Positions 1-64,000 of a stretch of DNA of 64,000 nt are shown piece after piece. A model generated the notes under the pieces. It saw only the letters and a list, made by a program, of their open reading frames with translations, searched no databases and was not told where the DNA came from. A program made the translations under genes and the position numbers. The stretch is from contig OX411544.1 in the NCBI GenBank assembly GCA_948146395.1, positions 87,691,632-87,755,631 on the forward strand, read 5' to 3'. Source of the DNA: Fragum whitleyi. Its lineage: Eukaryota; Mollusca; Bivalvia; Cardiida; Cardiidae. Each line of letters begins with the position of its first letter. The first letter of the stretch is position 1.

Positions 1-620
1 TGCGAAAACAGAACGGAAAATATCGGACGCGTAAAGTATGTAGCCTGGATGATGAGTGGATGTTCATCTGGAGCCCTGCGGATAAGAGCGGATGACAGCT
101 CAGAAGAGGTTACCCGGTATAATTTGGACGTATACTAATAGAGGAAAGAGCGGATGCATAAAGCGTTGGACGTATACACAACGTATGCTGAGCGAAAAGA
201 AAACAGATGCAGCGCGGATCATTAAGTCTTACGTGATGCATACGCCTACATACTTTAATATCCGTGTTACTCCCCCTTCTATATACTTAATAAACCCATC
301 ATGTGTACGTTTACATCCAAAGCGAATGAGAGTTTCAAGGATTCCCAACGAATGGATTGGGGATAGAGCTAAAGTATAATGGATGCTTTCGTATACGCAG
401 CGTTTCTTCCTCGTATTGTTTCGCATTTACACCGTACATAGCGGAAGGTTTATCCTCACAATCTTTGTGCAACTCAAAACTTTTTGCGCGGATGATATCA
501 CAATGGATGGACGGACAGAACGTATGCAAAGTGTATTTACAGGGTAAGAAACAGATGCAAAGCGTCTTTTCAACGGATGTAAATATTTTCATACGTTTTT
601 CATCCCCTATGCATCCGTAA
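1..620. other. unclassified stretch rich in CGGATG and CGTATAC words
   Basis: No credible gene is seen. The stretch repeatedly uses the words GCGGATG, ACGTATAC and AACAGATGC at irregular spacing, for example GGACGTATAC near 127 and 168. This suggests a decayed short-period repeat. Short open frames here overlap on both strands and show no recognisable domain. Confidence 0.3.
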
Positions 621-2889
621 GTGCAGTGGGACCGGGCCTTTAGCTGTTTGTGGGTTAGAACCCACCAAGAGAATGGTCATGTCGTTTGGCAGGATACTTA
701 ACTGGGCTTAGCAAGGCCAGCTGTCTATTAAAAATGGTTGTATTGTTAAAAATTATTACCGCTCCACCCATTCTCTCCGGTGTATTTGATGTGTACTGGT
801 ATATGAACTAGGACAACTATGAATAGCCTTTCCTTGGGTTAATCCTTCTTCTGAAATGGTTTGCTCAGTTTAATTTAAAAACAAAGAAAAACAGCTAGAG
901 CTTCTTGAAGCACTCATGTGATATCTTGCATTGAATAACACAGGGGGCCATTTTGGGGTCTCTAGCGAAATCCACGTCTGTTACAACACAAGGCAGACAA
1001 TGTACATATCTGGATGAAGGAATTTTGCATTTTGTGAGACAGATTCGATAAAAACGTGGAAAGACAATATTTTGAGTTCAAAAACAATAAGCCGTTTTCT
1101 CTTTTTTTATTTTGTGTGTCTCTCTAGACTATTGAAAAGTTTAAAGAAATATAGGGAGTAATTAACAATTAAATGAAGATGAAATTTGTCGAATGTGGAC
1201 ATAAAGTCAGATACTGTTTTGAGATTACCCTTCATTACAGCTTCTCCTCTGAGAAGATTTATGTGCTTATATGACATTGTAGAGTTTGACTAGACTACCA
1301 AATCCGTTTACAAATTAAGACTTGAGTTTCAATACAGATAAGAATGCGACAATGTTAGTAATCGCTACGTTAACTGCAATGACATCCTAGAGAATCCCAT
1401 GTTGCTTAGCAGCTACATGATACAAAGTGGTGACTTCGTTCTATTCCAACACAAATGCTTATTCAAGTTTGTCGAATCATGATCAATTGTGGTCCGGCAT
1501 TATTCATCCGCGTTGAGTGTATATTCACGCTGTGCATTATGTGCACTTTTAATGAAGATGCATTTTTTTAATTTGGCAATCCGCAATAATTCAGCTGAAT
1601 GCAAATTCAGATCAAATATTAATCTACTGCTCGCGATAAACTCAAAACGCGCATGTTCAAAAATTTCAGCCGAGCCGAAATGTTTGCGAATCTTGTGAAT
1701 ATATTCTCAAAAGATCCTTAGTTGACGGTAAATAGCGTACTTTTTCGAAATTTAAAAGTGTTCACTTTCTTTTGGAACTGAGTATATAATCAATAAACAC
1801 GTTTATACATATAATGATTATCATACTGAAAATGGTAACAGTCGCTGATTAATATGGTGTTATACTTAAATGAAATCCGTTACTTGAAATATTTTAAATA
1901 AAGAATGAAAATTTATAAAGATTTTAATTATAGGACCTTTTTATGTTGTTATTTCGATAAAATAGAGGTTCTTCGCTTTTCAGGTGTCGATTTCATATAG
2001 GGCATATTTATCTAATATATGTAAAATTACGATAATTTAATCATTTCATGAATGTTCTGACATTCTAGACGACGAAATCTATTAGTAATTTCAAAGCACT
2101 CTTTGCATCAGATTATCAAAGTTTGCAATCCCAAAGAACGTGAGATTTCTTTTCAATCTTTTGCATATGAATGGATAAATGAATATGCGTCTTTTCTCTT
2201 CCCTGTGCCTATGAATTTGCAGGGGAGGTTTGAGTAGAAATGGAGGGGGTTATTAACAAACCGACTTCTACCTCTGTAGGCCTTGAAAATTCAAGGCCCG
2301 TTAACCTAAATTTATATATTATGAATAGGAATGGATGATTGCTCAACGCAAAAGATGAGTTAAGCAGAGCAATTCGTGTGATTAAACAAGCATATCTATC
2401 ATGTAATACATAGACAATTCATTTGGTAAGATATATTTTTTTAAAAAGTATCACAATATCATATAAAAGAAATGAAATATTTATAAAACCGAGGATCAAT
2501 TTGTAAGCTATGCGTTTATATGGAAATACTTACTATTTCTTGTGAAATTATCTCCCTTTATTAACTAAATTTCAAGAAATTATATGTTAACATGCTGAAA
2601 ATGTATTTTTGAATGATTATTTCAAATATTCTAACTCATTTAAGCAACTACGGGGCGATTTTAAAAGCCTTTACTACAAAAAGAACAATATAGCAGGCGA
2701 AATCGCTTTAACAATTTGCTTGGACGCCATCTTGGACGCCATCTTGTTTCTAGCGAGTTGCCCGATGATGCCAAGGTGGCATCAGCCGGATTCATGATGT
2801 ACAATGTCTCTTCTTTTTAAAAATGTAAAAACATTTTCTATAGACGGTATTGCACGGTTAAAGTGAAATTTCGGGTTTTGCTGCCGGAC
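621..2889. other. intergenic, nothing recognised
   Basis: AT-rich intergenic DNA. I see no supported exon, RNA gene or clear transposon ends. Short open frames such as 1489-1698 have no recognisable domain. Confidence 0.4.
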
Positions 2890-3289
2890 TACAGTTAGTT
2901 ACAACGCGAAATCGACATTCGCCTCAAAAGAAAAAAAAAATTAAAGCGCTCACCCACTCAGCGCTCTATTCATTCATTCCAAACACTCACTCAAACCTTT
3001 CAAAAACGCTCAATTCCATTGAGAAATATAGAATCAACAACGCCATTCAAAATACAATAGAATTCATCAACATCTGAGCTGGTGTTCTTCTTACTTTCTT
3101 CGCCCCCACTACCGCTAGATCCGAAAGCCGACTGGCCGGCGACATTTGGATATAGAAGAATCGCGATTTTACTGTGTTTTGTAAGCGTGTTATAGGTTCT
3201 TGAAGAAATAGGAAGCTATCTATAGAACTTGTATGCAAATTTTATTAAAAGGAGGTAATCAATATCAATTTCACGAAGTTGTTAACTGA
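2890..3289. mobile_element. MITE family M1, copy 1 (internally deleted)
   Basis: It begins TACAGTTAGTTACAACGCGA and ends in CAATTTCACGAAGTTGTTAACTGA, which is the M1 terminal inverted repeat. Inside are the diagnostic M1 blocks: CACTCAGCGCTC with CATTCATTCCAAACACTCAC, then GGTTCTTGAAGAAATAGGAA. Compared with other copies, the far half of the central hairpin and the segment after it are missing. It is non-coding. Confidence 0.75.
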
Positions 3290-3821
3290 ATCAATAATGT
3301 TGCTAATCTCTGAGATATCATATATATATATGAACTCCAAAGATCACTTCTCCTAATATACTTAAGATAGAAAAAAGGCCAAAATATATAAAAACTTTCT
3401 AGTAAAACAATCATACAATGTAGGCGTGTTGAGTTAAACTTTGCAAGCACGTGATTAGTTCAAATAGACATGCCAAATCAGTTTTCAAATTAGAAAAGCT
3501 TACCATCTCTGCTGATGATACTATTTGAGCGCGCAAACTTTAATGTTACAAGGACGGCCCATCTTATAAAGTGTGAAAGGTGGCGACTCTTATCAGACTG
3601 CGCGGTTTGCGCAGCGGACTACTGGTGTAATATTTCGCATTTAAGTGTTCTGAATCTATTGTGTTCATGCTACATTTCTAGTTATTAATTTTTGAAATGC
3701 GATCTCTCGTTCAACTCCACTGGATAAAAACTCTAGTACAATTTGTTTTACGGAGATCGGATATGGCTCCCACTTTCGCCTGAGGGTCACATATGCTGGT
3801 GTACATCACAATCTTTTGGAC

Positions 3822-4030
3822 TTGAAGAAATAGAAAGCTAATTATAGAACTTGTGTGCTTATATAGGAAGGTAATAAATATTGCTAATTTTGTTCATCCT
3901 AAACAAAATTAGCGGTATTGAATAACCTCCCTTTAATCAACTCAAAACTCACTCATCGGTCTCATTTAGATTCTTTCCAACATCCCTCGAAACTTATTCA
4001 CCTTAAATTACACGATGTTCTTTACTCTAT
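3822..4030. mobile_element. MITE family M1, partial copy 2
   Basis: It contains the GAAGAAATAGAAAGCTA block followed by the M1 hairpin (AATATTGCTAATTTTGTTCA, then a loop, then the complement) and a degraded end resembling TTACACGATG. One terminal half is missing. Confidence 0.6.
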
Positions 4031-5476
4031 TTGAGGGCTTGGATCGCCCTCACGGTGCATTTGAAACCGTTCTCCATTCATTTATATACACTATTCTATG
4101 ACTTGAGCGTTGTCTTTGTACAAGCTTATTGAGTCATAACTTCTTGTGCTTGTAAAATTGTTGGAAATTTCGGGCACAGGTTTATATGATAATTTCTTCT
4201 CAGTACATTGTCAACAAACTCTTGCATGTTCCGATTAAAATCAAAAAAACATCCCTCTTATGTTATTCGTTGCACGGAGTATCAAAAACCACAAGTCTTA
4301 TACTAAAACAAAACTTAATATGACGGTAAATGCTTATTCGGAAAACGATTCCAAACTAAGCCTGGACATATATGTTCTGCGCAAAGTAGGAATCGGTACA
4401 ATACCGGAATTGCCCCGTGCAATTAGTCCGGCAGAAAAATGACATATTTTACTTGAACCTAATTTTGAATCAAAATTGTGGTTATCAGCTAAGATGGCTG
4501 TCAAACAGAACTGTTGCTTGTTGGGCAACTTTGAACTGTAAATAGGAGTTTACAAAGTTTTCCTAATTTCTTTTTAATTAATACCAAATTTTATCCTCTT
4601 TCCATGTAGCATTTTGTATCTGTCATTATATATGCATCATTTGTTTTAAGTTTGAGATGGCAGTAACTGGAATGTGGACAACATCATTGTTTACCTTATC
4701 TTTTTGTTGATTTTTATTTATATTTCCGCTTGTTTTTCCCTTAGATTTGTAATTTGGTATGAAGTTATACTCCAAAATACATAATGTTAACGCCCTTATT
4801 CTGACCCAGAGAGGTCCAAATTGATTTCACTCTTTGACAATGGTGACTCTTACTGATCCAAAGACTAAAAGAAAAAAAAAGACAATTTTTGTTCTGGCTG
4901 CCATCTTGCACTTAGGATGCCATCATTTTCTAATGGATCATGATTAATAAGGATGGGGTACTGAACGCAAAAACAAAGTCATAAAATTTAGAAACAAAGG
5001 TGTATGGATGTCTATAATAACGTTTCTTACACATAAGATATTAAGCTGCCATCTTGAAATTCGCCCTAAAATAGCATACTTACCAGAGATAATGCATATT
5101 GACGTCTTGGATCTGCTTGACAGAGGTCAAATGAATTATTCCATACCTTATTAAGCGAGATCGTTTTGAGAGTGTATGATGCCCCTTCCTGATCCAAAGA
5201 CCAATGCTTATACATGTATTTGGATATAAGCAAATATCGTTTTTAAAACTGGCTACTATCTCGCCTTGAGAATGATTTGATCTTAAAATTAGCACTGAAT
5301 GATTGAAATCAGTATTGAAACCTTTAACAAGGATGTTTGGTCTACTAAAATAAGACAAAAGATGATAAAAAGCATAGACTGTATTTTTTCAGTCAATTTA
5401 ATCATTCTTTGGCAGAGAATTTGAAACCACTCAGAATGACAGGTAGAACCCAACATATCCAATGTTTATATCTTGA
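4031..5476. other. intergenic, weak local repeats only
   Basis: No gene is supported. The phrase TGATCCAAAGAC recurs (near 4855 and 5192) and GCCATCTTG recurs near 4898 and 5048, hinting at an old dispersed repeat. Nothing else was identified. Confidence 0.35.
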
Positions 5477-6067
5477 TTCTTACTAAGGAATAAGAGGGTG
5501 CACATTTTAACCAGACGGGCATTTCGTTCTCGCCTGTTTTACGGATGGTGTAAAAGTTTACAACAAGTTTGCAAGAATTTAGAATTCCAAGACGAGCTTT
5601 ACGTGCCGTCTGCTGACATAGCCACGTACAATGATACTAACGTCATCATTACACAAGGAAACTTAAAACAATTACAAGTACTCCGCATACTTCCTAAACT
5701 GGCAGTTGAGAGAAAAGTAAAGATTGGAAGAATATGTTGCGGCGTTGACGTATTCGGCGATCAGATTTACGTGACGTGCCATGATAGTCCAGGTAACGGA
5801 GAGGTAAAAGTACTGAGTAAAACAGGCAAACTGCAGAGACGACTTGGCTTTGACAATGATAAATACATGTTTACCAGACCTCTAGCTGTCAAAATAAGTC
5901 GGGATGGTACGGAAATTTACGTTTCCGATTCGGACACCAGTATAGTTACATGTCTGGATCAGAGAGGTCACGTAATTTACAGATATTCCGACGCTGAATT
6001 AAACAGACCTACAGGTTTATTCGTCGATGCAGATGATAACTTGCTGGTGTGTGCTTGGTCGTTTTGA
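5477..6067 (+). pseudogene. NHL-type beta-propeller fragment, TRIM-like C-terminal exon
   Basis: An open frame runs from an in-frame stop just upstream (TGA at 5474-5476) to TGA at 6065-6067. Its first in-frame start-like codon is GTG at 5498, so no convincing eukaryotic start is present and this reads as an internal exon or a fragment. The translation has the blade rhythm of NHL propellers: hydrophobic runs such as GVDVFGDQIYVTC, PLAVKISRDGTEIYVSDSD and LNRPTGLFVDADDNLLVC. In molluscs such propellers are typical C-termini of TRIM/NHL proteins, which act as E3 ligase-like adaptors or RNA-binding scaffolds. No RING, B-box or coiled coil lies nearby. The frame stops right after the third recognisable blade, and the following bases do not continue the domain. 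A degraded gene copy is more likely than an intact gene, but one exon of a gene whose other exons lie outside the window is possible. Confidence 0.55.
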
Positions 6068-6503
6068 CGGAGGACGATGAAATAAGGAACCCACTTTGTG
6101 TGGCCTATAGACAAAGTAGAGGATTTTTGGTGGTGGGACTAGACAATAGGGCTATTACAGCTCATGCGCTCGTGGTCATCAAAACCCAGTAAACCAGTCG
6201 AGGGTTTCAGATGACAAGGCAATTTGTACTCCGTAATTGATCCCTGTTTCAAATCTGCTTTGGAATTTTGTCAAAATATTCTTGCAACATATTTCAGAAT
6301 TAATGTTAAGGGAAAAATTGGCCCATTCGGAACATCGCTCGGACTTTTCCGTAAACTGGAAAGTACCTCGGACGTAAGTGTAGTAAATTTTGCTTTTTTT
6401 TGTTATTCGGCTCCTGGTAGTCCTTTGGTTAATACGCTTGGGGAATAGTTTACCCCTTTAATGTTTTCCGATCGTCTGTGGAGACCATTTTGGCATATTA
6501 TAA

Positions 6504-6576
6504 TTTGAAAGCAAAACGCAGTAAAATAATATGAAAGCAAAACGCAGTAAAACACTGCGTTTTGTTTTCATATTAA
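6504..6576. repeat. short direct plus inverted repeat hairpin
   Basis: The motif TGAAAGCAAAACGCAGTAAA occurs twice in direct orientation (6506 and 6532) and is followed at once by its inverted copy ACTGCGTTTTGTTTTCATAT. The second direct copy and the inverted copy form a stem of about 20 bp with a tiny loop. Confidence 0.7.
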
Positions 6577-6950
6577 AGTATGCCCAATTCTAGCCTCACG
6601 TTGATTTTATTTTTTCGCAATTTTTTTAGTTATGTTTGTGACGTCATATAAACCCATGTGTGATATGACGCGCTTTCATGGCTGCGCCCTTATTATTCCG
6701 AGGTCTATTCCGTAGAATCGTCGAGGGTTCCCGAGTGCAATTAGCCTAGTCGGTTAAGCCGTTCGGCTCTTAGTACCGGAGTCGTAAATTCAATTTTCGA
6801 CTCAACCAAATTATAAGGGGCCGGGAATGTAGAGTAAATATCTTTTTTTATTGTTCTGTGTTTCCAGAAATGTGACCAAACCCTAGGCTACTCTCAAAAG
6901 GATATTTATTGGGATTAATAGAACCGACTCAATTAACAAATAAATACCTA

Positions 6951-7116
6951 TTAAGGCAGTTGATCCGTAATAATTTTGCGACATTTCTGAAGTAATGAAC
7001 TTTAACAGTGTTAACCGAGGTTTTCTTATGATTTTCTCTAAGAAACCTCGGTCAATACTGAAAAAAAATCATGAGTTCCTAAGTGTTGCAAAACCATAAT
7101 GGGTCCACTACCTTAA
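6951..7116. mobile_element. TTAA-bounded foldback MITE (M2), copy 1
   Basis: It is bounded by TTAAGGCAG on the left and CTACCTTAA on the right. Inside is a long imperfect palindrome whose arms carry GTTAACCGAGG and its complement CCTCGGTCAATAC. Terminal TTAA is typical of piggyBac- and Kolobok-type target duplications, but the mobilising family is unknown. Confidence 0.65.
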
Positions 7117-7474
7117 AAGTGCTAATACAATAACAAACAAGTCAGTATAGACCTGCAATTTCAAGTGAGTGATCAAAGATCAATTTTACATTGAAAATGA
7201 TAGGAGATAACGGTTTCTCGGACCTCACTCTTTCTTGCGGAACTATAGTGAATAAATTGCGCTTCTATTTCCGATTACAGTATTCGCCAATTAATAAGGC
7301 ATATAAAGTAAGTGTGTACTAAACTCTTATTCATGTACTGTTGTTTTTTTAACATTTTTTTTATATTCATCCGATATTTGTTTTACTATTTTACAAACAG
7401 ACAATACATGAATGACATGTATAAATAGTTTGCAGTAATGCGGAGCCCCGTAGAAGACATGGTATACATAGTGT

Positions 7475-7590
7475 TTATTTCGTTAAAACAAATTTGCATT
7501 TCGTTAAAAACAAATCAATATTTAGTTATATATAAATACTCTTCCTTTTCAACGAATTTGTAACGAATTGCTATTTCGTTAAAACAAATG
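7475..7590. repeat. degenerate AACGAA-type minisatellite, block 1
   Basis: The phrases ATTTCGTTAAAACAAAT and CAACGAATTTGTAACGAATT recur several times in about 115 bp. A related block lies at 8515-8705. Confidence 0.5.
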
Positions 7591-8034
7591 GTATCCTTCG
7601 GAGCACTCTGTTGTTATCATTAGCAATATGAAGCCACGTCATGTACTTTCCAATTGTTACATGTGCGAGGGACCACTACACGTTATTGGCACATTTTTAA
7701 TTGTTTATTAATGCCAACATTTGAATAAATATAGACTCTTCATGGCTCAGTGGTTACCACTCTTTACTTCGAGTCTTTAATTCTTGCCCATGTGAGCTAA
7801 AGCACGGTCAGCGACGGTCTTTTTCATCTGGGCTTTATGCATCAATGTTCATCAATGGGTCGGGGGAGGGGGTGTTTGAGATTTATTATCGAGTCATTTA
7901 TGTGTGTACTATTCAAATCCATGCCTGGAATGGCTTATTGTAATCCGCACTCAGACAGACAACTACACGACCCCCATCCATTTTCTAATTATAAAAGCCC
8001 TAACACGATGCTGGGAAATGTCTTTTAGTAATGG
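7591..8034. other. intergenic, possible degraded SINE head
   Basis: Near 7742 the phrase ATGGCTCAGTGGTTACCACT resembles a tRNA A-box region, but no matching B-box or body was found. Nothing else is supported. Confidence 0.25.
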
Positions 8035-8200
8035 CTTAAGGTAGTGGAACCGTAATAGTTCCACAACATTTAGGCCCTCGTGAACTTTCACAATGTCAAC
8101 CAAGGTTTCCTAATGAAAATCATCTTTAGGAAACCTCGGTTTACAGTGTTTTTCAATACTACCAAAACGTTGCGGAACTATTACGGGTCTACTGCCTTAA
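8035..8200. mobile_element. TTAA-bounded foldback MITE (M2), copy 2
   Basis: It starts CTTAAGGTAGTGGAACCGTA and ends in the inverted form, GGAACTATTACGGGTCTACTGCCTTAA. A second, inner inverted repeat (CCAAGGTTTCCTAATGA and its complement around 8100-8145) gives a nearly complete hairpin of about 166 bp. It matches copies 1 and 3. Confidence 0.75.
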
Positions 8201-8250
8201 AGTCCTCATTACCTAAAGAATACGATAACTTTATAGCTTACATATACATA

Positions 8251-8508
8251 TGTGACCCGTCAGTCGAAAAGGGACCATCTGGAACCCAAGAAAATGAATT
8301 TTTGAAAAAGAGATGTGGTCCAGCATCGGTCAACCAAAGGTCGCATTTAAAAAATTCTTTCACTGGAAGGTAGATTGAACATCCTAGTTTCGGAAAATGA
8401 GCACATTGTGAAATGTTTTGACCCTAGTCAGTCTGCGCAAGCCGCGCAGTCTGACTAGGATCGACACTTTACGCACTACCCAGATGATCCCTTTTCGCGT
8501 GACATACA
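8251..8508. mobile_element. MITE family M4, copy 1
   Basis: It starts TGTGACCCGTCAGTCGAAAA and ends CCCTTTTCGCGTGACATACA, an imperfect terminal inverted repeat of about 30 bp that includes CCATCTGG and CCAGATGAT. A perfect inner inverted repeat, CCTAGTCAGTCTGCGC / GCGCAGTCTGACTAGG, lies near 8423-8460. It is non-coding, and related copies lie at 22283, 23435 and 43329. Confidence 0.7.
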
Positions 8509-8514
8509 TTTGTT

Positions 8515-8705
8515 TTTCGTTGTCTCGAGGTACTGTTTCGTTTTAACGATTAGTATTTTGTTTAAACGAATTAACATTTCGTTTAACGAATTGGTATTTT
8601 GTTTTATCAAAAGAGTTTTTTCGTTATAACGAAGTACTTATATTGTTTTTTCGTTACAACTAATGAGTATTTCATTTTAACGAAAAGTATTTCATTTCAA
8701 CTAAT
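8515..8705. repeat. degenerate AACGAA-type minisatellite, block 2
   Basis: There are seven or more diverged units of the form TTTCGTTTTAACGAATTAGTA. The unit itself is partly palindromic (TTCGTT..AACGAA). It is the same motif as at 7475-7590. Confidence 0.6.
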
Positions 8706-8874
8706 ATTTTTCCCTTTATACTTCTATTCTTTTCTGAATTTGAACCTTAAAGGTATCTTACCATTACTTTGTGAAGCTAGCTAATCCAGAGAATATTTTG
8801 TTTAATTGCATAAATTTGAGAATAGTTAAACTAAATGAGATGGACTATTTTTACAGCTGGGACTCTAAATCCCC

Positions 8875-9627
8875 TTAAGGTGGCAATGGACAGTCGATAA
8901 ACCGGAAGTCGGTTTTTATTTATTTTACGGCTCTTTTTGCGCGTTGTCTAAAAAGACCGTTTTTCAAAAGATTCCGTTTATGGAAATAACATAGAGTAAT
9001 GATGGTAAAATTTAAAACTTAACTTCTTTTCAACATTTGATATCAATTGAATGACTCGATCATTGAATTAAGCAATGAAAATGCGTTATAAGTGTCATTC
9101 AATTAGAAAGGGTCACTATGAAATAGCGAAAAACTTTCTTATTTGCGTGGAAATGTATGCTGAATTTTTCACAAAATATAGGGAAAATATGGCTTTAAAT
9201 CATATCAGAAAATAAGACATAATCATTGGGTAATTTCTTCAAAAAAGTTTTTGTGGCCTTTTTCCCTCTAAAAATTACAAAAAATACTGCATTGTAACTT
9301 TTGAAGGCACATTATGCAAATGCATTTGATCAAAGAGAAATTTCCTTGGTAACAGCCATTGTGTACATTTATAAGGTCTATCAAAATGTATTTGTTTGAT
9401 TTATCCCCTTGTACCTGGCTTATACTATACCTAAAACGAATAAAAACGTTTTACTGAAAAAAGGCCATTACCACTCAAGGGCAGATAACTCTAGCATGAA
9501 AACGAGCATGGAAAGATACCTCCAAATTTTGATATAGTACCTATACAATGTTAATCTAGAACATATGTGAACAAGAAAAAAATCATTGGGCAGCAAAAAT
9601 GACGCCATGTGTCCATTGCTACCTTAA
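8875..9627. mobile_element. TTAA-bounded non-autonomous element (M3), about 750 bp
   Basis: The left end TTAAGGTGGCAATGGACA is mirrored by the right end TGTCCATTGCTACCTTAA, with one mismatch in the terminal 18 bp. The inside is AT-rich with no supported ORF. Its ends resemble those of the M2 foldbacks (TTAAGGTAGTGG), which suggests the same transposase serves both. Confidence 0.7.
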
Positions 9628-10057
9628 GAGAGGATCCCTATAAGCGTAGCTTATACTTGGAACCCTATTTTGTTGGTATTATACAAAATTCCGGGGTTCA
9701 GTTTCCTACTCCTCAGAGGGGGTTTGTTTGAGCCCCCGAGACCCCCTGTATCCGCCACAGGTATAAATACTGCAAGTCATGATTTCTGTTGTAAAACATC
9801 TTTTATTTGACGAGGTTACCCGAATATTTATCTGCTAATCATATTTGGACAACGAAAACAACAGATGGTCAATTATGCTAATGGGACAACTACATAACAC
9901 ATAGATAATGCTCAGTGTATAAGACCACACTTTTGAGTTTTCCTAAGAGAACCGTAGTTGATAAAAAGTTCAGGACATACCGTAATTGTCAGTATTATTG
10001 TAGATTTAGGTCAGTCAGTAAAGAATTGCAGTCTGATTCTAACATGCACTCCATGCT
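9628..10057. other. intergenic, nothing recognised
   Basis: No exon or repeat with clear boundaries is seen. A short open frame at 9915-10127 runs into an M1 copy and is not supported. Confidence 0.35.
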
Positions 10058-10470
10058 TACAGTTAATAACATCGTGAAATTGACAATGTGTATGATTTTG
10101 GAATGCTTTACGAATGAAATTGAATGAGTGTGTGGAGCGAGTTTTGAGTGAATGTAATGGGAGATAATCCAATATCGTAAATTTTGTTCAGGATGAACAA
10201 AATTAGCGATATTGATTACATTCCTTTAATGAAATATGCATATAAGTTCAATAGATAGCTTTCTATTTCTTCAAGAACCTATTAGACGCTTACAATTTGA
10301 ATTATGTCGGTGAAATCGTAATTTTTCTCTTTCCAAATCTATTTTGAATGACGTTGTTGGTTCTATATTTTTCATATGGGTTTGAGCATTTTTGAATTGT
10401 TTTTAGAGAGTGTTTGGACTGAATGAATGGAGCGCTGAGTGAGCGATTTAAAATGGTTTTGATTGAAATG
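10058..10470. mobile_element. MITE family M1, copy 3 (right end replaced)
   Basis: It begins TACAGTTAATAACATCGTGA and contains the full M1 body, including the hairpin around 10170-10230 and the block TGAATGGAGCGCTGAGTGAG. The expected right terminus (CAATTTCACGATG..TAACTGTA) is absent, because the sequence passes into a separate palindrome at about 10471. Confidence 0.75.
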
Positions 10471-10658
10471 AATTATAGAATAACAAATTTTTACCGTTGT
10501 TTATTGAAAATTTAACCACGCTTCTGAGTCCTAAGGCTCAATAAATAATCCACGAGAGCTTTAGCTCGAGTGGATTATTCTTGAGCCTTAGAACTCAGAA
10601 GCGTGGTTAAATTTCCAATAAATAACGGTCAGAATTTTTTATTATAATTCTATCATAG
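10471..10658. repeat. 188-bp palindrome interrupting an M1 copy
   Basis: Two arms of about 80-90 bp are near-perfect inverted copies: TTAACCACGCTTCTGAGT...TAAGGCTCAATAAATAATCC against the complementary GGATTATTCTTGAGCCTTAG...ACTCAGAAGCGTGGTTAA. The centre is GAGAGCTTTAGCTC. It could be a foldback MITE inserted into the M1 right end. Confidence 0.75.
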
Positions 10659-11250
10659 CTAAATTTTCACTATTCCATGGGAAATAAATGCGAAGATACC
10701 AAGTCTACAACAACTGCGGATTAGTTTCATTTGATAATGCAAGCTATTCTTTTTCACCAAAGTAAGCGACGGTAAGCAATAATAAGCTCTCGATTCTTTT
10801 AAATTTGACCCTAAATTTGAATAAGAAAAATGAACAAAATTACAAACATAGTTATTCTTAATTCGTTTTTGTTAATATTAGCATACAAACATATGCATCT
10901 ATAACGCTATCTTCAATCCAAAATTTCAAGTGGGCCAGGGTTTTATTTTTCACCGCATCAAGTTAACTTCAGTGGGGGCGTAGGTAAGGGGCAGGATAAA
11001 GCCTAAATGCTAACGGCCAAGAACCTACATGCCTACATGAGAAAGAGTATTTAACAATCAAATAAACTATCAAACGAACTTAACATACCTTATGAATTAA
11101 AAACAATTGCGATGGATTTCTTGTCGATCGACCATCTCCACTTTATTTTCACGATTTCGTTGTTGTGAAGTTAAAACAAACATCAATTCAATGTCATCCT
11201 GGTTATTTATCACATTAGTCTAGGCTGTTATGTAAGAAAATGGGGTCGAT
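10659..11250. other. intergenic, nothing recognised
   Basis: AT-rich DNA between the palindrome and the left end of the Academ-like transposon. No exon is supported. Confidence 0.4.
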
Positions 11251-11408
11251 CGTGACACTCCGGACGAAAGTGCCATTTTTTGCGAGCGGTCAGATATCAC
11301 TTTTAGACAACTTTTGCACTTGGGGTGCCCGACTTGTGAGGCCTGGTTCTCGATTTTTTGAGGTTTAAAAGTTCGGATAGTGTACTATCCGGATACTCTT
11401 CCCTTGAA
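11251..11408. repeat. left terminal inverted repeat of the Academ-like element
   Basis: It runs inward from CGTGACACTCCGGACGAAAG to GTACTATCCGGATACTCTTC. Its reverse complement aligns along the full length with 16985-17142, with substitutions and a few indels. It contains its own small inverted repeat around CGGATAGTGTACTATCCG. Confidence 0.75.
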
Positions 11409-11752
11409 CTTTCGAATATGATCCCAGAAAGCAACTAGCGTAAAAAATTACGTAGTTGTGACGAAATTGAATTCGATTTTTATTTTTCTTAAAGCTAACG
11501 GTTCTATTTCTGCAGAACACTTCCTCTGCAGAGTAGATTTATGGTCATTTCGACTAATAAAGTGCAATTGTAGCGCCCACTCAAATTTTAGGCTGATATC
11601 AACTCCTGTTCCGCTCATAGGAAAGGCATTATCTTGATATCATTTCATATTTAAGTATAACTTGTGTTTGTAAAGTTTTCTATCCATTTTAAAATCCAGC
11701 CTAGGTAGTCTTACCGCAACGTCAAACCATAGATTTCTGAATCTAGGCCGGC

Positions 11753-14700
11753 ATGGATTGGTCAAATTGTATTATATGTGGCAAATCAGATGGGTACTTG
11801 TTAAACCCTTCTGTTAAGCCAAATTGCTTTGAAATATATAACAACTTTCTAAAGATTGTACAAGGCTTTTCTGATATGAAGAAAATGCCTACGTCCATTG
11901 CCATTTCAAACCAGCAAAGTGTAGATGACTTGATCACACATTCTGCTAAATGGCACAAATCTTGCAGGCTCAAATTTTCAGAGTCTAAGCTCTTGCGCAC
12001 GAAAGAGCGTTTTAAAAATATGATTGAAGACGAGTGTCCGTCAGAGAGAAAATCACGCCGGCTTTCTTCAACTGTTACAGAGCAACAGAGAAACTGCATT
12101 TTTTGTAAAGGTTCTGTTGGAACTCTTCATTCTTGTTCCACCTTTAATATGGATGCAAACCTCAGAAATATGGCAACCAAAATGCATGATTTGTCTCTTT
12201 TAAGTAGTATTTCGGGGGGTGATCTTGTTGCTATCGAAGCTATGTACCACAGTAAATGTATGCTGAAGTACAAAAACCGTTTTCGTGCGTTTGAGCGTCA
12301 ATCGGAAAACGTGTCTTCTTCTTGTACTGATTCTACAGAAGCAATGGTTTTCGCCGAATTGATTGATTATATTGAAACTGGTGTTAAAGAGGGTAACTTT
12401 ATCTATAAACTTTCTGAGCTTCACCTTTTGTTTGAAGAGAAATTACGAGTTGTCGGTTCTGGTAAGAATATTAATAAAGGTCGTCTCAAAAACAAAATAC
12501 TAGAAACATTTACCCCAAGTTGTCAGGAACAATCTGATGGTAAAAACATACTTTTAGTTTTCAGCGAAGGTTTAAAATCACTCCTGAAAGAAACTGTTAA
12601 TTCTAATGATTTGAAAACTGAGGCAGTCGCAATTACACGTACCTGCAATTCTATTAGAGCAGAAATGTTTGACAAAGAATTGTTTACTTTTTCTGGTGCC
12701 TTTCCTGAAGATTGTGAAGAAACGTCCGTGCCAGAAAGTCTCAAATCATTAGTGTCGCTACTGTTGTACGGACCAAATATTAAAGATAAAAATCTCAAGA
12801 ACTCACGCTCTTGTCTTTCCATTTGCCAATTGATATTGTTCAATTCGAAAGAAAGTTATGCTCGTAAAAACTTATGTGAATTTCAACGACACTTTAAGTC
12901 GAAAGAGCCACCTTTGCCTCTTTACTTGGCTTTTAAGATTCACACACTCACACGAAGCAAAAAGTTGATAACACAGATGCATGATTTAGGTCTTAGTGTA
13001 AGCTATGCTCGGTTTTCAGAAATCCAAGAAGAAATGACATTTGCTCTTTGTAGAAGGTTTCACGAAGAAAAGGTTGTTTGTCCAACTCAGCTTAGAAAAG
13101 GCATTTTCAGTGTTGGGGCCCTTGACAATATTGACCATAATCCATCTGCAGCCACAGCTCAGGGATCCTTTCATGGAACAAGTATAAGTATCTTTCAGTT
13201 TCCAACAAAAACAAACAAAGGTTTAATTAGAGAACCAACGAAAATTGCCAACGAAAATGAGGCACAGGTGCAATTTAAAACATTACCCGACAGTTACAAA
13301 ATAGTGCCGGCAGTTAACTACAATCTTGACCTTGCAACTGTTCCCCCATCGGTGACAAAAGATGTTACTGGGGATCTTGAAGTTGCAAAGCAACAAGAAA
13401 ATGAGTGGCTGTCACATAGCGCTCTGTTATTAAAACAGGAAACCATAGACAGGGATGCCAAACTTGCATGGGCAGCATATCACGCTTGTCGCCAGGCAGA
13501 GGAAAACAAAGTACCTGGAATTTCCTGCTTGTTACCACTTTTTCATGAAAAAGCTGCAACAGTTGCGATGGTTAAACATGGTATGACTATCATTCGTGAT
13601 ACTACTCAGTTCTGCAACCCTGGGCAGATCCCAGTAATGGCAGTTGATCAACCACTTTTTGCATTAGCCAAACAAGTCCAATGGAAATGGCCAGAAACTC
13701 TCGGAGAGAAAAAGTTTGTTGTAATGCTGGGTGGATTACATATTGAGATGTCTCTATGGCGTATGATAGGAGAGCTTTTGGCTGAATCTGGTTGGACAAA
13801 TGTATTAGCAGAAGCTGAAATAGCTTCTTCGGGAACTTGTGATTCATTTTTGCATGCATCCCATGTAACTAAAACAAGACATGCTCATCAAGTCACTGCT
13901 GTGGCGTTAAATGAGTTAAGACGCGAAGCATTTGAAGCAAGCAAGAATGAATCATTTTCTTCTTGGAAAAGTGAAATGATTCAAAAGTCCCCAGTTTTCA
14001 AGTTTTGGGATTTGATACTTGACATTGAATTACTTGTACTTATATTTGTAAGGTCTCACAGAGAAAACAATTTCAATTTGTATATTGATGCCATGACGGC
14101 TCTTGTCCCTTTGCTATTTGCTCTTGACCATACAAATTATGCACGTTGGATGTCCGTTCACATACGTGACATGAAGTCATTATCAGATGAAGTCCTGCGT
14201 GAATTCAATCAATGTTGGGTGTTCCAAAAGACAAACACTAGATTTTCTTCTATTCCTATTGACCAAGCCCACGAACAAAACAATAAAATGATCAAAAACG
14301 TTGGCGGGGTCGTAGGTTTGACTGAAAAGCCAAATGCATTGAAAAAATGGATGATCTCGGGTCCTGAACAGGCAAGACTTCTCAATGAGTTTGAACAATC
14401 ATCTCCTGATAATTCTGTTGATGCTGCAGCAAGTCACGAAGAAGGGGTTGCAACACAAAAAACGTTTCATTTACAGGTAACCAAACTTTTCGAAACAATC
14501 AAAGCACTTGGGAATCCGTTTATGGAACTATCACCAGAACTTATGACCGTTGATACCCATGATTACGCTGACGACCATGTGAAACAAACATTAGAAGTTA
14601 TTGCAATTAAAGGAAAGGAACAGTACAACAAATTCATCAAAGATGTATTTATTGAGAGATCAATTCCGATTCATGCAACAATAAAGAAAAACAACTTTCC

Positions 14701-16189
14701 TCTCTTCAAGACACCTATTGGCAAGGTAAAAGCTAAAATCAAAGAACAAACTGTTGATCTTAAAAGCGACTATTCTCTTTTTGGGCGATTGTTCATCGCT
14801 TGCCAAGTACGTGAAGGTGATTTAGAAGAGTTCTTTGCACATGAAAACCATTCCTGGCCACCAGCTCTTTCTCATCGGGGTAAGCTACGCCTTCCAAGTA
14901 GTAAGTCGGACCTTCTGGCATGTTTAGGTTCACCATCTTCCGAGGATCCTCCGGTATGTGCTTCAAAAGTATTTGATGGTGCTGTCGTGATACATTCCCT
15001 TGGTAAAGGCGACGCAACTACATTTAAAGACTATGCTGATAATGTGTTCATGCCATGGGTATTCAAACAATTAGAAATCCATAACAGAATTGACATAGTC
15101 TGGGATTCCTACAAACCCGACAGTCTAAAGGAGACTGCAAGAGAAAAAAGAGGTTTAGGATATAGAAGAAAAGTTTCGTCTCAAACAAAATTACCTGCTA
15201 ACTTTATTGGTTTCTTACGTGACCCTAGAAATAAAGCAGAGTTATTTGAATTTCTGAGCGAATGTGTTGAGTCCTTTCCCGATTACGCAGATAAACAGGT
15301 ATTCATTACTAAAGGTGAAAACGTTGTAAATAAAGGAACAGCGGAGCCAATAAATGACTCTGATCACGAAGAAGCCGACACTAGAATGTGTTTACATGTA
15401 CTCGATGCAATTAATCATGGATTTGAATCCATCATGGTTAGTACTGTAGACACTGATGTTGTCGTTATACTTCTCGGGATTTTTTCAAAACTTTTAAACC
15501 ATTCTCCAAAGATCAAAGTCTGGGTTGAATTTGGTAAAGGCAAACACTTGCGATATTACTATCTTAACTCTTTATTCGAGAATCTTGGTCCAAGAATTTC
15601 TAATTCGCTTCCGTTTTTCCATGCAATTACTGGGTGTGATACCACTTCTCAGTTTTCTGGTAAAGGTAAAAAGGCAGGGTGGAAGTCGTGGTCAGCTTTT
15701 CCCGACGTCACCGATGCTTTTTGTATAGAACATCCATTTGTCCCACTTGAAAAGGGTTCGGTGTCATTTTCACTTATAGAGAAATTTGTTTGTGTTCTAT
15801 ATGATCACACTGTTAACCACGGGCAGGTAAACTTGTTACGGCGAGAGCTATTTACTCAAGGAAAATGTGTGAAAATGATGCAAAGTTTACCCCCAACACA
15901 GGATGCACTTCACATGCATGTTAATCGGAGTTTATACCAAGCTAGTGTTTGGGTTAGTTGCCTTCAACCAGAACAAAATCTCCCTTCACCGCAGCTGTTT
16001 GGTTGGAAGAACATTGAAAATACATGGAAACCAAATTGGACAAACTTGCCTGAAGCAGCGAAGAGCTGCAGAGAGCTTATTAAGTGTGGCTGTAAAGCTG
16101 AACCTCTATGCACTAAAAAATGTGCATGTAAAAACCATCAGCTACCATGCACTTCACTTTGTCATTGTAATGGTAATTGCAATCCATAG
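11753..16189 (+). CDS. Academ-like transposase with XPG/FEN-type nuclease signature
   Basis: This 1478-residue ORF has no stop or frameshift and is much the longest in the window. Seen directly: two similar N-terminal modules with C-x2-C...H-x2-C spacing (C6, C9, H68, C71 and C115, C118, H166, C169), probably zinc-binding; a middle region with GLHIEMSLWRM and IPIDQAHEQNNKMIKN, motifs I associate with a family widespread in cnidarian and mollusc genomes; an acidic cluster DHEEADTR (EEAD 1206-1209) followed by TVDTDVVVILLG (DTD 1233-1235), matching the layout of XPG/FEN1 internal-domain metal ligands; and a nine-cysteine tail at 1445-1476 with CXC/tesmin-like spacing (C-x-C-x5-C-x3-C-x-C-x6-C-x3-C-x-C-x3-C). 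Inferred role: DNA cleavage and strand transfer for the surrounding element. The ATG at 11753 is the first in frame and opens directly into the first zinc module. An upstream non-coding exon cannot be excluded. The catalytic assignment is by pattern only. Confidence 0.8.
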   Translation: MDWSNCIICGKSDGYLLNPSVKPNCFEIYNNFLKIVQGFSDMKKMPTSIAISNQQSVDDLITHSAKWHKSCRLKFSESKLLRTKERFKNMIEDECPSERKSRRLSSTVTEQQRNCIFCKGSVGTLHSCSTFNMDANLRNMATKMHDLSLLSSISGGDLVAIEAMYHSKCMLKYKNRFRAFERQSENVSSSCTDSTEAMVFAELIDYIETGVKEGNFIYKLSELHLLFEEKLRVVGSGKNINKGRLKNKILETFTPSCQEQSDGKNILLVFSEGLKSLLKETVNSNDLKTEAVAITRTCNSIRAEMFDKELFTFSGAFPEDCEETSVPESLKSLVSLLLYGPNIKDKNLKNSRSCLSICQLILFNSKESYARKNLCEFQRHFKSKEPPLPLYLAFKIHTLTRSKKLITQMHDLGLSVSYARFSEIQEEMTFALCRRFHEEKVVCPTQLRKGIFSVGALDNIDHNPSAATAQGSFHGTSISIFQFPTKTNKGLIREPTKIANENEAQVQFKTLPDSYKIVPAVNYNLDLATVPPSVTKDVTGDLEVAKQQENEWLSHSALLLKQETIDRDAKLAWAAYHACRQAEENKVPGISCLLPLFHEKAATVAMVKHGMTIIRDTTQFCNPGQIPVMAVDQPLFALAKQVQWKWPETLGEKKFVVMLGGLHIEMSLWRMIGELLAESGWTNVLAEAEIASSGTCDSFLHASHVTKTRHAHQVTAVALNELRREAFEASKNESFSSWKSEMIQKSPVFKFWDLILDIELLVLIFVRSHRENNFNLYIDAMTALVPLLFALDHTNYARWMSVHIRDMKSLSDEVLREFNQCWVFQKTNTRFSSIPIDQAHEQNNKMIKNVGGVVGLTEKPNALKKWMISGPEQARLLNEFEQSSPDNSVDAAASHEEGVATQKTFHLQVTKLFETIKALGNPFMELSPELMTVDTHDYADDHVKQTLEVIAIKGKEQYNKFIKDVFIERSIPIHATIKKNNFPLFKTPIGKVKAKIKEQTVDLKSDYSLFGRLFIACQVREGDLEEFFAHENHSWPPALSHRGKLRLPSSKSDLLACLGSPSSEDPPVCASKVFDGAVVIHSLGKGDATTFKDYADNVFMPWVFKQLEIHNRIDIVWDSYKPDSLKETAREKRGLGYRRKVSSQTKLPANFIGFLRDPRNKAELFEFLSECVESFPDYADKQVFITKGENVVNKGTAEPINDSDHEEADTRMCLHVLDAINHGFESIMVSTVDTDVVVILLGIFSKLLNHSPKIKVWVEFGKGKHLRYYYLNSLFENLGPRISNSLPFFHAITGCDTTSQFSGKGKKAGWKSWSAFPDVTDAFCIEHPFVPLEKGSVSFSLIEKFVCVLYDHTVNHGQVNLLRRELFTQGKCVKMMQSLPPTQDALHMHVNRSLYQASVWVSCLQPEQNLPSPQLFGWKNIENTWKPNWTNLPEAAKSCRELIKCGCKAEPLCTKKCACKNHQLPCTSLCHCNGNCNP

Positions 16190-16631
16190 TTTTCTTTTAT
16201 GTTTCTTGATGACATTTAAGTTATCAGTAGCAATTATACCGGTCGTGACTCCAGTTTGGGGAAGGGAGGGGGCAATTATATAACCAAAAATTTTGTCCTT
16301 ACTAATCATTTTTTATCGTATCGGAAACAAGTTCTTACTACTTAGATTAATCCCTCGCACCGTGGCATTCTGTTCGATTTCTAATTTTAACCATATAATT
16401 TTACTATATTTCATGGTCAATAGCTATTAGAAATGTCAAGACCGACCTCTAAAATACGATAGGCTAATAATAAGGTTTTAATTCAAGTTAATTTCTACCA
16501 AAAGCATACATCTCAATATATTTATATTTCAAAAAAATCTATTTTTAAGCTTTCCTCTTTCGGTTACCCTCTTTTAACGGGCGCAGAAAAGTTAGAGATA
16601 GTTTATTAACGGCTAGCACGGCGGAACTTGA

Positions 16632-16760
16632 AGAAAGGAGAATAATATCCGGATAACACGTCTGTCCGAAATTAAAATTAACGATTTCTTAGTCTTAAAG
16701 GTTCGTGAGCCCGGGCACCCCATGTGCAAATTCAAGCTCATAACAGTCCGTAATCCAGAA
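16632..16760. repeat. second, subterminal copy of the right-end repeat
   Basis: The segment with TATCCGGATAACACGTCTGT and CGGGCACCCCATGTGCAAAT is a diverged direct copy of the inner two thirds of the right TIR, about 352 bp upstream of it. No equivalent second copy is visible inside the left end. Confidence 0.65.
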
Positions 16761-16984
16761 AAAAATAATACTTAGTTTATCCAATAAGAAAAAAATTGAC
16801 TCGGGTGTAAATATAGCAATAATTGCAAATATCTAAAAATCAAAGGTGCTTTACAAAATGTAATAAAAATTGTTATTGTAACAATCTAACATGCAATTTC
16901 GAAATATAGTGTTTTATTCTAAGAGATTCGATAGATTTTCGTTACAATGAATGAAAAAATTTCGTAATCTACTAATTTTATGTT

Positions 16985-17142
16985 TTAAAGCAAGAGTATC
17001 CGGATAGTACATCTATCCGAATTGTAAATGGCCGATTTCGAGTCTCATAGGCTCTAAAATCCGGGCACCCCTAATGCAAATTTATGCATATGGAAGCCTC
17101 TAACTATGGACAAAAAATTACACTTTCGTCCGACTTGTCACG
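16985..17142. repeat. right terminal inverted repeat of the Academ-like element
   Basis: It runs from TAAAGCAAGAGTATCCGGAT to CACTTTCGTCCGACTTGTCACG. It is the inverted counterpart of 11251-11408 and has the same length. Confidence 0.75.
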
Positions 17143-17902
17143 ATTTTTTACCTAAGCGACTCTACTAATAGATTACCACTAGATTCAAAGTTTCTGTCTC
17201 TAAAAATACTCCTCAGTCGGGTAAAGTACAATTTTTAATCTATCAATCCATCCGGATAAAGTAAACTTGTGTAAACAATACTCGTCATAATTTTAAACTA
17301 CGTCATGAACTACGTCATCGATAAAGTATAATTCGCCCAAGATATTTTGAGAGTCTTGCAAAGTATAATACCCCTAAACTTATTTGAGAGCCTTTAAATA
17401 TTTTCGTAATTTTATAGGCAAAATTGAGTGGGGCGTTGGGGGGGGGGGGGGGGGGTATCAGGTTGCCTTGCCAATATTCTTTACGTTATGTGACATCAAT
17501 AAAGATTTGTACATGGGCGGAATGGAACAGCCACTCGGAACTTTTTCGACCATTAGCGCCCATTTAACCACGACGCAACTGCATGCTTTGTATAGACATA
17601 AAATCACGTGCCATGATAGAATGTCAATTTCACGATGTAACTAACTGTAATAATTGGTAATTTTGGAAAGTTGACAAAGACTGATCGATCTGCTTACGTT
17701 CTAATCATTTTTGTATAAAATATGCCAGTTTATGAAATGAGTCGTAAATATATCAATTTTTGTAAATATAATTATCTTAACCAAAAATGTATTACATTTA
17801 GATAAATGAATGCAGAATTTCTGAACTGTATGTGTCTGTAAATGGAGACCGATAAATTGTTATGTGTTTTACATTATTTTCTAGAACTAAAATTTGTCGA
17901 CT
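17143..17902. other. intergenic with poly-G tract and solo M1 end
   Basis: A G-run of about 19 bases lies at 17437-17456. At 17621-17650 the sequence TGTCAATTTCACGATGTAAC followed by TAACTGTAA matches one M1 terminus, but no second end is nearby, so it is a remnant. This stretch lies just 3' of receptor gene copy A. Confidence 0.45.
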
Positions 17903-19559
17903 TCATTTACTATTTCGAGTCGTAGTGTTTAAACCGCTAGACCTATTCGGTTTCATGTCTTGTCCTAATATGAACGATTTATACAAATGATAAACCCTCT
18001 TGTTAATTAAAAATGCTGTCATCAGGAAAACACCGTTCAGACCATTTAAACAAGTAAATATATAGTTGAACACTTCATTTTTTGTAAATATGTATGGAAT
18101 TATAGTGAGCCAAGTCAATCCAGTCAAAACCGAAAGTTTGATGTAAATAAGGAATGTTTTTCTGTTTTTGTTAGACCGTAGTTCCACATTAATCCCATTT
18201 CCAATCCTATACACGGCAATTCCAAATAAAATGATGTTACATATCACTGATAGTAATGCTGGTAAGGTTATAGTCAACCCTAAACAGATTGGTCTTGATA
18301 TCCAACACAATATATTTATAACCAAAATCTTCCTTTCCCGACAACATAACAGATACAACGACATTCACTGCTATAAAACAAATAGAGATAACTGTCACAA
18401 AAGTCACGTATTTCAGTGAAGTCTTTATAAAGCATTTATCATTCATGGGAATGGGCTGGTGAAAAACGCGGAACATGTGGAAAGAACAAACAAGATACCA
18501 TAACATTACAGATAACCAGAAAAAATGGAGCAGACCGCCCATGAATAAACAAATCAATTCAGAATATCCGTGAAATATGCCAAATATAAACAGGACATGT
18601 CCAAAACATATGAATACAGAAAGCATAATGTTATTTATACCTGGCTGTGTTTGCAGTGGTTTTAGAATTACGTACGTTATGAAAATAAAAAAGCTTGAAC
18701 AAATTGACAAAATTGACGTAGTCAAAGTAAGGTAACCAAGAAACTCAGATTTTAGTTCCTCCAGGTTAGAATTATCAAAATAAAAATAAAAATCTTGTTG
18801 AACGAATGATGAATATTCTGCAAAATCATGAACGCAAACTTTGATTATTGGCTCAGGTGTATCGTTCGAGTTATTTTTGATCGAGTCAATAAAATCGAAC
18901 GATTTTTTAGGTAAAGTAAACCCGATGTCATTGAAATAGAGATCGTTGTCAATAAATGTCACATTGAAATACCGTAACTCAACCTCTATCCATAAACAAT
19001 ACATAAATTGCGTCAAAACTGTCAAGCGGCCATCCATAGAACAAAGTAAATCAGAATCATCATTATTATACAAACTTGATTGTGTCCATCCGATGTCGGG
19101 TAGATAAAAAGCATGCAGTGTATTGTTCTCGAAAGGATCACGAAATCGCAAGTACTCTATTATTTCATCTTGGAACGTAACATCAAATGGTATAACAATT
19201 ACTAAGGAAGCGTTTAACCCCACATCTTTGTCAAGTAAAGTGACATAAAAAGGTTGTTTAAAAAACTCGACCAAGCCTCTACATATTGAAATATTATATA
19301 TAAACTTTAAATGAAATATGAAACTCGTTTCCTTTGTCCAATGAATATCCCAGGCTGATAAGGCATGGACTGCAATTATAGTACTCTCATTTATCTCATT
19401 CTCAACTACGTGGAGAATGTCTTTAACGTTATGTTCGGAAATATCTACCATAGGGTGTAGAACCAAGAAAGCTTCAAGGCATAAATTGTCGACATCTGGT
19501 TTACATTCTCCATCTATGTTTTTGAACCCCTTTTCACAGTTTGTAACAAAGCATGTATC
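17903..19559 (-). pseudogene. receptor gene copy A, exon 3: stalk plus 7TM, frameshifted
   Basis: The acceptor is AG at 19561-19560, and the exon opens in phase 0 with codons for DTCFVTNC. It encodes the membrane-proximal ectodomain and a family-B (secretin/adhesion-type) seven-helix domain: helix 1 follows EFLGYLTLTTS, helix 2 has QPGINNIMLS, helix 3 has FWLSVMLWYLVCSFHMF. Against copy B (33651-35483) there is an 11-nt deletion at about 18302-18323, inside the extracellular loop 2 segment that in copy B reads GGGLCWIS. The frame then reaches a stop at 18237-18239. Helices 5-7 (LGLTITLPALLSV, YIKLSVLTGLTWLTIIPYIF, FTCLNGLNGVFLMTAF) persist in another frame to a stop at 17903. The exon is 1657 nt, and adding 11 restores a multiple of three. 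No GPS motif is seen before helix 1. This copy is probably non-functional as a receptor unless the shift is an assembly error. Confidence 0.8.
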
Positions 19560-19782
19560 CTGTAAGAAAGGAAACGCATAATTAAGTTAGAAACCTCAAG
19601 TTATGTTTATTAAATTCACATCCTGCTAATCTTAAATTATGTCCAAATAAATCATGAGGGCTCGAGTATTTTCCCACAATAATCAGCAAGCGCAGTCTGA
19701 TCCTTGTCTTTATCGTCTGCCTAAACTCTGCTACATCAGATATATGCTGTGAACAGAAGATTAAAAGTTAAGTTAAGGGGAA

Positions 19783-20252
19783 ACAAGAGCCATGTCGGAC
19801 ATCCTTCGCCATGAAAGCTTGATTGTAAACTGAAGGCTAATAGATTAAGGATTCTTTATGAGATATGCTTCATACAAAATCTAAGTCTTTAAAATTACAA
19901 AGGGCAATAACTGGACAATTATGCAAGCAAGAATTATAGTTATTGTGTACTGCACTTCTCATTAATATGCACTACCCACCTATGAAGTTTCAAAATGATA
20001 GATACTATACTTTAAGAGATATGCCCCGACAAAGTGTGAGAGTTTAAAATAACAAAGGGCAATAACTCATATGCAAGCAGGAGTTGTAGTTCTTGTGCAC
20101 TGCACTTCTCCGTGAGATCTATCCACCTATAAAGTTTCAAGTTGATAGCTTTTATGCTTTAGGGGGTATGCTCCGGAATGACGGAAGACGGAAGGACGGG
20201 ATGACAGACGGAGACCATTACTATATCCCCTTCGCCGATACGGCGGGGAATA
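19783..20252 (+). mobile_element. pearl-like (Helitron-like non-autonomous) element
   Basis: In order: a head ACAAGAGCCATGTCGGACAT; two diverged tandem units of about 160 bp that share AAAGGGCAATAACT, TGTGCACTGCACTTCTC-like and CACCTATAAAGTTTCAA phrases; a GACGG-rich microsatellite (about 20176-20215); and a terminal hairpin TATCCCCTTCGCC / GGCGGGGAATA at 20223-20252. This order matches the pearl elements known from bivalves. Confidence 0.65.
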
Positions 20253-22204
20253 AAAATTAAATAAGCATTTCTAAGGTCCCGAGACATCTGTTTCTTTTGT
20301 GAGTTTTGACCTCTTTTTTCACAGGAAATGCTTATATTAAATCTGTAATATTGAACAAATATATAGTTATTATTAGTGCGTTTAAGTACAGACCAGTTCC
20401 ATTGATATTCGTAAAATGTGGAATAGCAGCCGCCCTGATATGACTGAAAAAATTGATAAAGGGGGCGATAAACTCAAATTAAACGCACAACCGGACCAGT
20501 TTTGCCAATTCATTAGGAAGTTATACTGAAAGCAAAAAGTTTAGTCTCACTTTTAATAACGTCGCAAAGAAGTCAAACAATTAAGCTGAACGAAAGTTTA
20601 AACGTGAAACATACATGGCATCCAACTTGCTTTCTGTTGATAGTAGGTTTTTATTTTTTCTTGCATACATACGTCTCTAGTGACTTTTACGAGAACTTAA
20701 CGTACTTGGTCGGTATATTGGTGAAGCAAAATGACTTAAGATTCTTTTTTGTCTCATTTGATTCCTTTTATTCCCAATTAACATTAAACATTTAAAATTT
20801 ACGCATCCTTCTCAGAAGAGCAAACTTTTGAGACGACGTTGAATGAGTCGGGCGGTGCATCGACATATCTCATACGGTGTACATATCTGGGAGATGTTGA
20901 AATTGACTTTAGTTTCTGTCACAAGTGTTTTATCGACATGAGATTTGTTTCAAATAAACTTTGACATGACAGGGGCCACTTTCCTTTAACAAATCTCGTT
21001 TAACGACAATGAAATTGCACACTAACGTCATGACGTTACGCAACGCAATGGAATTTTTTTTTTTTGTTATCGATATTGATAACAATCGGTAAAACAACTC
21101 TGTGCACCATTCATGTCTTGCGTTTCATTTATGGAAACCAACTGGAAAAAAAACTGCCAGTGAACATGTTAAATCAACGTCCTCGTGGCCGTCAACAGAA
21201 CGTGAGTGATCACTGAAGCGGAAATGGGCAATAACTCAATTTCTTGGGATAAGAAGAAGCAGGCACTACTGTTTTTTTTTCCTGATAGACAATATTTTAC
21301 AAAATTGCCACTCAATAAACAATGGCTGCATTTTGGTGGATAGGGCGTAATGATGGTGCTGTAGAGTCATCAGAAATATCCCATACTCTAACCAATTCTT
21401 TTTTATCGCGCCGAGATACCCCTTAATTGATATTGATAACAAAGATTATTTCGAATGTGTTTTAAAACGGAAGGTCGTCCGTTGTTTAAACTATGTGACT
21501 TTTCCATTCAACCGGTCTGCAGACAATAATATCTTTATGACTGACCAGTTTCGTCTAACAATTCAAAATCATTGCATTCAGGAAGGAAAATGAATAGAAT
21601 CTTAATTAATATCAACTTCTTTGTGAAAGATTAATCACATCTTGAAATATATCCTCTCGAAAACGGAACGACTAAACTTTTTGCGCTCAGTATATTTGTT
21701 TTGAGAAAATCTACCCTTTTACGATGTTTTGCTATACTTGTATGAGACGGGTTTTTTCATGTTGTGTACTTGCTTGTACTTATCCAGAGCTTCACTTGGA
21801 AAGCGGGCCCTTTTGCTTCTCGTATGTAATTAGATGATGCATGAAATCGTGATAAGCTTTACAACAATGAATATGCTCAATAAGATATCCCCATAGCCAT
21901 ACTGCTTTGTATTGGCAAATGCATTGTGTTTGAAATTTGAACAGCAAAAGAAATTGTTTATCTGTTCGTATTAATTGTTTACTTACATAATGATTTTCAA
22001 TGATCTTTTCTAGGGACAAATTTCTTTAACCCATATGAACGATGAATGCCATATATATATTTTTTCAATAATATCATTTTCAAGCGTCATTGTGTTAAAC
22101 AATATTAAACGTTAATTTTTGCATCTGATAAATTTTATTAGATTTAGTCTACGTTTTCTATCTCTCCCCAACCCCCAAACCCCTCTGCCCCCCCCTCCGC
22201 CTAA

Positions 22205-22262
22205 AAGGGAGACAGAGAGACAGAGACTGAGACAGAGGGACAGAGAGACAGAGAGATACTGA
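22205..22262. repeat. GACAGA-rich microsatellite
   Basis: Irregular repeats of GAGACAGA fill about 58 bp and follow a C-rich stretch. Confidence 0.75.
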
Positions 22263-22282
22263 CAGACAACATATATTTTAAT

Positions 22283-22529
22283 TATGACCCGCCACGCGAT
22301 CAGGGAACATCTCGGCTATGCGTAAAGCGTCAACGGATTGCGCAGGCTGATTAAGCTTGAAGATTTTTACATTGTTCTAATTTCCTAAATCTAGAATGGT
22401 CATTCTTTATTACTTTATACGTATTTTTTTAACGCGACTACCATACAATCTCCACTTGAACAAATATATTTTGTCTCGAATTCATTTTTCGGGGTTTCGA
22501 GATGGCCCCTTTCGCGTGACGGGTCACAA
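22283..22529. mobile_element. MITE family M4, copy 2, next to a splice donor
   Basis: The left end ATGACCCGCCACGCGATCAG and the right end CCCCTTTCGCGTGACGGGTCA are inverted copies. The right end stops 12 bp from the exon 2 donor of receptor gene copy A, so transcription of that gene on the minus strand runs from exon 2 almost straight into the MITE. Confidence 0.65.
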
Positions 22530-22541
22530 ATTTATTCTTAC

Positions 22542-23248
22542 TAGGCTAGGAATGAACTCTGTTCCAACAGGACAAACGTTTTGTCTTGTTTCTGCATTCT
22601 TCACGGGTCTTTTAACGTTGTTAAAGTCAAAAAGGAGCGTAAACGACGGTAGGGGGCGTGTTTCATCAAATTTTGACGTGAAGCAATCATTGGACGGAGT
22701 TTCTGTCGCCACGTTACACATATAGCAGAAAATGTTTCTATAACTCCGGTCAAAAAATGGAGCTCTAAAGAGCTCACATCCCGCAGCAATATACGGGTCA
22801 TAATTTTGCCAAAGTCCGGTCTGATTACAAGTATCTATTAGATCTGAACATTCTTCAGTCACCATCTCATGCGGGGGAATTAAATACAAATCACAATCAA
22901 CAGCGACTAACACATCGTTAATCAGAGTTTTTGGTGATATTTTCTTAATTGGTTCTGACGTACATCCGAGTTGCACATTCCATGACGTCAGAGAATCTGG
23001 TTCCTCGACATTACATTCTGCACAATACTGGTTCCTGTATGTATCCCCGGAAATATTGCTGGAAAATGGGACGAAGAAATCCAGTCCGGTAAGGGGATCA
23101 TTTCTACATTTTTGTATGATTTCTGGATTGGTATAATTTGTTGGACATTTTGTAATCATCAGATAGCTACTCCATGCCGAGGTTTTCAGCCGTCCAGGAA
23201 CACATCTATACAATCCCCCTTGTGGAATATTTGAGACTGTTAATTTAT
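22542..23248 (-). CDS. receptor gene copy A, exon 2: Cys-rich ectodomain
   Basis: The acceptor is CTTCAG ending at 23249 and the donor is GTAAG from 22541. It is 707 nt, which with the single base carried over from exon 1 keeps the frame open throughout. It encodes the extracellular Cys-rich part: GGLYRCVPGR, SSYLMITKCP, then two similar modules built around YRNQYCAECN and YRNIFCYMCN, ending CPVGTEFIPSL. The same order occurs in copy B. Such ectodomains with CAECN-like motifs are familiar from mollusc family-B receptor expansions; the ligand is unknown. Confidence 0.75.
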
Positions 23249-23795
23249 CTGAAGAAGAGAGTTATTTTTTATAGTCATTGAAGTATTATACTTAAATGAT
23301 ACATAAACAATATGTATGAATATGCGAAGCGGATTCATATATGAGTGTGATTAGGCTTTAGCCCATATCTCAATAAAACACAATATTTTTTATCTCTTGT
23401 TCATGTTTTGTAATGTCATATCGTGAATAAAAAATGTGACCCGTCTCGCGAAAAGGAACCATCTGGGTTTTGCACAAAGTGCTTATTTTCTGAATCTAAA
23501 ATTATCAATCTACCTTCCCTTGAAAGCATGTTTGAATCCCGAACCCTGCTTGACCTATGCTGGACATAATCTCTCTTTCAAATATTAATCTTGCAGAGTT
23601 ACCAGATGGTCCATTTTGGCGTGACGTGTAACAAATGTAGAGATTTCTCCATAACCAGTAAGACATAGATTTTTAACAACTTTTTGTCCGGTATTACGTC
23701 AAAGCTGAGTACTAAAAGCTGTTATCTTTGAGGAATGACTTGCTTTCAGCCAATCAGAATACACGAAGCTTTATAGACACAACAAAAACTATTAC
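23249..23795 (-). other. intron 1 of receptor gene copy A (absent from copy B)
   Basis: GTAATAG at the donor and CTTCTTCAG at the acceptor, phase 1, 547 bp. It separates CCPDILS from DKLTVSN. In copy B the same protein segment is encoded without interruption. An M4 MITE occupies 23435-23634. Confidence 0.7.
23435..23634. mobile_element. MITE family M4, copy 3
   Basis: It starts TGTGACCCGTCTCGCGAAAA and ends CCATTTTGGCGTGACGTGTAACA, an imperfect inverted repeat with CCATCTGG and CCAGATGG just inside. It is about 200 bp and non-coding. Confidence 0.7.
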
Positions 23796-24057
23796 CTGAT
23801 AAGATGTCCGGGCAACAACCCCCTCGTCTGAAACACTGTTCGCCACAACCACATTGGCTACAACAGTTGCTGTCCCGTACAATATCAGAACTGTTAAAAT
23901 ATGCTTGTAGCAAATCTTCATTGCAGACATCTACGTTCTTACACGATGCCTCCTTACGGAGTCGTATATAGACATCCAAAACATCACTCTCCGTGTATTT
24001 AGCGATGCACAACGAAATAAGAGCTATTGTAAATGCCGTAAATGAAAACATTGTCAT
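23796..24057 (-). CDS. receptor gene copy A, exon 1: signal peptide and SMB-like Cys cluster
   Basis: The chosen start is ATG at 24057 (MTMFSF). A longer frame begins at 24162, but its extra 35 residues are basic and unlike copy B, whereas starting at MTMFSF gives a hydrophobic signal peptide (FTAFTIALISLCIA) at the same place as in copy B. After KNVDVC comes CCSQCGCGEQCFRRGGCCPD, a compact eight-cysteine cluster resembling a somatomedin-B domain. It ends at a GTAATA donor after 262 nt (87 codons plus 1). The product would be secreted to the cell surface as the N-terminus of a seven-helix receptor, which the exon 3 frameshift truncates. Confidence 0.75.
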
Positions 24058-24469
24058 TTTTCTTAACTCATATCGTTTCCTATTTGACTTATGATCCAAT
24101 AATTTGTGGATCCTAAAAACAAATACATCAGCTATACGGAAGCAATCATTTGATAAAATCATTCATAGGAAAAATTCTGAGGTATTTATACTGTCCACCA
24201 CAGGACAAAAGATGAAAGACAATTATTTGATAACCAAACCTCTAATTGGTTATACTAGAACCCTTCTTGCTTTTCGCATGTTTCCATTAGTGTTAACTTG
24301 TTGACATATGTATTCAGTATTTGTAAAAGCGGTCAAGAACGGCACTACCTGTAAAATTCTCCCGCGAAAAAAAAAAATCAAAAACGTTTAGACGAGAGAA
24401 TCGTGTTGGTTCAAATCAAAATCCGTCGTCTCTTTTAAATTAAATGTAGAGTTAAAAACATCATTTGAA

Positions 24470-24771
24470 TTGATAACCCGAGTGATTTTGCAATTATTTT
24501 GTTCAGGATGAGCAAAATAGGCGATATTTATTACCTTTTAACCGTTTAATAAAATATGCATACACGTTCTGTAAATAGCTGTAGCTGTAAATCAGACGCT
24601 CTAAATTTTAGTCATTTCAGTTAAATCGCCGGTTTTCTACCTATGTTAATCTTTGGTGCGTTTTTGAACGGTTTGAATGAGTGTTTTGAATTAATGAATG
24701 GCTCGCTGAGTGAGCGATTTAGAATGGTATTGAATGTGATGAATGTCAATTTCACGATGTATTTAACTGTA
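24470..24771. mobile_element. MITE family M1, copy 4 (5' of receptor copy A)
   Basis: It contains the hairpin half TTTTGTTCAGGATGAGCAAAA, the GAATGGCTCGCTGAGTGAGC block and a clean right end TGTCAATTTCACGATG..TTTAACTGTA at 24771. The left end is degraded. It lies about 410 bp upstream of the copy A start codon. Confidence 0.7.
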
Positions 24772-24796
24772 TTCTGGGGAACGGGTACACTCGGAC

Positions 24797-25153
24797 TAAC
24801 GTGACGTCGTGAAATTTACATACACCTCGATAATAGCCATTCTAAATCGCTAACTCAACGCTCCATTCATTCATTTATTCATTCAAAACACTCTTATTAC
24901 TCAGAATAACTCAACGGTCGTTGAAATTAATTTGAAATCGTTCAAAACGAACAACATTGCATAAAAATCGATCAAATTATTCTACGTTTTTTTGGCAAGC
25001 GTGGATTTTAAATTGTCTGCTCGGTCCGCGAAACCACACAAATAGGAAAAAACGTAGATTTTTTTTTACCTCTAAAGGGAGGTATTAAATATCGCTTATT
25101 AGCGTTTTTTTTATCTTCTTCAACTTTTCAATTACATAATGATGTTAACTGTA
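24797..25153. mobile_element. MITE family M1, copy 5 (inverted to copy 4)
   Basis: It starts ACGTGACGTCGTGAAATTTAC, carries CACGCTCCATTCATTCATT-like blocks in reverse order to copy 4 and ends CATAATGATGTTAACTGTA at 25153. The inner part is diverged. Confidence 0.65.
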
Positions 25154-26945
25154 GGCACAAATGGAACTCCTAGAGACATATTAAACGTCCTCGAATGCTA
25201 AAAATTATACCTTTTTTACACGATAACGAATCGAATCCCATGTTGTTTATTAAATCGTTTAGTTTTAGAATAATTTTGGAATGGAATGCATACATACTGA
25301 GCGACTTTAAAAACGCAACACAGTAAATCTGAAATTTGAGCACGGAAATGTAGGTTTGTTTTAACTAAATTTAGCTAAAATCATACAAAGAAGATACTCT
25401 GTTGAATCGACTAAATCTTAATTTGATCTGACGCTTTGGTTAGTTTCGGCATAGCAGTCTACTGTTCACCCTTTCTATGTCATTGTACTTTTCATGGATG
25501 ATTGATTTAATAAATCAGAAGTTTGGAAGGTACTTAATGAAAGACATTTCAAAAACCGTTAAAGGAAATGAAATCAACTCGCTCACTTTGAAAAGGCTGT
25601 ACTCTGGATCAAGTATGTTAAAAGGGAAATTGTTCCATATAATCGGAACGTAGTTAACCTCGACTAGGCTAAAAAATATTGATTTATTCCATCAATATTT
25701 AACATCTGTAATGTAGAACCTTGCCAATAAGGAGTTTCAGAAGACTTAAGGTGGTGAAATGACATTAGAGTCATGCCGTTAACAAGCTCAAAATGTCACC
25801 CCAGTTCTTAACGACATGTCTGTTAAGGCGTAAAAAACGTGAAAATGCTTTCTTTGCCGAAAAAGGCATTCACATGAACGACGTTTGTGGTTCTACGAAA
25901 GGTATGGATAAATATGTAAGTGACCTCATTTCTGGACAAAAAGACGACATTTTTGGTGTCGTCTTTTGACTAAACGCGCTTAAACGCAGTATAGATAACT
26001 TGATTGACGTCTTGATTCATTTAACTTAACTCTGAAATTTGTTTGGCAAATGTTTCATTTGAAAAGAAAATATCGTCCTAAAAGTGGGTCTATGGAAAAA
26101 TTTCACCTTTCGTGGGTATGTTTAAAATTGTCACCGTATTGGGAATAAAAAATAATGTTTCAATAAGACATTGATGTTTGTTTAAAGGTAACTTGTTACG
26201 GTAACTTAATAAGGATATTTTAATCCGAGTCTGTTCGCTTATATTTGCATTTTAGTGCTGTTTTTATGTATTGCGTTTTAAAAGTTGTTCAGTATATATA
26301 AGGATTCAAAGTTCGCATTACCGATAAATTAAAAAATCGAATTAATGAAAAAATATAATTGTCCTCACCATACACATAACTATATGTTTTAAAGGTTGTA
26401 AAGTCCCCGTATTATTTCTGAATGTATCTGATTAAATCGTAGATTATTTCCGTAACTGCATCGTAACGCACTATTTTATCGTAAGAGCACGCAAATTTTA
26501 AAGCTATAAAATCGTAAAAGTCCGCTAACTTTTACGGATATTACAGATTCGTAAGGATTCGTATGAAATTTCCGCCCGTGTGACCCTACCTTTAGGCTTG
26601 ATCGGCCAGGCCAGTCCAGGAAAAATAGATCGTCATGGTCTCCCTTGGTAGATAACTTTTGTCAAATAGTAGTTTACTCTTACAATATTCTCAAGTTCTT
26701 GATATTTTTGAGCTCCGCTCGGGACTATTTATTTTTGAAGTGACAGCAATCGAGTGTCGCCATTTGCTTCATCGAAATCGAGGTCATTTTTAAAACGCAT
26801 TCGTTGATTTTGGCGGAATTTTATGACGCTAACGCTCTCTTTCGTAGTGGCATGGAAGTTCCGGGGTCATTGAAGATGACCTCATACGGTTCGCCTCCAG
26901 AATTTTGTAACGCAGCGAGACCGCTGTGGTTTCACAGTGATGATT
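25154..26945. other. intergenic, nothing recognised
   Basis: No exon is supported. At 25744 the phrase CTTAAGGTGGTGAAATGAC resembles an M2/M3 end, but no partner was found. Near 26500 the phrase CGTAAAAGTCCGCTAACTTTTACGG forms a small inverted repeat. Confidence 0.35.
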
Positions 26946-27105
26946 TTAACGAGATTGCGAAATAGTTTGCGACATTTCGGAGAACATGTTCTTTCAAAAT
27001 GTTAACCGAGGTTCCCTAATGAAGTCATAAGGAAACCTCGGTTAACAGTGTAAAAGTTTATAAATTCTGAATCGCCGCGAAATAATTATGGGTCCAACGC
27101 CTTAA
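26946..27105. mobile_element. TTAA-bounded foldback MITE (M2), copy 3
   Basis: TTAACGAGATTGCGAAATAG on the left and AATTATGGGTCCAACGCCTTAA on the right. The inner hairpin is GTTAACCGAGGTTCCCTAATG with CATAAGGAAACCTCGGTTAAC. It is the same design as 6951-7116 and 8035-8200. Confidence 0.7.
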
Positions 27106-27587
27106 GAAATCACGGAAAAGTCTAAACTCTGCTTCTGTTGTCAGGGTAGTGTAACCTTGCGATTCATACACATATAAAATTATCCTAAATATCGCGCTCA
27201 TATTTAAGTTAGGCCTGCGGTGTCTGGACGCTTTTTGTTTCCTTTGTAATTCTAGAAATCTTTGTCTTTCGAGAGTTTTTTTTCTGGAATAAATTAGATA
27301 CTAGCCCTGAACTTTGAACTCATTTTTGTTCAGCGATATGCTAAACAAATATTGTCGTACATGAAGACAAATAGACACTAGACAATAATGAGGCCGTCTG
27401 TCAAACATTTGTAAACCTTCAGGTTAAAAGCGGTCATCAGGGAAATGCGAAACGTATCGACCTTGAAAGGGGCGAAAAGTATCGACCTTATAAGGCCGGG
27501 CAGATTGAATGAAATTACCACTTTTGTTTGAATAAAAAGTGGAATTGAAATCCTGAATGTGGGTATTTCATAAAATTGACATCAGGC
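27106..27587. other. intergenic, nothing recognised
   Basis: Only a short direct repeat is visible (CGAAACGTATCGACCTTGA and CGAAAAGTATCGACCTTAT near 27449 and 27474). Confidence 0.35.
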
Positions 27588-27994
27588 TGAAATTGAAAAG
27601 GTGAACTATTTTGAAATGATTACGGAATGGTTAAAATGAGTGGGAGAAGCGAGTTTTGAATGAAATTGTGCGAGTTTTTGAATGATACTAATGTGAGGTA
27701 ACATAAAATCGCTGGTTTTGAAATTAGCTATTGTCTATTACCCCCTTTTAACAGAAATAGACGTACTTTTCAGTTTGTGTCTCAAAGGACCAATCAAACT
27801 TTTTAAAAATCATACCAGCCAATACTATCGACGAATGATTTGGTCGATTTGAATGAAATGATGATATAAACGATTTCGAAGTGTTCAAGTTTGAAAGATT
27901 TTGGATCGGTTTTTTAAAGCCATGTGCGAGTATTAATGATTTGGAATGAATGGAATTTTTTGATCGAGGTGAGTGTCTATTTCACGATGTTGAT
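27588..27994. mobile_element. MITE family M1, copy 6 (diverged)
   Basis: TGAAATTGAAAAGGTGAAC at the left, AAGCGAGTTTTGAATGAA within, and GTGTCTATTTCACGATGTTG at the right correspond to M1 blocks in order, but the centre is strongly diverged. Confidence 0.55.
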
Positions 27995-28539
27995 GCATGG
28001 TCGGACTGCTTTGTATTTAAATATAAATATCTTATTGTCCTAAATCAAGATACTGATCAGCTCTCTTTTCGAAAGAAAAATGAGCCTCTGCGTGACATTT
28101 CCTACAATTTGAAATGTTGGTGAGGTACAGACATTGAGCAACATAAACAGCCACGTACTTTAAATATAAAGCTACCTGATTGTCTACAGATACTTTAGGA
28201 CCTTATCTATCTATAATAGCGCAAAGTGAAACTCCGGTCAGACTGTGCGGATGCACAGGCTGGTCAGAGTGTTTGCTTTGTGCACATTTGAAATTGTTGG
28301 AAATGTCACGCACAGGCTCAAATAATGTTTTCTAGACATTTCAGGAGGAGCGTTGACTCACAAAAATCAATTTTGATCTCCATTTTTTTCCAATAATACC
28401 ATAAATATAAAATAAGAATAGCCAATTATGTTATAGATTAGTTCGTTTTTAGCATTGTTAATTGTTTCCGATTACAAAATCCATCCCCAAATTGGCAATA
28501 TCAAGTACCCAGAAAATTCTACAATACTTTGCCCTAGTG
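27995..28539. other. intergenic with a short dispersed repeat
   Basis: Near 28230 the phrase CAGACTGTGCGGATGCACAG plus GCTGGTCAGAGTGTTTGCTTTG recurs at about 35658-35720 in receptor copy B's intron, marking an unclassified dispersed repeat of about 100 bp. Nothing else is seen. Confidence 0.4.
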
Positions 28540-28976
28540 TACAGTTAGTTTCATCGTGCAATTGACATTTAACTCAATCAAAACCATTCTAAATCGCTCA
28601 CTCAGCGCTCTATTCATTCATTCCAGACACTTACTCAAACCATTCAAAAACGCCCCAAACTCACTGAAAAACATAACAACTTCGTTCAAAATAAAAATAG
28701 CTGGGAAGAAAATCTGGATTTCACTTATTTAATTGAAATTGTTAGCGTATAATAGGTTCTTGAAGAAATATGGAGCTATCTATCGAACTTGTACGCATAT
28801 TTTATTAAAGGGAGGTAATCTATATTGCTAATTTTGTTCATCCTGAACAAAATTTGCAATACTGGATTAACTCCCGTTATATGCACTCAAAAGTCGCTCC
28901 ACACATTCATTCAATTTCATTCCTAAATCATTCCATAATCATTCACCTTGTCAATTTCACGATGTTGTTAACTGTA
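28540..28976. mobile_element. MITE family M1, copy 7 (full length)
   Basis: It starts TACAGTTAGTTTCATCGTGC and ends CAATTTCACGATGTTGTTAACTGTA. It includes CACTCAGCGCTC, TAGGTTCTTGAAGAAATA, and the central hairpin AAAGGGAGGTAATC...AATATTG / CAATACTGGATTAACTCCC. It is 437 bp, with both ends present. Confidence 0.8.
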
Positions 28977-29347
28977 TGCATTAAAGGAATTGCTTGGTAA
29001 AATGTGAGTAATGAAATAGCTAATGGTCAAAGTTGTCAAAAATTCGATATATCAATAAAGTAATTCCTTCAGGCCGCAAATACAATGGTTACCCCCGACA
29101 CTTCCAAATAATTATGTTTAACAGTTTTGTGGTTCATTAATCTAATTTGGCTAATGCTGCTGTTTCATTGTTTCTGAAATAAATTGAATGAATTTAGCGA
29201 ATTTTGAATGAAATTAAGGTTGGACGATATGATATCGCTAGTATCGCCAATATTGGACAAAATAAGGAATAACACTCTCTCCCCTAATAAGATTTATAAT
29301 ATGACCTACTTCACCGGAGTGAAATAACCCCGTTGATTATTTTTGAT
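28977..29347. other. intergenic, possible M1 remnant
   Basis: Around 29175-29270 the phrases TTTAGCGAATTTTGAATGAAATTAAG and GATATCGCTAGTATCGCC resemble a heavily decayed M1 interior. No ends are visible. Confidence 0.3.
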
Positions 29348-29626
29348 TTGAATTGGGGTTTTACGTCGCTTTCAACAATCTCTCAGTTATATCGCGACGA
29401 CTGGAGCACCTAATGATGGATTGCTGGTATTTCTCACACCAGTACCACCACCACATCCCTTTCCTAGCCTCCAGTTGCTATTCCACATAGGTTTACGATT
29501 ATCTACCCATTGGTGGAAGACAAATGTCGGAAAGGATAAGTGCCGCGGCCGGGGATCGAACCCGTGCGAATATAGACCTCTGGATTAGAAGTCCGACGCG
29601 CTACCAACTGCGCTATTGCCGCGGCT
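29348..29626 (-). mobile_element. tRNA-derived SINE, complete with target duplications
   Basis: On the minus strand it begins with a tRNA-like head (29542-29625): perfectly paired acceptor arms GCCGCGG/CCGCGGC, A-box TAGCGCAGTTGGTAGCGCG and B-box GGGTTCGATCCCC. The body ends with ATATAACTGAGAGATTGTTG and AAGCGACGTAAAACCCCAAT, a 3' tail I associate with mollusc SINEs. The 13-bp direct repeat GATTATTTTTGAT flanks it at 29335-29347 and 29627-29639, so the insertion is fairly recent. Confidence 0.8.
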
Positions 29627-29639
29627 GATTATTTTTGAT

Positions 29640-30359
29640 ATAGCACGAATGTTATTACACTAATGGAACAACTATGCAGTGAGCACAGATCGGATAGCAA
29701 CTTTATTTATTAACCGCGAAAATGACGTCGTAATGTACGTCAGTTTTAAACGGCGTTATAATTTCGCGGATAATTGAAATGTTGAATTTCAAGAAATTTG
29801 ACGATTCTTCTCAAAAAAGGGTCATATTATGAATAGAATTTTAAGATTTGTGCTCATAAAATACCGAATTTATTTAACCCGTCCTCTAAAACAGACAAAA
29901 ACTCGACACAGCCTAGTTTTTATCTGTTTATAGATGACTCGTTTACTAATCCGGTATTCTATGACCACACATTCAATATCCCCTATATACATATTACGGT
30001 TACCAATTGACCTTGCGCAGCTTAACCTCTATTACCATAAATTATCAACGTCACAAGTTGGATAAAAATAGCTTCGGGTATATTCGTTTATTACCGACGA
30101 AGAAATATTGATTTAAAGAGTTTAATTATGCTGTCGTCATTACAGATTGGACTTATGTCATTATGCTAAGCGAGTTACTTCGACGTTGAAGATCGTGAGT
30201 TCGAGACTCCCATAGATCTAGAATCTTTATATGTTTTTTATTGCACTTGATTATTACCTTAATTTTATATATACTAATATTCTTTTATCAACGTGTATGT
30301 ATTTTAAACTATTTTTTCATATTGTTGCTTTTTTGATTTTGTTCTTTTTTTTCGTATTT
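29640..30359. other. intergenic, nothing firm
   Basis: A tRNA-B-box-like phrase GTGAGTTCGAGACTCCC lies near 30196, but no proper A-box or arm pairing was found. No exon is supported. Confidence 0.3.
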
Positions 30360-30745
30360 GACATTTAGGCTCCTCTCTGTGTGTCTCGCTGTGGTGACAG
30401 GAGACACCCTGTATCCTTTTTCTCTTTCCGAATCCGACAAACGATCCTCCTGCAAACACCAATCGCCTCAGCAAATAAGCCGATGGTCCCTCTGTCCTCT
30501 GAAACCTTTCCGAAACATTGTATATAATCTCTTTTGCCTTGAGCCCAATCGTCGGCGTGGTTGCACATTTGTCATTTTCTTTGCAATAATGGCCAAATAC
30601 GTGTGGCGCTTATACAAAAAAATACAAAACAGGAAAAGAGAGAAGAAGAAAAAGTGTTGAAAGAGGGATTCGAACTCGGATCGTTAGATTCAAACGCATC
30701 GATCTTTTCCTAATCACGCATTATTGGATGTAGATAATGTAGCCA
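30360..30745 (-). mobile_element. probable tRNA-derived SINE
   Basis: Read on the minus strand, the segment near 30650-30740 has a B-box-like GAGTTCGAATCCCTC following a tRNA-like stretch. The rest may be its body. No target duplication was identified, so the boundaries are uncertain. Confidence 0.35.
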
Positions 30746-30984
30746 AAATTAATACCTTTATAGATTTGTTTCTTCACGGAAACAGCCGACAATCCTCGTA
30801 AATGAGCAAATCTGAACGAAGAATTATTCATTCAACGTTAATGTATGCTTTGCATAAGGTCAGTGCCGGGTCATTTGGTCATCTTAATACACGACCTTTA
30901 AATGGATTTTTATGTGTCCATGAGACAATCCGACACTCTCAAATGTATATAGATATTGAGATTGAGTTGTTCTTCGTGGTTTTG

Positions 30985-31084
30985 GAGAGCGTTGAATAGG
31001 GCGAGTTAGTCTGAATTTTCCGGAGCACTGAGCGAATGTTTTATGATGGTTTTGATTGGGCTGAATGTCAATTACACCAGTTTA
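30985..31084. mobile_element. MITE family M1, fragment (copy 8)
   Basis: GAGCACTGAGCGAATGTTTT followed by ATGGTTTTGATTGGGCTGAATGTCAATTACACCAG matches the terminal hundred bases of M1. The remainder is missing. Confidence 0.5.
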
Positions 31085-31314
31085 CCGACCAGCGCATTGT
31101 CTGTGACGTGAAAGTATATATCAGAAGGACCATACGCCAATTCTCATGAGTATTTATTTGAAATAACCTGATCTCAATGTCCGAGTTAAAAATAGAAATA
31201 TTGCTAAACGTACCTTGACGAGCTCAACAGATTTTGTTTTCTAGGCGACGTTACGATCATTTTGTCTCATACAAAACTGAGTAACTAATTCTTTTTCCTA
31301 ATATAAATACCTCG

Positions 31315-31965
31315 ACAACGTGCGTTAATCCAAGTTTTTGAGGGCGTTAACATTTGCAGAGACCCGAAAATGGTTTAAGGCCCGAATGCCAACGCATAAA
31401 AAATGTAAACTGATGGTATTATTGCATAAAAACAAAGATTATAATATCAAGTCAAACAGAAATAATTCATAGGAACAATTCAAAACTAGCTCAAAACCGA
31501 TTATGTGTCGGAAAAATTGTTTTACGCCTTGCATCGTCATTTTTGCTTATACCAACGTTGCGTGGTAAAGTAATGACGTCATGCGAATTAACGCGGCATA
31601 CCGACTTATATTTCAATGTAGTGAACAACAAAAGTCATAGTTTCACGAGTTGCAGAGCAACAAGTTTAAAAAGTTTTTATACACAAGAAATGAATAATGA
31701 ATACCAAACGATTATTCTATCTTTATTGCAAAAAGAGACAAAATGTGAAAATTTAGGGACAAATTCTATTCAAGCACGTCATATTACATGTGATTGCTAT
31801 GTAACATTCATGATGACATCACGAATTAGGTTCCGCTAAGATAAAGTCTATTAGGGTGAAATGAACGAAAGCTGTGTGTAAGTTCTTGATAATTTCATTG
31901 TTTAGGCGATGGGTTTATTAAATGATATTCTAGCGTTATTTCTCAATTATGCACTGAAAAGAACT
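31315..31965. repeat. dispersed repeat family M5, copy 1
   Basis: It shares long blocks with 38170-38490, 56035-56440 and 60905-61215. Examples are GAGGGCGTTAACATTTGCAG with the 60.9-kb copy, and AAACGATTATTCTATCTTTATTGCAAAA plus GCGTTATTTCTCAATTA-like ends with the 38-kb copy. The terminal structure is not resolved. Confidence 0.55.
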
Positions 31966-33075
31966 AAAAAATATACAGCATCCAAATCCGAGAATTAGCT
32001 CCTTCTTTGATTAAGATCTTTTTACTCTATAAGCTGTTATGAATCTCATAGATTATTTAGATCTATAGAGCATGTCGTTTAAAACTTGAAGACCTTCGTA
32101 AGTTTCATCTAAATATTAATTTCAAACAGTAGGTTTTATCTTGCGTTAAATAATTCAATTGAAAGATACATTTTGGTTAATATTTTACGGTGGGGATAAG
32201 GAAAAGAACCAGTTCCTCTGTACATTACTTTTAATTAACTATATCAAGAACAAATACAACTTTGAACATTTATCATGTTTATTATGCTCTTTTAAATCAA
32301 AGAGCTGTAAGCACTGTTAATCGACTCAAAGAACTTTTTTTCAAAAATCATTCTTATGAAAAATCCATGTAAATCATATTATTCCCACACCACAATGCAG
32401 TTGCGGATCCGGAGTGTATTGAAGGGGGTTGGGGGTAGGGGCAAAACATTGTCTGTAACCTAATTCTTTGACTCTCCATTAGAAATTCAGTCAGCATTGC
32501 GTAATACCAGCAAAACGAACTATCAAATGTAAATAGGTCGAGCCCGCTTTTCAGAAGTTCCAGAACTGCTGAAACCACAAACCATTTTGAAATTTTCTCA
32601 TGCTTGCTCAAGAGGGATGAGTGTGCATCTTTATTTGCAACTGATAAAATTATATAATATTACACCTGCGTTATTTAGGTTTTAAACAGTCTTCAATTTT
32701 CATTTGAATTTGTTCCTCAAATATGCATAGTGCCTAAACAAAACATGTAGTTGGGTAATGGGTAAAGATTCAGGACCCGGATTGGAACGTTACCCTGCCC
32801 GATACCCGGGTACTTGAATAATCGTGCAAGTTCTTATAAATTACCAGTAATGTAGTTCTTAGCTTCCTCAATTATACGGTAAAATTATATAAATTAACGA
32901 CAATTATATGAAAATTTTCTATTCAAGTCATGCGTGATAAGCGCCAAATCAGTGGCAAACAGTTAAAGTTTCTAAAATTAGAATCCTTGTGTTCTCACTG
33001 ATCCGGCTTGAAAACCTCCTACACAGAAAAAGTTAAAACTCGATTTTAATTCATAAAGCTAATAAACTAGAGAAA
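31966..33075. other. intergenic, nothing recognised
   Basis: AT-rich; no exon, RNA gene or repeat boundary is supported. Confidence 0.4.
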
Positions 33076-33577
33076 TACAGTTAGTTACATAATGAAATTG
33101 ACAATCATTCCGATCAAAATCATTCTTAATCGCTCACTCAGCGCTCCATTCATTCACTCCAAACACTCACTCAAATCGATCAAAAACGTTCAAAAACCCT
33201 AAGAAAACATTTTGAAATCGACCAAGACTTTCATCATTTAATACAGATCAATTTAATTATTCCACGATTTTATTGGCCTTAGTGGATTTTCAAGTGTCTA
33301 ATTGGCCCACGAAGTCACATAAACAGAAAATTTCGTATGTTTGATTCAGTTTAAACATATTTTATTGCCATCTATGTACAAATATACAATCTACATTATG
33401 TTTGATTAAAGGGAGGTAATCAATATTGATAATTTTGTTCATCTTGAACAAAATGAGCTATATTGATTTAACGCCCCTTAACTTCACTCTCAACTCGCTC
33501 CACACATTCATTCAAATTCATTTCAAAGTCATTCCAAAATCTTTCATCTTGTCAATTTCACGATATTGTTAACGGTA
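33076..33577. mobile_element. MITE family M1, copy 9 (full length, 502 bp)
   Basis: It starts TACAGTTAGTTACATAATGA and ends TGTCAATTTCACGATATTGTTAACGGTA. The central hairpin AAAGGGAGGTAATCAATATT / ATATTGATTTAACGCCCCTT is present. It lies 74 bp downstream of the stop codon of receptor gene copy B and may form part of its 3' untranslated region. Confidence 0.8.
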
Positions 33578-33650
33578 GGATTTTGATCTACGATTACATC
33601 TCTGTGAACTGCATTACCAAAAAGCACTGTGCCTTTTGAGTGTCTGTTCA

Positions 33651-35483
33651 TCATTTTTCCTCTCGTGCAACATAAAGATCAAGTCTCTCAGATCTAATTT
33701 CAGACTCGAACCGTTCATTTACATGTACCTGGGATGAACTTTTATCATTATAGGAACTGTTATTTTCGTGGTGTATTTCTTCAGCAGTTATATTCCTGAT
33801 GCTTTCCGTTGAAGTATTTTCATTATCCTGTCGAAGAGATGCATGTTTTCGGAAAGAAGTCTCGGTTGTACGCCTACTGCCTGTACTTTCCTGTTTAAAA
33901 TCAGTCCCCAAAATTAATGATTTATATAACAGGAAAACTCTTTTGTTTAGTAGAAAAGCCGTCATTAGAAAAACGCCATTAAGACCATTCAAACAGGTGA
34001 AGACAATATTAAACAATTCAATTCTCGTGAATATGTAAGGTATTACTGTGAGCCAAGTGATTCCAGTTAAAACTGAGAGCTTGATGTAAATGAGGAATGT
34101 TTGTCTGTTTTTGTTTGATCGGATATCTGCCTTTATTCCCGTACTTATTTTATAGACTGCAATAGCAAACAAGGCGATGCTACAAATTACTGATATAAAG
34201 GCAGGTAATGTTATAGTCAGGCCTAAGAGAAGGGGATCAGATATCCAACATAAACCACCACCAGAATACGTATAGCCAAAATCTTTACTTTCTGATGAAA
34301 TGGTCGAGATAGCAACATTAATTGCAATTAAACAAAGAGATGTTCCCGTTACAAACATTGTATATTTCAGTGTAGTCGTTATGACGCTACTATCCGCTTT
34401 TAGTACAGATACATGGAAAACACGGAATGTATGAAAAGAGCAGACTAGGTACCAAAGCATGACAGATAACCAGAGGAAATGAACAAGACCGCCTATAAAC
34501 AGACAGACCACCGAAGGATTTCCATTAAACGAGCTAAAGAGAAACAGAACGTGTCCAAGAAATATAGAAATTGACAGCATCATGTTGTTTATACCGGGTT
34601 GTGTCCGTAAAACTTTAAAAATTATGTATGTAAGAAATGTTAAAATACAGGATACTATCGACAACACTGATGTAGCTATTGTAAGGTAGCCAATATACTC
34701 AGAATTTCTTTCTTCTGATTTTAGTTCTTGTTGCCTCGATGTTGTATAAGGTGCGATATCATTAACACAAATTTTGATTACGGAATTATTCGAACCACTT
34801 TGACTATCTTGCTCGGTGACGATGTATGAATAATCAGGTATCATAATACGTGATTCCTGAAAGAGGAGGCCATCATTATTAAAGGACAAATTAAAATCTT
34901 GTAATGCAACCTCTATCCATACACAACCTGTGAATTGATTCATGACTTGTAGTGTTGTATTCCTGTTACATAGTGACAGAATATCCTTATTAATGAAATA
35001 CCTTTCATCAAACAATCCAATCTCAGAGAGTTCAAAAGCATGAGCAGTTTCGTTTTCTTCAACCTGTTCAGAACTTATGTAAGAAGTTACTTTATTTTCT
35101 AATGAAACACGAAACGGAATATTAAAGTGTGATGTTGTGTTTAACTCTATGTTGCAACTTAAAATAAAGATATTAAATGGTTGTCTTGAAAAATCTATTA
35201 ATAAATTTGCAATTGTTAAATTAAATACAAACTTTACATGAAAAACGAAATTCATCTTGAAATCCGCGTGAACATCCCAGGTAAGATCATCCATTGGCAA
35301 TTGAGAGGTTTCTCTTATCGCAGTTACAACGGCGTCACGTATCTGTTGAGTTCCTTGACACGAGATATTTACCACAGGTTGTAGCACTAGAAAAGCGTCG
35401 ACGCACGTGTTTTCAACTGGTGGCCTACATTCCCCATCTGTGAGGTTTAGCCCCATCTCACAATTAGTCACATAGCACGCATT
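33651..35483 (-). CDS. receptor gene copy B, exon 2: stalk, 7TM domain and cytoplasmic tail
   Basis: The acceptor is TTTGCAG ending at 35484, and the exon opens in phase 0 with NACYVTNCEMG. It is 1833 nt including the stop. It encodes about 260 residues of membrane-proximal ectodomain and then a family-B seven-helix domain. Helices lie near residues 591-616, 625-646, 653-681, 700-722, 745-772, 789-812 and 817-842 of the predicted 937-aa protein. Family features seen: a Cys at the top of helix 3 (VVCLFIGG) and its partner in extracellular loop 2 (GGGLCWIS), FLWLSVMLWYLVCSFH in helix 3, and QTFLIYIKLSVLTGITWL in helix 6. No GPS autoproteolysis motif is seen before helix 1, unlike classical adhesion receptors. 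The tail is Ser/Thr-rich. Expected role: a surface G-protein-coupled receptor with unknown ligand, of Methuselah-like or adhesion-like type. It is intact, unlike copy A. Confidence 0.85.
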   Translation of the reverse strand, partial: NACYVTNCEMGLNLTDGECRPPVENTCVDAFLVLQPVVNISCQGTQQIRDAVVTAIRETSQLPMDDLTWDVHADFKMNFVFHVKFVFNLTIANLLIDFSRQPFNIFILSCNIELNTTSHFNIPFRVSLENKVTSYISSEQVEENETAHAFELSEIGLFDERYFINKDILSLCNRNTTLQVMNQFTGCVWIEVALQDFNLSFNNDGLLFQESRIMIPDYSYIVTEQDSQSGSNNSVIKICVNDIAPYTTSRQQELKSEERNSEYIGYLTIATSVLSIVSCILTFLTYIIFKVLRTQPGINNMMLSISIFLGHVLFLFSSFNGNPSVVCLFIGGLVHFLWLSVMLWYLVCSFHTFRVFHVSVLKADSSVITTTLKYTMFVTGTSLCLIAINVAISTISSESKDFGYTYSGGGLCWISDPLLLGLTITLPAFISVICSIALFAIAVYKISTGIKADIRSNKNRQTFLIYIKLSVLTGITWLTVIPYIFTRIELFNIVFTCLNGLNGVFLMTAFLLNKRVFLLYKSLILGTDFKQESTGSRRTTETSFRKHASLRQDNENTSTESIRNITAEEIHHENNSSYNDKSSSQVHVNERFESEIRSERLDLYVAREEK

Positions 35484-36742
35484 CTGCAAAGAACAACAAA
35501 TGGCCCTGTACTTGACATTTACAACATTTTGAAACATATATATGAGGCGCCAACATTCAGTAGACTAAACAGTCCTGCAGTCCAAAAGAGGATTTGCCGT
35601 CCGCCTAAAGACATAACTGGACCTTATTTTCTACAAAGAGAAAAGAAAGACCCTGGACAGATTGTGCAGATGCACAGGCTGGTCATGGTCTTTGCTTTGC
35701 GCGATTTGAAATTGTTTGAAACGCACACTCGGGCTTAAACAATATTTAATTCTTCATTATTCTTAAGTTGTACGTTTAAGTGTTGTTATAGACATTCATA
35801 AAAGGACGAACAATTTCAACATACTGGATCAATATTAGGTGACGCGGCGGACCATCGAGCCCATATTTCCAACCTGATCCAAATTTAACGAAGAAATCTG
35901 AAAGGGAAGTCCCTAAACATCCTTTTTGTGAGGTTTGGATTAGTATAACTCTGTCCAATGGTTTCAGAGAAGAAAGTCATTTTAATACTTCAAATTATGG
36001 GCCCACATTTTGTTGATGCGATAGGTCGTAAACCCACCCATCAATCCTAATTAGAATTTCACGAAGAAATGTAAAAGAGCATGTTTTAGCATCATTTATA
36101 TGAAGTTTTGTTGAATTCTGACCAGTGGCTTCAGAGAAGATAATTTTATATATCTCATCATATGTGACCATTTTTCGGTTTCCCCACAGCCCAGGAGCCA
36201 ATTTTTATCAACATGATCAGACATTAACGAAGAAATCGGAAAGATTTGATTTTTGAACATTAGGTCAGGAGAAGAAGATTTGATTAAATATTTTATCATA
36301 TGGAGCTATGAACACTTCCAGCTTTGGGACTTCTGCATCCCGGTGCAAAAGCTCCGCTTCTGCTTTTTTCCGTAGCAATTTAAGGTTGAATAAGATTTCC
36401 CCTCCAAAATATGCACAATTCTTCAACGTCAACAATAGAAACCTACGTATCAATGGGCAAGTGAAAAATCCATAAGAAAAGCATGCGTATATTCTTAACT
36501 ATTAACTATTAACTATAAGTTAGTTTTTCTAGAAAAAAACAAGAAAGGATTCTTTAACTTTTTTGCGTACCCGTTCACGCGAAAAATTCTTCGTATGTGT
36601 TGGCGTGTAAACTAACAGGAATCACAGAGTTTTTATTTAGAAATTCCGGGATATGGCCTTTGCATCGGGGTGCAGAAAAACAAAATTTGGAATATGGGCC
36701 CGTTTTTCGGTGACGCGATAGCCAAATGCAATTTATCAGTCC

Positions 36743-37183
36743 TACAGTTAACAAAATCGTGAAATTGACAAGGTGAATGATTTGGAATGATTTGGGAATG
36801 AAATTGAACTAATGTGTGGAGCGACTTTTGAGTGAATTTAACGAGAGGTAATTCAGTATTGCAAATTTTGTTAAGGATGAACAAAATTAACAATATTGAT
36901 TACCTCCCTTTAATAAAATATGCATACAAGTTCGATAGAAAGCTCCATTTTTCTCCAAAAACCTATTATACGCCAACAATTTCAACTAAATCAGTGAAAT
37001 CCAGATTTTTTTCCCGGCCATTTTTTTTTTGAACGAAGTTGTTGTTATATGTTTTTCAGTGAGTTGGGGGCGTTTTTGAATGATTTGAGTGAGTGTCTGG
37101 AATGAATAAATTGAGCGCTGAGTGAGCAATTTAGAATGGCTTTGGTTGAGTTAAATGTCAATTTCACGATGTAACAAACTGTA
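36743..37183. mobile_element. MITE family M1, copy 10 (full length, flanking repeat)
   Basis: It starts TACAGTTAACAAAATCGTGA and ends CAATTTCACGATGTAACAAACTGTA. A perfect 12-bp direct repeat, ATTTATCAGTCC, lies immediately outside both ends (36731-36742 and 37184-37195) and looks like a target duplication. The central hairpin lies at about 36840-36912. Confidence 0.85.
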
Positions 37184-38169
37184 ATTTATCAGTCCATTTA
37201 GAATTTAACGAAGAATTCCGAAAGAGAATATCCCAAGGCCTATTCCTGTATAATTTGGTTGAAATCTGCCCAGTAGTTTTAGAGAGGAAGATGTTTAATG
37301 TATACTTAGTGTAAAGCAAGGGTAAAAGGAATGTGAAAATAATTTTGAAAACGAATAATACATGTGTCCATTTTCTTTGGTGGGTGGGAAAATCGGCCAT
37401 AAAATAGGAAGGTTTCTGAAATGTTGATTGTGCAACTTACTGTGAATAACCGTGCGGAATAGTTCGTGTAATATCTTTGGCAGAAATCTTTTTAATTGCT
37501 AACAGATATTTTTGAACAAATAATTTAAATAAAAAAATACAAAGTTCGCAAAAAAATCAAGCCGGGAACAAAATAAGGTTATTTTGTTATGCATTCCTGA
37601 TGTAGAGACTATCAAAGAAAGTCCTTTTTTTTTCAACAAGTATTGATGGCGCATCTCAAATGCCTTTTTCAAAAATTACTTCTATACTTCGGGAAATTAA
37701 GCTAAATTTTTGAAAAAAAAAAAAAAAATACTGTGGAAAAAAAGAAAACATGGACCAAGAGTTATGCGCCCTTGACATAAAAAACCTTATCTTGACCATG
37801 ATTATGTTTTTAAATCTCTAATCACACTCAGTCTTCACCAAAATCAATAAGAAAATCAAATTTGTTAAGGCATAATCTTCTAATAATGCCAGAATATGGT
37901 CATTGTTCTTAAAATATTACCTCCATTTACTTATTGTCTCAGCCACAAAGTTCGCCTAATTGCCTGCTATTAAAAGGGAAGTTATTTTGGACATGGATTT
38001 TGATTTCATTATTCACTCATATATTGTGGCATGATTGAAAACTCTCCGTATGTTTAAAGTTGAACTTTGCTCAGCGATTTGATATTCCATTCGTTTACTT
38101 AAGCAATATTCGATCATTTTCTGTCACCAAATCTTTAGACTATGGTTTATGAAGAGTATTGAAGATCGT

Positions 38170-38490
38170 GGAGCCACGAGTGAAAATATAGCTTTTGTTG
38201 TTCACGAAATGTAATATTAACCGATCTTACACTGAAACAAACGATTATCCTATATCTTTATTGCAAAAATGAGGCAGAATGTGAAATTTCTAGGACATAT
38301 TTTCGTAAAGCGCGTCATTTACGACGCTATGCAACGTTCATTGTGACGTCACTTATTCGCCCCGCATAGATGACGTCAGATAGGATGAAATGCAAAAAAG
38401 CTGGGTATAAGCTTTCGGTAATTTCACTGCTTTTATGGTGAAATTATCAAGTGATATTCTACCGTTATTTCTCGATAAACCACCGAAAAG
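38170..38490. repeat. dispersed repeat family M5, copy 2
   Basis: It opens with CACGAGTGAAAATATAGCTT, continues ACACTGAAACAAACGATTAT and ends TATTTCTCGATAAACCACCG. The 56-kb copy has the same blocks in the opposite orientation. Confidence 0.6.
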
Positions 38491-38543
38491 CACTAAAAAA
38501 CCAAAATATTTTTAGAGAAAAGGTCACACGGGTCATGAGGGCA

Positions 38544-38936
38544 TACGGTCAATCACATCGTGAAATTTACCCTCATATCGATCTAAACTATTCAAAACCG
38601 TTTGCTCAGCGTTCTAATCATTCATCAAACACTCTTTAAAGCCATAAAAATCAAAACGTCTGAAATCGTTCAAAATGATCACAACTTCAACCTTATCTGA
38701 TATCCATTCAATGAATTATTCAATACGCCTCGAAAACATTCAACCTTTCAATAAAATGGACAAAATAATTGCAAGATTGTAATTGGTTGGTGTTGAATTT
38801 TGAGGGTCTGATTTGTTCGTGAAGACACAAAAAATTGAAAATCATTCAAAGCTCACTCATCACTCTCATACAGTTCCACTACAAAAATATCTCCAAAATC
38901 AATTAAATTAACAATTTCACGATTTAACTGACTGTA
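38544..38936. mobile_element. MITE family M1, copy 11, next to a splice donor
   Basis: It starts TACGGTCAATCACATCGTGA and ends CAATTTCACGATTTAACTGACTGTA. The interior is diverged and has lost the hairpin. The right end lies 21 bp from the exon 1 donor of receptor gene copy B. Confidence 0.65.
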
Positions 38937-38957
38937 CAGGTAAATTGAATTCCATAC

Positions 38958-39938
38958 CAGTAAGCCAATGAATACAGTTTCTCTTGGACATGTTTCTTCT
39001 CTAGTCTCCATTTTAGCCACGTCAGCAACATCGTTAAAGTCAAAAAGAAGTGCAAACGATGACGGCAGATATTTGTCAGTTGTTACAGTTCTACAATCGT
39101 TAGCGGGAATTTCCGTATTTAAATTGCAAATGTGACAAAAAATATTTCTATACTCATTCTTATAAAATGGTGCTCTATAGAGCTCACACCGAGTAGCAAT
39201 CTCCAAATCATAATTTATCCATAGTCCTGTCTGATTACAAGTGTCGATTAAATCTCTACATTTTTCAAACTTCAGCCCTGGCGGAGGAACCAAGTATAAG
39301 TCACAATCATCAGACGCTAGAACATCGTTAATCAGTGTGACTGGAGATGTTTTCTTTATTGGCGCGGAACTGCAACCTAGTTGTATTTTCCATGAAGTAA
39401 GAGAATCTGGTTCCTCAAAATTACATTCTGCGCAATATTGGTTCCTGTATGTGTCACCGGAAGCATTGTTGGACACAGGGATAAAGATGTCTAGTCCAGA
39501 TTTAGGATCCCCCTGACATTTTTGGACGACTTCCATATTTGAAAAGTTTGTAAGACATTTTGTAATCATTAAATATTTGTTCCACGCCTGTGATTTCATC
39601 CTGCCAACTACACATCTATATAATCCTCCTGCTGGAATGTTTAAATCTGAGTCTGTTTTGTTACTTAACAACATATCCGGGCAACAATCACCGCGCCTGA
39701 AACAATTTTCACCACATTCACAGCGACTACAACAGCGGCCGAGCCGCATCACTGGAAGGTCATCTTTGTTGAAATAATCGTTTAGTATTTCCGTATTACA
39801 GACATCTATGTTCACACAAGATGCATTTTTACGATACGCTATATATTCGTCCAAGACATCTCCATTTGTTGAAATGACACGAGATGCAACAAAAATAATA
39901 AAATATATTGATAACGGATAAAACGTTTTAAATTCCAT
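38958..39938 (-). CDS. receptor gene copy B, exon 1: signal peptide, SMB-like cluster and Cys-rich ectodomain
   Basis: The chosen start is ATG at 39938 (MEFKTF), which puts a hydrophobic signal peptide (LSIYFIIFVASRVIS) at the N-terminus; a longer frame from 40040 adds 34 residues not matched by copy A. The exon is 981 nt (327 codons) and ends at GTATGG. In order: the SMB-like cluster CCSRCECGENCFRRGDCCPD at residues 69-88, GGLYRCVVGRMKSQAWNKYL, then two Cys modules around YRNQYCAECN and YRNIFCHICN, ending CPRETVFIGLL. Copy A splits this same region into two exons. Spliced to 33651-35483 it predicts a 937-aa receptor. The SMB-like and CAECN-type modules probably bind a ligand or matrix partner; that is inference. 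Confidence 0.85.
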
Positions 39939-40182
39939 TTTATTTTTTAGTAGTACAAGCAATATCGTGAAATTGAATAATAAGTCCGTACTTTTTCCGA
40001 GTGAAACAAACGCGAAAAGGCAATTGACAAACCAGAACAATAACGACGGAGAAGTAAAAAAAATTATTTTATGAACTAGACTTTTATAAGGGCTGATGGC
40101 AGATAAAATACTTAAAATTTGTTTGTGTTTGTTCTTGATCAGTAATAATAGAGAGCATCTGATTTACAAACCAATAAGGCAT

Positions 40183-40556
40183 TACACTTAAGAAATTCGT
40201 GAAGTTGACACGATGAGAATATTGGAATACATTTTTAATGAATGTGAATGAGTACAAAGAATCGGTTTTGAATGAGATAAATGGTAAGTAATGCAACATC
40301 GCTAATTTTGTTCAGTATTTATTATTTCCCTTTCATAAGATATGTAAAGTCTATAAAGAAAGGCTTACAAATTTAAATAATTCAAGTGAAATTTATGGGT
40401 TTTTTTTTAGCGATTTTGAAATAAAAATGAAGTTGTTGATCTGCCTGTGTAGTGATTTTGAGTGATTGCTTGAAATTAAAGAATGGGGAGTTGATAGAGC
40501 GATTAAGAATGGTTTTGAATGGAATGAGAGTCGAATTCATGATTTTTCTAACTGTA
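40183..40556. mobile_element. MITE family M1, copy 12 (5' of receptor copy B)
   Basis: It starts TACACTTAAGAAATTCGTGA and ends GAATTCATGATTTTTCTAACTGTA. Only one arm of the hairpin is kept (CATCGCTAATTTTGTTCAG). It lies about 245 bp upstream of the start codon, with the same orientation as copy 4 upstream of copy A. Confidence 0.65.
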
Positions 40557-42398
40557 TGCGCTATATCCTATACCAACTAGAAAAAGAAGTCGTTTTACTA
40601 TCTCAAGTTACAAAAAGAAGTACCAGTATCATTTCTTTTGATCCAGAATTTTTCTTTAAAACGAATTCATTAACATAGTAGTGTATTGTTAGTTTGTTTA
40701 TTTATCCCTTACTTTTGCTGAAAATATAAAGCGGGATAACATGATAGCAGAATCAGTTCATAGACCTCTCAAGTGTTTATGAATTGGACTTCGTTCAATG
40801 AACTCTGTTTTGACGTGTTCTCATCTCTTATACGATTTTCTGGTCATCCGAATGATATATTATTTGAACCTTCATAGTCCGACTACCTTCCTTTGTCACT
40901 CGAAACTTTGGGAATGGTTCAAGTACACATGTAATCAAGAAACTAGAATACATATATATCTCCAATGGAATTTCCAACCCAGAAAACAGGCAGAATATAG
41001 ACAGAATAATGATAAAGAATAGAGGTGGCCGTTCGCATCTGCTATTGACAAATGTGTATGTGTTTCTGTTTATTTCTTGTCTTAAATGAAAAGCTTAGAT
41101 GTGCAAAATGTTGCAGAAATGAACAACATTCCTTTACGTACGTCAAAACACAATATCATTTGAACACGTTTGAGGTTAGAAGTTACATGGTTGATATTGT
41201 ACTGATACATATAAACTCTAGCCACAAACACTGTGTAATGCGCCCGATCACAAATCTCTAAGTATTTATAAAAGGATTAACATTCAAACCAAGAATCATA
41301 CAATTCAATCTAGTAAAAAAACAATCATTTAAGATCTAATTACCACGAATTACATAAATTGAGCAAGAGTGATTATTTTCACCTTAGACAAATCTCAAAA
41401 CTTCATTGTGGATCTAAAAGTGGGTCAAGGAGTCAAATCTCGGAAAAAATGCGTGCCTCCTAAATGTCACATTTACGGCTAGAGTATCCTGAAACTTGGT
41501 TTAAAAAAAGTCTACAAAATATCTCGGACAGGTTTGACTATTGGTGATGAGATTTCATTAATAAGGCTATCGGTTTTAAGTTTTAAACAATGTTGCATGC
41601 ATTCTACAGGTAAAATGAGTTACCATGAAAGACTGTAAGTTTTGTCAGAAGTTTTTTTGTAAAAGTTGTCTCAAATCATAATAAGGGTAGTCTTGATTCA
41701 AAAACAAGGTTATTGTTCCAATTTTAATTAAATCATTGTATGCGCGCTGGTCGTAATTTGGGATGTAATATCTTGAAACTTGGTCATAACATTTGTGTAG
41801 TGATATAAAAGCCGATATTAGGATAATCTTTTGTCTAGAACTATGTCGTATATTTAATTATTACTATACCATGCTGGGGATCACGTGACTACCCGTGAAG
41901 TTGAACATGAAAAAATGGCGCCATTTACACCGCTTCGCCAGAAAGGTCCTGTCTTCAACAATCAATATAATCAATAAAATCAACAAAGTGCCAACTAAGA
42001 CGCATATCCTATAACATGCGTAACGGTCTACGGTTTTAATAAATAACAAGCCTTTTCCTGTCCTTAAGTACGGCGCGTCATACTTATAGCTTTAGGCCCC
42101 TGTCGTTCTGTTTGAGTGTATTTACGACAAGAATGTTTAGCACTCGTGGTGTCAGACACGCTGTTCATGCGATGTTTAACATGCCTTGAAACCATTGTTT
42201 TGAAGTTTATAGTAGCAGAAATGGCTTTGGATATGGGTTAAGGTTTTCGAGTATTTAAGCGTTAGTTTAATGTGTAAGACATCAGCTTCCATAATATGCA
42301 TTATCAAGAGATTAATTTACTTGTCGATGGGTTAATACTGAATGGTCATTAAGGGAGAAAAAGCCCTCTTTTTGAGACTTAAAATGAGGAAAACATGC
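40557..42398. other. intergenic, nothing recognised
   Basis: AT-rich; several short open frames, none with a recognisable domain. No repeat ends were identified. Confidence 0.4.
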
Positions 42399-42830
42399 AA
42401 TTACAACTTCTTGAAATTTACAAGGTGAACGATTTTGAATGATTTAGGTTGAATGTATGTGTAGCGAGTTTTGAGTGAAATTTAAGAAAGGTAATCCAAT
42501 ATCGCTAATTTTGATCAAGATGAACAAAATAAGCACTATGTATTACCTCCCTTTAATAAAATATGCTTAAAAGTACTTTAAGTAGCTTCCTCTTCTTCAA
42601 AAACCAATCAGACGCTTAACATGTCATTTATGACAGTGAAATTGCGATTTGCTTCTCGCTTTATTCATTTTGAAGGTACATTGTAGTTGTTGATCTTATA
42701 TTTTTTTAGTAATTTTGAGCGTTTTTGAATGGTTTGGGTGAGTTTTTGGAATGAATGAATGGAGCGCTGAGTGGGCGGTTTAGAACATTTTGATCTGAAT
42801 GAGTGTCAATTTCAAGATGTTTTAACTGTA
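42399..42830. mobile_element. MITE family M1, copy 13
   Basis: The left end CAATTACAACTTCTTGAAATTTACA is degraded; the right end TGTCAATTTCAAGATGTTTTAACTGTA is clear. Body blocks, the hairpin (GATGAACAAAATAAGC) and TGGAGCGCTGAGTGGGC are in order. Confidence 0.75.
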
Positions 42831-43328
42831 TGTCGTTTTTGTCCGCTGTTCATAGTTCTCGTTCATTGTTGTACATACTCTTGCAACGCATTTATGTATG
42901 TTCTCAGAACATGTACTATTCAAAGCAGGATTTTGTTTTGGATTCTCATAGCTCAAAAGGCAATCGGGCTAATTTGCTATGATGTTCACTTGATTACGAT
43001 AAATTTGGACTTGGCAGATCAAACTTTTAGTCTGAAATTAAGTACATTCTCTTAATAATTTGCTCCTCTTTCAGAAGTAGCCTTAAGGTTAAGATCACCA
43101 TCAAAGTCTTTAGCCTACTACCTAGAGATTCAAAACAGGCATAGGGGCATTAGATCCCTCGAATCTCATGGCGGGGTCATTCTTCAGAACCTTCCCATTC
43201 GGTGAAAGTTTCTCTAAAATAGATGGAGGAAACGTGCTTGTTCCTGAAGAGAAGCATAATATCAACATACACTGACAATATGCGTGTTGGTATATGTCAA
43301 GGACTATTCTGTGAAAGTTTCATGAAAA
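42831..43328. other. intergenic, nothing recognised
   Basis: No exon or repeat boundary is supported. Confidence 0.35.
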
Positions 43329-43491
43329 TGTGAACCTTCACGCGAAAAGCGAATATTTAAAAAAAAGATTTGAGCCAGCATAGGTCAATAAGAGGTCACA
43401 TTTCAAAAATAATTTCATTTGAAGCTTAATTGATCATCCGCGCAATTGACGCACTTTCCAGATGGCCGCTTTTCGCGTGACGGATCACAAA
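43329..43491. mobile_element. MITE family M4, copy 4
   Basis: TGTGAACCTTCACGCGAAAAGC at the left; CCAGATGGCCGCTTTTCGCG followed by TGACGGATCACAA at the right. It is shorter than the other copies. Confidence 0.65.
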
Positions 43492-43499
43492 TATATTCA

Positions 43500-45015
43500 T
43501 AAATGAAGGAGAAGTTGTGTAAACAAGGAAAATAACTTGAAGAGACATTTTCATTTGACGCCACATAAATGGCAAAAATGTGACAATTTTAAAATGATGA
43601 GTAAGTCCGACAATCGAACCATGAATAAAGAAGATTAGTTAACACTATATAATAAGTTTGACATAAAGTCCATTTTTCAATGACAGAAAATATTATCACC
43701 AAACCTCCATGAAATGCGCGTATTTCTTGGTAACGGACATCATATGAGAATTTTATAAAACGTATCAATAAACAAACGAGAAGTAAACATTAATGCCCCT
43801 TTTGCATGATGTGGTAAAACGATATGCAAAAATAAATGGTACCATGGTCACATGATGAATAATATTCTGTTAAGTTTTATGAAAATTTGTGTATAAATGA
43901 AGGAGCTGTGTTAACAAACAATATATACTGTTCACAAAAAGTAGGGGATAATCTGTTAATCCATAAGATTATTGTGGTTGCAAACAATTCAGGAAAATCG
44001 AACTTATTCTTGGCCAACTAGCAGTTGTCTCATGGTAATATGGTAGTTATGGAATTCCAATTTTCTGCTTAACATGTCCTGCAAAATCATCATTTAAGAT
44101 GAGAGGGGTATAGCGCTTATTTTAACATGTCGTATGTTGTAATGGATATTCTTTCTTTAGTTGAGCATAACTTCGAGAAAAAATATTTGGTGTTTATCTC
44201 TTTCATGTATTCGCATCACATTTTGTTGGAATAATGTGAGGTCTAATGAAAGCTCACCGTAAGTGAGTCAATGGTATGCTGGAAACCAGAAGAACGTGAA
44301 TCCAGAGTGTTGTCAAACCATGTGTCTCAGAGTCAGATATTGTCACGATATCAAACAATTGGTTTCTTTGTTGATGATTCAAAAACGGGGCCCTGAAGAT
44401 GTATGGATGCCCAAGCTGACCAGAATACCAGAAATCAAACTTATAATATCCTCTACTTTTTGTGAACAGTATACATAAAAACACCTTTATCACTACGCGG
44501 CATATAATTAAACAGCCATAACTGCCAATAGTCACTGGAAATGGAATATTCTGTGAAAGTTTCACATGAATTTATCCATTTATAAAAGATGAGTATTGTT
44601 TAAGAAGAAGTCTATATCAAGGCGCCCCTTTTCTGTGGCTCAGTATAAAATCGCCACATCATATAAATGTGTACATTTTCAGATGATGTAGAAAACTAGG
44701 GGAATTTTTCCGATTACTTCCGTGTATAAATGGAGGAGCAGTGCTAACAATAAATATACATAAAGTCATCTTTATCATGACGCGGCATATTATTAAACGG
44801 CCACAAATGCTTATTGTCACTTGAAATCGAATATTCGGTTAAAGTTTCGCATGGATGTAACCATTTATAAAAGAGAAGTTTTGTTAACAAGGGAATTTAC
44901 AATTGGTCCCGTTTTTCTATGACGCAGTTTAATACGGTCACATGATATTTAAATACTTAGTGAATGTTTCATTAACTTCTGTGTATAAATGAAGGAGTTG
45001 TGTTGAACCCATAAA
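43500..45015. repeat. diverged tandem array, part 1
   Basis: The phrase TATAAATGAAGGAG(C/T)TGTG(T)TAACAA recurs near 43502, 43893, 44724 and 44985, and GACGCGGCATAT(TA) with AACGGCCACAAATG near 44777 recurs near 48963. The array is interrupted by the small TA-flanked element at 43929-44469 and by the repeat complex that begins near 45017. Confidence 0.55.
43929..44469. mobile_element. Tc1/mariner-like non-autonomous element, 541 bp
   Basis: The left end CTGTTCACAAAAAGTAGGGG is mirrored by the right end CCTCTACTTTTTGTGAACAG with one mismatch, and TA flanks each end (43927-43928 and 44470-44471). Open frames on both strands inside show no transposase motifs. Confidence 0.75.
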
Positions 45016-45016
45016 T

Positions 45017-45744
45017 GCTTTTTATACGCCCGAAGGGTCGTATTATGTTATGGCCTCGGTCGTCCGTCCGTCCGTCCTTCCGTCCTTTAGCAATTTTCTC
45101 CTAAACTATCAATTGGAATAAGCTGAAACTTGGCACAATTACTCTCTTTCATGTCTAGTTGTGCATAAGACCTTTTGGAATTCAAATCGCTCAAGTTATT
45201 CCAGAGAAATTTTGAATTATCTGCCCTTGAATTTAACCAAAATCACAGTTTTTTGTGTGCGCAACCCCTCCTTAACTATCAATGGGAATGAGCCGAAACT
45301 AGACACAACTAGAACTGTCGCAGAGCAGACTTATACCCCCCACAATCATTTTGTCAGAATGCAAGTGCTATTAGTGCAGGATGTGTTTGTAACAAATAAT
45401 GAGGTTTGTAACAAATAATGAGGTCATATGCAGCATTTGTATGAAGTTTCATGATTCTAAGTCCCTTGGTTCTTAAGTTAGAGTTAGAGTCCGGAAACGA
45501 AAATTAAACAGAGGCTTACTGTGACCTTCACCTTTGATCTATGTAACCCAAAAACAATAGGGCACTTCGTTGGGTCATAAGGAACATTTGTATAAAGTTT
45601 CATTATTTTAGGTCACTTAGTTCTTGAGTTAGAGTCTGGAATGTTTTGTAACAAATATTGAGTTCATTTGAAGCATGTGCATGAAGTCTTATGATTCTAG
45701 GTCGCTTGGTTTCTAAGATTGAGTCGGGAAACGAAAATTGAAAA
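45017..45744. mobile_element. pearl-like repeat complex, left part
   Basis: It opens with TATACGCCCGAAGGGTCGTA, then a CCGT microsatellite (45061-45085), then units of about 163 bp (AACTATCAATTGGAATAAGC...ATTATCTGCCCTTGAATTT; about 45100-45330). A second array of about 140-bp units carrying TGTGACCTTCACCTTTGATC and GTTCTTGAGTTAGAGTC follows (about 45400-45744). It is interrupted by the 45745-47436 element. Confidence 0.6.
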
Positions 45745-47436
45745 ACAAGAGGGCCATAGTGGCCCTAAATCGCTCACTTGAATGAACAGTCATAAATTGT
45801 TTAAAGTAGATTTAGAAAGGATAATGAGTTCTTACCAAATTTCAGGTCAATTGGGCAAAAAATGATGCCTCTACACTGCTTTCAAGGTTTTTCTAAGATT
45901 TGACCCTGTGACCTCATTTTTGACCCCACTTGACCCAATTTCAAACTTGACCTAGATTTCATCAAGATGATCATTCTGACCAATTTTCAGGTTGATCGGG
46001 GCTTCTAGAGTGTCTACAAGGTTTTTCTAATATTTGACCCTGTGACCTCATATTTGACCCCATTTGACCCAATTGCAAACTTGTCCCAGATTTCATCAAG
46101 ACAATCATTCTGACCAAATTTCAGGTTGATTGGACAATAAATATGGCTTCCAGAGTGTCTACAAGGTTTTTCTAAGATTTGACCCTGTGACCTCATTTTT
46201 GACCCCACTTGACCCAATTTTAACTTGTCTGAGATTTTATCAAGACAATCATTCTGACCAAATTTCAGGTTGATTGGGCAAAAAATGTGGCCTAGAGAGT
46301 GTCTACAAGGTTTTTCTAAGATTTGACCCCGTGACCTCATTTCTGACCCCATTTGACCCAATTGCGAACTTGTCCCAGATTTCATCAAGACAATCATTCT
46401 GACCAAATTTTAGGATTATTGGCAATAAATATGGCTTCTAGAGTGTCTACAAGGTTTTTCAAAGATTTGACCATGTGACCTCATTTATGACCCCATTTGA
46501 CCCAATCGCGAATTTGTCCAAGATTTTATTAAGACAATTATTCTGACCAAATTTCAGGTTGATTGGGCAAAAAATATGGCCTCTAGAGTGCATACAAGGT
46601 TTTTTCTAAGATTTGACCCTGTGACCTCATTTTTAACCTCACTTGACCCAATTTCAAACTTGTCCGAGATTTTATCAAGACAATCATTCAAGCTAAATTT
46701 CAGGTTGATCGGGCAAAAAATATGGCCTCCAGAGTGCATACAAGGTTTTTCTAAGATTTGACCCAATGACCTAGTTTTTGACCCCACTTGACCCAATTTC
46801 AAACTTATCCGAGATTTTATCAAGACAATCATTCTGACCAAATTTCAGGTTGATTGGGAAAAAACATGTGGCCTCTAGAGTGCATAAAAGGTTTTTCTAA
46901 GATTTGGCCCTGTGACATAGTTTTTGACCCCACTTGACCCAATTTTGAACTTGTCCGAGATTTCATCAAGACAATCATTCTGACCAAATTTCAGGTTGAT
47001 TGGACAAACAATTTGGCCTCTAGAGTGCATACAAGGTTTTTCTAAGATTTGACCCCGTGACCTAGTTTTTGACCCCACTTGACCCAATTTCAAATTGTCC
47101 GAGATTTTATCAAGACAATCATTCTGACCAAATTTCAGGTTAATTGGGCAAAACATGTGGCTCTCAGAGTGCATACAAGGTTTTTCTAAGATTTGACCCC
47201 ATGAGCTAGTTTTTGACCCCACTTGACCCAATTTCGAACTTGTCCGAGATTTTATCAAGACAATCATTCTGACCAAATTTCAGGTTGATTGGGCAAAAAA
47301 TATGGCCTCTAGAGTGCATACAAGGTAAATGTTGACGACACACGACGGACGACACACGACGGACGACGAACGACGGACGACGGACATCCACCTAACCACA
47401 AAAGCTCACCTTGAGCACTTCGTGCTCAGGTGAGCT
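45745..47436 (+). mobile_element. nested pearl-like element with 145-bp satellite
   Basis: It has a short head ACAAGAGGGCCATAGTGGCC, a tandem array, a GACGACACACGACGG microsatellite (47335-47390) and a terminal hairpin at 47403-47436 (AGCTCACCTTGAGCA / TGCTCAGGTGAGCT). It sits inside the neighbouring array between AAAATTGAAAA and AGGCTGACTG, which read on continuously if it is removed. Confidence 0.7.
45884..47330. repeat. 145-bp tandem satellite, about ten units
   Basis: The phrase AAGGTTTTTCTAAGATTTGA recurs at 45884, 46018, 46163, 46307, 46451, 46596, 46742, 46888, 47033 and 47177, with a final AAGG at 47322; spacing is 134 once and then 144-146. Each unit carries several TGACCC/TGACCT words. 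Minus-strand open frames across the array are a by-product of the repeat and are not genes. Confidence 0.9.
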
Positions 47437-48930
47437 AAAAAGGCTGACTGTGACCTAGACATTTGACCTATGTGACCCCAATACAATAGGACACTTCCTT
47501 GGATCATAAGCAACATTTGCATGAAGTTTCATGATTTTAGGTCACTTGGTTCTCAAGTTAGAGTCCGGAAACGAAAATTGGACAAAGGCTGACTTTGACC
47601 TTGACCTTTGACCTATGTGACCCCAAAACAAAAGGGCACCTCCTTGGATCATAAGCAATATTTGTATAAAATTCCATGATTGAATGTCACTTGGTTCTCG
47701 AGTTGGTGTCCGGAACGAAAATTGAACAAAGGCTGACTGTGACCTTGACCTTTGATCTATGTGACCCAAAAATACAGGGCCCTTCCTTTGGTCATAAGGA
47801 ACATTTGTATAAAATTTCATAATTGTAGGTCTCTTGGTTCTTGAGACGAAAAGACCAACGGACGGACAAACGGGCGGATAAACGGACGGACGGACAGACA
47901 GACATGGTGAAACCAATATACCCCCCCTCTACTTCGTAGGTTGGGGTATAATTACTCTCTATGATTTATAGTGGTACATAAGACTTTTAAAGTTCAAATC
48001 GCTCCAGTCATTCCTTAGGAATCTTGAATTATCTGCCTTTAAATTTAACGAAAATCGCTATTTTTAGTGTGAACAACTCCTCCTAAACTATCAATAGGAA
48101 TGAGCTGAAACTAGACACAAATATTCCCTTTGATGTCTAGTTGTGCATAAGACCTTTGAAATTCAAATCGCTCTAGTCATTCCTGAGAAATCTTGAATCA
48201 TCTGCCCTTGAATTGAACGAAAAACACTGTTTTTTGTGTGCAACTCCTCCTTAACTATCAACAGAAATGAGCTGAAACTAGACACAATTACTCTCCATGA
48301 TGTCTAGTTGTGCATGAGACTTTTCAATTCAAAATGCTCCGGTCATTCTTGAGTTATCTTGGATTATCTGCCCTTGTATTGAGTTAATGAAAAACAAAAT
48401 TTCTTGTCAGCTCATTTTTTCCTACATTTTGGATGGTAAAGAAAGAAAACTTGCCACAATGACTCTGTAGGTTGTCTATTTGTGCTTAGGACTAAATATA
48501 ATTTCATATGTAAAGTAGTACCTGATTTATCTGCCCTTTACTTCACAAAATAGTTTAAATTTACATTTTTGTTTGTGTGTGTGTGTGTGCATTTGTGTGC
48601 ACAACTCCTACAAATGATATTTGGCTAATAACAAGACTTCAGAAATGCAAAAAGCTTGGGTCTTTCATGTATTATCTGCCCTTGAATTGGTTGAAATTCG
48701 CTATATTTATTATTTGAGCACCTGGTCACACTATGATTTTGAATGAACTGAAACTTGCAAAATGACTGTTTGGCGTAAGGTTGTGCATGAAATCATTTTC
48801 AATTTTCACTCAAAGGTCATACTATGTTATGGCACCAGTCGTCTGTCTGTCTGTTTGTAATATTTTTAGCTATCATTCAAGCCCGCGTAACTGACAAGCC
48901 AAGGTTACTGACAAGCCCCATCGGGCGTAA
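47437..48930. mobile_element. pearl-like repeat complex, right part
   Basis: The 140-bp array resumes (GGCTGACTGTGACCTTGACC, GTCACTTGGTTCTCAAGTTA), followed by a GACGGACGG microsatellite (47863-47905) and a hairpin-like end around TATACCCC...GGGGTATA (47918-47952). After this, units of the 163-bp type continue from about 47953 to 48560. A GT tract lies near 48572, and a second microsatellite-bearing end (CATACTATGTTATGGCACCA, GTCTGTCTGTCTG) lies near 48817. Confidence 0.6.
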
Positions 48931-49080
48931 ATGCGCCGCTCTGCGAAGCTCTTCTTTTTATAATGACGCGGCATATAACTTAACGGCCACAAATGCACAT
49001 GGTCAATAGAAATAGAAGTTCTATGAGAGCTTCACATGAATGTATCCATTTATAAAAGAAAAGTTTTGTTAACAAGGAGA
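48931..49080. repeat. diverged tandem array, part 2
   Basis: Phrases from 43500-45015 (TATAATGACGCGGCATATAA, CACATGAATGTATCCATTTA) reappear, indicating that the pearl-like complex was inserted into an older array. Confidence 0.5.
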
Positions 49081-50986
49081 GTTACGTTGATTCCCTCTTT
49101 TCAATAGTGCGGTATAAAATAACAAGACGACATCAATAAGCACATGGTCACATTATGAGAAATACTAAGAGATATTTACATTAACTTCCTTGTATATAAG
49201 AAGTGCTAACAACGAATTCATAAAACTTATTTTCAAATATATACACCTTTTCTCGTGACGCTCAATCAGAACTCATTGTGAAAGTACAGTTATTTGTGGA
49301 CTTTGGATCATAATTGAGAATTTTCTAATTGAATTTTCATTAGGGTCCTATTCCAATGACGCTTGACTGATCTGACCAATTATCGAAAGAAACGATCCTT
49401 GTGATGGTCCATTCATTCTGACCAATTTTCAAGATAAATAGATGAAAACCGTGGTCTTTAGATTGTTGACGAGGACTTTCTAAATACCCTTTTTCATTTA
49501 CTTTCATTTGATCCTCTTTCCGATGACGCTTTACATATCAGGCCAAATTTCGATAGGAACCATCCTTGTGATAGTAAAATCATTCTGAGCAAGCTTGAAG
49601 TCAAACGAATGCAAACTGATTGAATTTTCGTTAGGCTCATTTTCCCACGATGCTTGACGGATCTGACCAATTTTCGAAAGGAACGTTTCTTTTGTAGTTA
49701 AACACTCTGACCAAGTTTAAAAGTTTAGAGGGTTATCGAGGATTTTTAGCTTTATTTTTTCCCTTTTTACGTGACTCTTGACGTATCTGGCCCATTCACC
49801 AAAGAAACCATCCTTGGGATTGCACAATCATCCTGAGCACGTTTGAAGACAATCGTATAAAATCTGCGGACTAATCAATACAGAAGAAAACGTTTTGCAG
49901 TTTTATAAGCCATACACTCAACAGGTTAGAATTTTAAGTCCATTGCCATTCTAGGATTAATGGGACCTTTATTCTTACACGACTTGTCGCAGGAAAAAAG
50001 TCGACGGATTCCCTTGACACTATAAATGTGTCTTGTGTGGTCCCACAAAGGAATGCGAGGATTATGTCTTACATCAGAAACTATAGGCAGAAGTGTAAAC
50101 AAGTGCATTGATTAAAACTAGCAAATATTTTGAAGAAGAAATTATCTATGCCAATTTTTTTATTGTTTAATGCACTTTCAGTCAAAGGAATACAATTTTG
50201 TTCGTTTGATTTTTTTTCTTTTCATTTATTTATTTGTGATAATAAATATTTATCATCTATACTCAGTTCTGCAAAATAGTGTGCACATTTAAATTTCAAA
50301 TATCTAAAAATCTATATGACGTAAATTGACGAAACTTCTTGTGATTTTCCTCCAGACTAATGACCAACGGCTTTAGGAGATAAAATTTTCACGGTATGCA
50401 AGAAAATTCAGAGCAGGTGTAGGGATTGATTTGGTTCATTTTCTCGTGCAGCATTCGGCAGATGAGCCCAAGCAGTTCATATATTATGGCTACAACTCAC
50501 ATAGAAGTCCACCAGAATTAAAAGGGGACAAAATACACGCCGTGGATAGGCCTACAGTTAATGTGTCGGTATAATAATTATTATTCTGAATAGAAAAAAA
50601 ACAAACATTTAGAATGTTAAATCGACCTATATGCCGAATGGGAAAGTTATACTTTCTGTTTTCATGTGGACTTTGAAACAACATGGGGCATTGTAAGGCA
50701 CATTTACACCATTTGTTGAAACGCCGATGACTTATCCACAACGATTATAGAAACGTCGACGCACATGTAACGCAAGCATATAACCCCGACCTTTTATTTT
50801 GAATCGCTATAGAATGAAGTTAAAACTCTTCAATAACATTTATGCGCATTGCTCGTCTTAGAGTAGAAGCAGTAAGGAGGGTCGATCTCAACATATTATC
50901 AAATGCTTGTGTGAAAGCCGGTTACAACTATTTTTCTAAACTTTTAATTTGATCCCTGAAATCTAAAAGGCCCTTTCTTAAAATGA
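49081..50986. other. intergenic, faint degenerate repeats
   Basis: Phrases such as GACGCTT(G/T)AC and GAC(G/T)TATC(T/A)GGCC with CCATCCTTG(T/G)GAT recur irregularly between about 49340 and 49830, indicating an old tandem. 49860-50986 is unexplained. Confidence 0.35.
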
Positions 50987-51160
50987 TGTCCATGGTCTAG
51001 AGGTAGAGCGTCAGCCTCTTGACCAAAAGGTTCTAAGTTCGGTTCCCGGGAGTGGCTATCGATCACGGTTCTTGCATTGACCCATACATTCGGCGCGAGG
51101 ACTGCTATCTTTTTATGGAAGCAGAATCGAGAGGAATTAATCTAAGTTGTAAGATTTTTT
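50987..51160 (+). mobile_element. tRNA-derived SINE, Lys-like head
   Basis: ATGGTCTAGAGGTAGAGCG (A-box) and AGTTCGGTTCCCGGG (B-box) are correctly spaced around a Lys-like anticodon loop. The acceptor arms do not pair, so it is not a functional tRNA gene. A body of about 100 bp follows. Confidence 0.55.
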
Positions 51161-52072
51161 TTCCAAATCAATTTTAAATGAATAAGTTCAAGTCAAACCT
51201 TGTTCAGCAGATATCTATCAACTTTGTAAATAATGAGGAAAATACAAAAAAAGATGCAAGCGGACACTTACCTTTGGAACTCAGTATGTAATTAATGATA
51301 CAAAACAATTAAACGTATACTGAACCACAAAGGAAACGTCACATCATTTACGCTTGTCGAAAGCAGTTTAAATTAACAGATATTTGATGTTTTTGGTGGT
51401 TAGAAATTAAACTGAACTTTAAGTTAAAGGAAAAATGTCGGTTTGGTTAAAATTTTGCTTTGCTGTCAAAATATGTTGGGCCAAGAGTTAGCCCCGTCTT
51501 TATTTCGTGGGAAGCATTAAAAAGAAGAATTTTCCCTTTTTTTGAAAGTGTACAGGTTTGAAAACAGTCTAAAGGTAATGAATGTTAGTGTCATTCTTGA
51601 AAAGAAACCCCAAGATTATTTTCCATATCAGAGAAAAAATGAATTTAAAGATTTCTTGCACTGAAATCAACCATGATTTTCGTGACGGATATGATGCATT
51701 TACCAATAGTATTAGAACATTTGAATGACACAAACAGCTTGTATAAACAACTAAGGAATGGTAAACCGTAAAAGTCTGGTTATAAGACAAGATCCTTGAA
51801 ATTAGTCTCCTCCAACTACCGAAAATCCTCCCACACTCACCCATTCAGGTACCACATAGCATTCCACTTATTGAATTTGAGTAAGTTTGATTTCCCAAAA
51901 TTTGTAGAGTCCTATGTTCCGTGTTTGACATAGACAAACGTATCGTCAATACCAGGTATTGCATACATTGGAGAGGTTTTTTTGTGGTTCAATATGTATA
52001 AAGAATAGCAAAAACAGATTAAAACTAGGTGTATACAGTACATATGCATCACCATCAAAAGTCTAACATAGA
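51161..52072. other. intergenic, nothing recognised
   Basis: No exon or repeat ends are supported. Confidence 0.4.
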
Positions 52073-52074
52073 TA

Positions 52075-53497
52075 CGAGGGTTGTCCCAGGAATTCGTGAA
52101 CTTTTGCGATTACTATTATTTAAAATGTCCGATGAAACAGAAAATTACCAGTAATGTAGATTAATCATTTTTCTTTATTCTTGTGTAATTACAGAGGGCT
52201 ATTTTCAAAGTTCGCGAAGATATGAATTAAAACGTAACACTAGTAAATGGGTATCGGCGCACGATATTAACGTCGTTTTAAAATACATGAAACGTCGTTT
52301 CAAAACTGAACCACTTCTTATCAAAGTAGCGTCCTTACCGGCCCCTTAGACTTGTTACAAAGAAAGAACCTTATGTCAAAACATATCTCAAATAATTGTT
52401 GATATAGACGTTTGTTATGTATTCAATAAAATATTTCATTTTAAAAACAGTTTCCTCAATCTATTGCTTGGATACGCACTATCGTATTTTTTTAACCCAA
52501 GTAGGGGTCGGTTAAGTAAATGTTATTTTTCATAACAAATCGTTATATCTTTAGACATTTTATCAAAGGAACTTTAACTGCGTTATACACACAGAAAATA
52601 ATTAATTGTTTTTTTTAAATACCGTAGTATTACACTACCACTTCCTTAAATCATCGAGATAGACCAACTAAAGATATCTGGAATTTCATGGGAACCACTC
52701 CAAAAACTCTTGGTGCCGAAAATGCATGCATATTTTTTTAAATCCCCAATAACTGTCGTTTACCAGATCATGGTTAGGTCATATCAAACTATACACGGCA
52801 GATTTACTTATTCTTAGTTTCTGAATTCCACCGGGCGTTCATATTGACCTCGCCGAAAACGTCTTCAATTCATTTATCGACGCTTCTCGCATTAGTTCTT
52901 CCTATCTAGATCTTTATCCCTACTTTTCGTCAGTCAATTTCACTTTAATACTTTGTTTATCCGTAAAAAAATGAGTATGCGACACACACAGTTATGGTCA
53001 TTCCTTAAATTGAATTCTCTTATGATCTGCATAGGTATTATTTCGAGATCAAGACCGAATTATGAACGAATTTGTGCGCCGAGCGCTCCGTTGACGTCGC
53101 CATTTTCTCGCCGTTTGTCTTGCACTCGGACAAAACAAAATTTCATTACTGCGCACTGCGTTATGTCATTTGCATGAAAATACACATGCGTGAACTCCAA
53201 AGTTCACTGCTTTTAACAATGTTAGTTTTATATCAAACTCAACGCGAATATTGAAATAAATGACGTTCAAACATCTACAATATTTGATTCGTGAGTAACG
53301 AATTTGTAGTGCGCCGACCAACCCTACCGAGCGTGTTTTTTCTAGCTGTATTTCTAAACATGACCATATCAAAATCGTGAAACCTTTATCAATCTGCTGA
53401 AAATTAATGTGTGTTGTCAACTTAAGAGTTTCACTTAAATCGGACGCTGGCTTTTTGAATAATCGAAAAAGTTCACGAATTTCTGGGACAACCCTCG
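52075..53497. mobile_element. mariner-like non-autonomous element, 1423 bp
   Basis: The left end CGAGGGTTGTCCCAGGAATT is mirrored by the right end AATTTCTGGGACAACCCTCG. TIR similarity extends about 60 bp inward with TTCGTGAACTTTT and GTCCGAT blocks. TA flanks both ends (52073-52074 and 53498-53499). The length suits an autonomous mariner, but no transposase frame is seen on either strand. Confidence 0.8.
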
Positions 53498-53959
53498 TAA
53501 TGACCATATACAGTGAAAACCAGCAACTGTCACTACCAGATTTTAAAATTGTTAGGTTAGATTTTAGATGCTGCAAGCTCAATTTTGACAATGACTTGAA
53601 AAGCAATTCAAAAACGGAACAAAAATTCTTGGATGAGAAATGGCTTGATAACAAAGAAGCTAGAACATATTTGGTTCCTGAACGTGTCAGGCAGCAATTG
53701 CTGTATTTATTATGGATCAAGCTTTTCATTTCATAGCCCCTAAATTTAATGAATCTGTTTTTGGTCTGGTTTAGTAGGCCATAGGAAACATCCCTGTATC
53801 CTGGTAATTGCCTATGAAAAATAACCGAGTCAAAAACGGAACAATGTGTAAACTACGTATCTTTTTGTGCTCACACACGCGCAATCAATAGGTCTAATTT
53901 ACGTCATAAACGTAAAATGTGCCTATATATTTATACTAACTTGATACCTCTATAGGTTT
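53498..53959. other. intergenic, nothing recognised
   Basis: The open frame starting at 53407 overlaps the right TIR above and continues to 53736 without recognisable motifs; it is not supported as a gene. Confidence 0.35.
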
Positions 53960-55796
53960 ACCTTGAAGAAACCATTTTTTCGCGTTTTTAAAGTACACTT
54001 CCATTTCGAAAAACAACGTTATTTTGTTTTGTCCATTTTTATTTTCATACCCTTGTTATCACAGAAAGATTCAAATGCATTTATTTGTTTTTGTAGTCCC
54101 TTAATAGTATCAGACAGGGTAGCAATATCATCCGCGAATAACAGACAGAATAATTCTTCTATGTCGTCATCAATAAATATTCCTTGTGTACATTTAGATT
54201 TGATTAGTTCAATAAGGTCATTTATAAATAGGAAAAGATCGAAGTTGAGCTCGAACAGCCTTGACGGGTACCAATTGAAGACTCAAATCTCTCAGTTAAA
54301 ATATATTGCCATTTAGATTATGTTTTACAGAAGAGTTGAGATTTTCATACATTGGTTAATGCTGTAAAACGCTGTAGAAAATAAGCAATAAAATCTACCT
54401 CTACGTTTTGACAAGTAATTTTGTACGACTGAATAAAGAGTAAAATTTTGGCCAATTACACTGTAATTTTTGCGAAATCCTGCTTGGGATTCATGTATTA
54501 TGCGATTGCAATCGGCCCAATTCGTCAAACTGTCAGCTAAAATGCCAATGAAAATTTCAGTTATAGTATTGATGAGGGGTATTCCTCTATAATTCTCCGG
54601 AATTTAAGTTGACCCCTTTTTATGTATGGGTACAATTAAACTATGGCTTCATTGACAGGAAAAATACCACTGTCGAATATATGATTAAAGATTATCGTTA
54701 CTAAATCTACTATGATACTTTTTGTGGCAATGCACATTTCTGAAAAAAAAAAAACTAGCGGGACCTGGTGATTTGTTGATGCTAAGTTTTGAAATGCTCT
54801 TAAGGATTTCGTCCTGGGTGAATGGTAAGTTAAGTTCAGTCCCATTTGTTTCTTCCGAAATGCATTGCAGAATATTTTCACTAGTATTTGATGGCTTTTC
54901 TGTATAGATTGCTGAAATGTCTATACCATAGGTTTTGCTTTATCGGTGAATTATTATGAGCTGCTCGATTGTTTGATTTTCCTCCAAAATGCGCGCAAGT
55001 TTTTTCGGACTGAAACCAGATGTTTTCTATTTTCTGCTTGGAAGGATTTAAGATTTCTTCTACGTTGTACTTTTAATTGATTTCTTACTGTTTTATATAA
55101 AATAAAATCTATATTACCATTTGATTTTCGGAATAGTCGAAGGGTACATGTCCTTTTCGTTTTTAGCTTTTCGCACTTCTCATTCCACCATTCTGGTTGA
55201 GAACGATGATGAATTGATTTTGAGCGATTCCCTAATTTCATCGAAGTTCCCGCCTTTTTAATTGTATCGTCTAAATCATCGAGTATTTTATTTAAACAAA
55301 TATTTTCTATATCTCATGGTAAACATGAGAAAATATCGTTAAATTTTGTTAGAAATTCTTCCTTTTTACTTTTGTTCCACTTATATTTCACATAAAATTT
55401 GGACGAGAGTTTTTCATTGTTGCTTGAATGTACATCTGTTGTTGGGAACTGTAAAGATCATTCTATAGGGAAGTGATAAGAAAACACCTCCTCCCCAATT
55501 TTAAAAGTTGAAACGTATTCAAATAGCTCGCTAGAAGCGATATAATAGTCTACGATACTCTTGCCCCCATTGGCATTGCTGGAGAACTCGCCATTAAAAA
55601 CATCTTTAAATCTACCATTGATAATGTGCATTTTAAACGATTGACATAAGTCTAATAGTGATAAGCCAAAGTTGTTAACAACAGTATCCTTTGATGCCCT
55701 TTTAAACATGAATGAATCTGATTGATAATCTCCTATATCAGAATTTGGAAATAAAGTGCCCAAGTCATCATTTTCTATAATGAATGAATGAATCAA
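53960..55796 (-). pseudogene. decayed non-LTR retrotransposon (endonuclease and reverse transcriptase)
   Basis: On the minus strand, pieces occur in the order expected for a LINE ORF2. 55796-55458 encodes the end of an APE-type endonuclease (LLDLCQSFKMHIINGRF, GKSIVDYYIASSELF). 55241-54954 is the linker (QPEWWNEKCEKLKTKR). 54881-54636 and 54528-54325 are reverse transcriptase segments (FNHIFDSGIFP, ESQAGFRKNYSV). The FADD catalytic motif lies at 54138-54127 within LLFADDIATLSDT. Stops and frame changes separate the pieces, so it is dead. The 5' side ends in an AATG microsatellite, and the 3' end is undefined. The clade (CR1/jockey-like) is a guess. Confidence 0.75.
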
Positions 55797-55925
55797 TGAA
55801 TGAATGATTCAATGAATGAATGAATTAATGAATGAATGAATTAATTAATTAATGAGCGAATGATCAAGCGAGCAACTAAATGAATGTATCAATGGACAGA
55901 TGAATGAATGAAAGAATGAATGAAT
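55775..55925. repeat. AATG microsatellite, imperfect
   Basis: About 150 bp of AATG/AATT tetranucleotide repeats with substitutions, abutting the 5' edge of the LINE fragment. Confidence 0.85.
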
Positions 55926-56034
55926 CTGCTGGTCATTAAACATATTAACTTATCAACAATTCATACATCAGCCAAATCAACGAGTCAAACAATCAATTAT
56001 TGTATAACGTTAATCAATTTGGTTAAAATGATTT

Positions 56035-56440
56035 GATGGTTTATCGAGAAATAACGGTAGATTATCACTTGATAATCTCACCGCAAAAGCAGTGAAATTA
56101 TCAAAATTTTATACCCTGCTTTTGTGCATTTCTCCCTATCTCACGTCATCGATGCGGGACGAAATAAGTGACGTCACAATGAACGTTGCATAGCAATCAC
56201 GTGCAAAATGACGCGCTTTACGAAAATATGTCCTAGAAATTTCACATTTTGTCTCATTTTTGCATTAAAGAAATAGAATAATCGTTTGTTTTTCGAGTAA
56301 GATCGATTAATATTTCATTTCGTGAATAACAAAAGCTATATCTTCACTCGTGGCTCTGCCACTCGTGAAAATATAGCTTTTGTTGTTCACTCAATGAAAT
56401 ATAATTCGATCTTACACTGAAACAAACGATTATCCTCTAT
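56035..56440. repeat. dispersed repeat family M5, copy 3 (palindromic)
   Basis: Inverted relative to the 38-kb copy. From 56290 to about 56440 it folds on itself: ATCGTTTGTTTTTCGAGTAA... and CACTCGTGGCTCTGCCACTCGTG form the centre near 56352, with the complementary ACACTGAAACAAACGATTAT on the other side. Confidence 0.65.
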
Positions 56441-57109
56441 ATATTCAGATTATTTATCTTGTCTATTTAGAGTTGATCCAGCGAAAACGAAAGGGAGTAT
56501 CTCTGGTAGGCAAAATGTTACTTGTCAAAGACAGTTTTATTCAGAAGACAAGCGTTTGCATTTATGAACTTAAAATATCCTGCATCGAGATAGCTTTCAA
56601 GTCTTTCGTCGGTGACACAAAGAAGGTTAATGAAAAGCTCACAATGAATATTTCTCAGATAAAAGTGTTAATCAGACGAAATACAGTTCTTTACAAAATC
56701 TGAATGTTCTTGTTTTGATATAACCACTTCTTGGTCCGTACAGTCAAAAACAAGTGATCGAGTTTATCGTCAGTAGACTGTGAACACATCGAACAATGTA
56801 ATTGTTAATTCTCAAGAAAGCTCACTTTGGTAATGCTTTTCATATTATTGAGAGTCTGTGGATATTTCTTTGCCAGTAACCAATTAGCAGGGTGCAGTTA
56901 TAAGTGTGTAGGTATTCTGACTGAAAATAGTTCTGATTCGTAACTGTTTCTACAATGTTTTCCCTAGGAAAGATCCTGTTTTTAGAAATTAGGTAAAGTG
57001 ACTATTTCAAACAATATTTCTCAAAAATACGCTTAATGTCATTCAAAAAACCGAAATTATTCTTGGAAATTTTGTTTTTGAATTGAAAGTATCTTGTGTG
57101 TATTTCCGT
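56441..57109. other. unclassified, possible LINE 3' coding remnant on minus strand
   Basis: On the minus strand near 56800-56730 a translation like STDDKLDHLFLTV resembles the Cys/His-bearing end of LINE ORF2, but it is short and interrupted. Confidence 0.25.
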
Positions 57110-57330
57110 TTATTTATCGTCGCTACCGTAGTACAAGCCCGTATGAGCGACGCCCCCAGAAGACGGTTAAGTGTTGCGGGGGATAGTGCAAGGATACATG
57201 ACGAAACTACTGCCGAGATCCGCCATGGTTCTTTAACGTGCTCGGTGTAAAGCACCGTCTCACGGGGCCTCGGTTTAACGTCTAACTTCAATGGTTTTGA
57301 AGTCCGGTGCTCAGCCAACTAAGAAAGTTT
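57110..57330 (-). repeat. probable retroelement 3' segment
   Basis: On the minus strand the run containing TTAAACCGAGGCCCCGTGAG and GAGCACGTTAAAGAACCATG has the look of a dispersed element tail seen often in mollusc DNA. This rests on recognition only. The open frame across it (57318-57043) is not considered a gene. Confidence 0.3.
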
Positions 57331-59165
57331 CTTAGTAGATCTATAGACAATTTATATGCTGCACCCGATGACGTTAGTCTACAGAGTGATCCGAGGAATA
57401 AAAGCTTTTGTGAGCCTATATGGGCTTCAATTGACGTAAAACCTAGAAGTCCTTTCACCATGTCAGAGCGGTTACTTTGGGGTAGCTATTGGATTCGTTC
57501 AAGACAGAAGTGATGAGTACTTTTTAGATGTCTAACATCCGAATTATTGAGATCGTTCCCTAGTTCACAGGCATACAAACATCGAGGGATAACGATCGAT
57601 GGAAACTGTACTGAAAAATGTAAGGGATCAAACTTAATTCTTTTCTAAAGGAAAGACTTCATTTTCAAATCTTATTTCATTTAAAAATATGCGTCTACGT
57701 AATAAGCGTAATTTAATGAAAAGTAACAAAATTTTGTCTAAAGATACGGCATTATTAAAAGCAAACCTAACATACCCCTACAAACTAATTTTAAATCGTT
57801 TTGACCAGTAACCCTGAATTTAAAGAATTCTTGCACTGTGTGCTCAAAGCGACTGACAGTTTCGTGGATGGCCTCCAATTGCATGAATAATCGCTTTACA
57901 GTGCCACTGTGCCCTTCCCATCCACTGTTCCTCCCCCATTCTTCTGCTATCGCATGAACAAGCTCATCTTGTGATTCAGGTATGCCTTTTCGGGTTAAGA
58001 TCTTTTGTTTGCAATAGGCCTCATGTACGCTCTTTTGAATCTTTTGAATCTAAGTCTAGAGGAACAGGCCCAGACAAAATTCCTATTAGTGCGCTCTTTT
58101 CTTTCCATTTAAAAGAAACCATCCATAATAGCCGTTGTAAAAGGTCTTACAATGGAAGAAAATTTTCCAATCTATAGTACACACCAAGTGGTGCAACTCT
58201 ACGACGATGACGATGTCTCGGTGGCATACGATGTTGAAAAAAACTTAAATTATGCAATTGAAAGATTGACAAATTTAACAAAGTCTCAAGGAAGCACACA
58301 CTCGGTATGTTACACGTTCTCCACTGAAATGGTTTAAATCCATACAAAAGATTGACTAGTCAATGAAAAGAAAAGCTGTAAAAAGCCATCCACATGGTTG
58401 CTTTATCAGAGTAGACTTGGAATTTCATAGGTCTCGTCAAAACTGTCTACACTGATAGCCTGTTATTGAGCATATGAGAAGTCAAGAAAAGTTCTTGAAT
58501 GTCTGCGTCGACACTTGTCTTTCAGATACATGCCTGAAGTCTTGTAGCCGCCTGAAACATGTTTCACCTTCAAAAGTTATCAATGTCATGACCATAACCA
58601 GCAGAAATAGTCCGCTTTACAAACAATTGTTGCATTTGGCGCACAGAATCAGTCCGATTGAAGCAATTGCAGGGTGTAGGACCAACCATTTTGCAATATT
58701 TAACTGACAGGCTTTAGATTTGTTCGGCGGAATGCATGTCTAATGCACCTTGGGCTTGCTATGCAGAAAAAATATGTTTCTTAGAGTGTTTATGAATAGA
58801 AGGGTTAGAAACAAAAATATTCAGAAAGTATAGAAGATCACATAGTTTTCACATTAAAGCAAAACATTAAAGATAGCATAATCCATATTCACTTTATTTA
58901 GGCGGTTAGATTACAATTATCCTTAGTCCTTGTTGATGTTAAATCGCATGTGCTGTTTATGCCATAAATTGGAAGAAGATACACTAAAGAACATTCAGAT
59001 ACACAGACAAAATTCACAGATAATTTCCAGCAGAAAAAACAGAATTTGAATTTTTATCCCTTTTTTTGTCTAGTATGTATAACTCCGCATTTGTAATCGG
59101 GTTTATACACTGACAGTTAATTCCAGAGTTAAGGAAACTGAACAAGATTCCCTTCTCTTTTTGAC
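57331..59165. other. intergenic, nothing recognised
   Basis: Several short open frames, none with a recognisable domain, and no repeat ends. Confidence 0.35.
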
Positions 59166-59604
59166 AACAGTAAACAACATGGTGAAATTGACAAGTTGAA
59201 TGATTTTTGAATGATTATGGAATGAATTTGATTGAGTATGTGGAGCGAGTTTTGAGTAAAATGAAAGGGAGGTAGTCCAATGTCGCTAATTTTGTTCGGG
59301 AAGAACATAATAAGCGATAAAGATAACCTCCCTTTAGTTAAATTTGCATACAAGCTTTATAGATAGCTTCCTATTTCTTCAAGAACCTACTACACGCTTA
59401 CAATTTGAATTACGTTAATTAACTCGCGATTTTTCCTATTCAAATTTATTTTAAATGACGTTGTTGGTTATATATTTTAAATAGGTTTGAGCCTTTTTAA
59501 ATGGTTTGAGTGAGTGTTTGGAATGAATGAATGGAGCGCTGATTGAGCGGTTTAGAATAGTTTTTATTGAGGTGAACGTCAATTTCACGATGTTATTAAC
59601 TGTA
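59166..59604. mobile_element. MITE family M1, copy 14 (full length)
   Basis: ACAGTAAACAACATGGTGAAATTGACA at the left and CAATTTCACGATGTTATTAACTGTA at the right. The central hairpin (AAAGGGAGGTAGTC...AATTTTGTTCG / GATAACCTCCCTTT) and TGAATGGAGCGCTGATTGAG are present. Confidence 0.8.
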
Positions 59605-59830
59605 TCCTATCCTCAGTACACGGAGTTTTTGTTGATGAGCATCGCACTATACCCATTTTCACCCCTTGTAGGTGTACTATCAATAGTGATTTCAATACCG
59701 TTTGGCTTAGACGAGACTGACTTAATTAGTGTCATAACCGCACATTTCGGGGCATTGTAATTGAATCGCCATTTTTTAGCATAATTGCTACATTTTTTTT
59801 TAAATATCATTGATTCTAGATCCGTGATTT
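59605..59830 (-). pseudogene. reverse transcriptase fragment of a LINE
   Basis: A minus-strand translation includes NYAKKWRFNYNAPKCAVM, a common LINE reverse transcriptase segment downstream of the catalytic motif. It is truncated at both sides; an M1 MITE abuts its 3' side. Confidence 0.5.
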
Positions 59831-59903
59831 GACAATGTTAAAACTGTGAGCAAGTCGTTTATAAAAATGGTGTAGAAGAAGGGTGAAAAAATACCCCTTG
59901 TCT

Positions 59904-60004
59904 GGTACCACATCTTCGCAAGCCAAGGGTTCTAACTCCACTATGTTCCTTACGTAAGGAACATAGTGGAGTTAGAACCCTTGGCTTGTGAAGATGCTGG
60001 TACC
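59904..60004. repeat. near-perfect 100-bp palindrome
   Basis: Arms run from GGTACC through CAAGCCAAGGGTTCTAACTC and CACTATGTTCCTTA to the centre TACGTA at 59951-59956, and back. Only about two differences separate the arms. Confidence 0.9.
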
Positions 60005-60469
60005 TTTTAAACGTTGTAGAGCTCTGATTGATACAACCTCTTTCAAATAGATTTAGTAAAGAGATTGTTATACGGGAAAGTGTAATAGCTCAGGCATATT
60101 CATGATGTAGTAAAAAGTGTGCGTTTTATATGCAACTGATAAACTGGACAGATATTTCTAAAAGATTAATAGGAAAAAAATCAAAGGGCAAATTTCTACC
60201 AATTTGCAAAGAAAATAACTTAGACCTAACATATAAGAAAAAAGGTTTAGTCGACTAAACGCAATAAGTTTAGATGTATGACTACCAAGCTGATCAATAC
60301 AGGCTACAGTAATTCCCCAATACCCTTCTAATGAAAACTGTCTATGGGGTTGGCACCACACTCTGATTGGTTTCATGTGCATTCGTTGAACGACCAAAAC
60401 GCCGTAGATACAACTGAAGGAAGATTAACTTCAAGTTTTGGTCGCTCTCCGAAAGCAGGCAAAACTTTT
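60005..60469. other. intergenic, nothing recognised
   Basis: No exon or repeat ends are supported. Confidence 0.35.
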
Positions 60470-60705
60470 ACAGGCCGCCGTCATAGGGCAGTTTGTAGCG
60501 CGTCGGACTCTAGAGGTCCCATCCTTTCCAACATATTTGTCTCCCGCAAAATCGAAGTCGGTTATCGCAGACATATGTGGGATCGCAGCTTGAAGCTAGA
60601 AAAAAAATAAGATGGTGGTAGTGGTGTGAGAAATACCAGGAATCTATTGTGCATTGCTCCAGCCGCCATGATATAACTGAAAGATTATTAAAAACGATGA
60701 AAAAA
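60470..60705 (+). mobile_element. tRNA-derived SINE, decayed copy of the 29.3-kb family
   Basis: The head GCCGCCGTCATAGGGCAGTT..GTAGCGCGTCGGACTCTAGA matches the tRNA-like head at 29542-29625, with a deletion that removes the B-box. The body TAGTGGTGTGAGAAATACCA and TGATATAACTGAAAGATT matches the other copy read in its own sense. It ends in an A-rich tail. Confidence 0.7.
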
Positions 60706-60904
60706 ATCAAAAAAAACCAAAAAACATTCAAATTGAAAATAAACTTTTATATCGTATTTCAAAACTGCAGTATGAGACCCCACTTTGATAAGAAGCTTCG
60801 AAACAGCAACTGGAGAGAACAGAAATTGACGAAATTCAATTTTAAGAACTCTGATCTGAGGCACAATTTCTTTACCATGTAGTCTTTGGCACTTTTATAC
60901 TTTA

Positions 60905-61215
60905 TAAGGATAGTTCACGTTTTTGAGACCAATAACATTTGCAGCGACCAAAAAATCGTTTTACGCCCGAGTGCGAAGCCCGAGTTACGCCCGAAAGAAC
61001 GTGAATTGACGCTCATATTGCATAACAAGATAGATTAGAATATAAATCAAACAGTAATTGCGATATAATGTCATAGAAAAGATTTAAAACCAGCTACACA
61101 CCTATTAGTATGTCTGATCAATTGCGCCATACATAACACCGACCTTTTTGTTTATACCGACGTTGCTTGATATATTTATGACGTCAAACAAGTGAGCGCG
61201 GGATGAGCGAGCAAC
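60905..61215. repeat. dispersed repeat family M5, copy 4
   Basis: TTGAGACCAATAACATTTGC, CCGACGTTGCTTGATATATT and ATGACGTCAAACAAG correspond in order to 31330-31590. Confidence 0.5.
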
Positions 61216-61361
61216 GTCTTTAAATATTCTCTATAATAATGTTGGACATGAACACTTTTTCTTTCATTTTATTAATCAATGCGTGCAGTAGGCTAGATAT
61301 TACCTTTGTAGTATTTTAAACAGAGTGCATAAAATATCCTTTTAAGACAATCAAATATTGC

Positions 61362-61413
61362 AAAAAAAAAAAAAAATAAAAATAATAATAATGATAATAA
61401 TAATAATAATAAT
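61362..61413. repeat. poly-A and AAT microsatellite
   Basis: An A-run is followed by AATAATAATGATAATAATAATAAT. Confidence 0.85.
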
Positions 61414-62216
61414 GGAAAATGATTAAACTGTATCAGCCCAAATCGCAAATATGTAAGTTAAAAAAGCCGGGCGTTAATACGCGTGAATTTACTGATTAAC
61501 CAAAGTTTTCTAACCTTAATGTCTGTGTTTTGTCCGTTTACGTATGACTTTAACGACTCAAAAACGTACATTTTATGAAAAAAATTGTTAGCAATGAGAA
61601 ATGTTTGTAATAAATCACTACAAAGTGTTAATATGTACCAAATGTTGGTATAACACATCTACATAAAAAGTATCTGTCAAAAGCGGTTATCCTGTAATTA
61701 TGAAAAAAAAGGAAAAAGCTATTTTACATTGATCACTGTATGGAAACACTGTACGGTAGTTTGCTACGGTATATTCAAAATGGCGGATAGGCGTTTGTGA
61801 AAAAGTAAGTGTTCTTTATTTTTGTTCGATGTTGATTTAATCTATCATCCTGTAAAATAATGACAACATTTACGTAATCAGCTTTGAATATATTATCCAT
61901 CGTACCTAATGATTTAACGTCCTATAGCACCGTCTGTGTGTAATACAGCTTCAAACATTGTGTTTTGATGACATTTAAAACTGAAGCGCAAAACGAAAGT
62001 AGAAATGGCCATATTTTCCCTAAAATGACCGCACCAGCAAAATCAAATGTGGCGGTGGATTGGGACAAGGTATCTCCCTAAATATGGCCAAAATGTATTG
62101 GATCTAGCCCCTTGTCTAGGAAATACAGACACTTGAAAAATCCGATGGTGTACGCTACAGTTAAAACCGAAACTAAATCGCTGTACAGTGCGGTATATGG
62201 ATATATTTGTACTCAC
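61414..62216. other. intergenic, nothing recognised
   Basis: No exon is supported. Part of this could belong to the left arm of the inverted-repeat element that follows, since its outer end cannot be seen. Confidence 0.3.
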
Positions 62217-64000
62217 CGGTTTAAATTTCGAATGAAAATCTGTACGCAACGGTTTATATAAATTATCATGTGAAAATCTTTCAACGGATTGAATAGCACG
62301 AAAAGGGGAAGCTGACTTTGATGCACTTTAATCTTGCTTAATACTGCAGAAAGACGAATATGTTCTTTTTCTTATTTTTATTTGTTTTGCCTTGAAATGA
62401 AGAAAACCGTCGAAAGAGTATCATTAAACACAGTTTTAAATCTAATTTATGTTTCTACTTAATTCTTCTGTCCTTCCTCAAAAATCTTGTGAGACCCTGT
62501 ACAAATCGTTAAGACTAAGGCGCTTAACAAAGGCATTAAACTTAAGAATGGTCAGAGTATATTTCAGACATTCTTCTCGATGATGTAATATTAATTTATG
62601 ATTTTTGTTGTTGTTGTTGTTCTTTTCGGGGGTTTTTTGCATTGAAATGAAGAAAATTATTGAGAGAGTATCATTAAACACAATTTTAAATCTAATGTTA
62701 TGTATCTACTTAATTCTATGTCTTAGAAAGTTTCAGTTAAGTAATCAAAACAGTTTTATAAGTTTGAACTTAGATTGTTTTTTCCGATACCATACGAAAT
62801 GCTTTCGTTTTTCAACTTTCAGCTTTAGAAGCTTACAGTTAGAAGAAATCTTATCAAAATAAATGATTTAATGCTCAATAGTTCTGATACACATAAGAAA
62901 ATAGTTTTATTTCTTTTATTTCCTTCCACAACAGTTTTTTAATTAAAGAGAAATTTAAAATGTTTAGAGAAAATCCATGGAAGCATATACAAGTAGTTGC
63001 CAAGCTGCGTGTCTTTACGTCCTTCCAATCTTCCAAAGTGATTGCTAGATAGTCCTTGCCCTTGCCTTAAATTCCTTGATAAAATCCTTCAAAGGAATCT
63101 AGTATACATTTTCACCGTTCCAGAAACAAAGTTATTGAAAAGATGTTTTGGGTTTGAAAATAAGTTTTTCTCGAGTTCCTTATACCGTTATTGTTAAACA
63201 CAACGGACGTTTTTAAAAAGTGTTCTATTAGAAAAAGGAATTGGTTTATGTAATTTGGACAATCGGTCTATCGCACACATAGGGGAGACCAGTATTTCGT
63301 CAAATTGTTGTGCATCGGCCTTTTTTTCAAATTGAATTAATACAGTTAAAAGCGGAACTATTTCTTTCATAAAGCAGTTCGAAAGCACAATTAACAATGA
63401 TCGACTTCACATGCCTTACTCGCGCTATTGACTGTCACGTGACATCGTTAAAAGCACCCCGTTGAAGCAAAAACTAGCTCCTAAAATCGCCCATAAGAAT
63501 ATTGAATTTTAAAACAGGCAGCTTTCAACCTAACCACTGAGACAAAGAAAACTTTATAGCATAACAATAAGCGATTTGCTTCATATTTCATTTTTTTCAT
63601 TTACAAAAAGGTTAAGCGCCGATTTTAACATTTTTCAGTCTTATTACATCATCGAGAAGAATGTCTGAAATATTGATAAGTTTTATGCCTTTCTTAAGCG
63701 CTTTTATCTTAACGATGTTTACAGGGTCTTACAAAATTATTGAGGAAGGACCGGGAAAATTAAGTAGAAACATTAAATTAGATTTAAAACTGTGTTTAAT
63801 GATATACTTTCGACAGTTTTCTTCATTTCAAGGCAAAATAAAATTAGAAAAGGAACGTATTCGTCTTACTGCAGTATTAACCAAGATTTAAGTGCATCAA
63901 AATCACCTTTCACCTTTTCGTGCTATTCAATCCGTTGAAAGATTTTCACATGATAATTTATATAAACCGTTGCGTACAGATTTTCATTCGAAATTTGAAC
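62217..64000. mobile_element. large inverted-repeat element, cut by the window edge
   Basis: The left arm (62217-62595) and right arm (about 63640-64000) are inverted copies of at least 360 bp. Matched pairs include TTTCGAATGAAAATCTGTAC / GTACAGATTTTCATTCGAAA, TTTCAACGGATTGAATAGCACG / CGTGCTATTCAATCCGTTGA and CAGACATTCTTCTCGATGATG / CATCATCGAGAAGAATGTCTG. The spacer is about 1.05 kb with no supported ORF. Part of the left arm (about 62394-62470) is repeated directly at 62643-62720 (AGTATCATTAAACACA). The open frame at 63661-63891 lies inside the right arm and is not considered a gene. Confidence 0.8.

What the first reader, a model, noticed from the sequence alone, without database searches (positions are those of the whole stretch)
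11251..17142. Structurally complete, possibly active Academ-like transposon
Equal-length 158-bp TIRs flank a 1478-codon ORF with no stop, in a window where nearly every other element is broken. An intact ORF of this size in mollusc repeats implies recent activity or purifying selection.
Basis: partly seen in the sequence, partly recalled or inferred. Interest (0 to 1): 0.85.

Follow-up and report, generated by a model that had tools for sequence, protein, structure and literature searches.

The report
Intact Academ-type transposon, likely recently mobile
This is an apparently complete cut-and-paste jumping gene of the known Academ kind, whose single large protein combines a transposase core with a flap-cutting type nuclease; the copy looks young and undamaged, but whether it still moves was not tested.

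The parts
11251..17142 (+). Whole element (5.9 kb); outer ends uncertain by 1-2 nt; candidate 4-bp flanking repeat CGAT at 11247-11250 / 17141-17144 would put the right end at 17140
   Evidence: inverted repeats; flank scan
11251..11408 (+). Left terminal inverted repeat; modules A 11251-11282, B 11313-11331, C 11371-11400 (C holds a CGGATAG-N4-CTATCCG dyad)
16985..17142 (-). Right terminal inverted repeat; modules C about 16992-17022, B 17062-17080, A 17111-17142
16641..16773 (-). Third, internal end-like set, same orientation as the right end: modules C and B kept, A degenerate
   Evidence: blastn 68.9% to the right end; alignment
11753..16189 (+). Single ORF, 1478 aa transposase
   Evidence: 275 homologues
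11768..12259 (+). Two N-terminal putative zinc motifs (C6 C9 H68 C71; C115 C118 H166 C169)
   Evidence: invariant or nearly invariant columns of A1; zinc role inferred
12740..14707 (+). DDE/RNase-H-like core (residues 330-985); candidate triad D458 (13124), D632 (13646), E841 (14273)
   Evidence: model pLDDT 88.2; fold matches
14900..15991 (+). FEN1/EXO1/XPG-like nuclease (residues 1050-1413) with invariant acids D1075 D1114 D1118 E1207 D1209 D1233 D1235 D1296
16085..16180 (+). C-terminal nine-cysteine cluster (C1445-C1476), CXC-like
   Evidence: invariant or nearly invariant columns; one of 33 members hits Pfam TCR, only at E 0.93

Best explanation
An intact autonomous DNA transposon of the nuclease-bearing Academ lineage (AcademX type). 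The one protein binds repeated modules in both ends, through zinc motifs at its N-terminus and perhaps the C-terminal cysteine cluster. A DDE core cuts and joins the ends, and a FEN1/XPG-like 5'-nuclease domain trims or processes strands during excision or gap repair. Shown: the ORF, the modular ends, the conserved acids, the modelled folds, and that the copy is almost undecayed. Likely but not proved: that it lies inside a larger insertion. Inferred: the binding roles, the catalytic steps, the timing of nuclease action, and mobility itself.
Confidence: 0.85

Rival explanations
1. A host gene domesticated from an Academ transposase, kept by selection at this place.
For: Intact ORF with purifying-selection-like conservation.
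Against: Both terminal repeats are kept; the segment probably lies in DNA that splits a ~440-bp repeat; relatives are numerous and many clusters hold several members.
Confidence: 0.04
2. The mobile unit is larger: 10648-17621, with short outer inverted repeats TTCTATCATAGC / GCCATGATAGAA, and the 158-bp repeats are subterminal.
For: The outer pair (11 of 12 bases) lies at the right edge of the interrupted repeat and beside a foldback at the left edge.
Against: Between the outer pair and the Academ ends the two flanks show no shared sequence above chance (best score 40; shuffles mean 54.9, maximum 80). GCCATGATA also occurs twice elsewhere in the window (5778, 60665). 5.9 kb fits the known Academ length better. 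Academ nested in a second, ~1.1 kb element is simpler.
Confidence: 0.08
3. A dead or silenced copy that is only recently inactivated; the ORF is open by chance.
For: No expression or copy data. On stops alone, 115 of 500 simulated ORFs stayed open at 1% neutral change.
Against: With indels at a tenth of the substitution rate (my assumption) 6% stayed open at 0.5% and 0 of 500 at 1%; at 2% only 26 of 500 had no stop and 2.4% had 4 or fewer conserved-site changes.
Confidence: 0.2
4. Another superfamily (for example P, hAT or Transib-like) that picked up a nuclease.
For: The core resembles P element, Transib and Hermes structures.
Against: Low identity (6-10%) to all of them; the nuclease acids are invariant through the 33-member alignment, and a nuclease is published for one Academ lineage.
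Confidence: 0.05

Closest known systems
AcademX lineage of the Academ superfamily (Kojima 2020, not held, nothing of it seen; known here through passages of PMC10045372)
   Same: DDE transposase with a nuclease; TIRs; length near the 5565-bp mean of bivalve Academ (PMC10294476)
   Different: 3-4 bp duplication not confirmed; third internal end set; whether the cysteine cluster and modular ends are usual for Academ could not be checked
AcademH lineage
   Same: same superfamily, DDE core
   Different: helicase instead of nuclease; 9-10 bp duplications; no helicase match in this ORF
FEN1/EXO1/XPG 5'-nucleases
   Same: fold and the pattern of invariant acids (residue match recalled, not computed)
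   Different: part of a transposase; 9-16% identity in the FEN1, EXO1 and XPG/Rad2 rows
Transib/RAG1, P element, Hermes (hAT)
   Same: RNase-H core with a helical insert before E
   Different: 6-10% identity; no nuclease domain (recalled)
Recently active Academ in insects (Zhang et al. 2016; only its title and a passage of PMC5704228 seen)
   Same: a recently active Academ element reported
   Different: insect hosts; the paper itself was not seen

Membership tests
Academ, nuclease lineage (AcademX) | XPG/FEN1-like nuclease fused to the transposase | tested here: met
   invariant acids. Structure-based only; no sequence match. That the lineage's nuclease is XPG is recalled
Academ, nuclease lineage (AcademX) | DDE/RNase-H transposase core | tested here: met
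   moderate Z; catalytic geometry not measured
Academ, nuclease lineage (AcademX) | terminal inverted repeats around the ORF | tested here: met
Academ, nuclease lineage (AcademX) | 3-4 bp target-site duplication | tested here: inconclusive
   CGAT (4) or GAT (3) fit only with a 1-2 nt asymmetry
Academ, nuclease lineage (AcademX) | groups with named Academ transposases in a tree | not testable with these tools
   no named Academ reference held; most listed hits unnamed
AcademH | helicase domain | tested here: not met
   no helicase among Pfam matches at E<=10 in the ORF or among the 15 families matched at E<=1 by 33 family members; shorter ORFs of the element were not scanned
P element / hAT / Transib | membership by sequence | tested here: inconclusive
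   no Pfam or PDB sequence match to them; fold resemblance only

The most novel reading that the evidence does not exclude
The element has modular ends (three binding modules per end) and a second, internal right end. It could be mobilised as two forms, or use the extra set as a regulatory or enhancer site, a layout I have not seen described for Academ (paper searches made; listings and passages only).
Probability: 0.12. Interest if true: 0.5.

Novelty: new member of a known kind. Interest (0 to 1): 0.35.

Why it matters
Intact autonomous Academ copies with recognisable end modules are useful for testing how a DDE transposase and a flap-type nuclease work together in one protein, which to my knowledge is unresolved. 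If it is mobile, it is a candidate source of current variation in its host genome.

Tried and rejected
Own-genome search for other copies: not answered in ten identical tries (last), so copy number, dN/dS among copies and true termini stay open. Relatives' DNA: no relative confirmed in genome contigs or viral contigs, so no TIR or duplication from relatives. The pattern of module B found 6 viral contigs, judged chance from collection size, not tested and not read; module C found none. PDB by sequence: no match for the ORF; one chance-like hit at E 0.45 for the profile. Pfam: DUF6589 below its cut-off in this ORF, matched by 14 of 33 members at E<=1. Search for Academ plus XPG nuclease listed 3 papers, none on the subject by title; DUF6589 gave no paper. 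Outer flanks as one larger element: no shared sequence beyond 12 bp. Tandem repeats at 10000-18500: none. Reading the 30% TIR divergence as age: rejected, since the modules are kept. Host identity: the receptor ORF gave 2 hits, one unnamed (42%) and one Patella caerulea (34%), so a mollusc is likely but class and species are unknown.

Full report
Observation. The ORF at 11753-16189 (+) encodes 1478 aa without a stop. It starts at an ATG in a context (GGCATGG) that is favourable by recalled rules. A tblastn of the protein finds no second copy in the window. The ends 11249-11408 and 16984-17144 are inverted repeats of 69.5% identity, with an alignment score of 129 against a maximum of 66 in 200 shuffles.

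Anatomy of the ends. I aligned the left end, the right end and the internal set, chose blocks by eye, and counted. Left/right identity is 27/32 (A, outermost), 17/19 (B) and 29/31 (C), but 9/30 and 14/39 in the spacers. B and C also persist in the internal set at 16641-16773 (B 18/19 to the left end and 16/19 to the right; C 23/31 and 24/31). A is weaker there (17/35, 19/35). The internal set and the right end also share the second spacer at 25/40, so they look like related duplicates and not like independent ends. C contains a CGGATAG...CTATCCG dyad in the left and right ends. I read the modules as transposase-binding sites; this is inferred. One consequence is that the 30% difference between the ends says little about age.

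The protein. A search with residues 400-1478 gave 275 proteins at E<=0.001, of which 120 are listed; the best is 64% identical. Of the 120, 81 are 1400 aa or longer, and 97 have a longest contig under 8.5 kb. Named sources include Haliotis rubra, Capitella teleta and three fishes. The window's own protein is not in the list, so its copy number is unknown. In 33 aligned sequences (32 chosen from the 120, plus the window) the invariant columns include D458, N459, D461, D632, H663, E841 and D1075, D1114, D1118, E1207, D1209, D1233, D1235, D1296. Pfam shows only weak matches: DUF6589 (E 0.0025, below cut-off) and DUF4020 (E 0.069) in the ORF, and DUF6589 in 14 of 33 members (best 2.2e-6).

Age. 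At columns conserved in at least 93% of the other sequences the window copy departs at 4 of 238; the other 32 depart at 1 to 31 of 238-252. I simulated neutral change of the present ORF. At 1% change 40.6% of runs had 4 or fewer conserved-site changes, at 2% 2.4%, at 3% none of 500. On stops alone 115 of 500 runs stayed open at 1%, 26 at 2% and 4 at 3%. With indels added at a tenth of the substitution rate (my assumption), 6% stayed open at 0.5% and 0 of 500 at 1%. So neutral change is below about 2%, and below about 1% if indels occur as assumed. The copy is young or was under selection until recently.

Insertion context. A ~440-bp repeat with four other long copies in the window (28540, 36743, 42403, 59167) stops at about 10472 and appears to resume at about 17620. 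Joining the flanks restores its sequence apart from about three extra bases. The right piece is only about 30 bp (E 3e-5 to 5e-4 to single copies) and is the repeat's own terminal repeat, so a stray end of another copy is not excluded. On this reading the inserted DNA is larger than the element: a foldback at 10470-10650, then TTCTATCATAGC at 10648-10659 and its inverted partner at 17610-17621 (11 of 12). The simplest order is that the repeat was hit by a second, ~1.1 kb element (with the foldback beside it), which was then hit by the Academ. This makes a fixed host gene unlikely, though it does not prove Academ's own termini.

Duplication. In a scan of ends within a few bases, exact repeats are CGAT (4 bp; element 11251-17140) and three 3-bp cases (GTC, CGA, GAT). 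AcademX is reported with 3-4 bp and AcademH with 9-10 bp (passages of PMC10045372). The test is inconclusive.

Known kind. Academ elements are reported as almost limited to bivalves among molluscs (100 curated consensuses, mean 5565 bp), with a few ORFs in Capitella (passages of PMC10294476); the relatives listed here also include an abalone and fishes. A recently active, horizontally transferred Academ has been reported in insects (title and a passage only). That XPG is the nuclease of AcademX is recalled; the passage seen says 'nuclease'. I file this as a new member of that lineage, on architecture, not on a reference tree.

Noticed in passing
10053-10472 and 17620-17649: A ~440-bp repeat with inverted ends (TACAGTTAA...) is probably split by the insertion; other long copies at 28540-28976, 36743-37183, 42403-42831, 59167-59604.
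   Followed up: yes
10470-10650: 181-bp foldback, about 86% self-complementary, at the left edge of the inserted DNA.
   Followed up: partly
10648-10659 and 17610-17621: Short inverted pair TTCTATCATAGC / GCCATGATAGAA that may be the ends of a second element carrying the Academ.
   Followed up: partly
17903-19586 and 33651-35564 (-): Two paralogous receptor stretches (the two database relatives of the second carry PF00002); the first changes frame around 18237-18364 while the second is one 637-codon frame, so the copy next to the element may be broken.
   Followed up: partly
22524-23261 and 38853-40163 (-): Paralogous cysteine-rich stretches upstream of the two receptor stretches, possibly parts of the same tandemly duplicated gene.
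   Followed up: no
45829-47326: Tandem array with a unit of about 145 bp, copies about 82-88% alike.
   Followed up: no
17438-17455: Run of 18 G just right of the element, the only G run of 10 or more on this strand of the window.
   Followed up: no
5477-6067: ORF of 196 codons resembling an NHL-repeat protein (by eye).
   Followed up: no
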